Source: Sedimentibacter sp. zth1 (GTDB lineage: Bacteria; Bacillota; Clostridia; Tissierellales; Sedimentibacteraceae). From it: a stretch of DNA of 64,000 bases. The DNA is taken from positions 62,001-126,000 of the forward strand of contig NZ_CP071445.1 in NCBI RefSeq assembly GCF_017352195.1. The letters are read 5' to 3'. Within the stretch, counting starts at the first letter, position 1. Each line of letters starts with the position of its first letter. The translations under genes and the position numbers were made by a program. Positions 1 to 64,000 of the stretch are shown here, piece by piece. The notes under the pieces were generated by a model that did not search any database, was not told the origin of the DNA, and saw only the letters and a list, made by a program, of their open reading frames with translations.

Positions 1-2
1 TA

Positions 3-1205
3 AAGACAGCATTTAAGGCTCGTATGAAAGATGGTAAATATATAGCTAATTTTGCTCCTTATGGCTATACTAAGGCAGAAGATAATAAAAACAGACTTGT
101 TCCTGATCCAATAGCCTCAGTTGTTGTTAAAGATATCTTTGCCATGGCTAAAAAAGGACTAAGACCTATAGATATAGTTAGAGAACTTGAAAGCAACAAT
201 ATTATGTCTCCTGCAGTTTATAAATGTACAATAAATTCTAAATTGAATGTAGATACATACACAAAGCATAAGCAATGGACATCAGCAACGATAACCAAAA
301 TCCTTAAAAATATTGTATATTTAGGACATACAGCTCAGGGTAAATCAAGCAAAATAAATTTTAAGAGCAAAGTTACAGTTCAAACTCCAAAGGCTGAATG
401 GATTATAGTTGAAAATACACATGAACCTTTAGTTGACCAAGATACTTTTGATAAAGTCGCACAGTACAGAGTTACAAGGACAAATAAAAGGACAAGGAAC
501 TTTAAAAACATATTCTCAGGTATAGCAAGATGCGCTGATTGTGGAAGAGCAATGTCATCCACTGGTACAAGAAAAAAAGGTGCAGTGGCTAATTTAGTTT
601 GCGGTGGATATAAATTATATGGTACTAAAGCATGTACAAATCATTTTATTGATTATGATACTTTGTACAATATTGTTTTAAGTGAATTAAAAAAACAAAT
701 AAATTTGTCTTCAAGTGAAAAAAATGATATAGTAAAAATAATATCTAAAGAATTTGAAGTTAATTCATCTGATAATAATGAAACTGTTAATTCTCAGAGA
801 CATCTGCAAAAACTTAATAATCGAATGACTGAACTTGACCATATAATTAAACGAATATATGAAGATAACATTATCGGCAAAATTAGTGATGAAAGATTTT
901 CAAAACTGCTTAAAGATTATGAGAACGAGCAAAAGAGTATTAAATCAATGATAGACAGATTTAATGTTTCTAATGAGAGAGTTAAGGAAGAAAGAAAAGC
1001 TTATATTAACTTTTTTAAGCTTGTTGAAGAAGTTGCTAATGTTGACAAACTAACTCCTGATTTGCTATATAAGTTAATTGAAAAAATTGAAATCGGACAG
1101 GGAGTATATGTGAAAACAGAGCAGGGCAAGATTAAGCAGCAAACCGTAATAATTTATTATAGATTCATTGGAAACATAGAAGAAAATAGGTATAGCATAT
1201 ATTAA
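3..1205 (+). CDS. Large serine recombinase, C-terminal part (cut by window edge)
   Basis: The reading frame is open from base 3, so the first visible ATG (24) is internal and the catalytic resolvase domain lies outside the window. The visible part opens with the recombinase-domain signature (RMKDGKYIANFAPYGY), followed by the zinc ribbon (CADCGRAMSS ... VCGGY ... ACTNH, about residues 175-215). A charged, probably coiled-coil segment follows (about 250-330). This layout is that of large serine integrases and transposases of integrative elements and prophages. The gene converges on feoB, and its stop lies within the tail of the interrupted feoB frame, so it is the last gene of an element whose right end is at about 1206-1250. 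The element type cannot be told from this fragment. Confidence 0.9.
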   Translation, partial: KTAFKARMKDGKYIANFAPYGYTKAEDNKNRLVPDPIASVVVKDIFAMAKKGLRPIDIVRELESNNIMSPAVYKCTINSKLNVDTYTKHKQWTSATITKILKNIVYLGHTAQGKSSKINFKSKVTVQTPKAEWIIVENTHEPLVDQDTFDKVAQYRVTRTNKRTRNFKNIFSGIARCADCGRAMSSTGTRKKGAVANLVCGGYKLYGTKACTNHFIDYDTLYNIVLSELKKQINLSSSEKNDIVKIISKEFEVNSSDNNETVNSQRHLQKLNNRMTELDHIIKRIYEDNIIGKISDERFSKLLKDYENEQKSIKSMIDRFNVSNERVKEERKAYINFFKLVEEVANVDKLTPDLLYKLIEKIEIGQGVYVKTEQGKIKQQTVIIYYRFIGNIEENRYSIY

Positions 1206-2466
1206 CCATGCACATGCATAGGCATTGTTTCCCATGTGCACATGCTTTTTTAAATTGATGGTCAAGGTTAAATGCAACTCTAGGTAGATACCCTAAATCC
1301 TCAAGTAAAGTAAACAATGGGAAAAATATAGCCATAGGTGGAAGCATAACAGCTATAACCCATGCTAGTGTTCTATATAAACCTAAAATAAAAATTCCAT
1401 GTATAAATTCTGGTACATTTAGCCTTATACACAAATTTGTTAAGATGTTTTCAAATCCAAATAATAAATTACTTAATAATTGCGAAGGATAGTTAGCACC
1501 TTGAATTGTTATCCAAAGAACTATGCCAAGTAAACATAACATTATTGGAATTCCATAAACTTTTGACGTTAGGATATCATCAATTTTTTTATCTCTATAA
1601 AGTTTTTTCTTATCTTCAGTAACACATTTATCCTTCATTAATTTTGCATTTACATAGTTATCCTTTGAAATTTCTTCTCGAATAGATGATTTATTAATAC
1701 CAATATCAATAACTTCAGAAATTTCACTTAATATTACGTCTATATTATCTATATTATTAAAGAAAGTATTATCTCCATCAAGAATTCTTAATGCAATATA
1801 TCTTGGATTTGATAAATTGTATTTTTCTAATATAGGTATAATTATTTCAACGTTTTTTTCTATAATATCATTGTATTTTACAGTATGTGGTTTGATAACC
1901 TTTTTATTTACTGTAACATCTTCAATGCATCTTTTTAAATCTTTCATACCTGTTCCATTCCTTGCTGCTGTTAAGATAACAGGAATTCCAAGTTCGTTTT
2001 CCAAGCGTTCTTTATCGATTTGTATATTTTTCTTCTTAGCTTCATCTATGAGATTTAAGCATAAAATTACATTTGAGGTTATTTCCATAATCTGAAAAAC
2101 TAAATTCAAATTTCTTTCTATACAAGTAGCATCTGCCACAACTATTACGGCGTTATGATTTCCATAACAAATAAATTCTTTAGCAACTGCTTCATCTTGT
2201 GAAGATGTAAACAAGGAATATGCGCCAGGTAAGTCAACTAAAATATAATCATTACCGTTATAATTAAATCCCCCTCTTGCATTAGAAACTGTTTTGCCAG
2301 GCCAGTTTCCAGTGTGTTGTTTCAATCCTGTTAGGTAGTTAAATACAGTACTTTTTCCCGTGTTTGGATTTCCTGCTAATGCTATTACAAATTCATTGTT
2401 ATCATTTTTTATATAAAAAATATCCTCTGGCGCAATTTTGCCAGTAGATTGTGAAGTTAAGCCCAT
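1165..2466 (-). pseudogene. feoB: Ferrous iron transporter FeoB, 5' part, interrupted by the element
   Basis: FeoB imports Fe(II) across the cytoplasmic membrane using an N-terminal G-protein domain and a C-terminal membrane core. Here the G domain is intact: Walker A GNPNTGKS near residue 32, DLPGAYSL switch II, NLID G4. The first membrane segments and the start of the Gate region (LEDLGYLPRVAFNLD) also remain. Sequence after HGKQ (about residue 415) is foreign and the frame stops at 1165, giving 433 codons instead of the usual 600-700. The missing half of the membrane domain should lie beyond the left side of the element, outside the window. The start is an ATG at 2466 preceded by AGGGGG. 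It is 22 bp downstream of feoA, probably as one transcript. As it stands it cannot form a full transporter; excision could restore it. Confidence 0.88.
1206..1250. other. Candidate attachment site (element/feoB junction)
   Basis: An imperfect dyad, TGCACATG (1209-1216) and CATGTGCA (1033-1040 of the second thousand, i.e. 1233-1240), surrounds the point where feoB homology fades out just after the recombinase stop codon. Serine integrase att sites are short imperfect dyads around a central dinucleotide crossover, and they commonly lie next to the integrase gene. On the feoB strand the conserved Gly-Lys-Gln is still present, and the following residues (CLCMCM) only partly match the family's LTMCMG motif, so the crossover should lie close to this stretch. 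The exact core cannot be fixed without the other junction. Confidence 0.5.
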
Positions 2467-2488
2467 AATTTTCCCCCTTATTAGCTAA

Positions 2489-2710
2489 TTAATTACAATA
2501 AATATATTTAGTTTCTTCATTTCTAAGTGCTATCATTGCACCCCTTATTCTATATACAGTTAGATTGTTTTTAGGTCCTTTTCTTAACACTTCTATATTA
2601 GCACCTTCAGTCATACCAAGTGCTAAAAGTCTTTCTTTAAGAGAACTATTAGTATTGTTTTTAACAATTCTAATTATATCGCCTGGTATGGCTTCACATA
2701 AATTTTTCAT
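2489..2710 (-). CDS. feoA: Ferrous iron transport accessory protein FeoA
   Basis: A 73-residue SH3-like FeoA domain protein. It shows the family pattern: an early GDIIRIVKN strand, the LKERLLALGMTEGANIEVLRKGP core and a final MIALRNEETKYIYC strand. FeoA is a small cytosolic partner needed for FeoB activity. It is the first gene of a feoA-feoB operon and has a good ribosome binding site (AGGAGA, 7 bases from the ATG). It is divergent from the DtxR-type regulator gene, with a palindromic operator candidate in the shared 142-bp region, so iron repression is likely. Confidence 0.92.
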   Translation of the reverse strand: MKNLCEAIPGDIIRIVKNNTNSSLKERLLALGMTEGANIEVLRKGPKNNLTVYRIRGAMIALRNEETKYIYCN

Positions 2711-2741
2711 AATATCTCCTATTAATATAATTATTTATTTA

Positions 2742-2755
2742 TTAGCCTAAGCTAA
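2742..2755. promoter_or_regulatory. Candidate DtxR-type operator
   Basis: The sequence TTAGC-CTAA-GCTAA is a perfect 5-bp dyad with a 4-bp spacer. It resembles the TTAGGnnAGnCTAA-type boxes bound by iron- or manganese-responsive DtxR/IdeR/MntR proteins. It lies 32 bases upstream of the feoA start and just downstream of a possible minus-strand -10 (TATTAT, 2764-2759), where binding would block transcription. The adjacent divergent gene encodes a DtxR-family regulator. The match is by eye. Confidence 0.55.
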
Positions 2756-2852
2756 AACATAATATAGTTTATGAAATAAAAATTGTTTTGACACTAATAC
2801 ATAAACTTTTTAAGCATAAAATATATTACTGCTATAAAAAAGAGGTAAATTT

Positions 2853-3272
2853 ATGAATAATAATTTTTATACATTTAGTGAGTACTTAAAAAATGACAAT
2901 AAAGTTTTAACTCCATCTATGGAAGACTATGTAGAAATGATTTATAGAATGAGTATTGAAAATCAGAATAATGGTATTAGAGTTAGTGATTTATCTAGTG
3001 CTTTAAATGTTAAACCACCTTCTACTACTAAAATGATAAAAAGACTTTATGAGTTAGACATATGTAAATATAAGAAGCATGAAGCAATTGTTCTTACAAA
3101 AAACGGAGTGAATTTGGGGGAGTATTTATTGGATAGACATAACATAGTAAATTTTTTTTTGGAAAAACTTGGAGTGGAAAAAACTCTATTCGAGCAAACA
3201 GAAAAAATAGAGCATGTAATCAATTCAGAAACATTAGAGTGCATTAAAATGTATTTACAAAATAATATATAA
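2853..3272 (+). CDS. DtxR/MntR-family metal-dependent transcriptional regulator
   Basis: A 139-residue protein with an N-terminal winged helix (about 18-75: MEDYVEMIYRM, IRVSDLSSALNVKPPSTTKMIKRL) and the family's metal-binding and dimerisation helices (about 90-139: LLDRHNIVNFFLEKLGV, TEKIEHVINSETLECI). It lacks the C-terminal SH3-like domain of DtxR/IdeR, so it has the short MntR-like form. These proteins bind DNA when loaded with Fe(II) or Mn(II) and repress metal uptake genes. Its position divergent from feoAB points to iron control of those genes; the metal is inferred from context only. The start has AAGAGG 8 bases upstream. Confidence 0.88.
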   Translation: MNNNFYTFSEYLKNDNKVLTPSMEDYVEMIYRMSIENQNNGIRVSDLSSALNVKPPSTTKMIKRLYELDICKYKKHEAIVLTKNGVNLGEYLLDRHNIVNFFLEKLGVEKTLFEQTEKIEHVINSETLECIKMYLQNNI

Positions 3273-3331
3273 AATACTATGCTGCAAATTTTAATAATGA
3301 ATGTAAATATGTATTTATTGTAAAAATAAAA

Positions 3332-3375
3332 AACACAAAATAAAAAGAAATCAAAAGTTTCTTTTATTTTGTGTT
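3332..3375. terminator. Bidirectional rho-independent terminator
   Basis: A long inverted repeat (AACACAAAATAAAA ... TTTTATTTTGTGTT) has A-rich and T-rich flanks, so it can act on both strands. It lies between the converging DtxR-type gene and CDF gene and overlaps the last codons of the CDF gene. Confidence 0.8.
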
Positions 3376-4536
3376 GTAATTTTTATCAATTGTTATAACT
3401 GGATAATAGTTAATATTAATTTTTTTTATTTCTTGTGATATACTACACGTTAATTCGTCGGGAGTTTTATCGCATTCATTTGGTATAACTATATCAAAAA
3501 GTACATTTGTATGTGTATGACCTTTTACCAATCTAAAGTCATGCATTGAGTAGTTACAACCTAAATTACTCACTATGTTATTAACAATTTCTTTTAATTT
3601 GTTTGTTTCTTTATCGTTAGTTACAATAGGGTCAAGATGTATTACAAGATTAATATCTAGATCTTTGTGTATATCTCTTTCAATATTATCAATCATGTCA
3701 TGACTTATTAGGATGTCCTCACTTGCAGAAACTTCAACATGTACTGTGGCAAAGTATTTGTTTGGACCATAGCTATGAACAACTAAATCATGCAAATTAA
3801 GAACGCCTTCGTAGCATAATATTTTATCAACAATATTATCGATTAGTTCTCTGTCTGGGGGTTCACCTAAAAGTGGATTTAAAATATCCCTTAAAATATC
3901 AATACCAGAAAAAATAATTATAACTGCAACAAGCATACCAACATATCCGTCTATTTTCAAACCTGTTAGCTTAGTGATAATAACTGAAATTAGAACTGCG
4001 GATGTAGATAAAACATCATTTAGGCTGTCCTTTGCTGTGGCCTTAATTGTAGTAGAATTTATTTTGTTACCCAAATTATTGTTTACATAGCATAAAAATA
4101 GCTTGATAATTATAGATAAAACTAAAATGATAAGCAGTATTACACTAAAACTACTTTCTTCTGGATGAAGTATTTTATCAAATGATGTTTTTATTAGTTC
4201 AATACCCAAAAATAATATAATAAATGTTACTATTAAACCTGAAATGTACTCTATTCTTGCATGACCAAATGGATGATCTTTATCAGCGGGCTTATTTGAA
4301 AGTTTAAAACCTACAAGTGTAATAACTGATGAGCTGGCATCAGAAAGGTTATTAATACCATCGGCAGTTATAGAAATATTATTAAATAGAAAACCAACAA
4401 TAATTTTACTTGTGCATAGTAATACATTGCAAATTATACCTAAAATACTGCTAAACCTTCCATATCTTTCACGAACATTTGCATTCTTAACATCATTATA
4501 ATTTTTAACAAATAGTTTAAGTAATGTATTAATCAT
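3364..4536 (-). CDS. Cation diffusion facilitator (CDF) family metal efflux transporter
   Basis: A 390-residue inner-membrane protein with about six predicted membrane segments in residues 25-215. It carries the CDF metal-site motifs: DGINNLSDASSS on TM2 and HPFGHARIEY after it, and a second site DSLNDVLSTS on TM5. A cytoplasmic MMT1-like domain (about 220-300) and a further C-terminal stretch follow. CDF proteins export Zn(II), Fe(II), Mn(II) or similar ions by proton antiport. Next to an iron-uptake locus and a DtxR regulator, Fe or Mn efflux is plausible, but the metal cannot be read from sequence with certainty. The C-terminal extension beyond the usual roughly 300 residues is typical of the longer clostridial members. 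Confidence 0.9.
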   Translation of the reverse strand: MINTLLKLFVKNYNDVKNANVRERYGRFSSILGIICNVLLCTSKIIVGFLFNNISITADGINNLSDASSSVITLVGFKLSNKPADKDHPFGHARIEYISGLIVTFIILFLGIELIKTSFDKILHPEESSFSVILLIILVLSIIIKLFLCYVNNNLGNKINSTTIKATAKDSLNDVLSTSAVLISVIITKLTGLKIDGYVGMLVAVIIIFSGIDILRDILNPLLGEPPDRELIDNIVDKILCYEGVLNLHDLVVHSYGPNKYFATVHVEVSASEDILISHDMIDNIERDIHKDLDINLVIHLDPIVTNDKETNKLKEIVNNIVSNLGCNYSMHDFRLVKGHTHTNVLFDIVIPNECDKTPDELTCSISQEIKKININYYPVITIDKNYNTK

Positions 4537-4569
4537 ATTAGACCTTCCATTAAAAATAAATTTTATATA

Positions 4570-4597
4570 AGTATATCACATTTAACAAAAATTTCAA
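4570..4597 (-). promoter_or_regulatory. Possible sigma-A promoter of the CDF gene
   Basis: On the minus strand TTGAAA (4597-4592) is followed after 16 bp by TATACT (4575-4570), 34 bp upstream of the start codon. This is a fair but not exceptional match in AT-rich DNA. Confidence 0.4.
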
Positions 4598-4658
4598 TAT
4601 TGTCCTTATTAATAGTATTTAAATTTTTATAATATGTAAATATTTACAATGCAAAATA

Positions 4659-4687
4659 TTGACAAATTATTTATTAAAATGTATAAT
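4659..4687 (+). promoter_or_regulatory. Sigma-A promoter of the diguanylate cyclase gene
   Basis: Consensus TTGACA (4659-4664), a 17-bp spacer and consensus TATAAT (4682-4687). It lies 29 bp upstream of the ATG at 4716, with AAGGGGA as ribosome binding site between them. Confidence 0.8.
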
Positions 4688-4715
4688 TTATTATAATATG
4701 TAAGGGGATCATAGT

Positions 4716-6848
4716 ATGAATTATTTATTACAATATAAAAACGAGTTGGAAAAATTACTTGATAATGAAGACAATGTAAGTTTTTTTTGTGAAAAATTAA
4801 AAAATCAATACACAGTTGGTATAGATGAATATACACATTTTGTAGATTTTATAATTAAATTTACAGAAGATAATGATCTTATGGTGGCATCTGCGTGGTT
4901 AAAAAATTACAAATGTTGGTGCTATTACAACAATAATGAATATGAAAAAGCAATAGGACTGGCTTTGAAATCATATGGTATACTTGAAAGTTTTGATTGT
5001 AAAAAAGGTATGGCCTGTATATGCAATTCTTTAATGGCTTTTTATTCTCAAATAGGTAAAGTTGAATTGGCAAATGACTGGGGAATCAAAGGGGTATTAA
5101 TGGCAGAAGAATTAGAAGATGATGAGCTTATTTTAGCCATGCTGTTAAATATTTGTGTTGGATATATTGAACTTGAAAAGTATAGAAAGTCTAGAGAAAC
5201 ACTGGAATTTTTAGAAAATAAAAATTTTGAAATGAATAATGATAGAAAAATTACTTATTTACAATGTTTAGCAGAGGTTGAAATTAATATAGGTGATGTT
5301 AATTATGCGTTAAATATTTTAAATAAAATATATAAAATAGCTGATTTAGTCAATGCTGATTATTATATTGGTGAAACTATTAAGCTTGAAGCTATGGCAT
5401 ATTGTAGACTTGATCAGTATGATAAAGCTGATGAATTGTTTCAGAAGGCATATGAAATTAATAAAGATTTATCTAATACATTTTTAGTGTGTATAACTTT
5501 ATTTAAGTGGGCAGAAATGTATTTAAAAAGAGGTAGTACAGATAAATCATTAGAAAAACTAAATGGTATGTTATCTACAGCTGAAAAACACAATTATATA
5601 ACATTATTACAAAAGGCTTATAATTTATTATATAAAGTATTCAAAAATAGGAACAATTCAAGCAAAGCATTAATGTATTTGGAAAAGTATATAAATGTTA
5701 ATGAACAGATAAATGAGGTACATTACAGTAAGTGGAATACAAGATTAAATATAGGGCATATGGAAAGAGAGGCAAAACTATATAAAATATTATATGATAA
5801 AACAGAGTTGCTTTCTTCAATAGGAAGAGATATTTTATCAAATTTGGATGAATCTATAATATTAAATATGATTACTAAAGAAATTTCAAAACTGATGATA
5901 GCAGATGTGTTTAGTATTGGGTTATATAATGAAGAAAATAGTGAGATAGTTTATAAATATATTGGTGAAAATTCAAAAGTTGCGGTTAAAGGACCTATTA
6001 AGATGGAAAAAGGAATTTCTTTGGCAGATTATTGTATTCGGTATGGAAAAGATATAGTTATAAAGGATTTTGAAAAAGAACATGTTGAATTTAATATTAA
6101 TTCTTTAGAAGAATATTATGATGATGATATAAAATACCATTCATTAATGTTTACTCCAATGTTTGTAAAAGAAAAAATCATTGGTCTTATAACAGTACAA
6201 GCTGCAGAAGTGAATTCATATGATAAAAGTGATTTAAGCACGTTGAAGATACTTAGTAATTATGTAGCGACAGCTCTATTTAATGCAAATATGTACAAGG
6301 ATATGGAGAATAAAGCTATATATGACAATTTAACTGGTATTTCTAATAGGCGAGAAATACTTAAGATAGGTGAAAATTCATTAAATAAATTTTTATTGAA
6401 CGGAGAAAATTTAACTATTGCTATGATAGATATTGACAAGTTCAAAAAACTAAATGATAATTATGGACATGTAGCAGGTGATAAGGTTCTTTGTAATGTA
6501 GCTGATAATATTAGTAAAAGTATTAGAAAGACTGATTATATTGGAAGATATGGTGGAGATGAATTTTTATTGATATGTACCAATACAAAATTAGAACAAG
6601 CATTTTCTATTACCGAAAGAATTAGAAAGGTTATTTATAATGATAAATTAGAGTTTAACAATAAAGCTACAAAGGTGAGTGTTAGCATAGGTTTGTATGA
6701 ATTTGAAGCTGGTGATAATGAATTCATGTTAGGAGTACATAAAGCAGATGTTTCATTATACGAAGCAAAAAAAATATACGGCAATAAAGTTAGACAAAAT
6801 AATAAGAAATTTAACAATATAGTTAAATTGATGAAAAGAGCAGATTAG
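4716..6848 (+). CDS. TPR-GAF-GGDEF diguanylate cyclase
   Basis: A 710-residue soluble signalling protein. Residues about 60-345 are a helical solenoid of TPR-like repeats (e.g. MAYCRLDQYDKADELFQKAYEI). About 360-525 is a GAF domain and 540-700 a GGDEF domain. The catalytic loop is intact (GRYGGDEFLL, near residue 613). An RxxD inhibitory site (RKTD) lies five residues before it, so the enzyme should make cyclic di-GMP with product feedback. No membrane segment or signal peptide is seen, so input is probably a cytosolic ligand or protein partner acting through the TPR and GAF parts. It is monocistronic with its own consensus promoter and a downstream terminator. The ligand is unknown. Confidence 0.92.
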   Translation: MNYLLQYKNELEKLLDNEDNVSFFCEKLKNQYTVGIDEYTHFVDFIIKFTEDNDLMVASAWLKNYKCWCYYNNNEYEKAIGLALKSYGILESFDCKKGMACICNSLMAFYSQIGKVELANDWGIKGVLMAEELEDDELILAMLLNICVGYIELEKYRKSRETLEFLENKNFEMNNDRKITYLQCLAEVEINIGDVNYALNILNKIYKIADLVNADYYIGETIKLEAMAYCRLDQYDKADELFQKAYEINKDLSNTFLVCITLFKWAEMYLKRGSTDKSLEKLNGMLSTAEKHNYITLLQKAYNLLYKVFKNRNNSSKALMYLEKYINVNEQINEVHYSKWNTRLNIGHMEREAKLYKILYDKTELLSSIGRDILSNLDESIILNMITKEISKLMIADVFSIGLYNEENSEIVYKYIGENSKVAVKGPIKMEKGISLADYCIRYGKDIVIKDFEKEHVEFNINSLEEYYDDDIKYHSLMFTPMFVKEKIIGLITVQAAEVNSYDKSDLSTLKILSNYVATALFNANMYKDMENKAIYDNLTGISNRREILKIGENSLNKFLLNGENLTIAMIDIDKFKKLNDNYGHVAGDKVLCNVADNISKSIRKTDYIGRYGGDEFLLICTNTKLEQAFSITERIRKVIYNDKLEFNNKATKVSVSIGLYEFEAGDNEFMLGVHKADVSLYEAKKIYGNKVRQNNKKFNNIVKLMKRAD

Positions 6849-6941
6849 AGAAATATTAATTCCATAGAATGTATAAGGTGTGGTGAATTTAAAAAAATTT
6901 GCCCGACAAATGCTATTTATAGTGGATTTAAATCAAAATAA
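6849..6941 (+). pseudogene. Relic of a 4Fe-4S ferredoxin (last cluster motif only)
   Basis: Directly after the cyclase stop and in the same frame, the bases translate to a tail with the pattern CIRCGEFKKICPTNAI and end at a TAA (6939-6941). This is the CxxCxxCxxxCP motif of bacterial-type ferredoxins with the third cysteine replaced by Phe (TTT, one base from TGT). There is no start codon or ribosome binding site of its own, and the first half of a ferredoxin is missing. It looks like a decayed 3' end left by a deletion or rearrangement. A chance match is possible but unlikely given the CP-T-NAI context. Confidence 0.55.
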
Positions 6942-6951
6942 AGTTAATCAA

Positions 6952-6988
6952 AACACCTAAGCTATGGTACATCAGCTTAGGTGTTTTT
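6952..6988 (+). terminator. Rho-independent terminator
   Basis: A perfect 12-bp stem (AACACCTAAGCT / AGCTTAGGTGTT) with a 10-base loop, followed by a T run. It ends the cyclase transcript. Confidence 0.9.
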
Positions 6989-7012
6989 AATCTAATTCTA
7001 ATGATACTCTTA

Positions 7013-7047
7013 TTGACATATAATATTATACGTCATATAATATTATA
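7013..7047 (+). promoter_or_regulatory. Promoter with repeated operator-like box (PadR operon)
   Basis: TTGACA (7013-7018), a 17-bp spacer and TATAAT (7036-7041) form a consensus sigma-A promoter. Superimposed on it is a 14-bp AT-rich box, CATATAATATTATA, present twice (7017-7030 and 7034-7047) with a 17-bp period. Each copy contains a near-palindrome. The arrangement suits a repressor that covers the spacer and the -10, and the first gene downstream encodes a PadR repressor, so autoregulation is likely. Confidence 0.65.
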
Positions 7048-7089
7048 TACAAATATTTTTATTATGAAAAGTAAAGAAAGGATGTTTAT

Positions 7090-7401
7090 ATGACATTTCA
7101 ATTAGGTTCTGTTTTGTTGGATGCTTGTGTATTAGCTGTATTATCAAAAGAAGATACTTATGGTTATAAACTAACACAAGAAGTTCAGTCAATTGTTAGT
7201 ATTTCGGAATCAACGCTATATCCAGTACTAAGAAGATTACAGAAAGATGAGTGCTTGGAAACATACGATATGCCTTTCCAAGGTAGGAATAGAAGATACT
7301 ATAAAATTACTACAAGGGGAAAAGATGTTCTTGAAGTATATCAGGAAGAATGGATAGAATATGTAAAAAAAATTAACAAGGTTTTAGGTGGAGGTAAATA
7401 A
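7090..7401 (+). CDS. PadR-family transcriptional regulator
   Basis: A 103-residue winged-helix protein of the short PadR subfamily: LDACVLAVLSKEDTYGYKL, then STLYPVLRRLQKDECLETY (recognition helix), then the wing GRNRRYYKITTRGKDVLEVY, and a C-terminal dimerisation helix. It is the first gene of an operon with a DUF1700 membrane protein and a DUF4097 protein. That triplet recurs in Firmicutes and is linked to envelope stress or resistance. The inducer is unknown. The ATG is preceded by AAAGGATG. Confidence 0.92.
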   Translation: MTFQLGSVLLDACVLAVLSKEDTYGYKLTQEVQSIVSISESTLYPVLRRLQKDECLETYDMPFQGRNRRYYKITTRGKDVLEVYQEEWIEYVKKINKVLGGGK

Positions 7402-7404
7402 ATT

Positions 7405-8085
7405 ATGGATAGGAAACAATTTATTGTTGGGTTAAGGGAACAATTAATGTGTTTACCACATGACGAGAGGGAAAAAGCAATAAGTTACTATGAAGAATAT
7501 TTTGATGATGCTGGAGTTGAAAATGAAGCAAGTGTATTAGCTGAACTGGGTGATGTTAGTAAAATTGCAAAAGAAATAATTGAAAATTCAACTACAACTT
7601 TAGAATCTGTATCGAAAAATAAATATTCTTCATCAAACAATTATTCACAGCATACTAAAAATATGGGAAGCAATAATAATTCTAATAACTCAAAAAATGG
7701 CCATAGTTATAATTATAGCTATAGTTATTCAAAAGATAAAAATAACAAAAGTGGAAATGGCAACTCGAATTTAAAACCTTTGTGGATAATATTGTGTATA
7801 ATAGGTTGCATAGTTGCTTTGCCAATAATATTGTCAATATTTGGTTTGGTCGTAGGACTAATAGGCACAATAATTGGATTGGTATTTTCATCAATTGGAT
7901 TGGCTATTTCTTTGATTGTAGGTATTGTAGCAGTACCGTTTACAGGTATAGCTGTTATAGGTAAAATACTATTTTCCTTAGGCAAAGGACTTGTAGGAGT
8001 AGTATTACTTATACTTATAATTATAGGTATTATAAAATTAGTTCAAGTTATTAGAAATTATTTCGAGAATAGAAATAGGGCTTAG
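7405..8085 (+). CDS. DUF1700 / HAAS-domain membrane protein
   Basis: 226 residues. The N-terminal 65 or so form the HAAS signalling domain (MDRKQFIVGLREQLMCLP, YYEEYFDDAG, LGDVSKIAKEII). A low-complexity Asn/Ser/Tyr/Lys linker (70-122) follows, then several hydrophobic segments (about 125-215) rich in Gly/Ile/Val. HAAS domains are typically encoded next to PadR regulators, and the domain is thought to interact with the PadR protein or pass on its signal. The start is 3 bases after the PadR stop with GGAGGT inside the PadR coding end, so translation is coupled. No enzymatic function is apparent. Confidence 0.85.
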   Translation: MDRKQFIVGLREQLMCLPHDEREKAISYYEEYFDDAGVENEASVLAELGDVSKIAKEIIENSTTTLESVSKNKYSSSNNYSQHTKNMGSNNNSNNSKNGHSYNYSYSYSKDKNNKSGNGNSNLKPLWIILCIIGCIVALPIILSIFGLVVGLIGTIIGLVFSSIGLAISLIVGIVAVPFTGIAVIGKILFSLGKGLVGVVLLILIIIGIIKLVQVIRNYFENRNRA

Positions 8086-8099
8086 CTGGAGGATTGGAA

Positions 8100-9053
8100 A
8101 TGAAGAAGGTATTAGTAACAATTTTTATTATTGGTATTGTTTTACTCGTAATAGGGGGAATAATTATGACAACACAGCATGAGGGTGTTGAATTATCTAA
8201 TAATAAAGATTTTGATTTTCACTTAAATTTTAATTTAGATAAAATAATTAATAAAATGAAAAATATAAATTTTAATAATAAAGTTTTCGATGAAAATAAT
8301 TTTAAAGATGTAAATGATTTCAAATTTGATACAATAAAAAAAGAATTTGAAAAAACAGATGATATATCAGTAGAATCATCTATATATTCCACCTTTATTC
8401 AAAAAGATAGTAGCTTAAGCAAGATTAGTGTAGAGGTTACTAGACCAATTGTTGAAGATAAGGATGAATACATATTTGAAGTTGAATTTAACAACAGTTT
8501 AGATAAATTAATTATTAAGCAAACATATGATTATAAAGATAATATTTTCAATAAATATCAAAAACTTTTTAATAAATGCAAGATAATTATTAAAGTTCCA
8601 GATAACTTTGAAATAGGTGACGTAGATATAAATTGCTCAGTTGGTAGTATTAACATAAATGAGATAAATGCTAAAAATGTTGAAATTAAAGGTGGAGTAT
8701 CATCAATAAATTTAAATGATATAGAAGCGACCTCAATTGAATTAGAAACAGGAGTTGGAAGCTTGAACGCAAAGAATGTTTTATCTAAAAAGTTTGAATT
8801 TGTTAGTGGTGTAGGCAGTATAGATTTCGAGGGAAATATAGAAGATTTATTTAATATAGATTTAGGTACAGGGAGTGCAAAAATATATTTGCCTGAAAAA
8901 GAAAAGAATTATAACTATGACTTAGATTCTGGAATAGGTAGTGTTAAGATAAATGGTTTAAAACACAAGGATAAAGCTAAGATAAACAATGAAGTATCTA
9001 AAAACATAGTTGTGGAGACAGGTACAGGTAGCATAAGTATTTTTACTAAATAG
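8100..9053 (+). CDS. DUF4097-family beta-solenoid surface protein
   Basis: 317 residues. An N-terminal hydrophobic helix (MKKVLVTIFIIGIVLLVIGG) acts as signal anchor. A charged segment follows, then a C-terminal set of short beta repeats of the form (G)VGSIxxxx (e.g. CSVGSININ, GVGSLNAKN, GVGSIDFEG, GTGSISIFTK), the putative-adhesin DUF4097 fold. The ATG at 8100 is chosen over an upstream in-frame TTG (8094) because GGAGG at 8088-8092 is 7 bases from this ATG. It is the last gene of the PadR/DUF1700 operon. The product is probably exported and held at the membrane; its biochemical role is unknown. Confidence 0.82.
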   Translation: MKKVLVTIFIIGIVLLVIGGIIMTTQHEGVELSNNKDFDFHLNFNLDKIINKMKNINFNNKVFDENNFKDVNDFKFDTIKKEFEKTDDISVESSIYSTFIQKDSSLSKISVEVTRPIVEDKDEYIFEVEFNNSLDKLIIKQTYDYKDNIFNKYQKLFNKCKIIIKVPDNFEIGDVDINCSVGSININEINAKNVEIKGGVSSINLNDIEATSIELETGVGSLNAKNVLSKKFEFVSGVGSIDFEGNIEDLFNIDLGTGSAKIYLPEKEKNYNYDLDSGIGSVKINGLKHKDKAKINNEVSKNIVVETGTGSISIFTK

Positions 9054-9063
9054 TAAACATTAT

Positions 9064-9092
9064 TTGACCTATATTCGTTATGCTTGTATAAT
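9064..9092 (+). promoter_or_regulatory. Sigma-A promoter of prdR
   Basis: TTGACC (9064-9069), a 17-bp spacer and TATAAT (9087-9092), 36 bp upstream of the prdR start. The regulator is therefore expected to be made by the housekeeping polymerase while its target operon uses sigma-54. Confidence 0.75.
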
Positions 9093-9127
9093 ATGTTTAA
9101 TGGGATTAGTAACGAAGGAGAAACAAA

Positions 9128-10906
9128 ATGTCTATTAAACTAAAGTATAAAGTTTATGAAATAATGGATACAGATTTTCTTAAAATATATTATAAAGAAA
9201 CTATTAAAGAAGCAATTAAGAAATTAATGTTTTCTAAAAGGGATGAAATTGTTTTAGTAAATGAAGATGATGTAATTGTTGGAATATTTACTAAAACAGA
9301 TATATATAAAATGAGAAATTCAAAAGAAAGCGAATTTGAAAGGCCTGCTTTTGATTTTTCTGTCAATGACATAGTAAAAGTGAATTATGATGAAAATGTT
9401 ATACTTGCTAAAGATATAATGATACAAAAAAATCTTGGAAGATTATTTGTTGAAAAAGATGAAAAAATAGTTGGAATAATAACCAATAATAATATTAGAG
9501 ATAGATTTTATGCTAAAGTTGAAGATTTGCATATAATGACAGAAGAAGCATTTGATAACATTTGTGAAGCTGTATGTATATGCGATTCTAATGGTGAAGT
9601 TATATATTGGAATAAAGCATCAGAAAAATTATATAACCTAAAAAAAGATAAAATAATTGGTGCAAATATAGCTAATTATTTTCCTAATGCTTTGACAAGT
9701 AAGGTTTTTAAAGAACAAAAAGCTTATAAGTACGTATTACATCAACCTGTTAAAGGGAAAGAGGTATTTTTAAGTGCTGTTCCTATATTTAATAAAAATA
9801 ATCAAATGACTGCTGTTATTACTACTGATAAGGATATAAACGAATTAGACAAATTGATGGATAAACTTAAAAGAGAAGAAGAAAAGTCTAAATATTATGA
9901 AGTAAGATATAAGGAACAAATAAAAAAGCAGTATAGTTTTTCAACAATAATCAGTAAAAATAAAAAAGTTATTGAAGCGATAGCTTTATCACAACGTATT
10001 TCAACTAGTAATGCAAATATAATGATTACTGGAGAAAGCGGTACAGGAAAAGATGTTTTTGCACGTGCAATCCACGATTCTAGCGGAAGAAAAGGTAAAT
10101 TAGTAGCACTAAATTGTAGCGCTATACCTGAGGAACTGTTAGAAAGCGAGTTGTTTGGTTATGAAGAAGGAGCATTTACTGGCGCAGTTAAAGGTGGTAA
10201 AATAGGAAAATTTGAATTAGCAAACAACGGTACGCTTTTTTTAGATGAAATAGGTGAAATGCCTATAAAGATGCAAAGCAAGCTGTTAAGAGTTTTACAA
10301 GATGGCATAATCAATAGATTAGGTAGCGATAAATCTATTAAAACTAATGTTAGAATAATATCCGCTACAAATATTGATATAAAAAGTGCTATAGAAAATG
10401 ATAAATTTAGAAATGATTTGTACTATAGATTGGCTGTAGTAAATATTGAATTACCGCCACTTAGAGAAAGAAAAGATGACATAAGAGAATTAACTAAATA
10501 TTTTATAAAGGAGTTTTCGGAAAAAGAAAACATATCAATTGATAGCTTTGATGATGAAATTTATGATATATTTAGTGAATATTGTTGGGAGGGTAACATA
10601 AGAGAACTTCGAAACGTTGTACAAAGAATAGTTATACTTTCAAATGATGGTATCATAAAAAAAGAAGATATACCAGAATATATACTTATATATAAATCAA
10701 ATACAAATATAAGTACAATGATAGAAAATCTTGAAAATGATTTGGATTTTGACGATAATATAAAAAAAATAGAAATAAAGATGTTAAAAGAAGCAATAAA
10801 CATATCTAAGGGCAACAGGTCCAAAGCTGCTAAATTGTTAAAAATAAACAGAACTACTTTTTATTACAAGATAAAACAATATGGACTTGAGAAACTGTTA
10901 GATTAA
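9128..10906 (+). CDS. prdR: Sigma-54-dependent activator PrdR of the proline reductase operon
   Basis: 592 residues. Two CBS repeats (about 8-130), a PAS domain (about 138-235: AVCICDSNGEVIYWNKASEKLYN), an AAA+ domain (about 270-500) and a Fis-type HTH (about 550-590: GNRSKAAKLLKINRTTFYYKIKQYG). Walker A is GESGTGKD near residue 301. The sigma-54 contact loop GAFTGA is intact near residue 348, so it can activate sigma-54 polymerase. This architecture and the position directly upstream of prdC match PrdR of Clostridioides difficile, which responds to proline. The adjacent -24/-12 promoter supports the role. The CBS and PAS inputs suggest nucleotide or redox sensing in addition to proline, which is inference. 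Confidence 0.9.
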   Translation: MSIKLKYKVYEIMDTDFLKIYYKETIKEAIKKLMFSKRDEIVLVNEDDVIVGIFTKTDIYKMRNSKESEFERPAFDFSVNDIVKVNYDENVILAKDIMIQKNLGRLFVEKDEKIVGIITNNNIRDRFYAKVEDLHIMTEEAFDNICEAVCICDSNGEVIYWNKASEKLYNLKKDKIIGANIANYFPNALTSKVFKEQKAYKYVLHQPVKGKEVFLSAVPIFNKNNQMTAVITTDKDINELDKLMDKLKREEEKSKYYEVRYKEQIKKQYSFSTIISKNKKVIEAIALSQRISTSNANIMITGESGTGKDVFARAIHDSSGRKGKLVALNCSAIPEELLESELFGYEEGAFTGAVKGGKIGKFELANNGTLFLDEIGEMPIKMQSKLLRVLQDGIINRLGSDKSIKTNVRIISATNIDIKSAIENDKFRNDLYYRLAVVNIELPPLRERKDDIRELTKYFIKEFSEKENISIDSFDDEIYDIFSEYCWEGNIRELRNVVQRIVILSNDGIIKKEDIPEYILIYKSNTNISTMIENLENDLDFDDNIKKIEIKMLKEAINISKGNRSKAAKLLKINRTTFYYKIKQYGLEKLLD

Positions 10907-11031
10907 AATAGTGTTTAGAAATTGACATGTTGTTTAATAATGAACAATATATATATATTTCTACAAAATACGACATTAAAGCTATAAATGTTGGAATGTA
11001 AAGACTTTGTTAAAAAAATAACTTGTTATTA

Positions 11032-11069
11032 AAAATGTACTGTCAGTTTTTGAACAGTACATTTTTTTT
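11032..11069 (+). terminator. Rho-independent terminator after prdR
   Basis: A 12-bp perfect stem (AAAATGTACTGT / ACAGTACATTTT), a 10-base loop and a run of T. It separates the prdR transcript from the sigma-54 operon. The rest of the 341-bp gap (10907-11247) holds the palindrome at 11088, the sigma-54 promoter and otherwise AT-rich sequence. Confidence 0.9.
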
Positions 11070-11087
11070 GATTATTTTTATAAAAAG

Positions 11088-11103
11088 TTGTAAACGTTTG
11101 CAA
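11088..11103. promoter_or_regulatory. Palindromic site: PrdR enhancer or CcpA cre candidate
   Basis: TTGTAAACGTTTGCAA is a 14-of-16 palindrome about 75 bp upstream of the -24 element. The position fits an upstream activating sequence for a sigma-54 activator. The sequence also fits the CcpA cre consensus (WTGNAARCGNWWWCAW) except at one base. Only one clear copy is visible, while sigma-54 enhancers are often paired, so cre remains a real alternative. Confidence 0.5.
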
Positions 11104-11177
11104 ATCTAAAAAACACTTTTCTACTTAATTAAAATTAGTTTTTTGACATTTAAAGTGATTAAAAAATCATTAGTGTT

Positions 11178-11194
11178 TTGGCATGAACTTTGCA
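11178..11194 (+). promoter_or_regulatory. Sigma-54 (-24/-12) promoter of the prd operon
   Basis: TTGGCAT-GAACT-TTGCA: the GG (11180-11181) and GC (11192-11193) doublets are separated by 10 bp as sigma-54 requires, and the flanking bases fit TGGCAY-N5-TTGCW. It lies 53 bp upstream of the prdC start, downstream of the gene for a sigma-54 activator. Confidence 0.88.
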
Positions 11195-11247
11195 TATTGC
11201 ATAATTGTATAGATGTAACATAATAAAGCAATTAGAGGAGGCTTAGT

Positions 11248-12543
11248 ATGAGTTTAATATACAATTTTCCTTTGAAGATGCATGTAGGTGCACCATGCAA
11301 AGCTATAGTAAATGTAGATGAACTTATTAAAAGAGGACAGTGTATAGCAGTTCCGGAAGGCTTAGGAGCAAAAATACATTCTAGTGTAACTGGAAAAGTA
11401 AAAGATTTCAATGATAAATTTATTTTGATAGAAGCAGATAAAGAACAATCAGAAGATTATGTCAAAATAAAAGATTGCGAAACGTTAAAAGATATTTGTT
11501 TTGAGGCCGGCATAGTTGGTGCAGGTGGAGCTGGTTTTCCTACTCATATTAAAGTAGGAACAGAATTAAAGGCTGGATACATAATAGCTAATTGTGTAGA
11601 ATGTGAACCTGTTTTATGTCACAATATCACAATGATAGAACAAAATCCTGAACTTGTTGTAAAAGGAATTAAATATGCCATGGAAGCTACTAAAGCTACA
11701 CATGGTGTTATAGGTATCAAAGAGAAGAATCAAAATGCTATTAAAGCATTAGAAAAGATTTTACCAAATTATAAAGATATCACAATTAAAACTCTTCCTA
11801 ATTTATACCCTATGGGAGAAGAAAGAGCATTAATTCATGAAATTTTTGATAAATGGCTTGAGCCAACACAATTACCTATTGAAGCAAACTGCGTAATTTT
11901 AAATGCAGAGACATTGGCTAATATTGTTAGAGCAGTTGAAGATAAGAAGCCTGTCATAGATAAGGATGTTACTGTTGGTGGAAAATTAGTAAATGGTAAA
12001 AAGCAAAATGTGTTTTTCAATACTCCAATTGGCACACCAGTTAAGGAAATGATTGAAAAATGTGGTGGAATAGATGGAGAATATGGTGAAGTAATTATAG
12101 GTGGACCTTATACTGGTTCAGCAGGAAATATAGAGGAAGGTGTTGTTACAAAAACAACTGGAGGAATAATAGTAACTATTCCATTCCCTAAATATGAAGG
12201 AAAGCTTGGACTTTTAGTTTGTGCTTGTGGAGCTAATGAAGATAGACTTAGAGACATAGCATCAAAAATGGGTTCAGAAGTTGTAGCAGCAGTACCATGT
12301 AAAAACGTAGAGGTTATAAAAGGAGCAAATAAATGTAAAACTCCAGGAACATGACCTGGGCAAACAGCTGTAGTTTTACAGCTAAAACAAGCAGGAGCTA
12401 AAAGAATTCTTATATCAAATTGTAGTGATTGTACAAATACAGTTATGAATAGTGCTCCACAATTAGGACTTGGTGTTTACCATCATACTGACCATACATT
12501 TAGAACTGTTGATCACGAGTTATCAAGAAGATTAGAGTTATAA
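11248..12543 (+). CDS. prdC: Proline reductase-associated electron transfer protein PrdC (selenoprotein)
   Basis: PrdC resembles the RnfC subunit and is thought to pass electrons to proline reductase. The N-terminal half shows the RnfC-like signature (AGIVGAGGAGFPTHIKV, ANCVECEPVL). The frame meets a TGA at 12352-12354 (codon 369), but homology continues in frame (TPG-T-Sec-PGQTAVVLQLKQAG ... DHELSRRLEL) to a TAA at 12541-12543, giving 431 residues. The residue at the UGA corresponds to the selenocysteine of known PrdC. A hairpin directly follows it. A shortened 368-residue annotation would be wrong. It is the first gene of the sigma-54 operon, with AGGAGG upstream of the ATG. Confidence 0.92.
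12352..12383 (+). promoter_or_regulatory. UGA (Sec) codon and bacterial SECIS hairpin in prdC
   Basis: The in-frame TGA is followed after 11 bases by a perfect 7-bp stem (AGCTGTA / TACAGCT) with the loop GTTT, which begins with G. Bacterial SECIS elements have an apical stem-loop at this distance, usually with a G at the start of the loop. The hairpin lies within the coding sequence. Confidence 0.72.
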
Positions 12544-12575
12544 TATATAATTAATTTATAAAAGGAGAGTGCAAA

Positions 12576-14675
12576 ATGTCATTAAGCGCTGAACATGTAG
12601 AAGAAATAAAAACAGAACTAGCAATTGTTTGTTGTAGAATTGAAGCTGGTAATGTTATAGGTGCAGAAAACTTAGAAGACCCAGCAATCTTTGATGATTT
12701 ACAAGATTCAGGCCTTTTAAAAGTACCTGCAGATTGTTTAAGAATAGAACAAGTAATAGGTGCAAAATTAACTAAAACAATTGACTCTTTAACACCTTTA
12801 ACTCCTGATATATTAGAAGGAATTAAAGAAGCAAGCGTTAAAAAAGTTGAAATTAAAGTTGATGAAAATGCAAAGGCAGTTTTAAAATATAACAAAAAGT
12901 CTGGGGATGTAGTAGAAGCTCAAGATTTTGAAAATCCAATGCATTTTGAAAAAATGATAGATTCTAATTTGTTCAAAATAGATGATGAAGTATTAACTAT
13001 AAAAGATGTTATAGGAAAAAAATTAAATAAGGATGTAGTAGCATTAACACCAGTTGTAGGAGAAATGATAGAGGGCTTTGTTCCTAAAAAAGCAGATAAA
13101 CCAACAAACTATGTTAGATCAGCTACAAATAGTGGAGTTATGAGAATAAAAATAGACGAAGGTAAAGGAATTGATATTCAAATACCATTAAATGTCATAG
13201 CACAAGGTGGATTTGAGCAAGAGGTTGAATGTGGAGATGTTGCTTACAATCAAGTAGCAGCTACAGAAGTAAAAGAAGTGCAAAATGGAAGTTTTGTACA
13301 AGAACCAAAAGAAATAAGAAAATTATTAAAGAAACATCATAAAATTACAGAAGTTAAATTTGGTAAAGAAACTAAAATAGAAGGTTCTACTCTATATATT
13401 AGAAAAAGTATTTGTAAAGATGCAGTTAAAGGTAGTGAATTAGTAAAAGACATAAAAATTGAAATTATCACACCTAATGAATATAACAAATATAGTGAAA
13501 CTATCATGGATGTTCAACCGATAGCTACTAAAGAGAAAGATTGCCAAGTTGGTAGTGGTGTTACAAGGATGTTAGATGGTGTAATCATGATGGTAACAGG
13601 CATTGACGAAGATGGAGTTCAAATAGGTGAATTTGGTTCTTCAGAAGGTATATTGGAAGAAAATATTATGTGGGGTAGACCGGGTGCACCAGATAATGGT
13701 GATATCTTTATTAAAACACAAGTTACAATAGTTGCTGGAACAAATATGGAAAGACCAGGTCCATATGCTGCTCATAAGGTTTCTGATATAATTACTCAAG
13801 AAATAAGAGATTTTATGAAAGAAGCAGACGATTCATTATTTGAATCTAATGAAGAAGTTATACAATACAGAAGACCTGGAAAGAAAAAAGTAGTTATAGT
13901 TAAAGAAATAATGGGTCAAGGTGCAATGCATGATAACTTAATATTGCCTGTTGAACCAGTAGGTGTTTTAGGAGGAAAGCCTAACGTTGATTTAGGTAAT
14001 GTTCCAGTTATGTTATCTCCACTTGAAGTATTAGATGGAGGAATTCATGCTCTTACTTGTATAGGACCTGCATCTAAAGAATGTTCAAGACACTATTTTA
14101 GAGAACCATTAGTTATAGAAGCTATGAATGATGAAAATATAGATTTATGTGGAGTTATATTTGTTGGTAGCCCTCAAATAAATGCTGAAAAATTCTATGT
14201 ATCTGAAAGACTTGGAATGATGGTTGAAGCATTAGATGTTGATGGAGCGGTAGTAACAACTGAAGGATTTGGAAACAACCATATTGATTTTGCTAGTCAC
14301 ATCGAGCAAATTGGTATGAGGGGAGTAGAAGTTGTTGGTATGTCGTTCTGTGGAGTTCAAGGTGCGTTAGTTGTTGGTAACAAATACATGAAACACATGG
14401 TAGATAACAACAAATCCGAAGAAGGAATCGAAAACGAAGTATTAGGTTGCAATACACTATGCAAAGAAGATGCATTAAGAGCACTATCAATGTTAAAATC
14501 AGCTCTTGATGGAGATGAAGTTAAAGCTCCTGAAAGAAAATGGAATGCTAATGTAAAAGAAAGTAACTTAGACTTAATTGGAAATTCTTTAAATGATAAA
14601 ATTGATAGAGTAGCTAATGAAACTAGTATTCCACTTAGTGAAAAAAGAAAAAAGAAAATGGGTGGAAATCAATAA
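12576..14675 (+). CDS. prdA: D-proline reductase proprotein PrdA
   Basis: PrdA is cleaved autocatalytically into a roughly 45-kDa subunit and a roughly 23-kDa subunit whose N-terminal Cys becomes a pyruvoyl group. With PrdB it reduces D-proline to 5-aminovalerate. The likely cleavage point is Thr-Cys in GGIHALT-CIGPASKE, Cys495, which leaves 205 residues and fits the known 23-kDa part. The protein is 699 residues, about 70 longer than typical PrdA (about 630). The excess is a second copy of the N-terminal module: residues about 15-85 (LEDPAIFDDLQDSGLLKV) recur in diverged form at about 100-170 (FENPMHFEKMIDSNLFKI). It lies 32 bp after prdC with AAAGGAGAG as ribosome binding site. Confidence 0.93.
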   Translation: MSLSAEHVEEIKTELAIVCCRIEAGNVIGAENLEDPAIFDDLQDSGLLKVPADCLRIEQVIGAKLTKTIDSLTPLTPDILEGIKEASVKKVEIKVDENAKAVLKYNKKSGDVVEAQDFENPMHFEKMIDSNLFKIDDEVLTIKDVIGKKLNKDVVALTPVVGEMIEGFVPKKADKPTNYVRSATNSGVMRIKIDEGKGIDIQIPLNVIAQGGFEQEVECGDVAYNQVAATEVKEVQNGSFVQEPKEIRKLLKKHHKITEVKFGKETKIEGSTLYIRKSICKDAVKGSELVKDIKIEIITPNEYNKYSETIMDVQPIATKEKDCQVGSGVTRMLDGVIMMVTGIDEDGVQIGEFGSSEGILEENIMWGRPGAPDNGDIFIKTQVTIVAGTNMERPGPYAAHKVSDIITQEIRDFMKEADDSLFESNEEVIQYRRPGKKKVVIVKEIMGQGAMHDNLILPVEPVGVLGGKPNVDLGNVPVMLSPLEVLDGGIHALTCIGPASKECSRHYFREPLVIEAMNDENIDLCGVIFVGSPQINAEKFYVSERLGMMVEALDVDGAVVTTEGFGNNHIDFASHIEQIGMRGVEVVGMSFCGVQGALVVGNKYMKHMVDNNKSEEGIENEVLGCNTLCKEDALRALSMLKSALDGDEVKAPERKWNANVKESNLDLIGNSLNDKIDRVANETSIPLSEKRKKKMGGNQ

Positions 14676-14698
14676 TAGATGAAACATAAGAGGTAAAT

Positions 14699-14947
14699 AT
14701 GAAATATTGTGATAACTTAATTGAAATGAAAGGCATCATCACAGAAGTTCATGATGGTTGTGTTGCTATTGAATTCAAAGGAAGACTTGGAACACTTAGA
14801 ATTCCAAAGAGAATGCTTATTTCAGATTATGAATTAAAGGAAGGCTTAGAGATAGGACTTAAAATGAGTTTTATAGAAGTGCTTTCAGATAAAATAGATG
14901 AAAAATATAAAAAAAATATAGAAGCAAAAAAAGAAAGGTGTGAATAA
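14699..14947 (+). CDS. Small conserved protein of the prd operon, function unknown
   Basis: 82 residues between prdA and prdB. The first 55 look like a small beta-barrel (MKGIITEVHDGCVAIEFKGRLGTLRIPKRML), reminiscent of an S1/OB or SH3 fold, with a Lys/Glu-rich helical tail. A small gene in this place also occurs in other clostridial prd operons. It ends one base before the chosen prdB start, so its expression is coupled to prdB. A role in assembly or maturation of the reductase is possible but unsupported. There is an AAGAGG ribosome binding site. Confidence 0.8.
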   Translation: MKYCDNLIEMKGIITEVHDGCVAIEFKGRLGTLRIPKRMLISDYELKEGLEIGLKMSFIEVLSDKIDEKYKKNIEAKKERCE

Positions 14948-14948
14948 A

Positions 14949-15659
14949 GTGAAAGGATTACAATCAGAAATATTTGTCCCTATAACTCCTAAATCTGTGT
15001 GGACACCAGTTACAAAAGAGTTAAAGGATATGAAAATAGCTTTTGCTACAGCAGCAGGAGTGCATTTAAAAAGTGAAAAAAGATTTAACCTTGCAGGAGA
15101 TTTTACTTATAGATTAATACCAGGGGATACAAAAACAGATGACTTAATGGTATCACATGGTGGATATGACAATGGTGATGTTAACAAAGACATCAACTGT
15201 ATGTTCCCCCTTGATAGATTAAGAGAGTTAAAAGCTGAAGGTTTTATAGGTGATATAGCACCAACTCATGTAGGATTCATGGGTGGTGGTGGAAACCAAG
15301 AAAAATTTAAACATGAAACTGGTCCAGCAATCGCTAAAATATTAAAAGATGAGGGAGTAGATGCAGTTGTTTTAACTGCTGGCTGAGGTACTTGTCACCG
15401 TTCTAGTGTACTAGTTCAAAGAGCCATAGAAGAAGCAGGTATACCTACTATAATAATAGCGGCATTACCTCCAGTAGTTAGGCAAGCTGGAACTCCAAGA
15501 GCAGTTGCACCATTAGTTCCAATGGGAGCAAATGCTGGAGAACCACACAATGTTGAAATGCAGACTGCTATATTGAAAGATACATTGCAACAATTAGTTA
15601 AAATAGAAACACCTGGTAAAATTATTTCATTACCATATGAATATGTAGCAAGAGTTTAG
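14949..15659 (+). CDS. prdB: D-proline reductase selenocysteine subunit PrdB
   Basis: PrdB is the roughly 26-kDa catalytic subunit carrying selenocysteine. The frame reads VVLTAG then TGA (15384-15386) then GTCHRSSVLVQRAIEEAG, the family motif AG-Sec-GTCHR, and continues to TAG at 15657-15659. The product is 236 residues with Sec at 146, close to the usual 241. GTG at 14949 is preferred because AAAGG at 14934-14938 is well spaced; an in-frame GTG at 14940 is the alternative and would overlap the previous gene. The fold is related to the selenoprotein B subunit of glycine, sarcosine and betaine reductases. It needs SelA/SelB/SelC, which are not in the window. Confidence 0.93.
15384..15414 (+). 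promoter_or_regulatory. UGA (Sec) codon and SECIS-like hairpin in prdB
   Basis: The TGA is followed 16 bases later by the inverted repeat CTAG-TGTA-CTAG (15403-15414), possibly extended by flanking weak pairs. This is a weaker hairpin than that in prdC but at the expected distance for a bacterial SECIS. Confidence 0.5.
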
Positions 15660-15663
15660 TATT

Positions 15664-16422
15664 ATGAAAAAAGAAATTAGTAAATTAACAATTAAGGTAT
15701 TTAGTATAGATGATGTCATATTAGGCGAAAGCACATATATAGCAAAAAACGTACTGAGCTTAAATAAAAGTGTAGTAAGTAAGGCACATGATAATTTTAC
15801 TAATTATATTAAATCAATAAATATTGATATTATAAAAAAAGAAAATAGAAATATTTTTGTTAACTCCATAATGGATTTTATTCCTATATCTACTAAGGTT
15901 TTAGGCAAAGTAGGTGAAGGTATTACGCATACATTAACAGGTGTGTGCGTAATGCTAACTGGAGTTGATGAAAAAGGCATACAAGTTGCTGAGTTTGGTT
16001 CATCAGAGGGTATATTAAATAAACATGTAATTTTAAATACTCCTGGCACTCCAAGTGATACAGATATTATAATTCATGTTGATGTTGTTTTATACGAAGG
16101 TATGGGAACAGTTAGAAAAGCTATATTATCATCTCACTTAGCATGTGATATCATAATTCAAGAAATAAGAGAATGTATGAAAAAACTCAATGGAAGAAGT
16201 TGTGATGAGAAAAAAGACTTTATCCACACCATTGATGACTCGAATATGAATATTGCAATAATAAAGCAAGTGGCTGGACAAGGGGCAATGTATGATACTC
16301 ATGTGTTACCTAGTGAGCCTTGTGGCGTAAAAGGTGGGAAATCAGTAATAGACATGGGTAACTTGCCAATTGTATTAACACCCAATGAATACAGAGATGG
16401 TGCTATACGAGCAATGTATTAG
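15664..16422 (+). CDS. prdD: PrdD, homologue of the PrdA N-terminal (large) part
   Basis: 252 residues, colinear with PrdA from about residue 290 to its maturation site. Shared blocks include LTGVCVMLTGVDEKGIQVAE, FGSSEGIL and VAGQGAMYDTHVLPSEPCGV. It ends in NLPIVLTPNEYRDGAIRAMY, which aligns with PrdA residues just before Cys495. It lacks the duplicated N-terminal modules. The start is 4 bases after the prdB stop. Genes of this type are standard in prd operons; their biochemical role is not established. It ends with TAG and is followed 15 bases later, in the same frame, by prdE. Confidence 0.87.
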   Translation: MKKEISKLTIKVFSIDDVILGESTYIAKNVLSLNKSVVSKAHDNFTNYIKSINIDIIKKENRNIFVNSIMDFIPISTKVLGKVGEGITHTLTGVCVMLTGVDEKGIQVAEFGSSEGILNKHVILNTPGTPSDTDIIIHVDVVLYEGMGTVRKAILSSHLACDIIIQEIRECMKKLNGRSCDEKKDFIHTIDDSNMNIAIIKQVAGQGAMYDTHVLPSEPCGVKGGKSVIDMGNLPIVLTPNEYRDGAIRAMY

Positions 16423-16437
16423 AAAGCAGGTAATATA

Positions 16438-16908
16438 ATGGGAATAGGTCCATCTACTAAAGAAACAACATTACATCACTTTAAAGATCCACTACTTGAT
16501 GTTGTATCAAAAGATAGTGAAGTAAATCTTATGGGAGTTATAATAGTTGGAACACCTCAAGCAAATGAAGAAAAATACTTTGTTGGTAGAAGAGTGGCTT
16601 CAATTTGTCAGTCGATGAATTTAGATGGTTGTATAATTTCTGTTGATGGTTTTGGCAATAGTCATGTTGATTTTGCCAATACGATAGAGGAAATAGCTAG
16701 TAAAGACATATCGGTAGTAGGTATGAGCTTTATAGGAACGCAGGGTAGTTTTGTTACGACTAATGAGTATATGGATACCATAGTCGATTTAAATAAATCA
16801 ATTGATGGAATCGAAACATTGAGAGTCGGAGAAAATTCATCAGTAGAATTAGATGCTAAAAAGGCAATAGCAATGTTAAAACTCAAAATTCGGAGGAGTA
16901 TAAAATGA
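16438..16908 (+). CDS. prdE: PrdE, homologue of the PrdA C-terminal (pyruvoyl) part
   Basis: 156 residues, colinear with the small subunit released from PrdA. It starts MGIGPSTKETTLHHFKDPL against CIGPASKECSRHYFREPL in PrdA. It continues through GVIIVGTPQANEEKYFVGRR and VDGFGNSHVDFANTIEEIA. The residue that becomes pyruvoyl in PrdA (Cys) is absent, since the chain begins at Met-Gly-Ile-Gly, so PrdE is not expected to carry that cofactor. It overlaps prdF by 4 bases (ATGA). Probably it pairs with PrdD to form a PrdA-like complex, which is inference. Confidence 0.87.
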   Translation: MGIGPSTKETTLHHFKDPLLDVVSKDSEVNLMGVIIVGTPQANEEKYFVGRRVASICQSMNLDGCIISVDGFGNSHVDFANTIEEIASKDISVVGMSFIGTQGSFVTTNEYMDTIVDLNKSIDGIETLRVGENSSVELDAKKAIAMLKLKIRRSIK

Positions 16909-17918
16909 TAATAAAAAAATCACTTCAGGCTATAGATTCTCATACAATGGGAGAACCTACTAGAATTATAACAAGTGGTATTCCAAAAATACATGGAAAA
17001 ACAATGGCAGAAAAAAAACAATACTTAGCAAAAAAATTAGATTATATAAGAACTGCAGTTATGAATGAACCAAGAGGACACAATGATATGTTTGGATCAA
17101 TCCTTATGGAACCTATATCTGATGATGCTGATTTTGGTATAGTGTTTATGGATGGTGGAGGATACCTAAATATGTGTGGACACGGTTCTATTGGTGCTGC
17201 TTCAGCAATTGTTGAAACAGGAATGGTAGATGTAGTTGAACCTATAACAAAGGTAGTGCTTGAATCACCAGCAGGACTTATAAAAGCTGATGTAAGAGTA
17301 GAAAATGATAAAGTAAAAGAAGCAACAATTACAAATGTACCTTCGTTTTTATATAAACGCGATTTAAAAATAAATGTACCTGAAGTTGGAGAAGTTACAT
17401 TGGACATTTCATTTGGTGGTAGTTTTTTTGCAATAGTAAGTATAGAGCAACCAAACTTGAATTTTAAAATTTGTCCTGAAAATTCACAAATGATTAAAGA
17501 AATAGGTATTAAAATTAGAGATGAAGTAAATAAAAGTATAATTGTTTCTCATCCATATTTAACACATATAAAAACTGTAGATTTGGTTGAGTTTTATGGT
17601 CCAAGTAAAAATCCAAAAGCTTCTCTTCAAAATGTTGTTGTATTTGGAGCAGGACAAGTTGATAGGTCTCCTTGCGGAACAGGAACAAGCGCTAAGATAG
17701 CAACTTTATTTTCAAAAGGTATATTGAAAATTAATGAAGAATTTGTATATGAAAGTATAACAGGAACATTATTTAAAGCTAAAGCTATTGATGAAATAAA
17801 AGTTGGAGAGTATAATGGTATAGTTCCACAAATTACAGGAAAAGCATATATTACAGGATTTAACCATTTTGTTATAGATGAAGATGATCCATTGAAATAT
17901 GGTTTTAAATTAGGATAA
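16905..17918 (+). CDS. prdF: Proline racemase PrdF
   Basis: 337 residues, the usual length for proline racemase. It supplies D-proline from L-proline for the reductase. Both catalytic cysteines are visible: MCGHGSIGAASAI (Cys near residue 91) and DRSPCGTGTSAK (near residue 256). The N-terminal DSHTMGEPTRI motif is present. Cofactor-independent, cytosolic, homodimeric by family knowledge. The start codon overlaps the prdE stop, so it belongs to the same transcript. Confidence 0.95.
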   Translation: MIIKKSLQAIDSHTMGEPTRIITSGIPKIHGKTMAEKKQYLAKKLDYIRTAVMNEPRGHNDMFGSILMEPISDDADFGIVFMDGGGYLNMCGHGSIGAASAIVETGMVDVVEPITKVVLESPAGLIKADVRVENDKVKEATITNVPSFLYKRDLKINVPEVGEVTLDISFGGSFFAIVSIEQPNLNFKICPENSQMIKEIGIKIRDEVNKSIIVSHPYLTHIKTVDLVEFYGPSKNPKASLQNVVVFGAGQVDRSPCGTGTSAKIATLFSKGILKINEEFVYESITGTLFKAKAIDEIKVGEYNGIVPQITGKAYITGFNHFVIDEDDPLKYGFKLG

Positions 17919-17972
17919 ATATATTTTTACAACTAAATTTGTGAAAAATTATACAATGATATGGAGGATATT

Positions 17973-19220
17973 ATGAAGAAATTAGCTTTTTTAGGCGGAA
18001 ACTTAATTGATGGTACAGGAAAAGACTTAATTAAAAATTCTCTTGTATTAGTTGAAGGCAAAAAAATAGTTTACGCAGGTAGCATGAAAGAAATTTCAAG
18101 CGATTATGAGAATATAGATATAACAGGAAAAACTATAATGCCAGGTTTGATAGATACACACTTACATTTTAGTGGTAACTTAACTGACAGTGATAGTGAT
18201 TGGGTACTTGAAGATGTTGTACAGAAAACAGTAGTAGCAGTACAACAAGCACATGAATGCCTTGAAAACGGTTTAACTACTGTTGGAGAAATATCTCGTT
18301 CAGGTATTGCAATCAGAGATATGGTTGAAGCAGGAGTTATGCAAGGACCAAGAGTTGTAACTTCAGGACTTGGATTTTGTAGAACAGCAGGACATGGAGA
18401 TAGCCATAAACTTCCATATAGCTATAATCATGATTCTCATCCATGGGCTGAGAGAGTTGATGGACCATGGGATTTAAGAAAAGCTGTAAGACATAGACTT
18501 AGAGATAATCCAGATGCAATAAAAATATGGTCAACAGGTGGTGGAATTTGGAGATGGGATAGGAAATTGGACCAACACTATACATTAGAAGAAATACAAG
18601 CAGTAGTAGATGAATGTAACATGGTTGGAATTCCAGTATGGTCACACGCTGAAGGATATGGTGGAGCATTAGATAGCTGTAAAGCTGGAGTACATCTTAT
18701 CATTCATGGTCAAACATTAAATGAAGAATGTTTAGACATTATGGCTGAAAAAGGAATTTATTTCTGTCCAACAATCCAGTTCTTAAATGAATGGTTTAAA
18801 ACTTATGCTCCACCTTACAATCCAGAGGTACATGATAAATTCCCTGGAGATACAGTTGCAGAAAAAGAATTGAATAGAGTATATGCTAATCTTAGACGTG
18901 CGAAAGAAAAAGGAATAGTTCTAACAATTGGCTCTGATTCATTCTGTTCAAGCTTAACACCTTATGGAACTACAGCAATAGGAGAAATGTATTCTTTCAA
19001 TGAGAAAGCACATATTAGCAATATGGATGTTATAGTAGCAGCAACAAAATCAGGTGCGGAAATGCTTAAGGTTGGAGATATAACAGGAACGCTTGAAGAA
19101 GGTAAATTTGCGGATTTATTAGTAATTGAAGGAAATCCACTTGAAAACATTAGAACTATAAGTGTTGAAAATATGGAAGTTATATTAAAAGAAGGAACAT
19201 TTGTAAAAAATAATTTATAA
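17973..19220 (+). CDS. Metal-dependent amidohydrolase (imidazolonepropionase / Xaa-Pro dipeptidase-like)
   Basis: 415 residues. Motifs in order: MPGLIDTHLHF (HxH metal ligands, about 57-65), KIWSTGGGIWRW, VWSHAEGYGGA (metal His), HLIIHGQTL (metal His) and TIGSDSF (metal Asp). This is the COG1228-type amidohydrolase pattern, which includes Xaa-Pro dipeptidases. ATG 17973 is chosen over the in-frame ATG 17961 because GGAGG lies at 17963-17967. It sits 54 bp after prdF and before a strong terminator, so it is probably the last gene of the proline locus, although a weak promoter could lie in the gap. Release of proline from peptides is a reasonable but unproven role. Confidence 0.82.
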   Translation: MKKLAFLGGNLIDGTGKDLIKNSLVLVEGKKIVYAGSMKEISSDYENIDITGKTIMPGLIDTHLHFSGNLTDSDSDWVLEDVVQKTVVAVQQAHECLENGLTTVGEISRSGIAIRDMVEAGVMQGPRVVTSGLGFCRTAGHGDSHKLPYSYNHDSHPWAERVDGPWDLRKAVRHRLRDNPDAIKIWSTGGGIWRWDRKLDQHYTLEEIQAVVDECNMVGIPVWSHAEGYGGALDSCKAGVHLIIHGQTLNEECLDIMAEKGIYFCPTIQFLNEWFKTYAPPYNPEVHDKFPGDTVAEKELNRVYANLRRAKEKGIVLTIGSDSFCSSLTPYGTTAIGEMYSFNEKAHISNMDVIVAATKSGAEMLKVGDITGTLEEGKFADLLVIEGNPLENIRTISVENMEVILKEGTFVKNNL

Positions 19221-19244
19221 AAAATAATTTAATAATAAACTAAT

Positions 19245-19286
19245 AAAAATACATTTTTACTAATTAAAAGGTAAAAATGTATTTTT
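19245..19286 (+). terminator. Rho-independent terminator of the prd locus
   Basis: A 16-bp perfect stem (AAAAATACATTTTTAC / GTAAAAATGTATTTTT) with a 10-base loop and a T-rich 3' side. Confidence 0.85.
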
Positions 19287-19372
19287 GTTTATACATAACA
19301 TAATGTACTAAAATAATTAAAAATGAAAATGGGAATTAATATTAATATAAATATAGTAACTAAAGGATAAAA

Positions 19373-20311
19373 ATGATGAAAAAATTATTTAGCTTATGTT
19401 TAATAATATTGACCTTATTTTTGGTTATTTTTACGGATTTAAGTATTGAAAAAAAAGTAGAAAGTAATAATGAAGAATTGCATAAAACAAAGGTCATAAA
19501 TGATATTACATTAAAAGAAGTTGAATGGTTAACTGTGGAAAAGAAAAATTACATTGAAATTGACTATGAGGGTGCGAATATTAGAACAAGATATAATACT
19601 CCAGAGGGATTTCAAAGAGAAACAATTAAAGAAGGAAGTTTTGCGGATTATTTAGCAAACAAAAAATTAAAAAATTATGGATATAAAGCTTTATATTACA
19701 ATGGAAGAATAAAATCCAATAAAAATATTTATGATAGTGTTTTGGACTACAATATAGGCAATCAAAATTTACATCAAGCAGCTGATGCAATAATGTTTTT
19801 GAAAGCAGATTATCTATTTAACAAAGGATTTTACAATGACATAAGTTTTAGTTTTGTCAATGGGTTTAAAGCTGAGTATAGTAAATGGATGGCAGGATAC
19901 AGAATAAAGGTTAGAGATAACGAAGCATCGTATCATAAGTGTAAAGAACAAATTTGTACCTATGAAGATTTTCTAAAATACATGAATATGATTTTTGCAT
20001 ATTGTAGTACAATTTCACTTAAAAAGGATTTAACACCGGTGCGAATCCATGAAATGCAAGTTGGCGATGTTTTTATAAATTCAGAAACAGTAGGCCATGC
20101 AGCTATAGTAGTGGATATGGCGATAAACTATGAAACTGGAGAAAAATTATTTATGTTAGCGCAAAGCGGAACACCAGCACAGCAAACACAAATACTTATA
20201 AATATAAATGACGCTACAATTAGTCCGTGGTATAGTATTGATTTTGGGAATGAGCTAATTACCCCAGAATGGACATTTTCATCCACTGAGCTTATGAGAT
20301 TTAAAAAGTAA
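19373..20311 (+). CDS. DUF4846-family exported protein
   Basis: 312 residues. An N-terminal hydrophobic signal (residues 4-21, LFSLCLIILTLFLVIF) points to export. The rest matches DUF4846: LHQAADAIMFLKADYLFNKG, ISFSFVNGFKAEYSKW and a C-terminal GHAAIVVDMAIN ... FMLAQSGTPAQQTQI stretch with conserved His and Gln. The family has no established function. It is transcribed alone between two terminators. The start could also be the second Met (19376). Nothing ties it to the proline operon or to the downstream two-component system except position. Confidence 0.8.
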   Translation: MMKKLFSLCLIILTLFLVIFTDLSIEKKVESNNEELHKTKVINDITLKEVEWLTVEKKNYIEIDYEGANIRTRYNTPEGFQRETIKEGSFADYLANKKLKNYGYKALYYNGRIKSNKNIYDSVLDYNIGNQNLHQAADAIMFLKADYLFNKGFYNDISFSFVNGFKAEYSKWMAGYRIKVRDNEASYHKCKEQICTYEDFLKYMNMIFAYCSTISLKKDLTPVRIHEMQVGDVFINSETVGHAAIVVDMAINYETGEKLFMLAQSGTPAQQTQILININDATISPWYSIDFGNELITPEWTFSSTELMRFKK

Positions 20312-20328
20312 GTTAAAAATATTTTAAG

Positions 20329-20373
20329 AATTATACCTATTATATTTTAATAAATGATAGGTATAATTTTTTT
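20329..20373 (+). terminator. Rho-independent terminator
   Basis: A 12-bp stem (AATTATACCTAT / ATAGGTATAATT), a 16-base loop and a T tail, ending the DUF4846 gene transcript. Confidence 0.85.
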
Positions 20374-20424
20374 ATAAGCAAAATAGAAATGGTGTGTTAT
20401 ACTATAATTGAAAGAGGTGGTTAA

Positions 20425-21114
20425 ATGAAAATACTTGTTTGTGATGATGAGGTTGAAATCGTAGAAGCAATTGAAATCTATCTATCGAATGAAGGATACC
20501 AAATATTTAAGGCATACAATGGTAAAGAGGCGCTACAAATATTAAGTGAACAAGAAGTGCATCTGATTATAATGGATATTATGATGCCTGAAATGAATGG
20601 AATTATAGCAACAAAGAAAATAAGAGAAAAATACAATATTCCAGTTATAATGTTATCGGCTAAATCTGAGGATACTGATAAAATAATAGGACTAAACCTA
20701 GGAGCCGATGATTATATAACAAAGCCATTTAATCCATTAGAACTAATTGCTAGAGTTAAATCACAATTAAGGCGTTATACTATGTTAGGAAATTATGTTA
20801 TAAAAACAGGTATATATAAGGTTGGTGAATTAATAATTGATGATGAACAAAAACAAGTAACAGTTGATGGAGATATAGTAAAGCTTACACCAGTTGAGTA
20901 TAAAATATTATTATTGCTTATACAAAATCAAGGAAAAGTGTTTTCAATTGACAATATATACGAGAGTGTATGGAATGAGCCTTCATATAGTGCTGAAAAT
21001 ACAGTAGCAGTGCATATAAGAAGAATTCGTGAAAAAATTGAAATCAATCCTAAAAAACCTAAATATTTGAAGGTGGTGTGGGGAGTTGGCTACAAAATTG
21101 AAAAAAATCAATAG
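20425..21114 (+). CDS. OmpR/VanR-type response regulator
   Basis: 229 residues. A receiver domain (1-120) has the acidic pocket (CDDE), phospho-acceptor Asp in LIIMDIMMPEMNG, Thr/Ser and Lys (ITKPF). A winged-helix DNA-binding domain (130-228) follows: LTPVEYKILLLLIQNQGKVFS and AVHIRRIREKIE. It overlaps the histidine kinase gene by 29 bases, so the two are co-translated. Closest in style to VanR-like regulators. The targets are unknown. Confidence 0.93.
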   Translation: MKILVCDDEVEIVEAIEIYLSNEGYQIFKAYNGKEALQILSEQEVHLIIMDIMMPEMNGIIATKKIREKYNIPVIMLSAKSEDTDKIIGLNLGADDYITKPFNPLELIARVKSQLRRYTMLGNYVIKTGIYKVGELIIDDEQKQVTVDGDIVKLTPVEYKILLLLIQNQGKVFSIDNIYESVWNEPSYSAENTVAVHIRRIREKIEINPKKPKYLKVVWGVGYKIEKNQ

Positions 21115-23041
21115 AAGCATATTTTTAAAAATAGTTGCATATTTAATTATAATTATTTGTAGCTTCACATTTATATTACTTGGGTTTAAATTTGTAGACC
21201 ATGATGAAGATATTGAATCAATATTTCAAAAAGATTTTCTTAAAAGCTATAAGCTGTGTAAAATTTATAGAGATTATGTTTATAGAATAAAAGATCTCAT
21301 GGAAGATAATGAAGAAGATTTAGATTATAGCTATAAGTTAAATAAACTTAAAAATACTAAAGGTATGTATTTTTATGTAACAAATGGAGTTGAAACAGTT
21401 ACTAACGTAGAAGAATATGACAGAAATTTTTTTATGAATCAGAAAACATATTTATTGATAAGCGATAATGATATAACTATAAATCCGAAAATTGAGAGTA
21501 TCATTGATAATGACATAGATTACTACTTTAATTCAATGTTAAGAAATTTTGATAATACTGATTGTAAAATAAGCATTGCTTTTGCAAATGAGTTTATCGC
21601 TCCGTTAGAGGAAACATGGGCTGAATCAACAAGAAATAGTACAATATTAGTTTGTATTTTAGTTTTATTATTGCTGATTTCAACTATAGCTTTTATATAC
21701 CTAGTAATTACAACAGGGAAAAAAGCAACTGATGAATTAATACATTTGAACTATTTTGACAGGTTATTTACAGATTTTAATTTAATAATAATAATATTGA
21801 TTATAAGTTTAACAGTTAGTTTTTTAGGTGATAATGATTTGTATGATTATTTTATGAGATATGTTATTGCAAGTGTCGTAACTACATCTTTGGGTATTAC
21901 TATATTATTGCATTTATCACTAGTAAGGCATATGAAAAATGGAACACTCATAAAGAAAACATTGATTTATACAGTGCTTCATAAAATTCATTCTGTTACA
22001 TTATCAATTTTCAATGCAGGTTCTTTGATGGTAAAATCAATATTTATTTTAGCTATTTTTACAACAGCTTGTATTATAGGTACACTATTTTTCCCTCTAA
22101 TATTTTTAGTATTTGCAGTAGCAATTTATTTTGTCTATGTAAATGTACAAAAATTTATTAAGCTTCGAGTTGGAGTAAACAATATTAAGGATGGAAATTT
22201 GAAAGAAAAAATATACATTAAGGGTAATGGTGAATTAGCCAAGATTGCGAACAATATAAATTCTATATCTGAGGGTTTAGAAAAAGCTGTATACAATGAG
22301 GTGAAAAGTGAAAGATTGAAAACTGAATTAATCAGTAATGTATCACATGATATTAAAACACCGTTAACGTCTATCATAAATTATGTTGATTTACTTAAAA
22401 GAGAGAATATTGAATCAGAAAACGCAAAAAAATATCTTAATATATTAGACAATAAGTCACAAAGACTTAAAATATTGACAGCTGATTTATTTGAAGCAGC
22501 TAAAGCTACCAGTGGTAACATGCCTGTTAACTTTGACAAGGTTGATGTGTATTCATTAATCCAGCAAGGACTTGGAGAATTAGAAGATAAGGTTGAAAAA
22601 TCTAAGCTTATTTTCAAACTCGGTATTATAGAAAACAAAATATATGTTAAAGCTGATGGAAGACTTTTGTGGAGAGTTATTGAAAATTTATTTTCTAATG
22701 TATTTAAGTATGCACTTGGTGGTTCGAGAGTTTATATAGACTTTATAGATAATGTAGATGAGAAAAATGTTGCAATTATAATAAAAAACATTTCGTCATA
22801 TGAATTAAATGTTGAAGCTGAAGAGTTGATGGAAAGATTTAAAAGAGCTGATGAGTCAAGAAATACTGAGGGTAGCGGTTTAGGACTTGCGATAGCTAAA
22901 AATTTACTAGAACTTCAAAATGGAGAACTAAGACTTGAAATTGATGGAGATTTATTCAAGGCAATAGTGCTAATACCTAAGTATGATGAACATCGCAAAC
23001 AAAATAATAGTGAAAAAAATAATTTGGATAAAATCAAGTAA
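21086..23041 (+). CDS. VanS-like sensor histidine kinase
   Basis: 651 residues starting with TTG (AGGTGG upstream; TTG 21098 is an alternative). TM1 is at about 10-30, then a roughly 150-residue extracytoplasmic segment. A block of four or five TM helices (about 185-350) follows, then a HAMP-like linker. The His box is VSHDIKTPLTSIINYVDLL, and the ATPase shows N (ENLFSNVFKYA) and G (GSGLGLAIAK) boxes. The multi-helix membrane region resembles the long clostridial VanS-like kinases with an extra membrane module. The signal is unknown; cell envelope stress is a guess by family. Confidence 0.9.
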   Translation: MATKLKKINRSIFLKIVAYLIIIICSFTFILLGFKFVDHDEDIESIFQKDFLKSYKLCKIYRDYVYRIKDLMEDNEEDLDYSYKLNKLKNTKGMYFYVTNGVETVTNVEEYDRNFFMNQKTYLLISDNDITINPKIESIIDNDIDYYFNSMLRNFDNTDCKISIAFANEFIAPLEETWAESTRNSTILVCILVLLLLISTIAFIYLVITTGKKATDELIHLNYFDRLFTDFNLIIIILIISLTVSFLGDNDLYDYFMRYVIASVVTTSLGITILLHLSLVRHMKNGTLIKKTLIYTVLHKIHSVTLSIFNAGSLMVKSIFILAIFTTACIIGTLFFPLIFLVFAVAIYFVYVNVQKFIKLRVGVNNIKDGNLKEKIYIKGNGELAKIANNINSISEGLEKAVYNEVKSERLKTELISNVSHDIKTPLTSIINYVDLLKRENIESENAKKYLNILDNKSQRLKILTADLFEAAKATSGNMPVNFDKVDVYSLIQQGLGELEDKVEKSKLIFKLGIIENKIYVKADGRLLWRVIENLFSNVFKYALGGSRVYIDFIDNVDEKNVAIIIKNISSYELNVEAEELMERFKRADESRNTEGSGLGLAIAKNLLELQNGELRLEIDGDLFKAIVLIPKYDEHRKQNNSEKNNLDKIK

Positions 23042-23047
23042 TTGCCA

Positions 23048-23087
23048 AATTCACTGCAATCTAATTATAAGTTGCAGTGAATTTTTT
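23048..23087 (+). terminator. Rho-independent terminator after the kinase gene
   Basis: A 12-bp stem (AATTCACTGCAA / TTGCAGTGAATT) with a 12-base loop and a T run. The T run is also the first arm of the next inverted repeat (23082-23124). Confidence 0.85.
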
Positions 23088-23124
23088 ATATACTAGGAAA
23101 GTTCTATTTCTAGTATATAAAAAA
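23082..23124. repeat. Perfect 15-bp inverted repeat
   Basis: TTTTTTATATACTAG (23082-23096) and CTAGTATATAAAAAA (23110-23124) are perfect complements with a 13-base loop. It follows and overlaps the terminator, and could terminate leftward transcription or insulate gltX. The remaining sequence up to gltX is AT-rich, with a small dyad ACTGT/ACAGT at 23277-23290. Confidence 0.7.
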
Positions 23125-23312
23125 TGAGTTGCGACTATTGGAAAATTATTATATAATAGAATGATTATTTATATAAAATTTCAAATTTTGTAAATGATAT
23201 AATTATAAAATCATCATAGAAAATGTATATTTAATAGTTTATAAAATAAACAATAATATAATAAATTAAATTTTATACTGTTAATACAGTTAGTATATTT
23301 AGGAGGAAAAAA

Positions 23313-24788
23313 ATGAGTGTAAGATTGAGATTTGCACCAAGTCCAACAGGATATTTACATATAGGTGGACTAAGAACAGCTTTATATGATTTTTTATATG
23401 CTAAAGGACATGACGGAAAATATATATTAAGAATAGAGGATACTGACCAAACAAGATATGTTGAGGGTGCAGTAGAAAACTTGATAAGTTCTTTAACATG
23501 GGCTGGTATTGTTCATGATGAAGGTGTATTTATTGAAAATGGTAAAATAGTTCAGAAAGGTGAATTCGGTCCATATATTCAATCTGAAAGATTAGATATA
23601 TATAAAAAATATATTCAAATCCTTTTAGATAAAGGATATGCATACTATTGCTTCTGTACAAAAGAAAGATTAGATGAAGTTCGTGAAAAACAACGTGCAG
23701 AAGGCAAAACACCAATGTACGATAGACATTGTAGAAATATGTCAAAAGAAGAAGTTCAAAATCGTATAGATGCTGGACAAGAATATGTTATTAGACTTGT
23801 AGTTCCAGATAATAAAGACATAACATGGACTGATCCCGTAAAAGGGCAAATAACTATAAATTCATCAGAAGTTGATGACCAAGTATTAATTAAATCTGAT
23901 GGGTTTCCAACATACCATTTTGCAGTTGTTATTGATGACCACTTGATGGGTATAACACATGCAGTTAGAGGAGAAGAATGGTTAACATCAACACCAAAGC
24001 AAAAGCTATTATATGATTATTTTGGTTTTGAAATGCCTCAATTTATTCATCTTCCAACAGTATTAAACAAGGATAGAAAAAAACTTAGTAAGCGTCAAGG
24101 CGATGTTGCTACATCCGATTTTAAAGATAAAGGATATTTACCGGAAGCACTTGTTAACTATTTAGCGCTTGTTGGTTGGAGCCCTAAAGACAATAAAGAA
24201 TTACTTTCAATGGATGAATTGATTGCAGAATTTGATTTTGACAGAGTTTCTAAAACAGGTGGTATATTTGATGTAGATAAATTAAATTTTATAAACAATC
24301 ACTATATCAAAGAATCTGATGCAAAAAGAATAGCTGAAATAGCCGTGCCAAGCATAGTAAAAGCAGGACTTATGACAGAAGAACAAACAAAAGATAGATT
24401 TGATTGGATAGTGTTAGTGACAGATGCTTTAAAAGAACGACTAAACTATGTGTCAGAAATAGTTAGTCACATGAATATATTCTTTGGTGATACTGTAACA
24501 TTTGAAACAGACGAAGCAGAAGCAATTGTTAAACAAGAGCACGTTAAAGGTTTGTTAGAAGCATTTATAGCAGAACTAGATGCAATTGATGATATAGATG
24601 AAGAATTCACTAAAAATATATTCAATATATTAAAAAAGAAAACTGGAGCAAAAGGTAAAAACTTATTTATGCCAGTGAGGTGTGCTGTTACAGGTCAACA
24701 ACATGGTCCTGATATGGGTAAAATATTGATAGCTTTAGGAAAAGAAAAAACTATCAATAGGCTGAAGGAATTAGTAACAAGATTATAA
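23313..24788 (+). CDS. gltX: Glutamyl-tRNA synthetase
   Basis: 491 residues, class I aminoacyl-tRNA synthetase. The HIGH motif is in PSPTGYLHIGGLRTAL (residues 9-24) and the KMSKS motif is KKLSKRQGD (about 255). It attaches Glu to tRNA-Glu. No glutaminyl-tRNA synthetase is present here, so it may be the non-discriminating type used together with GatCAB; this is typical of Clostridia but is not shown here. First gene of the gltX-cysS-mrnC-rlmB-yacP cluster. AGGAGG lies before the ATG. Confidence 0.97.
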   Translation: MSVRLRFAPSPTGYLHIGGLRTALYDFLYAKGHDGKYILRIEDTDQTRYVEGAVENLISSLTWAGIVHDEGVFIENGKIVQKGEFGPYIQSERLDIYKKYIQILLDKGYAYYCFCTKERLDEVREKQRAEGKTPMYDRHCRNMSKEEVQNRIDAGQEYVIRLVVPDNKDITWTDPVKGQITINSSEVDDQVLIKSDGFPTYHFAVVIDDHLMGITHAVRGEEWLTSTPKQKLLYDYFGFEMPQFIHLPTVLNKDRKKLSKRQGDVATSDFKDKGYLPEALVNYLALVGWSPKDNKELLSMDELIAEFDFDRVSKTGGIFDVDKLNFINNHYIKESDAKRIAEIAVPSIVKAGLMTEEQTKDRFDWIVLVTDALKERLNYVSEIVSHMNIFFGDTVTFETDEAEAIVKQEHVKGLLEAFIAELDAIDDIDEEFTKNIFNILKKKTGAKGKNLFMPVRCAVTGQQHGPDMGKILIALGKEKTINRLKELVTRL

Positions 24789-24806
24789 TGTTAGAGGTGA
24801 TTAGGT

Positions 24807-26213
24807 ATGAAACTATACAACACATTAACTAGAAAAATAGACGATTTTAAATCAATTGAAGAAAACAAGGTAAAAATGTATACCTGTGGACCGACGGTTT
24901 ACAATTATGCTCATATTGGAAACCTAAGAACTTATATTCATGAAGATATACTTGAAAAATCTTTAGAATATGTTGGATATGATGTGAAAAGAGTTATGAA
25001 TATAACAGACGTAGGACACCTAGAATCAGATGCTGATGATGGTGAAGACAAAATGCTAAAAGGTGCAATAAGAGAGCATAAAACAATTTTAGAAATAGCA
25101 GAACATTATACTAACGCTTTTTTTAGTGATTCTGAAAAGTTAAATATTAAAAAACCTTCTATTATTGGAAAAGCTACAGATTATATAAATGATTATATAG
25201 AATTTGTTAAAGTTTTAGAGAAAAAAGGATTTACTTATTTTGCAAATGGAAATGTTTATTTTGATATTTCTAAAAAATCTGATTATACAAAATTATCTAG
25301 ACTAGATTTAGATACATTGCAAACTGCTGTTAGAGATAATGTAACAGAAGACTTACACAAGAAGAATCCACAAGATTTTGTACTATGGTTTACTAAATCA
25401 AAGTTTGAAAATCAAGCTCTAAAATGGGATTCTCCATGGGGTGTAGGTTATCCAGGATGGCATATTGAGTGTTCAGTTATTTCACTTAAAAATTTAGGTG
25501 AGCAAATGGATATACATTGTGGAGGAGTTGATCATATTCCTGTACATCATACCAATGAAATAGCTCAAACAGAAAGCTACACAGGTAAAGATTGGGTAAA
25601 TTATTGGTGGCATGCCGAGCATTTACTTGATTTAGAAGGTAAAATGAGTAAATCAAAGGGAAAAGTACTTACAGTTAGCTTGTTAGAAGAAAAAGGATTC
25701 AATCCAGTTGCTTATAGATATTATGTACTTAATTCGCATTATAGAAAACAATTAACTTTTTCATTTGAATCGTTAAAGCAAGCTGAATCTGGTTATAAAA
25801 AATTAAAAAATAGAATAAAAGTTGTAAAAGACAGAAATTCAAAAGAAGAATTAACTGATAATGTTATTACTTACAAACGAAATTTCAAATCATGTATAGA
25901 GGATGATTTAAATACGGCAAATGCCATAACAGTATTGTATGACGTGTTAAAAGCTGAAGATTTAAATGATAATGAAAAATTATATCTTGTAGAAGATTTT
26001 GAAAAAGTATTATCATTAAGTTTACTTGAAGAACCAAAGATTGAAGATGTTAATTCAGATGAAGTTAAAATGATAGAAGAGCTTATTGAAAAAAGAAAAG
26101 AAGCTAAGAAAAATAAAGATTTTCAATTAGCAGATAAAATAAGAAATGAGCTTTTAAATAAAGGCATACAGATAAAAGACACAAGAGAAGGCGTAACTTG
26201 GAGTAGAATTTAA
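24807..26213 (+). CDS. cysS: Cysteinyl-tRNA synthetase
   Basis: 468 residues, class I synthetase. It has CGPTVYNYAHIGNLR (HIGH box with the zinc-binding Cys), GWHIECSVI and HHTNEIAQ zinc ligands, and KMSKSKG near residue 275. Length is normal. It follows gltX by 18 bp with its own ribosome binding site (AGAGGTG) and ends one base before mrnC. Confidence 0.97.
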   Translation: MKLYNTLTRKIDDFKSIEENKVKMYTCGPTVYNYAHIGNLRTYIHEDILEKSLEYVGYDVKRVMNITDVGHLESDADDGEDKMLKGAIREHKTILEIAEHYTNAFFSDSEKLNIKKPSIIGKATDYINDYIEFVKVLEKKGFTYFANGNVYFDISKKSDYTKLSRLDLDTLQTAVRDNVTEDLHKKNPQDFVLWFTKSKFENQALKWDSPWGVGYPGWHIECSVISLKNLGEQMDIHCGGVDHIPVHHTNEIAQTESYTGKDWVNYWWHAEHLLDLEGKMSKSKGKVLTVSLLEEKGFNPVAYRYYVLNSHYRKQLTFSFESLKQAESGYKKLKNRIKVVKDRNSKEELTDNVITYKRNFKSCIEDDLNTANAITVLYDVLKAEDLNDNEKLYLVEDFEKVLSLSLLEEPKIEDVNSDEVKMIEELIEKRKEAKKNKDFQLADKIRNELLNKGIQIKDTREGVTWSRI

Positions 26214-26214
26214 T

Positions 26215-26652
26215 ATGAATAATTTAGAAGAATTAAACAAAAATAAAAAAGATACGAACAATAAATTACAGCTACATTCACCTGCACAGCTAGCCTTTGC
26301 AGGTGATGCTGTATATGAAATGCTTGTACGTGCGTATATAGTTGAAAAATTTGATTACAACGTAAACAAAATGCACAGAGAAGCTATAAAATTTGTTAAG
26401 GCTGCTTCTCAAGCAAAGTTTATTAAAGAACTTGACGAAGTTTTGACAGAAGATGAAAAGAAAATAGTTAAACGAGGAAGAAATGCGAAAGTCACTTCTG
26501 CACCTAAAAATCAAGATATGATTGATTATAGATATGCAACAGGATTTGAAGCACTTTTTGGACACTTATACTTAAAAAGTGAAAATGAAAGAATAATGTT
26601 TTTATTTGATAAAATAATAAACATGGTTTATAAAAAGGATGATGTTAAATGA
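26215..26652 (+). CDS. mrnC: Mini-ribonuclease III (23S rRNA maturation)
   Basis: 145 residues, an RNase III catalytic domain without the dsRNA-binding domain. It has QLAFAGDAVYEMLVRAYIV (the acidic catalytic motif), KMHREAIKFVKAASQAK, and the C-terminal YRYATGFEALFGHLYL with the second acidic site. It trims the ends of 23S rRNA precursor by family knowledge. The start is one base after cysS, and it overlaps rlmB by 4 bases; this conserved neighbourhood supports the call. Confidence 0.93.
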   Translation: MNNLEELNKNKKDTNNKLQLHSPAQLAFAGDAVYEMLVRAYIVEKFDYNVNKMHREAIKFVKAASQAKFIKELDEVLTEDEKKIVKRGRNAKVTSAPKNQDMIDYRYATGFEALFGHLYLKSENERIMFLFDKIINMVYKKDDVK

Positions 26653-27380
26653 GAAAAATAGAAGGTAAAAACCCTGTATTTGAAGCATTGAATGGGGATA
26701 CGGTTGTAGATACAATTTATATAAACAAAGAAATGGCTGAAGGAATGGTATCTAAAATTACTAAATTGGCTAAAGAAAGAAATATACCAATTAAATATGT
26801 AGACAAGGACAAACTTATGAAACTTTCAGAAGGTGGAAGGCATCAGGGTGTTATTGCAGTTGCTGAAGAATTTGAATATAAAGAAATAAATGATATTTTA
26901 GAGCTTGCAAATAAGAAAAATGAAAAACCATTTGTTATAATACTTGACGAAATAACAGATGTTCATAATCTTGGTGCGGTTATAAGAACTGCGGAATGCT
27001 TGGGCGCTCATGGCGTTATTATACCAAAAAGAAGAGCAGCAAGTGTAAATAGTGTTGTTGCTAAAACATCTGCTGGTGCTGTTGAATATCTACCAGTAGC
27101 TAGAGTAACTAATATAAATCAAGCAATAGAAGAACTAAAAGAAAAAGGTTTATGGATATATGGTGCTGATATGCTTGGAGAAAAATATATTAACGAAGAA
27201 AAACTAGATGGAGCAATCGGAATAGTTATAGGAAATGAAGGTAAAGGTATAAGTAGATTAACAAAAGAAAAATGCGATACCTTAATAAAAATACCAATGA
27301 AAGGCAATATAACTAGTTTAAATGCCTCTTGCGCAGCATCAATTATAATATATGAAGTGTTAAGGCAGAGAGGAATATAA
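26649..27380 (+). CDS. rlmB: 23S rRNA (guanosine-2'-O-)-methyltransferase RlmB
   Basis: 243 residues, SpoU/TrmH family. An L30e-like substrate-binding N-terminus (GKNPVFEALNG) precedes the knotted methyltransferase domain with motif 1 (DEITDVHNLGAVIRTAE), motif 2 (IGIVIGNEGKGISRL) and motif 3 (IPMKGNITSLNASCAAS). Uses S-adenosylmethionine to methylate a guanosine of 23S rRNA. Overlaps mrnC by ATGA. Confidence 0.93.
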   Translation: MRKIEGKNPVFEALNGDTVVDTIYINKEMAEGMVSKITKLAKERNIPIKYVDKDKLMKLSEGGRHQGVIAVAEEFEYKEINDILELANKKNEKPFVIILDEITDVHNLGAVIRTAECLGAHGVIIPKRRAASVNSVVAKTSAGAVEYLPVARVTNINQAIEELKEKGLWIYGADMLGEKYINEEKLDGAIGIVIGNEGKGISRLTKEKCDTLIKIPMKGNITSLNASCAASIIIYEVLRQRGI

Positions 27381-27381
27381 T

Positions 27382-27903
27382 ATGGCTAGAACTAAGAAAG
27401 AGTATCTATTTATTGATGGATATAATATAACAAATCAATGGAAGACTTTAAGAAATTATACCGATAGTATTGAAAATAGCAGAAATAAGCTTATAGAAGG
27501 GCTTATTGAGTACAAAGCATATAGAGGTATCAATGTTATAGTTGTGTTTGATGCTCATTTAGTTAAAGGTAGCAATGAAAAAAAAGAAATAATAGCAGGT
27601 GTTGAAGTTGTATATACAAAAGAGCATGAAACAGCTGATAGCTATATTGAAAGAGAAGTAACTAGGCTTGGTAGAGATGAAATTGTTCAAGTTGCTACAT
27701 CGGACAATGCAATTCAAGAGATTGTTATAGCGAGGGGTGGAACAAGATTATCTGCTGAGGAAATGTTTCAAGAAATAAGCAGAACCAAACAAGAGATAAA
27801 AAGGAAAACTGACAGCAATAACAATAATAATACAAAATTAGCCAACATGCTCGACAATAAAACCCTTGAGAAATTAGAAAAAATAAGAAGAATGATAGAT
27901 TAA
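27382..27903 (+). CDS. yacP: NYN-domain ribonuclease YacP (Rae1-like)
   Basis: 173 residues with a PIN-like NYN fold: LFIDGYNITNQW (first acidic residue), NVIVVFDAHLVKG and TADSYIEREV with further acidic ligands, and VATSDNAIQEIVIARG. Homologues in Bacillus (Rae1) cut mRNA in the ribosomal A site. One base after rlmB, last gene of the cluster. Confidence 0.88.
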   Translation: MARTKKEYLFIDGYNITNQWKTLRNYTDSIENSRNKLIEGLIEYKAYRGINVIVVFDAHLVKGSNEKKEIIAGVEVVYTKEHETADSYIEREVTRLGRDEIVQVATSDNAIQEIVIARGGTRLSAEEMFQEISRTKQEIKRKTDSNNNNNTKLANMLDNKTLEKLEKIRRMID

Positions 27904-27904
27904 C

Positions 27905-27934
27905 TTGACTCGTAAAAAATGGTAGTTATATAAT
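27905..27934 (+). promoter_or_regulatory. Sigma-A promoter of sigH
   Basis: TTGACT (27905-27910), an 18-bp spacer and TATAAT (27929-27934), 42 bp before the sigH start. It lies directly after the yacP stop. Confidence 0.65.
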
Positions 27935-27976
27935 GTATTTAATGTACTATATTGTTTTTATTTAGGGGGAAACATT

Positions 27977-28624
27977 GTGGTTGATAATACAGTGTCAAAT
28001 ATTAATAAAAATACATTATATGATGAGTTAGATGATGAAGAATTAATTACTTTAATAAAAAAGGGCGATATATTTGCAGAAGAATGCTTGTATGGTAGGT
28101 ATATTCGTACGATAAGAAAAATTATTTCACCGTTTTTTTTGATAGGCGCAGATAAGGATGATTTGTTACAAGAAGGTATGCTTGGTTTGTATAAGGCCAT
28201 AAATGAATACAAAACTAACAAACAGTGTTCATTTAAAAGCTATGCGTCATTATGTATCAAACGACATATAATCACTATTATTAGAAGTTCAACAAGACAA
28301 AAACATAATCCTCTCAATAATTATGTTTCTTTTAATATGTTATTATGTGATAGCAATGGTATATATATTTTAGATACTATTGCTAATAACTATTGTGACA
28401 ATCCGGAAAGTATTATTATTCTCAATGAAAATAAGAGAAAATTAAATTTTATAATCAATAAAAATTTAAGCAATTTTGAAAAGAAGGTTATTTCATGTTA
28501 CATTTCGGGGTTATCATACCATGAAGCATCAATTATCTTGGAAACAGATGAGAAATCTATAGACAATGCCTTACAAAGAATAAAGAAAAAAATGAGAGAA
28601 CAATTAGATGTATGTGAGGTATAA
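27977..28624 (+). CDS. sigH: RNA polymerase sigma factor SigH (sporulation onset)
   Basis: 215 residues, a sigma-70 family protein of the SigH group. Region 2 is LITLIKKGDIFAEECLYGRY ... LIGADKDDLLQEGMLGLYKA, the SFKSYASLCIKRHIITIIR stretch holds the -10 recognition part, and TRQKHNPLN is typical of SigH. Region 4 is at about 165-210 (VISCYISGLSYHEASIILETDEKSIDNALQRIKKKM). The start is GTG with AGGGGGA 7 bases upstream. The position downstream of yacP and upstream of tuf, rpmG, secE and nusG is the standard Firmicute location. Suggests a spore-forming lineage. Confidence 0.93.
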   Translation: MVDNTVSNINKNTLYDELDDEELITLIKKGDIFAEECLYGRYIRTIRKIISPFFLIGADKDDLLQEGMLGLYKAINEYKTNKQCSFKSYASLCIKRHIITIIRSSTRQKHNPLNNYVSFNMLLCDSNGIYILDTIANNYCDNPESIIILNENKRKLNFIINKNLSNFEKKVISCYISGLSYHEASIILETDEKSIDNALQRIKKKMREQLDVCEV

Positions 28625-28642
28625 GTTAAATTTAATTTATTT

Positions 28643-28718
28643 GCCTATGTGGCACAGGCGGTAGCGCATTTGCATGGTAAGCAAAAGGTCACCGGTTCAA
28701 GTCCGGTCGTAGGCTCCA
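28643..28718 (+). tRNA. tRNA-Thr (anticodon GGT)
   Basis: A 76-nt cloverleaf. The acceptor arms are GCCTATG / CGTAGGC, and the anticodon arm is TTTGC-ATGGTAA-GCAAA, giving anticodon GGT. The T arm is ACCGG-TTCAAGT-CCGGT, with discriminator T and encoded CCA. The D stem has one A-C mismatch. It lies between sigH and tuf. Confidence 0.95.
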
Positions 28719-28735
28719 GAATTTTTTTAAAATAG

Positions 28736-28773
28736 ATGTAAAGTGAGTATTTTGTCGAATACTTGCTTTACAT
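28736..28773 (+). terminator. Hairpin after tRNA-Thr, possible terminator
   Basis: A 16-bp stem with one G-T pair (ATGTAAAGTGAGTATT / AATACTTGCTTTACAT) and loop TTGTCG. It lacks a good T run downstream, so it may be a processing or weak termination signal. Confidence 0.5.
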
Positions 28774-28805
28774 TAAATATTGAATAATAATTATTAAAAT
28801 AAATA

Positions 28806-28834
28806 TTGAAACTTACTTTTTATTTTGGTATAAT
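28806..28834 (+). promoter_or_regulatory. Sigma-A promoter of the first tuf gene
   Basis: TTGAAA (28806-28811), a 17-bp spacer and TATAAT (28829-28834). It implies a 5' untranslated leader of roughly 165 bases before tuf. Confidence 0.75.
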
Positions 28835-28900
28835 GTTTTCAATTAGACACTAGTCCAAATAATAAATTAAATATATTATTGCTATTATGAACTTGTAAGC

Positions 28901-28971
28901 TGGAATCAGATATATTAATTTTAGAAAAGAAAGTTAAAAATATCAGTAAATATGCTGATTTTCAGATTCCA
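28901..28971 (+). promoter_or_regulatory. Structured tuf leader (nested hairpins)
   Basis: The outer arms TGGAATC (28901-28907) and GATTCCA (28965-28971) enclose an inner stem ATCAG / CTGAT (28942-28959). This lies within the roughly 165-base leader of tuf. The second tuf copy does not have it. No match to a named riboswitch is seen; it could control translation or RNA stability. Confidence 0.45.
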
Positions 28972-29007
28972 ATTTAGAAAAGCAATGAATTTCAGGAGGA
29001 GAAATAA

Positions 29008-30201
29008 ATGGCAAAGCAAAAATATGAAAGAAATAAACCCCATGTTAACATAGGTACAATTGGCCACGTTGACCATGGTAAGACAACATTAACAGCAGCG
29101 ATCACAACTGTATTAAACGCAAGATATGGTTCAGGCGAAGCAGTAGCATTTGACAACATAGATAAAGCACCAGAAGAAAGAGAAAGAGGAATCACAATAT
29201 CAACAGCACACGTTGAGTATGAAACTCCAAACAGACACTATGCACACGTTGACTGCCCAGGCCATGCTGACTATGTAAAGAACATGATAACAGGAGCAGC
29301 ACAAATGGATGGTGGAATATTAGTTGTATCAGCAGCTGATGGACCAATGCCACAAACAAGAGAGCACATCTTATTATCAAGACAAGTTGGTGTTCCACAA
29401 TTAGTAGTATTTTTAAATAAAGAAGATATGGTTGACGATCCAGAGTTAATCGAATTAGTAGAAATGGAAATCAGAGAATTATTATCAGAATATGACTTTG
29501 ATGGAGATAATACACCAATCGTTATAGGATCAGCATTAAAAGCATTAGAAGATCCAAGTAGCGAGTGGGGAGATAAAATAGTAAAATTAATGGAAGCAGT
29601 TGATGAAACAATTCCAACTCCAGAAAGAGACGCAGACAAACCATTCCTAATGCCAGTAGAAGACGTATTCTCAATCACAGGTAGAGGAACAGTTGCAACA
29701 GGAAGAGTTGAAAGAGGAGTATTAAAAGTACAAGATAAAGTTCATATAGTAGGATTATCAGAAAAACCAACAGAAACTGTATGTACAGGAGTAGAAATGT
29801 TCAGAAAATTATTGGATCAAGCAGAAGCAGGAGACAATATCGGAGCATTATTAAGAGGAGTTCAAAGAAGTGATGTTGAAAGAGGTCAAGTTTTAGCGCA
29901 CCCAGGAACAATAACACCACATACAAACTTCTTAGGAGAGGTATATGTATTAACTAAAGAAGAGGGTGGAAGACATACACCATTCTTCAAAGGATACAGA
30001 CCACAATTCTATTTCAGAACAACTGATGTAACTGGATCAATCGAGTTACCAGAAGGCGTAGAAATGGTAATGCCAGGAGACAATGCAACATTTGAAGTAG
30101 ATCTAATCACTCCAATCGCAATGGATGAAGGATTAAGATTTGCTATCAGAGAAGGCGGAAGAACAGTAGGTTCTGGAGTTGTTTCTAAAATCTTAAAATA
30201 A
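29008..30201 (+). CDS. tuf: Elongation factor Tu (copy 1)
   Basis: 397 residues. The GTPase domain has GHVDHGKT (19-26), DCPGHADY and NKED (G4), followed by the two beta-barrel domains. It delivers aminoacyl-tRNA to the ribosome. The protein is identical to the second copy at 45280-46473, and the genes differ at only a handful of third-position bases that I could find. It is placed between sigH/tRNA-Thr and rpmG-secE-nusG and has its own promoter and leader. AGGAGGAG before the ATG. Confidence 0.98.
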
Positions 30202-30227
30202 GAATATAGATAATTTTAAAATTAATT

Positions 30228-30259
30228 AAGGTTAAGGGATTAATTTTTCTCTTAACCTT
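30228..30259 (+). terminator. Hairpin after tuf copy 1, possible terminator
   Basis: A 9-bp stem (AAGGTTAAG / CTTAACCTT) with a T-rich loop. The downstream T tract is short (GATGTTTTAT), so termination may be partial. Confidence 0.5.
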
Positions 30260-30337
30260 GATGTTTTATAAAAAGCTTTAATAAATTTATTTTAATCATA
30301 TTTAAGTGAATATAAACAAATAAATTTTAAAAAATGA

Positions 30338-30366
30338 TTGACATGTTTGAAAAACTATGATAACTT
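30338..30366 (+). promoter_or_regulatory. Possible promoter for rpmG-secE-nusG
   Basis: A consensus TTGACA (30338-30343) with, after 17 bp, TAACTT (30361-30366), a weak -10. An alternative -10, TATTAT, lies at 30366-30371. The 250-bp gap has no gene. Confidence 0.4.
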
Positions 30367-30452
30367 ATTATAGGTAATTATATAAGAAAAGTTATGCTAG
30401 TAGGATACACGGTATTGACGGCATTTATTAATAATAAACTGGAGGTGTAACA

Positions 30453-30602
30453 GTGAGAGTTAAAGTTAAATTAGCGTGCACAGAATGTAAACAAAGAAAT
30501 TATGACACTAATAAGAATAAGAAAACTAACCCTGAAAGAATCGAAATGCAAAAATATTGTAAATTTTGCAAAAAACACACTTTGCATAAAGAAACAAAAT
30601 AG
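30453..30602 (+). CDS. rpmG: 50S ribosomal protein L33
   Basis: 49 residues from a GTG start preceded by [24 protein letters not shown], then a [16 protein letters not shown] tail. Two CxxC pairs form the zinc-binding form of L33. This small gene precedes secE and nusG as in most Firmicutes. Confidence 0.95.
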
Positions 30603-30622
30603 TAAATAAGAGGTGTAATTAG

Positions 30623-30838
30623 ATGTCAAGTAGAGATAATATAAAAGTTAAAACTTCGACAAGAATAAAAAATTACTTCAAAGCTGTAAAATCAGAATTA
30701 AAAAAGGTAAATTGGCCAAATAAAAAGGAATTAACTAACTATACTATAGTTGTTATGATAACTTGTATTGCAATGACAATAGTTATTGGGGGATTAGACG
30801 TTTTATTCAAACAATTTATTAAATTAGTAGTTAGATAG
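30623..30838 (+). CDS. secE: Preprotein translocase subunit SecE
   Basis: 71 residues, the short single-span SecE. An amphipathic helix (KAVKSELKKVNWPNKKEL) is followed by one membrane segment (TIVVMITCIAMTIVIGGLDVLF). It stabilises SecY in the plasma membrane channel. Its stop codon lies inside a tandem run of the 8-mer TTAGATAG (30830-30854). It is between rpmG and nusG. Confidence 0.95.
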   Translation: MSSRDNIKVKTSTRIKNYFKAVKSELKKVNWPNKKELTNYTIVVMITCIAMTIVIGGLDVLFKQFIKLVVR

Positions 30839-30972
30839 TTAGATAGTTAGATAATTTATATAATAATAAAGATGTAGAGTTATAATATGATAAATTATAA
30901 TTAATTTGTTAGAAAAGTTGAATAGTAAAGTGAATAATAACTAGACACTTACTAAGAAGGAGTATTGTTGGT

Positions 30973-31500
30973 ATGAAGCAAAAATCCCAAGGACCAAGAT
31001 GGTATGTTGTTCATACATATTCAGGACATGAAAACAAAGTAAAGGCTAATATTGAAAAATTAGTTGAAAACAGAGAAATGCAGGATATAATCTTTGAAGT
31101 TGTTGTTCCTTCTGAAGAGTATGAAGAAACAAGAAATGGTAAAAAGAAGATTAAGGAAAAGAAAATGTTTCCTGGTTATGTAATAATTAAAATGATAATG
31201 ACTGACGAATCATGGTATCTTGTAAGAAATACAAGAGGAGTAACTGGATTCGTAGGACCTGGTTCTAAACCTGTGCCATTAAATGATGAAGAAGTCAAGG
31301 CATTGGGGGTTTCAGAAAAGCTTCCTGCTATAGATTTAGAAATTGGAGAAACAGTTACAGTAGTCGAAGGTCCTTTTGAAAATTTCATTGGTACAGTAGA
31401 TAGTATTAACAATGAAAAGAGAAAGATCAAAGCTTATGTATCTATGTTCGGTAGAGAAACTCTAGTCGAACTAGATTATGAACAGATTGAAAAAGTATAA
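30973..31500 (+). CDS. nusG: Transcription termination/antitermination protein NusG
   Basis: 175 residues. The NGN domain opens with PRWYVVHTYSGHENKVK and continues through KKMFPGYVIIKM and VRNTRGVTGFVGPGSKPVPL. The C-terminal KOW domain is about 122-175 (GETVTVVEGPFENFIGTVDSI). It binds RNA polymerase and couples transcription to translation or Rho. It follows secE in the standard order, with AAGGAG upstream. Confidence 0.97.
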   Translation: MKQKSQGPRWYVVHTYSGHENKVKANIEKLVENREMQDIIFEVVVPSEEYEETRNGKKKIKEKKMFPGYVIIKMIMTDESWYLVRNTRGVTGFVGPGSKPVPLNDEEVKALGVSEKLPAIDLEIGETVTVVEGPFENFIGTVDSINNEKRKIKAYVSMFGRETLVELDYEQIEKV

Positions 31501-31576
31501 ACTTTGTCAATAGATAGTAATTTACATTTATTGAAAAATGTAAGTTCAAACATTTTAATACTTTTGCAAAAAACAC

Positions 31577-31605
31577 TTGAAAAAAATGTGACAAAAGTAT
31601 ACCAT
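31577..31605 (+). promoter_or_regulatory. Possible promoter for rplK-rplA
   Basis: TTGAAA (31577-31582), a 17-bp spacer and TACCAT (31600-31605). Transcription would start near 31612, exactly where the L1-site hairpin begins. Confidence 0.5.
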
Positions 31606-31612
31606 ATGTTAT

Positions 31613-31639
31613 GTGGGAGGGAATATCCCGATTAACCAC
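31613..31639 (+). promoter_or_regulatory. L1-binding mRNA hairpin before rplK
   Basis: Outer stem GTGG/CCAC, internal loop GA opposite GATTAA, inner stem GGG/CCC. This copies the ribosomal protein L1 site of 23S rRNA (a short stem, an asymmetric loop, a second stem). L1 is known to repress the L11-L1 operon by binding such a site. It lies just upstream of the rplK ribosome binding site. A second copy with the same architecture is found before rplA. Confidence 0.7.
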
Positions 31640-31663
31640 ACAGAAATAAGGAGGTGTAACATT

Positions 31664-32089
31664 ATGGCAAAAAAAGCGATAGCTTTAGTTAAGCTTCAGA
31701 TTCCAGCAGGAAAGGCAACTCCAGCTCCACCAGTAGGAACAGCTTTAGGACCTCATGGCCTAAATATTATGGGATTTTGTAAAGAATTTAATGCTAAAAC
31801 AGCTGATAAAGAAGGATTGATTATTCCAATAGTATTAACTGTTTATCAAGATAGATCATTCACATTTATTACAAAAACTCCACCAGCAGCAGTTTTGATT
31901 AAAAAGGCTCTTGGTATAGAAAGTGGTTCTGGTGAGCCAAACAAAAAGAAAGTGGCTAACTTATCTAAAGAAAAATTAGAAGAAATAGCTAAAATGAAAA
32001 TGCCTGATTTAAATGCTAATACTATAGAAGCAGCTATGAGTATGGTTGCTGGTACAGCAAGAAGTATGGGTGTAACAGTAGAAAAATAG
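31664..32089 (+). CDS. rplK: 50S ribosomal protein L11
   Basis: 141 residues, the normal L11 length, from the ATG at 31664 (GGAGGTG 7 bases upstream); an upstream in-frame GTG at 31613 lies inside the L1 hairpin and is rejected. Motifs: [35 protein letters not shown] and the C-terminal rRNA-binding domain ending ARSMGVTVE. Part of the GTPase-associated centre. Confidence 0.97.
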
Positions 32090-32104
32090 TAACAAGGCGA
32101 ATCA

Positions 32105-32130
32105 GTGGGAGGCAAAAGCCGTTAGACCAC
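32105..32130 (+). promoter_or_regulatory. L1-binding mRNA hairpin before rplA
   Basis: Outer stem GTGG/CCAC, internal loop GA opposite GTTAGA, inner stem GGC/GCC with loop AAAA. It has the same layout as the site before rplK but different inner-stem and loop bases, so the structure is kept while the sequence varies. It lies between the rplK stop and the rplA ribosome binding site (GGAGGT). Confidence 0.7.
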
Positions 32131-32144
32131 GAAGGAGGTAAACA

Positions 32145-32843
32145 ATGCCAAAAAGAGGAAAAAAATATCAAGATAGTGTTAAAACTTTTGATAAATTAAA
32201 GCAATATGATTTAAATGAAGCTGTAGACGTTGTATTAGGTACAGCAAAAGCTAATTTTGATGAAACAATTGAGCTTCATGTAAAATTAGGTGTAGATTCA
32301 AGACACGCAGACCAACAAGTTAGAGGAGCTGTAGTTCTTCCACACGGAACTGGTAAAACTGTACGTGTATTAGTATTTGCTAAAGGAGATAAAGCTAAAG
32401 AAGCTTTAGAAGCAGGTGCTGAGTATGTAGGTGAAAGCGAATTGGCAGATAAAATACAAAAAGAAAACTGGTTTGATTTTGATGTAGTTATTGCAACTCC
32501 AGATATGATGGGTGTTGTTGGTAAATTAGGTAGAGTATTAGGACCTAAAGGAATGATGCCAAACCCTAAATCAGGTACAGTAACATTTGATTTAGTTAAA
32601 GCAATTAAAGAAATCAAAGCTGGTAAAGTTGAGTATAGACTTGACAAAACTGCTATTATTCACGTTCCAGTGGGTAAAAAATCTTTCGGTAGTCAAAAAT
32701 TAGTTGAAAACACAGCATCTATTATGGATGCTATAGTAAAAGCGAAACCAGCTGCTTCAAAAGGTAAATACCTTAAAAGCGTTGCATTGACAAGTACAAT
32801 GGGACCTGGAATCAAATTAAATACAGCTAAATTAATGGACTAG
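32145..32843 (+). CDS. rplA: 50S ribosomal protein L1
   Basis: 232 residues: [72 protein letters not shown]. It forms the mobile L1 stalk at the ribosomal E site and acts as a translational repressor of its own operon. Follows rplK by 55 bases. Confidence 0.97.
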
Positions 32844-32914
32844 TATTTAAATTTCAATTAATGTATATATATATATATAAGTATCGAGAAAAATTAGAAC
32901 TATTTAGATATAAT

Positions 32915-33024
32915 AATTGCTACAATTTAATATCCACCGTAGAAAGCTGGTATTCATTACGATGTAATTTCCAGCCGAGGAAGAAGCTTATATAAAATTC
33001 TCTTCGTCTGCGAGGAGATTTTTT
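32915..33024 (+). ncRNA. L10 leader RNA with internal terminator
   Basis: The region between rplA and rplJ holds a structured leader: CCACCGTAGAAAGCTGG ... CCAGCCGAGGAAG forms a long stem, as in the L10(L12)4-binding leader of Firmicutes. It is followed by a terminator-like hairpin (TTCTCTTCG / CGAGGAGAT, 32998-33019) and a T run (33020-33024). L10-L12 binding is known to control expression of rplJL. A -10-like TATAAT at 32909-32914 precedes it without a clear -35. An AT dinucleotide run lies at about 32864-32879. Confidence 0.7.
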
Positions 33025-33054
33025 ATTGTTGCATGATTGAGGAGGTGTAACTGT

Positions 33055-33585
33055 ATGAATCAAAACGTATTAGAACAAAAGAAAAAAGTTGTTAGTGAAA
33101 TAAAAGAGAAACTTGAAAGAGCACAATCAGTTGTACTAGTTGATTATAGAGGTTTAACAGTTGAAAATGTTACTGAACTTAGAAATAAGTACAGAGAAGC
33201 AGGTGTTGAATACAAGGTTTATAAAAATACTCTTATGAGATTCGCATTCAATGAATTAGGAATGAAGGATTTCGATGAGCAATTAAATGGACCTAGTGGT
33301 ATAGCAATGTGTTATGATGACGTTGTAGCTACAGCTAAAATAACAAACGAATTTGCTAAAACTAATGATAAATTAAAAATCAAAGCTGGTTTAGCAGAAG
33401 GTAAAGTTTTAGATGTTGAAGGTGTTAAGGCATTAGCTAATGTACCATCAAGAGAGGTATTATTAGGACAATTAGCTGGTGTATTACAAGCTAATATTAA
33501 AAACCTTGCTTACATGTTAAGTCAAGTTAGTGAAAAAAATGGTGGAGAAGTTGTGGAAGAAGCACAAACTTCAGATGAAAACTAA
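33055..33585 (+). CDS. rplJ: 50S ribosomal protein L10
   Basis: 176 residues from ATG 33055 (GGAGGTG upstream); an in-frame upstream ATG at 33037 lacks a ribosome binding site. Motifs: VVLVDYRGLTVENVTELR, YKVYKNTLMRFA and NVPSREVLLGQLAGVLQ. The C-terminal helix anchors L7/L12 dimers. It is downstream of the L10 leader and upstream of rplL. Confidence 0.96.
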   Translation: MNQNVLEQKKKVVSEIKEKLERAQSVVLVDYRGLTVENVTELRNKYREAGVEYKVYKNTLMRFAFNELGMKDFDEQLNGPSGIAMCYDDVVATAKITNEFAKTNDKLKIKAGLAEGKVLDVEGVKALANVPSREVLLGQLAGVLQANIKNLAYMLSQVSEKNGGEVVEEAQTSDEN

Positions 33586-33617
33586 TAAAATAATAAAATT
33601 CCAGGAGGTTATATAAA

Positions 33618-33995
33618 ATGGCAAGTGAAAAAATAGTTAATTTCGTAGAAGAAATTAAAAAATTAACAGTATTAGAATTAAATGAATTAGTAAAAGCAAT
33701 AGAAGAGGAATTCGGTGTATCAGCAGCTGCTCCAGTAGCAGTTATGGGTGGAGCTGGTGGAGCAGCTCCAGCAGCTGAAGAAAAAACTGAATTTGACGTA
33801 GTTCTTACAAGTGTAGGAGCTAGTAAAATTAAAGTTATTAAAGTTGTAAGAGAATTAACTGGTTTAGGATTAAAAGATGCTAAAGAAATGGTAGATGGAG
33901 TTCCTAAAACTGTTAAAGCTGGAGTATCTAAAGAAGAAGCTGAAAAAATTAAAGCATCTTTAGAAGCAGAAGGCGCTGTTGCAGAAGTAAAATAG
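33618..33995 (+). CDS. rplL: 50S ribosomal protein L7/L12
   Basis: 125 residues. The N-terminal dimerisation domain ([20 protein letters not shown]), an Ala/Gly/Pro hinge ([18 protein letters not shown]) and the C-terminal factor-binding domain ([20 protein letters not shown]) are all normal. Recruits translation GTPases. The strong terminator that follows sets the rplL/rpoB boundary. Confidence 0.97.
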
Positions 33996-34009
33996 TTATT
34001 GCTAAACTT

Positions 34010-34046
34010 ATAAGCATGCAATGTAACATTGCATGCTTATTTTTTT
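34010..34046 (+). terminator. Terminator between rplL and rpoB
   Basis: A 14-bp perfect stem (ATAAGCATGCAATG / CATTGCATGCTTAT) with loop TAA and seven T residues. It should reduce read-through into rpoBC. Confidence 0.88.
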
Positions 34047-34172
34047 CGTGATTATTTGTTGAAATATAAAGAAATTTTACACATAAATCATTTTATTAAA
34101 ACAAATTAGTTAAAAATAGAAAAAATATTAATAATATATAAAAAATGGGTAATTATAATATTAAAAAATGTG

Positions 34173-34201
34173 TTGACAAAAAAAATCAATAATGTTAATA
34201 T
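34173..34201 (+). promoter_or_regulatory. Possible promoter of rpoBC
   Basis: A consensus TTGACA (34173-34178) and, 17 bp later, TAATAT (34196-34201). A consensus TATAAT also occurs at 34206-34211 without a suitable -35. The gap 33996-34283 contains the terminator, this site and otherwise AT-rich sequence. Confidence 0.45.
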
Positions 34202-34283
34202 TAAATATAATGCGCAAGCATAAAATGTTGGCACAAAAATTGTATGTCAAAAAAAATTATTACTAAGACTAAGGGGTGAAAAA

Positions 34284-37200
34284 ATGCCGCATCCTGTGAA
34301 AATAGGTAATCGAGTAAGAATGAGTTACTCGAAAATAGAAGAAGTTTTAGAGTTACCAGATTTAATCGAAGTCCAAAAGACATCATATGATTGGTTTGTA
34401 AAAGAAGGCTTGAAAGAAGTTTTTGACGACATATCACCAATCGAGGATTATACTGGGAATCTTATACTTGAATTTGTTGACCATTCTTTAGATGGAGAGC
34501 CAAAATTCAGTCAGCTTGAGTGTAAAGAAAGGGATACTACTTATTCAGTACCTTTAAAAATTAAAGTAAGATTAATTAACAAAGAGACAGGTGAAATCAA
34601 AGAGCAAGAAGCATTTATGGGTGATTTTCCGCTAATGACTGAGAGAGGAACATTTATCATCAATGGTGCTGAACGTGTTATTGTTAGCCAGTTAGTACGT
34701 TCACCAGGCGTCTATTATCAAATGGGTAGAGATAAATTAGGTAAAGAATTGTATTCATGTACAGTTATTCCTAATAGAGGTGCGTGGTTAGAGTATGAAA
34801 CTGATTCTAACGATATAATATCAGTTAGAGTTGACAGAACAAGAAAGCTTCCTATAACTGTACTTTTAAGAGCTATGGGAATACAAACAAATTCACAAAT
34901 TATTGAAACAGTTGGTGAATCTGAGCAGTTACTTAAGACATTAGAAAAGGATACTACTACTAATAGGGAAGAAGCTTTAATAGAAATTTACAAAAGACTT
35001 AGACCGGGAGAGCCTCCTACTTATGATAGTGCAAATTCTTTGATATCTTCATTATTCTTTGATCAAAAAAGATATGATTTAGCTAAAGTTGGTAGATACA
35101 AATTCAACAAGAAATTAAGCTTTAGGTCAAGAGTTGAGGGTAGAAATATTGCTGCAGACATTATAGATCTAGAAACTGGAGAATTAATTATATCAGCTGG
35201 TGAAGTTATAACAGATGCTGTTTTAGACAAAATTGAAGCTGCTGGAATTAACTCTATTGACATTCTAGATCATGAAGATAATCTAGTTAGAGTTGTAAGC
35301 AATAACTTTGTAAAAACAAAGGTATTTAATTTAGATATAGACTTTGAAAAATTAGGTCTTAAGGAAAAAATTTATTATCCTACAATGAAGAAAATTATTG
35401 ATGAAAATGATAATATTGAAGATATTGAAAAAGCCATTGTAGAAAATTTCAAGTTATTAAGCCCTAAACACATTATAATAGACGATATGATCGCTTCAGT
35501 TAACTATCAATTCAATTTATTTAAAAATGTTGGTAAAACTGATGATATAGATCATCTTGGCAATAGAAGATTACGTTCAGTTGGAGAATTATTGCAAAAT
35601 CAAGTAAGAGTTGGTCTTTCTAGAATGGAAAGAGTAGTAAAAGAAAGAATGACTATTCAAGACGTAGATGTAATAACTCCACAAGTTTTAATTAATATAA
35701 GACCAGTATCTGCTGCAATTAAGGAATTCTTTGGAAGTTCTCAATTGTCACAGTTTATGGATCAAACAAATCCGTTATCGGAATTAACAAATAAAAGAAG
35801 AATGTCAGCTTTAGGCCCTGGTGGTTTATCGAGAGATAGAGCCAGTTTTGAGGTTAGAGACGTTCATCAATCACATTATGGTAGAATGTGTCCTATAGAG
35901 ACTCCAGAGGGTCCTAATATAGGCCTTATCACCTCCCTTGCAACTTATGCAAGGATAAATGAATATGGCTTCTTAGAGTCACCATATAGAAGAGTTGATA
36001 AAGAAACAGGTGTTGTAACAAAGAACATTGATTATTTAACAGCTGATATAGAGGATAATGTTATAGTTGCTCAGTCAAATGAGCTTCTAGATGAAAATGG
36101 AAGCTTTGTTCATAACCGTGTTGTTGTTCGTGGTGCAAATGGTGCACCAGAAATAGTTTCTAAAGATAAGGTTGATTATATGGATGTATCACCAAAACAG
36201 GTTATATCTGTTGGTACATCGATGATACCTTTCCTTGAAAATGATGACTCTAGCCGTGCTTTGATGGGATCTAACATGCAGAAACAGGCTGTTCCTTTAC
36301 TTATCACTGAAGCTCCAATTATAGGAACTGGTATGGAACATAAAGCAGCTAAAGACTCTGGTGTAGTTATAGTTGCTGAACATGATGGTCTTGTTACTTA
36401 CGTATCAGCAACACAAATAATTGTAAAAAGAAGCGATAATGGAATGCTTGATAAATATCAATTATTGAAATTCAAACGTTCTAACCAAGGTACTTGCTTA
36501 AATCAAAGACCAATAATAGAACATGGAGACGATGTTAAAAAAGGTCAAATTATAGCAGATGGTGCTTCAACTGAAAACGGTGATTTAGCGATAGGTAAGA
36601 ATCTTCTTATAGGATTTATGACTTGGGAAGGTTATAACTATGAAGATGCTGTATTATTAAATGAAAAATTAGTTATGAATGATGTGTTAACATCAGTTCA
36701 TATAGAAGAATATGAAGCAGAAGCTAGAGATACAAAACTAGGTCCAGAAGAAATAACAAGAGATATTCCGAATGTTGGTGATGATGCTCTTAAAGACTTA
36801 GACGAAAGAGGAATAATTAGAATAGGTGCAGAAGTGGTTTCTGGAGACATATTGGTTGGTAAAGTTACTCCAAAAGGGGAAACTGAATTAACTGCTGAGG
36901 AAAGATTGCTTCGTGCGATATTCGGTGAAAAAGCAAGGGAAGTTAGAGATACTTCACTTAAAGTTCCGCATGGTGAAACAGGTATTATCGTTGACGTTAA
37001 GGTATTTACAAGAGAAAACGGAGACGAGTTAAGTCCTGGAGTAAGCAAATTAGTTAGAGTGTATATTGCTACTAAAAGAAAAATTAATGTTGGGGATAAA
37101 ATGTGTGGTCGCCACGGTAACAAGGGTGTTATTTCAAGAATCATGCCAGAAGAAGACATGCCTTATTTACCAGATGGTACTCCATTACAAGTTGTACTTA

Positions 37201-38012
37201 ATCCATTAGGGGTTCCTTCTCGTATGAATATCGGTCAGGTTCTTGAAGTTCATCTTGGATTAGCTTCTAAAAAACTTGGATGGCATGTTGCTACACCTGT
37301 ATTCGATGGTGCGTCTGAAGAAGATATATTTGATGCATTAGAAATGGCTGAATATCCTAGAAATGGTAAAATCAAATTAAGAGATGGTAGATCAGGCGAA
37401 TACTTTGATGGTAATGTTACGGTTGGATATATGTACATGTTAAAACTTCACCATCTTGTAGATGATAAAATTCATGCTCGTTCTACAGGACCTTATTCAT
37501 TAGTTACTCAACAGCCACTAGGTGGTAAAGCTCAGTTTGGTGGTCAGAGATTTGGTGAGATGGAGGTTTGGGCATTAGAGGCTTATGGTGCTGCTCATAC
37601 TCTTCAAGAAATCTTAACTGTAAAATCAGACGACGTTACTGGTAGAGTTAAAACTTATGAAGCAATAGTAAAAGGCGAAAATATTCCTGAACCAGGAGTT
37701 CCAGAATCATTCAAGGTATTAATTAAGGAATTACAAAGTTTAGCTTTGGATATCAAGATTATTACAAGTGATCAAAACGAAGTGGAAATCAACGAAAGTA
37801 TTGACGATGATGCCTCAGTATTAAATGAGAGTATGGAAGAAGTCAAATACGAAGAAGGTTTAGATGGTATGAGAGAAGTAAATGTCACTGATGATTTGAA
37901 TAGTGACTTAGATAATGGTATAGATAACATTGATGATGTTAGTGAAGATTGCGACAACTGTGATGATGATTCAAGTTTAGAAATAGATATTGATGAAGAT
38001 GATCTTAATTAG
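34284..38012 (+). CDS. rpoB: DNA-directed RNA polymerase beta subunit
   Basis: 1242 residues. The rifampicin-binding cluster region is intact ([20 protein letters not shown] and [20 protein letters not shown]), as are the [12 protein letters not shown] and [18 protein letters not shown] blocks near the end. After the conserved core it carries a strongly acidic C-terminal tail of about 70 residues (Asp/Glu/Asn-rich, ending [10 protein letters not shown]). Cotranscribed with rpoC, 71 bp apart. Confidence 0.98.
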
Positions 38013-38083
38013 TTACAAAAAGAGTGTAGTTAATTCTACACTCTATACAAACTATCTAAAAAATAATGAAGGGAGCGGACTCC

Positions 38084-41000
38084 TTGATAGAATATAATAA
38101 TTTTGAATCTATAAGAATTGGGTTAGCATCACCTGAAAAAATTAGACAATGGTCTAGAGGTGAAGTTAAAAAACCAGAAACTATTAACTACAGAACATTA
38201 AAGCCTGAGAAAGATGGCTTGTTTTGTGAAAAAATATTTGGACCACAAAAAGACTGGGAGTGTCATTGTGGAAAATACAAAAGAGTAAGATACAAAGGTG
38301 TAGTTTGTGACAGATGTGGAGTTGAAGTTACTAAAGCTAAAGTTAGAAGAGAGAGAATGGGTCATATTGAATTAGCAGCTCCAGTATCTCATATTTGGTA
38401 TTTTAAAGGTATACCAAGTAGGTTAGGATTAATGCTAGATATGTCTCCTCGTTCTTTAGAAAAAGTTTTATATTTCGCACAGTATGTTGTTACAAATGCT
38501 GGAGATACAACATTATCAGAAAAACAACTTTTAACTGAGATGGAGTATAGAGAATATAAAGAGCATTATAAAAATGCCTTTACAGCAAAAATGGGTGCAG
38601 AGGCTGTAAGAGATTTATTATTAAAAATTGATCTTGAAAAAGAAAATATTGAATTAAGAAAAGACTTAAAAGATAGCAAAGGTCAAAAGAAAATTAGGAT
38701 TACAAGAAGACTTGAAGTTGTAGAATCATTTAGAACATCAGGAAATAAACCTGAATGGATGGTATTAGATGTTGTTCCAGTTATACCACCTGATTTAAGA
38801 CCAATGGTACAATTAGATGGTGGAAGATTTGCTACTTCAGATTTAAATGATTTATACAGAAGAGTTATTAATAGAAATAACAGGTTAAAAAGATTACTTG
38901 ATCTTGGAGCTCCTGATATTATTGTAAGAAATGAAAAAAGAATGCTTCAAGAAGCAGTAGATGCTCTAATCAATAATGGTAGAAGAGGAAGACCAGTAAC
39001 TGGTCCTGGGAATAGACCTCTTAAATCGTTGTCAGATATGTTAAGTGGTAAACAAGGTAGATTTAGACAAAACTTGCTTGGCAAGAGGGTTGACTACTCT
39101 GGACGTTCAGTTATTGTTGTTGGACCAGAGCTTAAATTCTATCAATGTGGTTTACCAAAGAAAATGGCTCTTGAATTATTCAAGCCATTTGTAATGAGAC
39201 AATTAGTTGAAAGAGGTATTGCACATAATATTAAGAGTGCCAAGAAAAAAGTTGAAAAAGTAGATGCTTCTGTTTGGGATGTATTAGATGATATCATCAA
39301 AGATCATACAGTAATGCTTAACCGTGCACCTACACTTCATAGACTTGGTATACAGTCTTTTGAGCCAGTATTAGTTGATGGAAAAGCAATCAAGCTTCAC
39401 CCATTGGTATGTACTGCATACAATGCAGACTTTGATGGTGATCAGATGGCTGTCCACGTTCCTTTATCAGTTGAGGCACAAGCTGAATCAAGATTCATGA
39501 TGTTATCTATAAACAATATATTAGCTCCTAAAGATGGTAGACCAATAACTACTCCTACACAGGATATGGTTTTGGGTAGTTATTATTTAACAATGACGCT
39601 ACCAAATGTAGAAGAAAAAGGCGCTGGTATGATTTTCAAAGATTACGATGAAATGATACTAGCTTATTTCAACAAGGATGTGTCATTACATGCTGTTGTT
39701 AAAATGAGAAAATATGTCGATGGAGAACAAAAGCTTGTAGAAAGTACAGTTGGTAGGTTTATATTCAACGCAAATATTCCACAAGATTTGGGATTTGTTG
39801 ACAGAAGTGTAGATAAATTTTCTCTTGAAATTGATAAAATTGTTACAAAGAAGACACTTGAAGAAATTATATATAATTGCTTTAAAACACATGGAAATAC
39901 AAGAACTTCACAAGTGTTGGATAAAATAAAATCTACAGGATTTAAGTATTCAACAATAGGTGCTATTACTGTCAGCGTTAGCGATATCGAAGTACCAGAA
40001 GAAAAGACTCAGCTTATCCATGAAGCAGAACAAAAAGTTATGGAATACGAAAAGAAATATCGTCGTGGTATCATGACTGATGAAGAACGTTATGAGAATG
40101 TTGTTAAGATTTGGAATGATACTACAGAAAAAGTAACAAATGTTCTTATGGATAATTTGAAAGAGGATAACAGCCTTTATATCATGTCTGTTTCGGGAGC
40201 CAGAGGTGGACGTAACCAGATTAAGCAATTAGCTGGTATGAGAGGTCTAATGGCAAGTTCAACTGGTAAGACAGTTGAAATTCCGGTTAAATCAAACTTT
40301 AGAGAAGGTTTATCAGTACTTGAATTCTTTATTTCAGCTACTGGTACAAGAAAAGGTCTTACAGATACAGCCTTAAGAACTGCCGACTCTGGTTATTTAA
40401 CTAGAAGACTTGTTGACGTAAGCCAAGATGTTATTGTTAGAGAAGTTGACTGTGGAACAACAGATGGTATTGAAGTAGAATCATTTGTTGATGGAAATGA
40501 AAGAATAGAAGAATTAAGAGATAGAATTACAGATAGATATAGTGCTGAAGACATAGTTAACCTAAATACTGGTGAAGTTATTGTAAAAGCTGGAGAAATT
40601 ATAAATGAAGAAACTGCAGTATATTTACAAAAGCTATATGAAGATGAAAAAGCAATCAAAGAGATTAAAATTAGATCTGTTTTAACTTGTAAAACTCCAC
40701 ATGGTGTTTGTGCAAAGTGTTATGGTAATAACCTTGCAACAGGACATCTAGTTCACGTTGGTGGTTCTGTAGGTATAATAGCTGCTCAATCTATAGGTGA
40801 GCCTGGTACACAGCTTACAATGCGTACATTCCATACTGGAGGTATAGCTGCTGCTGGAGATATCACACAGGGACTTCCTAGAATTGAAGAATTATTTGAA
40901 GCTAGAAAACCTAAAGGTTTGGCAATAATTTCTGAAATACCTGGAAAAGTTTCATTTAGTGAAAAAGTTAACAGAAAAGAAGTTATTATTACTAATGATG

Positions 41001-41635
41001 AACTTATGGATAGCAAGACATATTTAATTCCTTATGGATCTAAATTACTTGTTGGCGATGGTATGGAAGTTGAAGCCGGAGAGAAAATAACAGATGGTTC
41101 TATAAATCCACATGATATTTTAAGAATAAGTGGATTAAAAGCATTACAATCATATATTCTTATGGAAGTTCAAAGAGTATATAGAATGCAGGGTGTTGAT
41201 ATCAGTGATAAACACGTTGAAGTTATTATTAGACAGATGATGAACAAAGTTAGAGTTGATGATGCTGGTGATACAATGTTATTACCTGGAAGTTTAGTTT
41301 CTCTTCAAGAATTTCAAAAAGAAAACAAAAAAATTGAAGAACAAGGACTAGAATTAGCAACAGGCGATAGAGCATTACTTGGTATAACAAAAGCATCATT
41401 GGCAACAGAATCTTTCCTTGCAGCTGCATCTTTCCAAGAAACAACAAGAGTTTTAACTGAAGCTGCTACAAAAGGTAAAGTAGATAATCTTATTGGGTTA
41501 AAAGAAAATGTTATAATTGGTAAGTTAATTCCTGCAGGAACTGGTATGAAAAAATACAGAAATGTAGGAATTGAAGTAGAAAAAGAAGAAGAAGAAGAAA
41601 AAGAAGAAAAAGAAGAAGAAATTTTAGTTGAATAA
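38084..41635 (+). CDS. rpoC: DNA-directed RNA polymerase beta' subunit
   Basis: 1183 residues from TTG at 38084, chosen because GAAGGGAG lies 8 bases upstream; the in-frame ATG at 38066 has no ribosome binding site. Key sites: zinc finger [20 protein letters not shown], catalytic [13 protein letters not shown] (Mg2+ aspartates, near 447), second zinc site ([13 protein letters not shown]), and trigger loop region [21 protein letters not shown]. It ends in a short Glu/Lys run ([17 protein letters not shown]). Confidence 0.98.
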
Positions 41636-41646
41636 TCAAAAAGATG

Positions 41647-41675
41647 TTGACATAAAAAAAATATGATGATAAAAT
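41647..41675 (+). promoter_or_regulatory. Sigma-A promoter of the L7Ae-like gene / str operon
   Basis: TTGACA (41647-41652), a 17-bp spacer and TAAAAT (41670-41675), just after the rpoC stop. It would produce a leader of about 85 bases containing the hairpin at 41708-41734. Confidence 0.7.
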
Positions 41676-41707
41676 ATGCAAGTATTTAATCCTTTAGTAT
41701 ATCCAAG

Positions 41708-41734
41708 ATTATGTGCTCTTTTCGAGCACATAAT
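41708..41734 (+). terminator. Leader hairpin before the L7Ae-like gene (possible attenuator)
   Basis: An 11-bp perfect stem (ATTATGTGCTC / GAGCACATAAT) with loop TTTTC, followed by only a short T tract. It lies between the promoter and the gene, so it is either an inefficient rpoC terminator or a regulatory hairpin. Confidence 0.6.
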
Positions 41735-41763
41735 TTTCATGGTGTTTGAAAGGAGTTTAAAAT

Positions 41764-42006
41764 ATGGAAAGTAAATTACTAGAAGGCAACAAAGTAATAG
41801 GCAAAAAGCAGACTTTAAGATATATAGCTAAGGATATGGTGAAAACAGTATTCATTTCCAAAGATGCGGATGAACATGTAACTAAGGAAATTATTGATAT
41901 TTGCAATATCAAAAATATTGATATAATATATTTTAATAATATGAAAGAGCTAGGTAAAGCCTGCAATATTGATGTAAACGCAGCGGCGGCTGCCGTTTTA
42001 AAATAA
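41764..42006 (+). CDS. L7Ae-like kink-turn RNA-binding ribosomal protein
   Basis: 80 residues of the L7Ae/L30e/Gadd45 fold (B. subtilis YbxF/RplGB-like): [23 protein letters not shown], then [19 protein letters not shown]. Members bind kink-turn RNA. The position between rpoC and rpsL is conserved in Firmicutes. The start has AAAGGAG upstream. Confidence 0.9.
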
Positions 42007-42032
42007 ACATATATAAAAAGGGAGGTGCACAA

Positions 42033-42446
42033 ATGCCAACTATAAACCAAATCATTAGAAAAGGTAGAAAAGCAGTTGAATACAAATCAAATTCTCCAGC
42101 TTTAAATGTGAGTTTCAATACTTTACAAAAGAAAATGAATGTTAGTAACTCACCACAAAAAAGAGGAGTTTGTACTTCAGTTAAAACAGTAACACCTAAA
42201 AAACCGAACTCAGCGTTAAGAAAGATTGCCAGAGTTAGATTAACAAACGGTACTGAGGTAACTGCTTATATTCCAGGTATAGGACACAACTTACAAGAAC
42301 ACAGTGTTGTTCTTATAAGAGGTGGTAGAGTAAAAGACTTACCAGGAGTTAGATACCATATAGTTAGAGGTACATTAGATACAGCTGGTGTTAATAAAAG
42401 AAACCAATCTAGATCTAAGTACGGTGCTAAAAAACCTAAAAAGTAA
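42033..42446 (+). CDS. rpsL: 30S ribosomal protein S12
   Basis: 137 residues: [20 protein letters not shown], the decoding-site loop [17 protein letters not shown] (wild-type Lys in KPNSA), [21 protein letters not shown] and the basic tail [17 protein letters not shown] lies before the ATG. The next gap (42447-42597) has no gene; weak inverted repeats could serve as an S7 leader. Confidence 0.97.
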
Positions 42447-42597
42447 ATCGAACAATATTCGGCACACTATGCAAGCTATGCGTATGAATAAGCTGTATAG
42501 GCCTTCATAATATATAGATGTAAGTTGTGCACAGCGGCAAGCTTAGAGTATTTTGTCGAGTACCTATGAATTAAATTTTATTAAGGAGGGAAGTAAA

Positions 42598-43068
42598 GTG
42601 CCAAGAAAAGGACACATACCCAAAAGAGTAGTGATGGAAGATCCTATATACAAGGATAAAATAGTTTCAAAATTAATTAATCAATTAATGTACGATGGAA
42701 AAAAAGGTGTTGCTCAAACAATAGTTTACGATGCTTTTGATATCATCAAAGAAAAAACAGGTGAAGAACCACTTGAAGTATTTTACAAGGCATTAAATAA
42801 TATTATGCCTGTATTAGAAGTAAAAGCAAGACGTGTAGGTGGTGCTACTTATCAAGTACCAATTGAGGTTAGACCTGAAAGAAGACAGACACTTGGTTTA
42901 AGATGGCTAGTTTCTTATTCTCGTAAAAGAGGAGAAAAAACTATGCGTGAAAAGTTAGCAAAAGAATTAATGGATGCTGCTAACAATGTAGGCGCAAGTG
43001 TTAAGAAAAGAGAAGATACTCATAAAATGGCAGAAGCTAATAAAGCATTTGCTCATTTTAGATGGTAA
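42598..43068 (+). CDS. rpsG: 30S ribosomal protein S7
   Basis: 156 residues from GTG at 42598 (AAGGAGGG, 7 bases upstream), matching the usual start [10 protein letters not shown]; an in-frame upstream ATG adds non-conserved residues. Motifs: [48 protein letters not shown]. Assembly-initiating protein of the 30S head. Confidence 0.97.
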
Positions 43069-43121
43069 TAATGTAGCATGATTATTAAAATGTTTTTCAA
43101 AGCAGCAAGAAGGAGGAAAAA

Positions 43122-45194
43122 ATGAGAGATTATCCTTTAGAGAAAACAAGAAATATAGGAATAATGGCGCATATTGATGCAGGAAAAACTACATGTACTG
43201 AGAGAATTCTGTACTATACAGGAAAGATCCACAAGATTGGTGAAACTCATGAAGGTGGAGCACAAATGGACTGGATGGAACAGGAGCAGGAAAGAGGAAT
43301 CACAATAACTTCTGCTGCAACTACTTGTCATTGGAAAGATATGAGAATTAATATAATCGATACACCAGGACACGTTGATTTCACAGTAGAGGTTGAAAGA
43401 TCGCTTAGAGTATTAGATGGATCAGTTGCTTTATTTGATGCCAAAGCAGGTGTTGAACCTCAATCTGAAACTGTTTGGAGACAGGCTGATAAATATAATG
43501 TACCAAGAATGTGTTTTGTTAACAAAATGGATAAATTAGGTGCAGATTTTTATTATTCAGTACAAACAATGAAAGATAGATTAAAAGCAAATGTTGTTCC
43601 TATTCAGTTACCAATGGGAGCTGAGGACGAATTTGTAGGTCTTATAGACTTAGTTGAAATGAAATCATATATATATCAAAACGATGCTGGTGATGATATT
43701 TTAGTTGGTGATATTCCTGCTGAGTACTTAGACAAAGCAAAAGAATATAGAGAACAAATGTTAGAATCAATATCAGATTATGATGATGCCTTAATGGAAA
43801 AATTTCTAGAAGGTGAAGAAATAACTATTCCAGAAATAAAGAAAGCATTAAGAGAAGCTACTATCAATGTTGACATAGTACCAGTACTATGTGGTACAGC
43901 TTATAAAAACAAAGGTGTACAAAAACTTTTAGATGCTGTACTTGATTACATGCCTTCACCATTAGACATTCCACATATTACAGGTTTTGATGCTGAAACT
44001 GGAGAAGAAGTTGAGAGAAAATCTTCTGACGATGCTCCATTTGCAGCGTTAGCATTTAAAATTATGGTTGACCCATTTGTTGGAAAACTTACATTCTTTA
44101 GAATTTATTCTGGAGTTATGGAATCAGGAAGTTATGTTCTTAATTCAACAAAAGGTAAAAGAGAAAGAATTGGTAGAATTCTTCAAATGCACGCTAATAA
44201 AAGACAAGAAATTGATAAAGCTTACGCAGGCGAAATTGGAGCAGCTGTTGGTTTAAAACAAACTACAACTGGTGACACATTATGTGATACAAATAGCCCA
44301 GTAATTCTTGAGTCAATGGAATTCCCAGATCCAGTTATTGAGGTTGCTATTGAGCCTAAAACAAAAGCTGGTCAAGAAAAAATGGGTATTGGTTTAGCGA
44401 AACTTGCTGAAGAAGATCCTACATTTAGAACTTATACAAACCCTGAAACAGGTCAAACAATTATAGCTGGTATGGGTGAGTTACATCTTGAAATAATCGT
44501 TGATAGATTAATGAGAGAGTTCAAAGTTGAAGCTAATGTTGGTAAACCACAAGTTTCTTACAAAGAAACAATTAGTTCAAAAGCAAACGTTGAAGTTAAA
44601 TACGCTAAACAATCTGGTGGTTCAGGTCAATACGGTCACGTTAAGATTATTATGGAACCACAAGAAATGGGTGAAGGTTTCAAATTCGTTGATGCTATAA
44701 AAGGTGGAGTTGTTCCTAGAGAATACATTCCAGCTGTTCAAAAAGGTATCGTAGAAGCATCTGAAAATGGTATATTAGCTGGATTCCCTTGTATAGACTT
44801 CAAGGTTACATTATATGATGGATCTTACCATGAGGTTGACTCAAGTGAGATGGCATTTAAGATTGCTGGATCTATGGCTTTTAAAGAAGGTATGAGAAAA
44901 GCAACACCAATAATACTTGAGCCGTATATGAAAGTTGAAGTAACATCACCAGAAGAATACTTTGGAGATGTTATGGGAGATTTAAGCTCAAGAAGAGGTA
45001 GAATCGAAGGATTCTCTGAAAGAAGCGGTGTTAAAATAATCGCTGCATTCGTTCCATTATCGGAAATGTTTGGATATGCAACAACTTTGAGATCAATAAC
45101 TCAAGGTAGAGCTAACTATTCTATGGAGTCTGACCACTTCGAGAAAGTTCCTAATAATATTGCTGAAAAAATCATTGGAGCAAAACAAGACTAA
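43122..45194 (+). CDS. fusA: Elongation factor G
   Basis: 690 residues. The GTPase domain has [38 protein letters not shown] and NKMDK. Domain IV has [12 protein letters not shown] and the C-terminal [17 protein letters not shown]. It moves tRNAs and mRNA during translocation. It lies between rpsG and tuf copy 2 as in the canonical str operon. Confidence 0.98.
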
Positions 45195-45208
45195 TAAATT
45201 AAAATATC

Positions 45209-45240
45209 AGATATAAGTATAGTTAACTATACTTATATCT
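45209..45240. repeat. Perfect 32-nt palindrome between fusA and tuf
   Basis: AGATATAAGTATAGTT followed directly by its exact complement AACTATACTTATATCT, with no spacer. There is no T run after it, so it is not a standard terminator. It could be an RNase III or stability hairpin that separates the fusA and tuf messages. Confidence 0.8.
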
Positions 45241-45279
45241 AAACTATATAAAAATAATTTAACTTAGGAGGAAATATAA

Positions 45280-46473
45280 ATGGCAAAGCAAAAATATGAA
45301 AGAAATAAACCCCATGTTAACATAGGTACAATTGGCCACGTTGACCATGGTAAGACAACATTAACAGCAGCAATTACAACTGTATTAAACGCAAGATACG
45401 GTTCAGGCGAAGCAGTAGCATTCGACAACATAGATAAAGCACCAGAAGAAAGAGAAAGAGGAATCACAATATCAACAGCACACGTTGAGTATGAAACTCC
45501 AAACAGACACTATGCACACGTTGACTGCCCAGGCCATGCTGACTATGTAAAGAACATGATAACAGGAGCAGCACAAATGGATGGTGGAATATTAGTTGTA
45601 TCAGCAGCTGATGGACCAATGCCACAAACAAGAGAGCACATCTTATTATCAAGACAAGTTGGTGTTCCACAATTAGTAGTATTTTTAAATAAAGAAGATA
45701 TGGTTGACGATCCAGAGTTAATCGAATTAGTAGAAATGGAAATCAGAGAATTATTATCAGAATATGACTTTGATGGAGATAATACACCAATCGTTATAGG
45801 ATCAGCATTAAAAGCATTAGAAGATCCAAGTAGCGAGTGGGGAGATAAAATAGTAAAATTAATGGAAGCAGTTGATGAAACAATTCCAACTCCAGAAAGA
45901 GACGCAGACAAACCATTCCTAATGCCAGTAGAAGACGTATTCTCAATCACAGGTAGAGGAACAGTTGCAACAGGAAGAGTTGAAAGAGGAGTATTAAAAG
46001 TACAAGATAAAGTTCATATAGTAGGATTATCAGAAAAACCAACAGAAACTGTATGTACAGGAGTAGAAATGTTCAGAAAATTATTGGATCAAGCAGAAGC
46101 AGGAGACAATATCGGAGCATTATTAAGAGGAGTTCAAAGAAGTGATGTTGAAAGAGGTCAAGTTTTAGCGCACCCAGGAACAATAACACCACATACAAAC
46201 TTCTTAGGAGAGGTATATGTATTAACTAAAGAAGAGGGTGGAAGACATACACCATTCTTCAAAGGATACAGACCACAATTCTATTTCAGAACAACTGATG
46301 TAACTGGATCAATCGAGTTACCAGAAGGCGTAGAAATGGTAATGCCAGGAGACAATGCAACATTTGAAGTAGATCTAATCACTCCAATCGCAATGGATGA
46401 AGGATTAAGATTTGCTATCAGAGAAGGCGGAAGAACAGTAGGTTCTGGCGTTGTTTCTAAAATCTTAAAATAA
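45280..46473 (+). CDS. tuf: Elongation factor Tu (copy 2)
   Basis: 397 residues, the same protein as copy 1. Nucleotide differences I found are silent and lie near the ends (e.g. GCG-ATC against GCA-ATT, TAT/TAC and TTT/TTC in the first 160 bases, GGA/GGC near the 3' end). This is the canonical str-operon location after fusA. The upstream region is unlike that of copy 1, so identity is confined to the gene. It is followed by the strongest terminator of the window. Confidence 0.98.
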
Positions 46474-46517
46474 GATAAATATTTAAAATAATTAAATTTA
46501 TTTGTGTTGTGACGTTG

Positions 46518-46556
46518 AAAAAGCTAGGGATTGACCCTAGCTTTTTTTTTTTTTTT
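46518..46556 (+). terminator. Strong terminator of the str operon
   Basis: A 12-bp stem (AAAAAGCTAGGG / CCCTAGCTTTTT), loop ATTGA and an uninterrupted tract of about 16 T residues. Confidence 0.95.
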
Positions 46557-47107
46557 GTGTGTGTAAAAAATAAGTCTATTTTATTCAATTATATTAGCTA
46601 TATTCCAGTTAATATCTTTTTCTATTACTCATTTTATAATGATAAATCCATTTTGATTCAAAAATTATTAATAATATAAACATTTTTATATATATTAATA
46701 TATTTTTTTATAATTTATTTAAAATATTACTTAATTTTTGAATATATATATCAAAAATATGCAATAAAACGTTACAAGTATAAGATTTTTAGCTTTATTT
46801 GCTTTAGCTAAATAGCAGGCTTTGACATATATTTTATAGTTAATTAAGTACAATGTATACTACAAGTTGTTTATATTTATACAAGATATTTTAAAAGTTA
46901 TAAAAGATAAATTTATATAATCTTTAGCGTAAAATTAATTGTACATAAATATTAAATATACAAATGTTTTTAACAGAATAGTAATTTACTAAAAAGTCAA
47001 AAACATTAGTAAAAAATATTCTGTTATTAATATTACAGTGTGTTATTAATGTAGCATATATTAATGTGCAATTAACAATAAATAAAAAAGTTTTAAGGAG
47101 GATTCTT
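46557..47107 (+). promoter_or_regulatory. AT-rich gene-free region upstream of the SLH protein
   Basis: No plausible gene on either strand. A TTGACA at 46822-46827 may be a -35, but no good -10 sits at 16-18 bp (TACAAT at 46849-46854 is 21 bp away). A nested inverted repeat spans 46972-47025: outer arms AACAGAATA / TATTCTGTT, inner arms TTTACTAA / TTAGTAAA. GGAGG before the start codon is at 47097-47101. Probably a long leader, or a leftover junction of the island. Confidence 0.5.
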
Positions 47108-49798
47108 ATGAAAAAAGTAAGGAGAGTAGTATCATTTATTATTGTATTATCAATGTTCATGTTGTCATTGACAAGTGTTTATGCGCAAATTACAGATATT
47201 GACACACACTGGGCAAAAAATGAAATTAACTACTTAGTAGAAAAGGGTATTTTGACAGGTTATCCAGATGGTACATTTAAACCAGAAAACAATGTTAGTA
47301 AAGTAGAATTTTACAAAATTATAAACAACACAATGGGTTATAAAGAAGAAGCTACCTTTGAATTTAAAGATGTTAGATCACCAGAGGAAGATTGGTTTTA
47401 CTATGATGTATCTAAAGCTGTGAAGGCAGGGTACATAACAGATGGAGAATTTCTATATCCAACAGAATTTATAACAAGAGAAGAAGTAGCAAGAATTATT
47501 GGTGTTACATTTAAATTAAATGAAAATCCAGAATTTACAGCTTACTTTAAAGATAATTTATTAATTTCATTAGATGCATTAGGTTTTATAGGAACCTTAA
47601 AAGAAAAAGAATATATTATAGGTTTTCCTGATGAAACCTTTAGACCAACTAATTCTATTAAAAGAGCAGAACTAGTAAAAATGCTTTATAATATTTTAGT
47701 TATAGAGGGAATACCTCAAAAAGCAGATTTGACAAAATACAAAGCAGCATTAGCAGCAGTTAATGAATCTGACTATACAAAACATAGTTGGGCTGCTTAT
47801 CAAAACATAGTTTTAGCAAATGTGGTTACAGAAGATAATACACAGGATGAAGTAGATGCAGCAACTGAAACAATAATAAATGCACAAAAAGAATTAGTGA
47901 AAGTATATAGATATAAACCGGTGGTTCCAGAAGAACCAGAAGAGCCAGAAGAACCAGAAAAACCAGAAGAGCCAGTAATAGATAAAATAGAATTGGCAGC
48001 AAAGATATCAGAGGCAGAAAGATTAAATGAAGAAGACTATACCGCAGAAACATGGACAGTATTAGAAACAGCATTAGGAAGAGCAATAGAAGTAAACAAC
48101 AATACAGAAGCAACACAGGAACAAGTAAATGAAGCATTAACAGCATTAGAAGATGCAATACAAGGATTAGAAGAAAAACAAGAAGAGCCAGTAGTAGATA
48201 AAACAGCATTGACAGCAAAGATATCAGAGGCAGAAAGATTAAATGAAGAAGACTATACCGCAGAAACATGGACAGTATTAGAAACAGCATTAGGAAGAGC
48301 AATAGAAGTAAACAACAATACAGAAGCAACACAGGAACAAGTAAATGAAGCATTAACAGCATTAGAAGATGCAATACAAGGATTAGAAGAAAAACAAGAA
48401 GAGCCAGTAGTAGATAAAACAGCATTGACAGCAAAGATATCAGAGGCAGAAAGATTAAATGAAGAAGACTATACCGCAGAAACATGGACAGTATTAGAAA
48501 CAGCATTAGGAAGAGCAATAGAAGTAAACAACAATACAGAAGCAACACAGGAACAAGTAAATGAAGCATTAACAGCATTAGAAGATGCAATACAAGGATT
48601 AGAAGAAAAACAAGAAGAGCCAGTAGTAGATAAAACAGCATTGACAGCAAAGATATCAGAGGCAGAAAGATTAAATGAAGAAGACTATACCGCAGAAACA
48701 TGGACAGTATTAGAAACAGCATTAGGAAGAGCAATAGAAGTAAACAACAATACAGAAGCAACACAGGAACAAGTAAATGAAGCATTAACAGCATTAGAAG
48801 ATGCAATACAAGGATTAGAAGAAAAACAAGAAGAGCCAGTAGTAGATAAAACAGCATTGACAGCAAAGATATCAGAGGCAGAAAGATTAAATGAAGAAGA
48901 CTATACCGCAGAAACATGGACAGTATTAGAAACAGCATTAGGAAGAGCAATAGAAGTAAACAACAATACAGAAGCAACACAGGAACAAGTAAATGAAGCA
49001 TTAACAGCATTAGAAGATGCAATACAAGGATTAGAAGAAAAACAAGAAGAGCCAGTAGTAGATAAAACAGCATTGGCAGCAAAGATATCAGAGGCAGAAA
49101 GATTAAATGAAGAAGACTATACCGCAGAAACATGGACAGTATTAGAAACAGCATTAGGAAGAGCAATAGAAGTAAACAACAATACAGAAGCAACACAGGA
49201 ACAAGTAAATGAAGCATTAACAGCATTAGAAGATGCAATACAAGGATTAGAAGAAAAACAAGAAGAGCCAGTAGTAGATAAAACAGCATTGACAGCAAAG
49301 ATATCAGAGGCAGAAGGATTAAATGAAGAAGACTATACACCAGAAACATGGACAGTATTAGAAACAGCATTAGGAAGAGCAATAGAAGTAAACAACAATA
49401 CAGAAGCAACACAGGAACAAGTAAATGAAGCATTAACAGTATTAGAAAATGCAATACAAGGATTAGAAGAAAAACAAGAAGAGCCGGTAGTAGTTGCAAC
49501 TTATCATCCACAATTATATATGCCGACTATTGGAAAAATCTCTGTAGAAGTTAATAACGTAACAAATGCTGTAAAATTTAGTGTTACATATCATCTTTCT
49601 CCTGATGAACAAGGTAATGAAGTAATAAGAACTACAGAAATTATTGATATAAACACACCTTTAACAACTGAAGGATATCCTATAATGTTTTATAATCCTA
49701 GTACAACAGGATACGATACAATAACTATTTGCATATATGATGCAAATGAAAATTTACTATACACTTTTGAAAGTGTAGTGCCAGTAACTGCACGATAG
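47108..49798 (+). CDS. S-layer-homology (SLH) surface protein with FIVAR repeats
   Basis: 896 residues from ATG 47108 (GGAGG upstream; an in-frame GTG at 47066 is rejected). Signal peptide 1-26 (VVSFIIVLSMFMLSLTSVYA). Three SLH domains lie at about 28-200: AKNEINYLVEKGILTGYPDG and GFPDETFRPTNSIKRAE are clear, the middle one diverged. These anchor the protein to pyruvylated wall polymer. One divergent FIVAR unit (about 208-265) and a Pro-Glu spacer (EEPEEPEEPEKPEEP) follow, then seven nearly identical 72-residue FIVAR units (about 292-795) and a unique C-terminal domain of about 100 residues. The repeats likely form a helical stalk. The ligand is unknown. Confidence 0.9.
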   Translation: MKKVRRVVSFIIVLSMFMLSLTSVYAQITDIDTHWAKNEINYLVEKGILTGYPDGTFKPENNVSKVEFYKIINNTMGYKEEATFEFKDVRSPEEDWFYYDVSKAVKAGYITDGEFLYPTEFITREEVARIIGVTFKLNENPEFTAYFKDNLLISLDALGFIGTLKEKEYIIGFPDETFRPTNSIKRAELVKMLYNILVIEGIPQKADLTKYKAALAAVNESDYTKHSWAAYQNIVLANVVTEDNTQDEVDAATETIINAQKELVKVYRYKPVVPEEPEEPEEPEKPEEPVIDKIELAAKISEAERLNEEDYTAETWTVLETALGRAIEVNNNTEATQEQVNEALTALEDAIQGLEEKQEEPVVDKTALTAKISEAERLNEEDYTAETWTVLETALGRAIEVNNNTEATQEQVNEALTALEDAIQGLEEKQEEPVVDKTALTAKISEAERLNEEDYTAETWTVLETALGRAIEVNNNTEATQEQVNEALTALEDAIQGLEEKQEEPVVDKTALTAKISEAERLNEEDYTAETWTVLETALGRAIEVNNNTEATQEQVNEALTALEDAIQGLEEKQEEPVVDKTALTAKISEAERLNEEDYTAETWTVLETALGRAIEVNNNTEATQEQVNEALTALEDAIQGLEEKQEEPVVDKTALAAKISEAERLNEEDYTAETWTVLETALGRAIEVNNNTEATQEQVNEALTALEDAIQGLEEKQEEPVVDKTALTAKISEAEGLNEEDYTPETWTVLETALGRAIEVNNNTEATQEQVNEALTVLENAIQGLEEKQEEPVVVATYHPQLYMPTIGKISVEVNNVTNAVKFSVTYHLSPDEQGNEVIRTTEIIDINTPLTTEGYPIMFYNPSTTGYDTITICIYDANENLLYTFESVVPVTAR
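47981..49492 (+). repeat. Seven tandem 216-bp repeats (FIVAR units)
   Basis: Units start at 47981, 48197, 48413, 48629, 48845, 49061 and 49277. Units 2 to 5 appear identical at nucleotide level. Unit 1 and unit 6 differ slightly at the start (Leu-Ala instead of Leu-Thr). Unit 7 has a few changes (Gly for Arg, Pro for Ala, Val and Asn near the end). Such near-identity means recent expansion or ongoing homogenisation. Confidence 0.97.
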
Positions 49799-49818
49799 TA
49801 AAATGTATTAGATAAAAG

Positions 49819-49846
49819 CCCTCCCCAAAGAACTCTTTGGGGAGGG
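49819..49846 (+). terminator. GC-rich hairpin after the SLH gene
   Basis: A 12-bp perfect stem (CCCTCCCCAAAG / CTTTGGGGAGGG) with loop AACT. It is unusually GC-rich for this genome. The T tract after it is poor (GTTATTG), so it may terminate by stem strength or protect the mRNA end. Confidence 0.7.
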
Positions 49847-49856
49847 GTTATTGAGC

Positions 49857-50169
49857 ATATAACATGTTTTGGGGTACCCAGTTGCCATTTGTGTTGGTGT
49901 AACTGAGTCAGCTTCTAACTAATTATATAATAAGGATTTAGTCCTTCTTATATAACTTAAAAATAAGGAGGTGAATATTCTTAAATTTGTATAATAAAAT
50001 GGTATAGGAGGTGAAATATATAAGTATTTCTTAACAGTAATTTGTAGGCATAAACTAAATATAATATGTTTAGACTTTAGTAATGAAATTTACATCAAAA
50101 TTTTAATTTATTAAAATTTTTATTAATTTCTTTGATGTAAAAGTAAAAATTAAAAGGAGAAGACTATAA
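49857..50169 (+). promoter_or_regulatory. Structured region upstream of the first subtilase
   Basis: No gene of normal size. Contents in order: GGGTACCC palindrome and CAGTT/AACTG arms (49871-49905), a 14-bp hairpin with one mismatch (TTATATAATAAGGA / TCCTTCTTATATAA, 49923-49955), and two perfect Shine-Dalgarno-like sequences without a start codon at normal distance (AAGGAGGTGA at 49965, AGGAGGTGA at 50006). A hairpin TTTACATCAAA / TTTGATGTAAA (50089-50141) follows, then the real ribosome binding site (AAAAGGAGAAG). Probably a long regulatory leader. Confidence 0.5.
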
Positions 50170-53100
50170 ATGCTAAGTAACCTAAAAGTTAAAAAGAATT
50201 TTGCCGTACTATTAACATTATTAATGTTAATAAGCATGATTCCATCATTTGCTTATGCAAATGACAGTAATATTAGCTCAGCAAAAGAAGAATTAAAACA
50301 AGAAGCATTATCAAAGATTACACCAGAAGTAATGAATGATTTTGACGAAGACCTAATAGAAGTACTAGTGTATATGAAAGAACAAGTAGACACAGAAATG
50401 ATAGCTGAGGCTACAAAATCTGCTGTGTCAGATGTAATGACCCCATATAATATAAAATTAGAAGTAAGAAAAGGAGTAGTTGAAGCTTTAAAAGATGAAG
50501 CAACTACTACTCAAAAAAATATAATCAAATATTTAGATCAAGAAATGGATAAAGGAAATGTTGAAGAATTTACATCTTATCACATAGTCAATATGATATA
50601 TGTAAAAGCAACAAAAGAAGTAATAGAAAATATTTCATTTATGTCAGAAGTAGAGAAAATATATAAAAATAAAGTTCACACATTAGAAGTTACAGAAATG
50701 AGTGAAGAGATAAAACCAACAACAGAGGGCATAGAGTGGAACATTGAAAAAGTTAATGCAGACCAAACTTGGGAATTGGGAATTGATGGTAGCGGAGTTG
50801 TAGTAGGAAGCCTAGATTCAGGAGTAGATTGGACACATCCAGCGATAAAGAATAAATGGAGAGGATATGATCCATCAACAGGAGAAACTAATCCTGAAGG
50901 TAGCTGGTTTGACCCAGTATATAATTCAACATTACCAGAAGATTCAGATGAGCATGGAACTCATGTTATGGGAACAGTATTAGGACAAGAGGAAGATGGA
51001 AGTAATAAAATAGGTGTAGCACCAGGAGCAAGATGGATAGCAGCAAGAGTATTTAACACTTCAGGTTCAACTACAGGTACAATATTATTATCAGCAGCAG
51101 AATGGATGCTTCAACCAAATGGAGATCCAGCAAATGCACCTGATGTTGTCAACAACTCATGGGGTGGTGGATCAGGAATAGATGAATGGTATAGAGATGC
51201 TGTAAGGAACTGGAGAGCAGCAGGAATATTCCCAGTATTTTCAGCAGGAAACCAGAGAGCGGGCGAACCAGCACCATGGCCAGGATCAATATCATGCCCA
51301 GCAAATTATCCAGAATCATTTGCAGTAGCAGCAACAGATATAAATAATATGAGAGCTTCGTTCTCAAAATTAGGTCCATCACCATATGATGAAAGTTTAA
51401 TAAAACCAGAAATATCAGCACCAGGAGTAAGTATTAGATCATCAATACCAGGTGGTGGATACCAAGGTGGATGGTCAGGAACATCAATGTCAGCACCACA
51501 TATTACAGGAACAGTAGCATTGTTGTTATCAGCAAACGCATCATTGACAGTGGATGATATAGATGAAGTTATCAAGAGTACAGCAATGCCATTAGTTGAC
51601 ACATCATATCCAACAGCACCTAATATGTCATACGGTTATGGTTTAGTTGATACATTTGAAGCAGTATCACAAGTAGCATCAGGAACAGGATATATTTCTG
51701 GTAAAGTGTTAGTACCTGGCGAAGATACAAGTGAGCCAGTTATAAATCACGAACAAATGGTAACAGAAATATATATAGGTTCAGATACAGATATAATAGC
51801 AGAGATATCTGATGATGTAGCTATAACAGAAGTAGAGTTATTAGTAAAACAAGAAGGAAAATCCTACTGGATGTTAACTCCAATGAATAGAATATCAGGA
51901 GATCATAAAGCAGGAATATACAAAGGAACAATAAGCTATGATATGCTAGGAGGAAATAGTATTACATATAAGATAAAAGCTAGAGATTATGGAGGAGATG
52001 CTATTGTTTCGCCGAATTATAATATAGAAGTTAAATTTGGTATTGTTCCAGATGAATATACTCAAGGCTTTGAAGGCGGAGTAGAAGGTTGGATATTTGG
52101 TGGAGAATGGGAATATGGAGTACCATCAGGAACAAGTCCAGAAGCATATGAAGGAGAAAAATTAGCAGGAACTAAAATAGCTGAAAATTATGCAAATGGT
52201 GCAAATAGCTTACTAGTAACTCCACCAATAGATTTAAGAAATGCTGATCTAGGTTCAGCAACATTAAGATTCCAAGAATGGTACGAAACTGAAAACAATT
52301 ATGATAAATGCTATGTATATGTTACAAACGACTATGGTAGCACTTGGACACAAGTAGGCCCAATCCGTACAGGAAATGTAACGGAATGGATGGAAACAGT
52401 AATTAATCTTAATGAATATATAGGCTGTTTAGATCCAGTATTTGTTGGATTCCGCTTTACTTCAGATAGTTCAAATGTAAAACCAGGTTGGTTTATAGAC
52501 AATGTAAGATTAATTGGTGTAGATACTGAAGCTCCAGCAACTCCTATGGATTTAGTTGCAGAGGCTACTCTTACAGGAATAAAATTAAATTGGACTGCTG
52601 TAGATGATAGTGATGTATCACATTATAATGTGTATCGTTCATTAACTTCAGGAGAAGGTTATGAATTTATAGCAAATGCATCTTCTAATATGTTTATAGA
52701 TACAACACTAGAAGCTGGAATTACTTACTATTATAAAGTTGCAGCAGTAGACATTTCAGAAAATACAAGTGAACTAAGCGAAGAAGTATTTGGTCAAATA
52801 TCAGAAACAACAGTGTTATTTAGTACAGATTTTGAAAATGATGATGCAGGATTTGTTACAGGAGTTACAGCTGGAACTGAAAATCCATGGGAATTGGGAA
52901 TACCTACGTCAGGATCTAATGAAGCAACATCAGGAGTAAATCTGTGGGCAACTAATCTTGAAGGAAACTACGAGCATAGAACTGATGCATATATTCAAAG
53001 CCCAACTATACAAATCCCAGCAGACATAAACGCTGTACTTACATTCAATCACTGGGTAGATATGGAAGGAACTAGCACGTTATATGATTATGGTCAAGTG

Positions 53101-55512
53101 CAAATTTCTAAAGATAATGGAAGTACTTGGACTAATATAACACCTGTAACAGGGGGAAAATATGGCAAGAGAGTTCAAGCTTGGGCAAATGAAGAAATAG
53201 CTTTAGAAGGATATAATGGAGAAACTATAAATATAAGATTCTTATTCCATTCAGATGGTTCTGGAGCATATACCGGATGGTATATAGATGATGTAGTTGT
53301 GCTTGGAATGGATACTACCCCAGAAGCTTTAGCAGAACAAATAAACTTAGAAAAAGAAGAAGAACCAGAAGTTAAAAAAGCTGATTATGTAGATCCAGAA
53401 GAATTAAGTTATAGCTTAAAGAAAGACAAAACAAATAATTATGTAACAATAGAAGATGAAGAAGTACAAAATATGCAAGCTGCATATGTTGGTGGAATCC
53501 CTGCTACAGATGCAGTAGTAACAGTACTAGAGACAGGAAGAAGTGTTAAAGTAAATCCAGTTAACGGTAAATTCTATATGAGACACGTACTTGGAGAAAA
53601 CTTTACACTAAGAGCAGAAGCATATGGATATTATGCAAATGAAGTAACTGTAAATGTAAATGAAGATGAAACAACAAGAGTAAATATCATGTTAGAACCA
53701 AAACCACAGGGAACTATTATAGGAAGAGTATTTGACAGATATTATAATAACGGAGCAGCTAATGCTGTAATAAGAGTGGTAGAAGACCCTAAAGTAGCTC
53801 CAGTAGTAGCAGATGAAGATGGATACTTTAGAATTAACAAAGTATACGAAGGAACATATACACTTAAAGTGGTAGCAGATGGATTTGAACCGGGAGAAAT
53901 TACTGTAGATGTATACGAAGATGAAATAACAAATGTTGATATACCACTTAAGAGATTTGTAGGTTATGAAGATGATATAATCTATGACGATGGAGTAGGA
54001 GAAAACGCATTAGTATTAAATAGTGCAGGTTACGGATTAGCAGTAAGATTTACACCTGAACAATACGGTAAAGTAAAAGGAGCAAATGTTTTCTTCTGGG
54101 ATAATAGCTGGCCATCACCAGGAGGAAATAGAATAGGTTTTGCAATATACGGAATAGATGATAATGGAGCACCATATCAAGTAGGAGATCCTATATTTGT
54201 TGATGTAATAAGAGGAGAATTTAACTATATAGATTTATCAAGTTTAGGCTTCTCAACAGATAGAGATTTCTATATCTCAACGATACAAGATGCAGCAGGT
54301 TCTTCTTGCCCAGGAACAGGTATAGATGAAAACTCTCCATACGGAGATAGATCATATTTGAATCTTGGTGGAGAATTCAAGCTAATATCAGAAGAAAATA
54401 TCCAAGGTGGAATAATGATCAGAGCAAGAATGGAATACTCAGTAGCTGTACCAGTTATAACTAATCTAAATGAATTAACATATACAAATCAAGACTCAAT
54501 AACTGTAGAAGGAACAGTTACAGCAGATGGTAAAGTAAATGTATATCTAAATGGTGAAAAGGTAACTACAGTAGATACAGAAAACAAAGAATTTGCAGTA
54601 GAAATAAATTTACCATTAGATGAAAATACAATTATGGTAACAGCAGAAATGGACGGAATAGAAACAGAGCCATCATCAGCAGTGACAGTAATAAAAGACA
54701 AGATAGCACCAGAATTAATAGTAGAAGAACCAGAAGATAATTTAAAAATCAATGAAGAAGTAGTTCATGTTGTAGGTAATGTACAAGATAATATAGAAAT
54801 AACACAATTATTGATCAACGAAGTAGAAGTAGCAATAGATGAAGATGGAAACTTCCATGAAAGATTGATGGTAAATCAAGGTGTTAATATTATTACAGTT
54901 AAAGCAATAGATATTGCAGGAAATGAAACTGTTATTGAAAGAACAGTAACTGTAGAATTAACAGAACCAGAAATTACAAACATACTTCCAGCAGAAGATT
55001 TAGAGCTTTATGTTGATGATATATTAACTGTTAGCTTTAATGCACCTACAGGTGGAGAAGGATATTTCAGATTATTGCTTCCATTTGAAACTTCAGATAA
55101 TAATATAGGAATTCCTATGACAGAAGAAGATGGAGTATATACTGGTACTTGGACTGTTCCTGAAGGATTTGTTGCTACAGACTTACAAGTTGAAGTAGTA
55201 TATGTTAGTCAGTATGGAACTACTGTATCCGAAATAGCAGAGGGTAGAGTTACTCTAATAGGTAGAATGGAAGATCTTCCAGAAAGTACAATAATAATTA
55301 ACGGTGAAGCTTTTGATATGAATTTCATAAATAGTAATCCTGAAGGACAAATAAAATTAATAGAATGGTTAAATTCAGGTAATCAAGCTTATGTCAAACT
55401 TGATAAAAATACTATAGTTGATATGGAAGGTGAAATAATTAGTATTGAATTATTACCACAACGTATAACTTATATTGATATGAGTGGCAATATAACATTC
55501 TATGAAAAATAA
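50170..55512 (+). CDS. Giant secreted subtilisin-like protease (copy 1)
   Basis: 1780 residues, a bacillopeptidase F-like S8 serine protease. Signal peptide 1-30, propeptide to about 180, catalytic domain about 195-505. The triad is Asp216 (SLDSGVDWTHP), His262 (DEHGTHVMG) and Ser439 (GTSMSAPHITG), with oxyanion Asn361 (SAGN). After it: an MAM-like beta domain (about 630-780), a fibronectin type III domain (about 785-870), a second MAM-like domain (about 880-1045), and two carboxypeptidase-regulatory-like domains (about 1110-1260). Then come a beta domain, two Ig-like segments (about 1425-1595) and a C-terminal domain. No SLH or sortase motif, so it is probably released or bound by its beta domains. 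Confidence 0.93.
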   Translation: MLSNLKVKKNFAVLLTLLMLISMIPSFAYANDSNISSAKEELKQEALSKITPEVMNDFDEDLIEVLVYMKEQVDTEMIAEATKSAVSDVMTPYNIKLEVRKGVVEALKDEATTTQKNIIKYLDQEMDKGNVEEFTSYHIVNMIYVKATKEVIENISFMSEVEKIYKNKVHTLEVTEMSEEIKPTTEGIEWNIEKVNADQTWELGIDGSGVVVGSLDSGVDWTHPAIKNKWRGYDPSTGETNPEGSWFDPVYNSTLPEDSDEHGTHVMGTVLGQEEDGSNKIGVAPGARWIAARVFNTSGSTTGTILLSAAEWMLQPNGDPANAPDVVNNSWGGGSGIDEWYRDAVRNWRAAGIFPVFSAGNQRAGEPAPWPGSISCPANYPESFAVAATDINNMRASFSKLGPSPYDESLIKPEISAPGVSIRSSIPGGGYQGGWSGTSMSAPHITGTVALLLSANASLTVDDIDEVIKSTAMPLVDTSYPTAPNMSYGYGLVDTFEAVSQVASGTGYISGKVLVPGEDTSEPVINHEQMVTEIYIGSDTDIIAEISDDVAITEVELLVKQEGKSYWMLTPMNRISGDHKAGIYKGTISYDMLGGNSITYKIKARDYGGDAIVSPNYNIEVKFGIVPDEYTQGFEGGVEGWIFGGEWEYGVPSGTSPEAYEGEKLAGTKIAENYANGANSLLVTPPIDLRNADLGSATLRFQEWYETENNYDKCYVYVTNDYGSTWTQVGPIRTGNVTEWMETVINLNEYIGCLDPVFVGFRFTSDSSNVKPGWFIDNVRLIGVDTEAPATPMDLVAEATLTGIKLNWTAVDDSDVSHYNVYRSLTSGEGYEFIANASSNMFIDTTLEAGITYYYKVAAVDISENTSELSEEVFGQISETTVLFSTDFENDDAGFVTGVTAGTENPWELGIPTSGSNEATSGVNLWATNLEGNYEHRTDAYIQSPTIQIPADINAVLTFNHWVDMEGTSTLYDYGQVQISKDNGSTWTNITPVTGGKYGKRVQAWANEEIALEGYNGETINIRFLFHSDGSGAYTGWYIDDVVVLGMDTTPEALAEQINLEKEEEPEVKKADYVDPEELSYSLKKDKTNNYVTIEDEEVQNMQAAYVGGIPATDAVVTVLETGRSVKVNPVNGKFYMRHVLGENFTLRAEAYGYYANEVTVNVNEDETTRVNIMLEPKPQGTIIGRVFDRYYNNGAANAVIRVVEDPKVAPVVADEDGYFRINKVYEGTYTLKVVADGFEPGEITVDVYEDEITNVDIPLKRFVGYEDDIIYDDGVGENALVLNSAGYGLAVRFTPEQYGKVKGANVFFWDNSWPSPGGNRIGFAIYGIDDNGAPYQVGDPIFVDVIRGEFNYIDLSSLGFSTDRDFYISTIQDAAGSSCPGTGIDENSPYGDRSYLNLGGEFKLISEENIQGGIMIRARMEYSVAVPVITNLNELTYTNQDSITVEGTVTADGKVNVYLNGEKVTTVDTENKEFAVEINLPLDENTIMVTAEMDGIETEPSSAVTVIKDKIAPELIVEEPEDNLKINEEVVHVVGNVQDNIEITQLLINEVEVAIDEDGNFHERLMVNQGVNIITVKAIDIAGNETVIERTVTVELTEPEITNILPAEDLELYVDDILTVSFNAPTGGEGYFRLLLPFETSDNNIGIPMTEEDGVYTGTWTVPEGFVATDLQVEVVYVSQYGTTVSEIAEGRVTLIGRMEDLPESTIIINGEAFDMNFINSNPEGQIKLIEWLNSGNQAYVKLDKNTIVDMEGEIISIELLPQRITYIDMSGNITFYEK

Positions 55513-55527
55513 TCTAAATCTTTATAG

Positions 55528-55559
55528 AAAGTTATCCCTATGTTTTAGGGATAACTTTT
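55528..55559 (+). terminator. Terminator between the two subtilase genes
   Basis: A 13-bp stem (AAAGTTATCCCTA / TAGGGATAACTTT), loop TGTTT and a short T end. It makes the two genes separate or partly separate transcripts. Confidence 0.75.
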
Positions 55560-55633
55560 CTAAATCAATTACAGAATTTATTAATTTACTTTGATATAAA
55601 TGGTTAAATAATCTTATAAAGGGGAGACCTAGA

Positions 55634-58600
55634 ATGCTAAGTAATCTAAAAGTTAAAAAGAATTTTGCCGTAATATTAACATTATTAATGATAATAAGCA
55701 TGATTCCATCATTTGCTTATGCAAATGACAGTAATATTAGCTCAGCAAAAGAAGAATTAAAACAAGAAGCATTATCAAAGATTACACCAGAAGTAATGAA
55801 TGATTTTGACGAAGACCTAATAGAAGTACTAGTGTATATGAAAGAACAAGTAGACACAGAAATGATAGCTGAGGCTACAAAATCTGCTGTGTCAGATGTA
55901 ATGACCCCATATAATACAAAATTAGAAGTAAGAAAAGGAGTAGTTGAAGCTTTAAAAGATGAAGCAACTACTACTCAAAAAAATATAATCAAATATTTAG
56001 ATCAAGAAATGGATAAAGGAAATGTTGAAGAATTTACATCTTATCACATAGTCAATATGATATATGTAAAAGCAACAAAAGAAGTAATAGAAAATATTTC
56101 ATTTATGTCAGAAGTAGAGAAAATATATAAAAATAAAGTTCACACATTAGAAGTTACAGAAATGAGTGAAGAGATAAAACCAACAACAGAGGGCATAGAG
56201 TGGAACATTGAAAAAGTTAATGCAGACCAAACTTGGGAATTGGGAATTGATGGTAGCGGAGTTGTAGTAGGAAGCCTAGATTCAGGAGTAGATTGGACAC
56301 ATCCAGCGATAAAGAATAAATGGAGAGGATATGATCCATCAACAGGAGAAACTAATCCTGAAGGTAGCTGGTTTGACCCAGTATATAATTCAACATTACC
56401 AGAAGATTCAGATGAGCATGGAACTCATGTTATGGGAACAGTATTAGGACAAGAGGAAGATGGAAGTAATAAAATAGGTGTAGCACCAGGAGCAAGATGG
56501 ATAGCAGCAAGAGTATTTAACACTTCAGGTTCAACTACAGGTACAATATTATTATCAGCAGCAGAATGGATGCTTCAACCAAATGGAGATCCAGCAAATG
56601 CACCTGATGTTGTCAACAACTCATGGGGTGGTGGATCAGGAATAGATGAATGGTATAGAGATGCTGTAAGGAACTGGAGAGCAGCAGGAATATTCCCAGT
56701 ATTTTCAGCAGGAAACCAGAGAGCGGGCGAACCAGCACCATGGCCAGGATCAATATCATGCCCAGCAAATTATCCAGAATCATTTGCAGTAGCAGCAACA
56801 GATATAAATAATATGAGAGCTTCGTTCTCAAAATTAGGTCCATCACCATATGATGAAAGTTTAATAAAACCAGAAATATCAGCACCAGGAGTAAGTATTA
56901 GATCATCAATACCAGGTGGTGGATACCAAGGTGGATGGTCAGGAACATCAATGTCAGCACCACATATTACAGGAACAGTAGCATTGTTGTTATCAGCAAA
57001 CGCATCATTGACAGTGGATGATATAGATGAAGTTATCAAGAGTACAGCAATGCCATTAGTTGACACATCATATCCAACAGCACCTAATATGTCATACGGT
57101 TATGGTTTAGTTGATACATTTGAAGCAGTATCACAAGTAGCATCAGGAACAGGATACATTTCTGGTAAAGTGTTAGTACCTGGCGAGGATACAAGTGAGC
57201 CAGTTATAAATCACGAACAAATGGTAACAGAAATATATATAGGTTCAGATACAGATATAATAGCAGAGATATCTGATGATGTAGCTATAACAGAAGTAGA
57301 GTTATTAGTAAAACAAGAAGGCAAATCCTACTGGATGTTAACTCCAATGAATAGAATATCAGGAGATCATAAAGCAGGAATATACAAAGGAACAATAAGC
57401 TATGATATGCTAGGAGGAAATAGTATTACATATAAGATAAAAGCTAGAGATTATGGAGGAGATGCTGTTGTTTCACCAGATTATAATATAGAAGTTAAAT
57501 TTGGTATTGTTCCAGATGAATATACTCAAGGCTTTGAAGATGGAGTAGAAGGCTGGATATTTGATGGAGAATGGGAATATGGAGTACCATCAGGAACAAG
57601 CCCAGAAGCATATGAAGGAGAAAAATTAGCAGGAACTAAAATAGATGGAAATTATGCAAATGATGCAGATAGCTTGTTAGTAACTCCACCAATAGATTTA
57701 AGAAATGCTGATCTAGGTTCAGCAACATTAAGATTACAAGAATGGTTCGAAACAGAATACTATTACGATATATGTTATGTTTATGTTTCAAACGATTATG
57801 GTGATACATGGACAATAGTAGGCACCCGTACAGGAATTAGAATGGAATGGATAGACACAGTAATTAATCTTAATGATTATATAGGTTCTCTAGATCCAGT
57901 ATTTGTTGCATTCCGCTTTACTTCAGATAGTTCAAATGCAAATCCAGGTTGGTATATAGACAATGTAAGATTAATTGGTGTAGGTACTGACGCTATGAAA
58001 GTTTCAGAAAACCAAGTAAGTCAAGAAGAAGCGTCAAAACCTGAAATTATGAAGTCGGATTATGTAGATCCAGAAGAATTAAAATATAGCTTAAAGAAAG
58101 ACAAAACAAATAATTATGTAACAATAGAAGATGAAGAAGTAAAAAGTATACCAATGGTATATGGTGGAATCCCTGCTACTGATGCAGTAGTAACAGTACT
58201 GGAGACAGGAAGAAGTGTTAAAGTAAATCCAGTTAACGGTAAATTCTATATGAGACACGTACTTGGAGAAAACCTTACACTAAGAGCAGAAGCATATGGA
58301 TATTATGCAAATGAAGTAACTGTAAATGTAAATGAAGATGAAACAACAAGAGTAAATATCATGTTAGAACCAAAACCACAGGGAACTATTATAGGAAGAG
58401 TATTTGACAGATATTATAATAACGGAGCAGCTAATGCTGTAATAAGAGTGGTAGAAGACCCTAAAGTAGCTCCAGTAGTAGCAGATGAAGATGGATACTT
58501 TAGAATTAACAAAGTATATGAAGGAACATATACACTTAAAGTGGTAGCAGATGGATTTGATCCAGGAGAAATTACTGTAGATGTATACGAAGATGAAATA

Positions 58601-60490
58601 ACAAATGTTGATATACCACTTAAGAGATTTGTAGGTTATGAAGATGATATAATCTATGACGATGGAGTAGGAGAAAACGCATTAGTATTAAATAGTGCAG
58701 GTTACGGATTAGCAGTAAGATTTACACCTGAACAATACGGTAAAGTAAAAGGAGCAAATATTTTCTTCTGGGATAATAGCTGGCCATCACCAGGAGGAAA
58801 TAGAATAGGTTTTGCAATATACGGAATAGATGATAATGGAGCACCATATCAAGTAGGAGATCCTATATTTGTTGATGTAATAAGAGGAGAATTTAACTAT
58901 ATAGATTTATCAAGTTTAGGCTTCTCAACAGATAGAGATTTCTATATCTCAACGATACAAGATGCAGCAGGTTCTTCTTGCCCAGGAACAGGTATAGATG
59001 AAAACTCTCCATACGGAGATAGATCATATTTGAATCTTGGTGGAGAATTCAAGCTAATATCAGAAGAAAATATCCAAGGTGGAATAATGATCAGAGCAAG
59101 AATGGAATACTCAGTAGCTGTACCAGTTATAACTAATCTAAATGAATTAACATATACAAATCAAGACTCAATAACTGTAGAAGGAACAGTTACAGTAGAT
59201 GGTAAAGTAAATGTATATCTAAATGGTGAAAAGGTAACTACAGTAGATACAGAAAACAAAGAATTTGCAGTAGAAATAAATTTACCATTAGATGAAAATA
59301 CAATTATGGTAACAGCAGAAATGGACGGAATAGAAACAGAGCCATCATCAGCAGTGACAGTAATAAAAGACAAAATAGCACCAGAATTAATAGTAGAAGA
59401 ACCAGAAGATAATTTAAAAATCAATACAGAAGTAGTTCATGTTGTAGGCAATGTACAAGATAATATAGAAATAACACAATTATTGATCAACGAAGTAGAA
59501 GTAGCAATAGATGAAGATGGAAACTTCCATGAAAGATTGATGGTAAATCAAGGTGTTAATATTATTACAGTTAAAGCAATAGATATTGCAGGAAATGAAA
59601 CAGTTGTTGAAAGAACAGTAACTGTAGAATTAGCAGAACCTGAAATTACTAATATACAGCCATCAGAAGATTTAGAGCTTTATGTTGGTGATGTATTGAC
59701 TGTTAGCTTCAATGCGCCAACAGGTGGAGAAGGCTACTTTAGATTATTGCTTCCATTTGAAGTTTCAGATAACAAGACAGGAATTCCTATGACAGAAGAA
59801 GATGGAGTATATACTGGTACTTGGACTGTTCCTGAAGGATTAGAGGGAAACAATATACAGGTCGAAGTTGTGTATATCAGCGAATTTGGATATGAGGTAA
59901 CAGCAATTGCAGATGGAAGATTAACAATAATATTAGAAGAGACTTCAATCATAAACATACAGCCATCAGAAGATACAGAACTTAGAGAGGGAGATGCATT
60001 AGAAGTAAGTTTTAATGGACCTAGTAGATGTAGTGGATACTTTAGATTATTATTTTCACCTGAAATGTCAAATAATGAACTTGAAATTCCAATGATTGAA
60101 GTAACACCAGGATTCTATAGGGGTTTATGGACAGTACCAGAAACAATGGTAGTAAGTAACTTACAAATTGAAGTATTGTTAGTAACTGAAGATAATATTA
60201 GAATGCTTGATATAGCTGAAGGCCGTATTACAGTGGTAGGACAGATGAATATGCTTCCAGTAAATTCAGTAATAGTTGGTGAAGAAGCATATGACATAAA
60301 TTATTTAAATAGTAACTCGGAAGCGCAAGAAAAATTAATCGAGTGGTTAGATTTAGGCAATCAAGTTTATATAAAACTTGATAATGATGATATAGTAGAC
60401 TTTGATGGTCAAATTGTTAGTTATGAATTATTACCACAACGTATTACTTATTATAATTCAAACGGAAATATAACATTCTATTCAAAATAG
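55634..60490 (+). CDS. Giant secreted subtilisin-like protease (copy 2)
   Basis: 1618 residues, a paralogue of the preceding gene. Signal peptide, propeptide and catalytic domain are almost identical (same Asp216, His262, Ser439). It has one MAM-like domain, which differs at many positions from copy 1 (e.g. LQEWFETEYYYDICYVYVSN against FQEWYETENNYDKCYVYVTN). It lacks the fibronectin III and second MAM-like domains (about 250 residues). The carboxypeptidase-regulatory and Ig-like parts are again near-identical. It has an extra copy of the C-terminal domain (IQPSEDTELREGDALEVSF, after IQPSEDLELYVGDVLTVSF). AGGGGAG lies 10 bases before the ATG. Substrate preference is unknown. Confidence 0.93.
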   Translation: MLSNLKVKKNFAVILTLLMIISMIPSFAYANDSNISSAKEELKQEALSKITPEVMNDFDEDLIEVLVYMKEQVDTEMIAEATKSAVSDVMTPYNTKLEVRKGVVEALKDEATTTQKNIIKYLDQEMDKGNVEEFTSYHIVNMIYVKATKEVIENISFMSEVEKIYKNKVHTLEVTEMSEEIKPTTEGIEWNIEKVNADQTWELGIDGSGVVVGSLDSGVDWTHPAIKNKWRGYDPSTGETNPEGSWFDPVYNSTLPEDSDEHGTHVMGTVLGQEEDGSNKIGVAPGARWIAARVFNTSGSTTGTILLSAAEWMLQPNGDPANAPDVVNNSWGGGSGIDEWYRDAVRNWRAAGIFPVFSAGNQRAGEPAPWPGSISCPANYPESFAVAATDINNMRASFSKLGPSPYDESLIKPEISAPGVSIRSSIPGGGYQGGWSGTSMSAPHITGTVALLLSANASLTVDDIDEVIKSTAMPLVDTSYPTAPNMSYGYGLVDTFEAVSQVASGTGYISGKVLVPGEDTSEPVINHEQMVTEIYIGSDTDIIAEISDDVAITEVELLVKQEGKSYWMLTPMNRISGDHKAGIYKGTISYDMLGGNSITYKIKARDYGGDAVVSPDYNIEVKFGIVPDEYTQGFEDGVEGWIFDGEWEYGVPSGTSPEAYEGEKLAGTKIDGNYANDADSLLVTPPIDLRNADLGSATLRLQEWFETEYYYDICYVYVSNDYGDTWTIVGTRTGIRMEWIDTVINLNDYIGSLDPVFVAFRFTSDSSNANPGWYIDNVRLIGVGTDAMKVSENQVSQEEASKPEIMKSDYVDPEELKYSLKKDKTNNYVTIEDEEVKSIPMVYGGIPATDAVVTVLETGRSVKVNPVNGKFYMRHVLGENLTLRAEAYGYYANEVTVNVNEDETTRVNIMLEPKPQGTIIGRVFDRYYNNGAANAVIRVVEDPKVAPVVADEDGYFRINKVYEGTYTLKVVADGFDPGEITVDVYEDEITNVDIPLKRFVGYEDDIIYDDGVGENALVLNSAGYGLAVRFTPEQYGKVKGANIFFWDNSWPSPGGNRIGFAIYGIDDNGAPYQVGDPIFVDVIRGEFNYIDLSSLGFSTDRDFYISTIQDAAGSSCPGTGIDENSPYGDRSYLNLGGEFKLISEENIQGGIMIRARMEYSVAVPVITNLNELTYTNQDSITVEGTVTVDGKVNVYLNGEKVTTVDTENKEFAVEINLPLDENTIMVTAEMDGIETEPSSAVTVIKDKIAPELIVEEPEDNLKINTEVVHVVGNVQDNIEITQLLINEVEVAIDEDGNFHERLMVNQGVNIITVKAIDIAGNETVVERTVTVELAEPEITNIQPSEDLELYVGDVLTVSFNAPTGGEGYFRLLLPFEVSDNKTGIPMTEEDGVYTGTWTVPEGLEGNNIQVEVVYISEFGYEVTAIADGRLTIILEETSIINIQPSEDTELREGDALEVSFNGPSRCSGYFRLLFSPEMSNNELEIPMIEVTPGFYRGLWTVPETMVVSNLQIEVLLVTEDNIRMLDIAEGRITVVGQMNMLPVNSVIVGEEAYDINYLNSNSEAQEKLIEWLDLGNQVYIKLDNDDIVDFDGQIVSYELLPQRITYYNSNGNITFYSK

Positions 60491-60525
60491 TAAAATTATA
60501 TCTTAATTTATAACAATACTATAGA

Positions 60526-60555
60526 ATGGCCTATAATTTTAAAATTATAGGCCAT
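60526..60555. repeat. Perfect 30-nt palindrome after the second subtilase
   Basis: ATGGCCTATAATTTT followed directly by AAAATTATAGGCCAT. It has no loop spacer and no T run, so it is a palindrome or mRNA-end hairpin rather than a classical terminator. It marks the end of the surface-protein island. Confidence 0.8.
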
Positions 60556-60771
60556 ATCAGTATGTCAAAAAGCTACATAGTTTTAATGTTTAAAAGTATT
60601 AAGTTTAACCTTAAATTACCAAAATATTTTTATTTACAAGGTAGAAAAATTAATGTATACTGTTAAAGTTGCAAAGATTAGTATAAAACATGACATTAAT
60701 ACTTACAACATATTTTAAACAATCTTAAATATTAATTTTTCTTAACAATTGAAAAATAATAAAAAAAAGAC

Positions 60772-60800
60772 TTGCATTAACTGCTATATTAGTGTACTAT
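60772..60800 (+). promoter_or_regulatory. Possible promoter of the S10 operon
   Basis: TTGCAT (60772-60777), 17 bp, TACTAT (60795-60800); an alternative -10, TATGAT, is at 60798-60803. A moderate match, but placed just before the rpsJ leader. Confidence 0.45.
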
Positions 60801-60804
60801 GATA

Positions 60805-60975
60805 TAGCGTGCCACATGCGATGAGACAAAAGGTTGCTGATTTAATCAGGTAATTTTTGTTGAGAATGTCTTGTTTTAAAAACGGGGCGACCGGTATCGT
60901 TTTTTTTAAAAAAATATTAGAAACACCCGGATAGGTGTATCAGCGATTCCGAGTTGTATGTGCAACATACGAAGA
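60805..60975 (+). promoter_or_regulatory. Structured 5' leader of the S10 operon
   Basis: About 170 bases of clearly less AT-rich sequence with several hairpins: AGACA ... TGTCT enclosing CTGATTTAATCAG (about 60823-60871), ACACC / GGTGT (60923-60938) and GTATG / CATAC (60956-60970). The segment GGGGCGACCGGTATCG stands out in composition. The first part of the gap (60556-60770) is AT-rich and empty. A ribosomal protein of the operon may bind here; I do not recognise a named leader family. Confidence 0.5.
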
Positions 60976-60988
60976 AGGAGGTAAAAAA

Positions 60989-61300
60989 ATGGCAAGCACT
61001 CAAAAAATAAGAATTAGGTTAAAGGCTTATGACCATCAATTGATTGATCAATCTGCACAAAAAATTGTAGAGACTGCTAAAGCAACTGGAGCAACTGTAG
61101 CTGGACCAATTCCACTACCTACAGAAAAACAAGTTGTTACAATATTAAGAGCAGTTCACAAGTACAAAGATTCTAGAGAGCAGTTTGAGCAAAGAACACA
61201 CAAAAGATTAATTGACATCACTAATCCTACTCCTAAAACAGTAGACTCATTAATGAAACTTAATTTGCCTGCTGGAGTAGACATTGAAATTAAGCTATAA
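60989..61300 (+). CDS. rpsJ: 30S ribosomal protein S10
   Basis: 103 residues from ATG 60989 (AAGGAGGT upstream); the longer in-frame opening from 60935 is part of the leader. Motifs: [38 protein letters not shown] and [15 protein letters not shown]. First gene of the S10 operon; also a NusB partner in antitermination. Confidence 0.97.
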
Positions 61301-61346
61301 GAAAGTAAAGTAGAGATAATATAATATATACAACTCTGCTTAGAAT

Positions 61347-61364
61347 GATTACCTGGCGGTAATC
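61347..61364 (+). promoter_or_regulatory. Small hairpin between rpsJ and rplC
   Basis: A 7-bp perfect stem GATTACC / GGTAATC with loop TGGC in the 94-base spacer, upstream of the rplC ribosome binding site (GGAGGTG). It may be a processing or regulatory element. Confidence 0.45.
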
Positions 61365-61394
61365 CGCTGTAAGAAAATAGGAGGTGTAATCTAA

Positions 61395-62021
61395 ATGAAA
61401 GCAATTCTTGGTAAAAAAATAGGAATGACTCAAGTGTTCACAGAACAAGGTAATGTTGTTCCAGTATCAGTAGTAGAATCGAGCAAAATGTTCGTAGTTC
61501 AAAAGAAAACTATTGAGAAAGATGGTTACAACGCAATCCAAGTTGGATTCGGTGATATCAAAACAAAAAATGTAACAAAACCTTTAAAAGGTCATTTCGA
61601 AAAATCAAACGTTGAATACAAAAAAATCCTTAGAGAATTTAGAGTAGAAAACATTGATGAATACGAAGTTGGACAAGAAATAAAATTAGATATTTTCCAA
61701 GCCGGAGACAAAGTTGATGTTATTGGAACATCAAAAGGTAAAGGATTTGCAGGAAATATTAAAAGACATGGTCACTCGAGAGGACCTATGAGTCATGGTT
61801 CTAAATTCCACAGATTAAGAGGTTCTTTAGGAGCTTCAGCTGGTATTTGTAGAGTAATTAAAGGAATACCTGCACACGGACATATGGGTCATGTAAGAGT
61901 AACTGTACAAAACCTTGAAATTATAAAAGTAGATACAGCTAAAAATGTATTGCTTATAAAAGGTGCTATACCAGGACCTAAAAAAGGCTTAGTAACAGTT
62001 AAAGAAACAGTAAAAAGATAG
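61395..62021 (+). CDS. rplC: 50S ribosomal protein L3
   Basis: 208 residues: [15 protein letters not shown] start, [34 protein letters not shown], and [15 protein letters not shown]. Early assembly protein near the peptidyl transferase centre. Follows rpsJ; 27 bases before rplD. Confidence 0.97.
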
Positions 62022-62048
62022 TTAGAAAAGTAGAAAGGAGGATTAAAG

Positions 62049-62672
62049 ATGCCAAAAGTAGCTCTTTATGATATAAACGGCAGTCAAGTGGGTGATGTCG
62101 AATTATGCGATGCAATATTCGGAATTGAGCCAAATAACCACGTTATGTATGAGGCTGTAAAAAACTATTTAGCTAATCAAAGACAAGGTACACAATCAGC
62201 AAAGACTAGAGCAGAAGTAAGAGGTGGCGGAAGAAAACCTTGGAGACAAAAAGGAACAGGACGTGCAAGACAAGGTAGTATCAGAGCACCACAATGGAAA
62301 GGCGGCGGAGTTGTATTCGCACCAAAACCAAGAGATTATAGCTATTCAATACCTAAAAAGGTTAAGAGATTAGCACTTAAATCAGCATTAAGCTCAAAGG
62401 TTATAGACAAAGAAATAATTGTTCTTGATAGTTTAACTTTAGAACAACCAAAAACTAAAGAAATGGTAAAAGTTTTATCAAATCTTAAAGCAAACAAAAA
62501 ATCTTTAATAGTAATACCTGAAAGAGACGCAAATGTTGTTAGATCAGCAAGCAATATTCCAGGTGTTAAAACTGCATATGTTAACACAATTAACGTATAT
62601 GATATTTTGAACTGTGATACTTTCATAATAACAAAAGACGCAGTAAACAAAGTGGAGGAGGTGTACGCATAA
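62049..62672 (+). CDS. rplD: 50S ribosomal protein L4
   Basis: 207 residues: [19 protein letters not shown], the extended loop [20 protein letters not shown] and [15 protein letters not shown] (which lines the exit tunnel), and a globular C-terminus. The stop overlaps the rplW start by one base (TAATG). Confidence 0.97.
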
Positions 62673-62965
62673 TGCGCAGTCCACACGATTTAATAAAAAG
62701 ACCAATAATTACAGAAGCAAGTATGGATGCAATGGCTGACAAAAAATACACTTTTGAAGTGGATAAAAAAGCCAACAAAACTGAAATTAAAAACGCAGTT
62801 GAGCAAGTTTTCGGAGTAAAAGTTAAGAGCGTAAACACAATGAATATGCTTGGAAAAATGAAAAGACAAGGCGCTCATGCTGGAAGAAGAGCAAGTTGGA
62901 AAAAAGCTATCATAGCTTTAACTGAAGACAGCAAAGCAATTGAATTCTTCGAAGGAATGAACTAA
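62672..62965 (+). CDS. rplW: 50S ribosomal protein L23
   Basis: 97 residues: [54 protein letters not shown]. Sits at the tunnel exit and docks trigger factor and SRP. Translationally coupled to rplD. Confidence 0.96.
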
Positions 62966-63021
62966 GATTTTAATATATTATAAAAATACAATAAACAAAA
63001 TAATCAAAAGGAGGAAATCTC

Positions 63022-63855
63022 ATGGGTATAAAAAAATTTAAACCTACTTCTCCATCTTTAAGACAGATGACTGTTTCGACTTTTGAAGAGATAACAACTA
63101 ACGAACCTGAGAAATCTCTTTTAGCACCTTTAAGTAAAACTGCAGGAAGAAACGTACATGGATGTATTACAGTTCGTCATAAAGGTGGCGGTGAAAAGAG
63201 AAAATACAGAATAATAGATTTCAAAAGAAATAAAGACGGTGTACCAGGTAAAATTGCTACAATTGAGTATGATCCAAACAGAAGTGCTAATATTGCATTA
63301 GTACATTATGTAGACGGAGAAAAAAGATATATAATAGCTCCAAACAAGTTAAAAGTTGGAGATGTTATAGAATCAGGTAGCAAAGCGGATATCAAAATAG
63401 GTAATACATTACAATTGAAAAACATACCTGTTGGTACTACAATTCATAATATTGAATTGAAGGCTGGAAAAGGTGCACAGTTAGTTAGATCTGCTGGTAA
63501 CTCAGCACAGTTAATGGCTAAAGAAGGAAAGTATGCACAAGTTAGACTTCCAAGTGGTGAAGTAAGAATGGTAAGCATGGAGTGTAGAGCTACAATCGGT
63601 CAAGTTGGTAACATAGACCATGAAAATATCAATATCGGTAAAGCCGGTAGAAAGAGACACATGGGTATTAGACCAACAGTAAGAGGTAGTGTAATGAACC
63701 CTAACGATCACCCACACGGTGGTGGTGAAGGTAAAGCTCCAGTAGGAAGACCATCTCCAGTAACACCTTGGGGTAAACCAGCATTAGGCTATAAAACTCG
63801 TAAGAAGAATAAAAAGTCTAATAAAATGATTGTAAGAACAAGAAAATCTAAATAA
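63022..63855 (+). CDS. rplB: 50S ribosomal protein L2
   Basis: 277 residues: [56 protein letters not shown], and the C-terminal [19 protein letters not shown] loop with the conserved His near the peptidyl transferase centre. Basic tail. AGGAGG before the ATG. Confidence 0.97.
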
Positions 63856-63887
63856 ATAACAGGTTTTGTGAAAGGAGGAAATAGTAG

Positions 63888-64000
63888 ATGGGTAGATCGT
63901 TAAAAAAGGGACCTTATTGTGAGCCTAGTCTAATGAAAAAAGTAGTTACTTTAAACGAAGCTAATGACAAAAAAGTTATTAAGACTTGGTCAAGAAGATC
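63888..64000 (+). CDS. rpsS: 30S ribosomal protein S19 (cut by window edge)
   Basis: The first 37 codons are visible: [18 protein letters not shown], then VIKTWSRRS, the typical S19 start. AAAGGAGG upstream. It is the next gene after rplB in the S10 operon and continues beyond the window. Confidence 0.95.

Follow-up and report, generated by a model that had tools for sequence, protein, structure and literature searches.

A putative split, S-layer-anchored protease cassette between the str and S10 operons of Sedimentibacter sp. zth1

The stretch of Sedimentibacter sp. zth1 DNA analysed here (64,000 nucleotides, referred to as the window) contains three genes for predicted exported proteins, an SLH/FIVAR protein and two giant subtilases, in an island of about 14.5 kb between tuf and rpsJ. 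Judged from sequence, the island is probably a split, S-layer-anchored envelope-protease cassette for the digestion of protein at the cell surface, feeding Stickland fermentation. The exported anchor would bind pyruvylated wall polymer through its SLH repeats, project from the wall via a stalk of FIVAR repeats and end in an Ig-like C-terminal domain (Cdom). Large secreted subtilases, encoded by the adjacent downstream genes, would be kept at or near the surface; they share a C-terminal tail of about 80 aa, often with one or two beta domains before it, and would cut protein into peptides to be fermented by the cell. A D-proline reductase (prd) cluster in the window is in line with Stickland fermentation. 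The ancestral order was probably anchor, then a subtilase with PA and fn3_5 domains (type I), then a subtilase with MAM and CarboxypepD_reg domains (type II). In the window type I is absent and type II is duplicated, with the catalytic half kept identical and the C-terminal modules diverged. Among the papers listed in searches for SLH/FIVAR/subtilase systems and for Sedimentibacter proteolysis, none describes such a cassette.

The gap between tuf (45280-46473) and rpsJ (60989..61300, + strand), the first gene of the S10 operon, is 14,518 bp long when measured between match ends. A first-pass annotation of this DNA had placed the SLH/FIVAR protein and two giant subtilases between these genes, behind a very strong terminator; ORFs, Pfam domains and coordinates bear this out, and a strong intrinsic-terminator-like hairpin with a long T run lies 3' of tuf at the left edge of the island (46517-46547, + strand). 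Of the other ORFs in the gap, the longest (561 aa) runs antisense across the FIVAR repeats and has no Pfam match.

The anchor protein P0001 (47108..49798, + strand) is 896 aa long from an ATG. Its ORF opens with GTG at 47066, and the ATG at 47108 is the better start, with AAGGAGG before it and a signal-peptide-like stretch after it. The protein comprises a signal-peptide-like N-terminus (a hydrophobic segment), SLH repeats, a linker, seven FIVAR repeats and an Ig/FnIII-like Cdom at the C-terminus. The SLH match scores 80.9 bits against a cut-off of 20.8; two stretches pass in Pfam and a third, degenerate one is recognised by eye. P0001 thus combines the SLH repeats and signal-peptide-like N-terminus of an SLH-anchored surface protein. 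Its FIVAR repeats, spaced at 72 aa and encoded at 47956..49493 (+ strand) by 7.1 copies of a 216-bp unit with 99% matches, are a homogenised array, the predicted stalk. The host genome has 45 SLH matches and a CsaB wall-polymer pyruvyl transferase (TIGR03609, 276.9 bits; cut-off 213.1), the latter in line with SLH anchoring and with the wall binding predicted for P0001. The features of a sortase-anchored cell-envelope proteinase of the PrtP type are absent: P0001-P0003 have neither an LPxTG motif nor a hydrophobic C-terminal tail (over their last 150 aa, no 19-residue window exceeds a Kyte-Doolittle value of 1.6). Cdom itself (49496..49795, + strand; about 90-100 aa) is common to proteins adjoining subtilases in relatives. 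Its predicted model (mean pLDDT 85) has no Foldseek match at E <= 0.001, and a second look at fold matches gave middling ones, many of them FnIII or Ig-like (best Z 6.3, rmsd 3.9, 88 aligned).

Subtilase 1 (P0002; 50170..55512, + strand; 1780 aa) is followed by subtilase 2 (P0003; 55634..60490, + strand; 1618 aa). The two giant subtilases of the first-pass annotation are indeed two genes, with the correction that they are tandem copies without a synonymous difference across residues 32-500. Each contains an S8 domain (PF00082, 197.4 bits; cut-off 21.8), and the catalytic triad, placed at Asp216/His262/Ser439 by subtilisin motifs, is intact in both sequences. Subtilase 1 shows a signal-peptide-like N-terminus, S8, an InhA-like MAM domain, CarboxypepD_reg and Glucodextran_B matches, a beta domain and the tail; relative to it, subtilase 2 is missing 262 aa (MAM/linker) and has one added beta domain (102 aa) near the C-terminus. 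The C-terminal module accordingly comprises a beta domain from 54967 and the tail from 55273 in subtilase 1 (54967..55509, + strand), and beta domains from 59639 and 59942 and the tail from 60251 in subtilase 2 (59639..60487, + strand). The tail has no Pfam name, and its profile gave one insignificant match (E 0.42) to solved structures. The predicted model of the module (mean pLDDT 92.8) matches Ig-like domains through its beta part (best Z 11.2, rmsd 2.1, 93 aligned, GlgE) and, also via the beta part, the Deinococcus HPI S-layer (Z 9.9); these comparisons bear on the beta part and hardly cover the tail. A fold shared by Cdom or the module with known domains shows no function. The tree of type II subtilases is largely without resolution, five of its seven inner branches being open. 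Alignment A4 used 14 rows from the 17 rows of the tail search and two window rows, with L089, which nearly duplicates L091, set aside together with three rows that cover the tail only and one false match in the L096 anchor. A tblastn search of the window's gaps with four type I queries gave no match at E <= 1, and a leftover type I subtilase there is rejected.

The proposal that the three genes form one surface proteolytic system, made in the first-pass annotation, gains support from relatives on the side of co-occurrence and adjacency, while export and docking stay at the level of prediction. Among 27 family genomes, Cdom was found in four (G000, G008, G009 and G011) at E <= 5e-5, and these are also the four in which the protease C-terminal module was found (E <= 0.001); this count includes three MAGs and is uncorrected for relatedness. 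The other 23 have neither domain at these thresholds, except for two weak Cdom matches (E 0.03-0.06). Seven genomes have a gene ending in Cdom immediately upstream of a subtilase gene; they include G008, G009 and G011 of the family, L087 (Alkaliphilus serpentinus), L088 (a Tissierellia MAG) and L099 (Clostridium sp. Cult3). The two genes are 58-126 bp apart by ORF ends in L087, L088, L096, L097 and L099. Where the upstream gene of a module locus is visible, it carries Cdom in six of seven cases. Within the four carrier family genomes the tail was found in no protein other than subtilases; elsewhere, 11 of 16 tail-bearing ORFs have a subtilase domain and the other five are partial ORFs aligning to the C-terminus of P0002. 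The anchors of G009 and G011 have SLH and FIVAR and also carry a protease-like beta domain (E 4.9e-13 and 3.7e-8). Sets of anchor and protease in related bacteria sit at other chromosome positions with different flanks, and the gene set therefore looks like a conserved surface-digestion kit. From this neighbourhood we infer that anchor and proteases may be functionally coupled.

The composition of the set varies among relatives. The type I subtilase of L087 has the PA and fn3_5 layout (PF06280, formerly DUF1034). Several relatives also weigh against the cassette reading. In G008 the Cdom protein has no Pfam match, and so no SLH or FIVAR, and a second subtilase with the module has no Cdom neighbour. 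SLH is on a gene separate from the Cdom gene in L088. The Cdom proteins of L099 and L087 are fragments, that of L099 without FIVAR over the Pfam cut-off. G011 has its SLH part on one ORF and its FIVAR-Cdom part on another, with unknown bases between them, and its contig covers no more of the subtilase than the initial 167 aa (the inhibitor prodomain). Type II-like subtilases with beta domains, without tail or Cdom neighbour, are found in G175 and G375. A class-level Cdom search (391 genomes) gave the window and four weak, distant matches (E 1.8e-5 to 6.9e-3, ORFs of 1112-12732 aa), none of them in genomes listed by the module search of 391.

It is possible, though we think it unlikely, that the C-terminal tail lets the proteases attach to the wall by themselves, or that they are simply released, and that the SLH/FIVAR protein is a neighbouring adhesin or S-layer component not physically tied to them. 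In G227 and G472, relatives of the tail alone stand at the N-terminus of other surface proteins of Clostridiaceae type, adjoining the signal peptide, and neither genome is among the matches that the Cdom search listed for a class sample of the same size; the tail may therefore be a general surface domain. The host has many other SLH matches (45 in the genome), and 371 bp with a strong hairpin separate P0001 from subtilase 1. This hairpin (49819..49846, G+C-rich, 12 bp) has no long T run on the + strand and could attenuate read-through into subtilase 1; given the gap and hairpin, co-transcription of the two genes is less clear than in relatives. Promoter-like matches between the two genes mean little (72 in the region, versus 88 in shuffles). 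Against independent proteases stand the adjacency of the Cdom and subtilase genes in seven genomes with different flanks, the beta domain common to anchor and protease in G009 and G011, and published single-chain fusions of the same types of parts (PMC2605481).

A more ambitious version of the cassette, which we put forward tentatively and as less likely than not, is a scaffold-and-enzyme system for protein in Tissierellia-type amino-acid fermenters. The S-layer-anchored protein would display Cdom as an Ig-like receptor, in some species together with a protease-like beta domain, and several giant subtilases of two distantly related layouts would dock to it through one common C-terminal tail. 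Tandem proteases would keep their catalytic halves identical by gene conversion while their docking modules diverge, so that one activity could be placed at several surface positions.

It is doubtful that the proteases serve S-layer processing or detachment, by maturing or shedding surface proteins, instead of feeding the cell. A precedent exists in the S-layer-bound STABLE protease of Staphylothermus, for which the cleavage of precursors has been suggested as well as a supply of peptides (PMC5744192). Indirect signs point the other way: bulk digestion accounts for a pair of giant copies with identical catalytic parts, and for the second protease type in relatives, better than a single specific cut would, and the prd genes lie in the same window. 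The carriers are also only 4 of the 27 family genomes, which indicates that SLH surfaces do not generally need the protease set.

The location of the island is less remarkable than its gene set. That tuf directly precedes rpsJ as the usual order holds outside the family. There the order sample has 27 genomes with a linked pair, defined as tuf no more than 20 kb upstream of rpsJ on the same contig, and in 26 of them the gap is 326-515 bp. Order genomes were left out where tuf was missed, lies on a different contig or is distant (G127 comes nearest, at about 21 kb), and family f4 has no tuf-rpsJ pair within 20 kb. Inside the family the junction is variable: among the 16 of 27 genomes used, 11 carry 2.0-14.5 kb there and five have 348-654 bp. 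The others were left out because tuf is off the contig (G021, at least 4.35 kb with cargo), the contig ends within 650 bp upstream of rpsJ (G012, G017, G011, G008), rpsJ is partial at a contig start (G005) or has no match at threshold (G006, G013, G018, G022, G024). Synteny thus upholds the expected short gap outside the family but not within it; relatives commonly carry unrelated genes here, but the gene types of the island co-occur elsewhere.

The first-pass annotation had also described a new S10 promoter and leader and an operon pair split by the island; the first point is rejected, and the second, taken as the cutting of a transcript, is not supported. An S10-Clostridia leader (RF03136; 60813..60893, + strand) precedes rpsJ with 39.7 bits against a gathering score of 35.1 and is read as ancestral. 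Upstream of it is a promoter-like TTGCAT-17-TACTAT (60772..60800, + strand), aligned to TTGATT-17-TATnAT in 20 relatives. The promoter and leader block aligns before rpsJ in the window and in 20 of 20 relatives, inserted or not, and the island therefore lies between units that were already separately transcribable. Placed between the tuf terminator and an ancestral S10 promoter, at a junction that has repeatedly accepted other genes, the cassette need not cut a co-transcribed operon. A hairpin with a T run follows tuf in 13 of 15 relatives (none in L038 and L041), a loose scan without shuffle control and hence not relied on.

A recent mobile element is rejected on the gap ORFs, the flanks and codon use. 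As the first-pass annotation had noted for transposases, no integrase or transposase was seen by reading the gap ORFs of at least 80 aa; the longest direct word shared by the flanks is 10 nt, against a mean of 10.9 in 100 shuffles, and codon use shows no foreign composition, being like that of 15 other window genes. We favour, with some reserve, a landing between two autonomous transcription units at a place without functional meaning. The S10 promoter and leader common to all 20 relatives aligned, the varied cargo at the junction and a published model of gene invasion between operons (PMC8046335) agree with this; the amino-acid-related nature of the cargo named in family relatives speaks weakly, and post hoc, against it. 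That cargo, with one representative scanned for each, includes an alanine symporter (AgcS), a PAS/sigma-54 regulator (best NCBIfam match PrdR, 373.5 bits, far below the cut-off of 795) and a trans-4-hydroxy-L-proline dehydratase (1435.4 bits, cut-off 1100) with its radical-SAM activase. On this basis the junction might favour amino-acid-supply genes through dosage or growth-coupled expression, the island being one nutritional cargo in a series, and in Bacilli the interval from str to S10 contains ilv-leu genes together with a putative amino-acid transporter (PMC8046335). We regard this as improbable, as G052 holds an SLH protein and a cupin protein there, Gammaproteobacteria have bfd-bfr (PMC8046335) and the pattern was noticed after the fact. 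The str-S10 junction, a common landmark of gene order, varies within one family whose S10 operon keeps a conserved promoter and leader to itself. If the cassette reading is right, Cdom, the beta domain and the tail are small, testable domains that keep proteases at the surface of Stickland fermenters, and the whole may be an analogue, for protein breakdown, of scaffolded enzyme systems.

Several known systems resemble parts of this arrangement. The RF03136 leader occupies its known position before rpsJ, with nothing notable differing. The published str-S10 insertions, bfd-bfr in Gammaproteobacteria and ilvEBNC-leuABCD in Bacilli, concern other lineages and cargo, and the 14.5 kb of the island exceeds the 10 kb insertion limit of that paper (PMC8046335). 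In a published survey, single chains join a subtilase to FIVAR and a wall anchor, or to SLH; the layouts include Sub_N-Subt-PA-DUF1034-(FIVAR)5-Gram_pos_anchor in Lactobacillus johnsonii and YSIRK-Subt-PA-DUF1034-(FIVAR)3-Gram_pos_anchor (PMC2605481). These proteins bring together the same parts as the cassette, and their PA and DUF1034 layout is that of the relatives' type I subtilase (L087). They differ in being one chain with a Gram-positive anchor, whereas the cassette is split over neighbouring genes, uses SLH and has no LPxTG in P0001-P0003; its C-terminal domains are also without a Pfam family, and the window is without a type I subtilase. NP_624131.1 of Thermoanaerobacter tengcongensis is, as in the cassette, an SLH-bearing surface subtilase of a Firmicute, but it is a single chain with a C-terminal SLH pair, Big_2 domains and no FIVAR in the listed layout (PMC2605481). 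The cellulosome offers a logic parallel to that of the scaffold reading, but dockerin and cohesin have no Pfam match in P0001-P0003 (E <= 0.01) or in the relatives' proteins scanned (E <= 0.001). In the Tetrabrachion-STABLE complex of the archaeon Staphylothermus marinus, a surface stalk bears a separate subtilisin-family protease, with a suggested supply of peptides for fermentation; there the stalk is a coiled coil and binding has been observed, and the cassette resembles it in arrangement, with a binding of protease to stalk that its gene neighbourhood suggests (PMC5744192).

The window lies at positions 62001-126000 of a single-contig genome of 3.13 Mb (G000, contig C1), and three same-strand genes in it separate tuf (45280-46473) from rpsJ (60989-61300). 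They encode one SLH/FIVAR protein (P0001, best start the ATG at 47108) and two giant subtilases (P0002, 50170-55512; P0003, 55634-60490). This island is bounded on the left by a strong hairpin with a T run (46517-46547) and on the right by an S10 promoter-like site with an Rfam S10-Clostridia leader (60772-60893). The first-pass annotation had described this arrangement correctly, including the absence of a transposase; reading the ORFs inside the island revealed no transposase or integrase. The window holds another tuf copy at 29008-30201, encoding an identical EF-Tu of 397 aa, and an Rfam L10 leader at 32919-33033. By eye, a recombinase-like ORF (548 aa, C1:61559-63205) meets a truncated-FeoB-looking ORF (window 1165-2466, minus strand), and several near-identical ORFs in the leftmost 60 kb (within G000:C1:1-63500) resemble group II intron reverse transcriptases.

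In the order sample (120 genomes; rpsJ in 119, tuf at threshold in 73), tuf lies no more than 20 kb upstream of rpsJ in 27 genomes outside the family, and the gap is 326-515 bp in 26 of them. In the remaining genome (G052) the gap is 3.2 kb and holds genes for an SLH protein and for a cupin protein. G052 belongs to a different family of the order, yet here too an SLH protein sits between tuf and rpsJ (L160, C48:59600-63300). Among the 27 genomes of the family sample, rpsJ was found in 22 and the gap could be measured in 16; it is 348-654 bp in five and 2.0-14.5 kb in eleven, the window's insert being the longest. By reading, with one representative of each kind also scanned, relatives carry one or both of two genes, encoding a sodium:alanine symporter (AgcS) and a PAS/sigma-54/Fis regulator; G001 carries a trans-4-hydroxy-L-proline dehydratase, its neighbours being an activase and a related regulator. 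The junction is thus variable within the family. Amino-acid-related cargo occurs at loci L039, L042, L043, L047, L049-L051, L053-L055 and L057. The sigma-54 regulator has PrdR as its best, though sub-threshold, match, and the window's own genome has no such PAS/sigma-54/Fis regulator at E 1e-120. One study describes insertions at the str-S10 junction in other lineages: bfd-bfr in Gammaproteobacteria, and ilv-leu genes with a putative amino-acid transporter in Bacilli (PMC8046335).

The S10 promoter and leader had been called new. The alignment took roughly 300 bp upstream of rpsJ from the window and from 20 family relatives; rpsJ was matched in 21, of which G005 is cut and was omitted. In all 20 relatives, with an insert or without, TTGATT-17 bp-TATTAT or TATCAT leads into an almost identical leader start, and TTGCAT-17-TACTAT occupies the corresponding position in the window. 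Because this block is common to relatives with and without an insert, the promoter and leader are, judged from the alignment, ancestral rather than new, and the island lies between two units for which separate transcription was already possible. The island does separate tuf from rpsJ; as a splitting of operons, the insertion is ordinary once relatives are compared. A scan of relatives for a terminator after tuf is only suggestive.

P0001 comprises a signal-peptide-like start, SLH repeats, seven FIVAR repeats and a C-terminal Ig/FnIII-like domain of about 90 aa (Cdom). The host encodes CsaB and has 45 SLH matches. The FIVAR repeat DNA (47956-49493; 216-bp unit, 7.1 copies, 99% alike) suggests recent expansion or homogenisation. 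Both subtilases have a signal-peptide-like start, an S8 domain with intact triad, further matches to MAM-like, CarboxypepD_reg and Glucodextran_B domains, and a common C-terminal module of one or two beta domains plus an approximately 80-aa tail. Pfam gives no match for the tail, and the C-terminal domains of the cassette proteins are without a Pfam family. P0001-P0003 show no LPxTG motif or hydrophobic C-terminus. Across the prodomain and catalytic domain (residues 32-500, 470 codons), P0002 and P0003 have zero synonymous differences. By a Nei-Gojobori script, Ks is 0.007-0.11 in the middle and approximately 0.6-0.7 over residues 1610-1780, the C-terminal alignment being less certain owing to an additional repeat. 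Such a mosaic is consistent with gene conversion between the tandem genes.

The proposal that the three genes form a surface proteolytic system gains more support from relatives than the window alone had offered. Among the 27 family genomes, Cdom was found in G000, G008, G009 and G011 (E <= 5e-5; two weak matches at E 0.03 and 0.06), and the protease module in the identical four (E <= 0.001), a coincidence of 1 in 17,550 by bare draw, which ignores relatedness. The G009 Cdom protein has SLH and FIVAR and includes its own copy of the proteases' beta domain (E 4.9e-13); the next gene encodes a giant subtilase of another layout, with 63% identity to an Alkaliphilus PA/fn3_5 subtilase. In G011, two ORFs, one for the SLH part and one for FIVAR-beta-Cdom, flank unknown bases; after them come the initial 167 aa of a G009-type subtilase. 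The G008 Cdom protein (277 aa, no Pfam match) adjoins a P0002-like subtilase.

One module pattern, scanned over a named genome collection, gave 13 loci in ten genomes, three of them the family MAGs G008, G009 and G011. The upstream gene is visible at seven loci (window, L087, L088, L096, L097, L099 and G008 C84) and carries Cdom at all except G008 C84; with G011 added to these six, the Cdom-subtilase gene pair occurs in seven genomes. Near 8485 of G008 C84 (L058), the module subtilase's tail runs on in a different reading frame that contains a stop, by decay or assembly error. Gene order is alike in Alkaliphilus serpentinus (L087), a Tissierellia MAG (L088) and Clostridium sp. Cult3 (L099): Cdom, then a type I (PA/fn3_5) subtilase, then a type II (MAM/CarboxypepD_reg) subtilase. 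In L088, SLH is on a separate gene immediately upstream of Cdom. The L087 and L099 anchors are fragments, the latter FIVAR-like by eye with no FIVAR match over Pfam. By reading, flanking genes vary between loci. Of 16 tail-bearing ORFs, 11 have a subtilase domain and five are partial, aligning to the C-terminal part of P0002. Between types I and II, segments of the S8 region reach only some 23-35% identity, so close enzyme kinship does not explain the shared tail.

Docking on the anchor, through either the tail or a beta domain, is our inference. Alternatively, the tail may have a more general surface role. In the class sample, the module profile matched in five of 391 genomes (the window's, G175, G375, G227 and G472). 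Relatives of the tail in G227 (L114, L115, L116) and G472 (L113) are N-terminal, directly after the signal peptide, in other surface proteins, which favours the general role; in the two of these proteins that were scanned, that part has no Pfam match. G175 (L111) and G375 (L112) have type II-like subtilases with two C-terminal beta domains and with no tail or Cdom neighbour, the G175 ORF being in two pieces.

The window also carries a D-proline reductase cluster (11248-17918) with PrdC, PrdA, PrdB, PrdD, a PrdE-like ORF (by eye) and a proline racemase-type gene, i.e. the proline branch of Stickland fermentation. PrdC, PrdA and PrdD are over cut-offs; the racemase-type gene falls just below (555.4 bits, cut-off 556). 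PrdB scores 263.7 bits (cut-off 300), and the TGA ending its ORF is likely selenocysteine.

The most economical reading is a split envelope protease, in which one gene supplies the wall anchor and stalk and the next gene or genes the proteases. A published survey includes single chains in which such parts are fused, with the layouts subtilase-PA-DUF1034-FIVAR-anchor and subtilase-PA-DUF1034-Big_2-SLH (PMC2605481), which argues that stalk and protease cooperate. The nearest two-protein parallel to the anchor/protease pair is tetrabrachion with the STABLE protease (PMC5744192).
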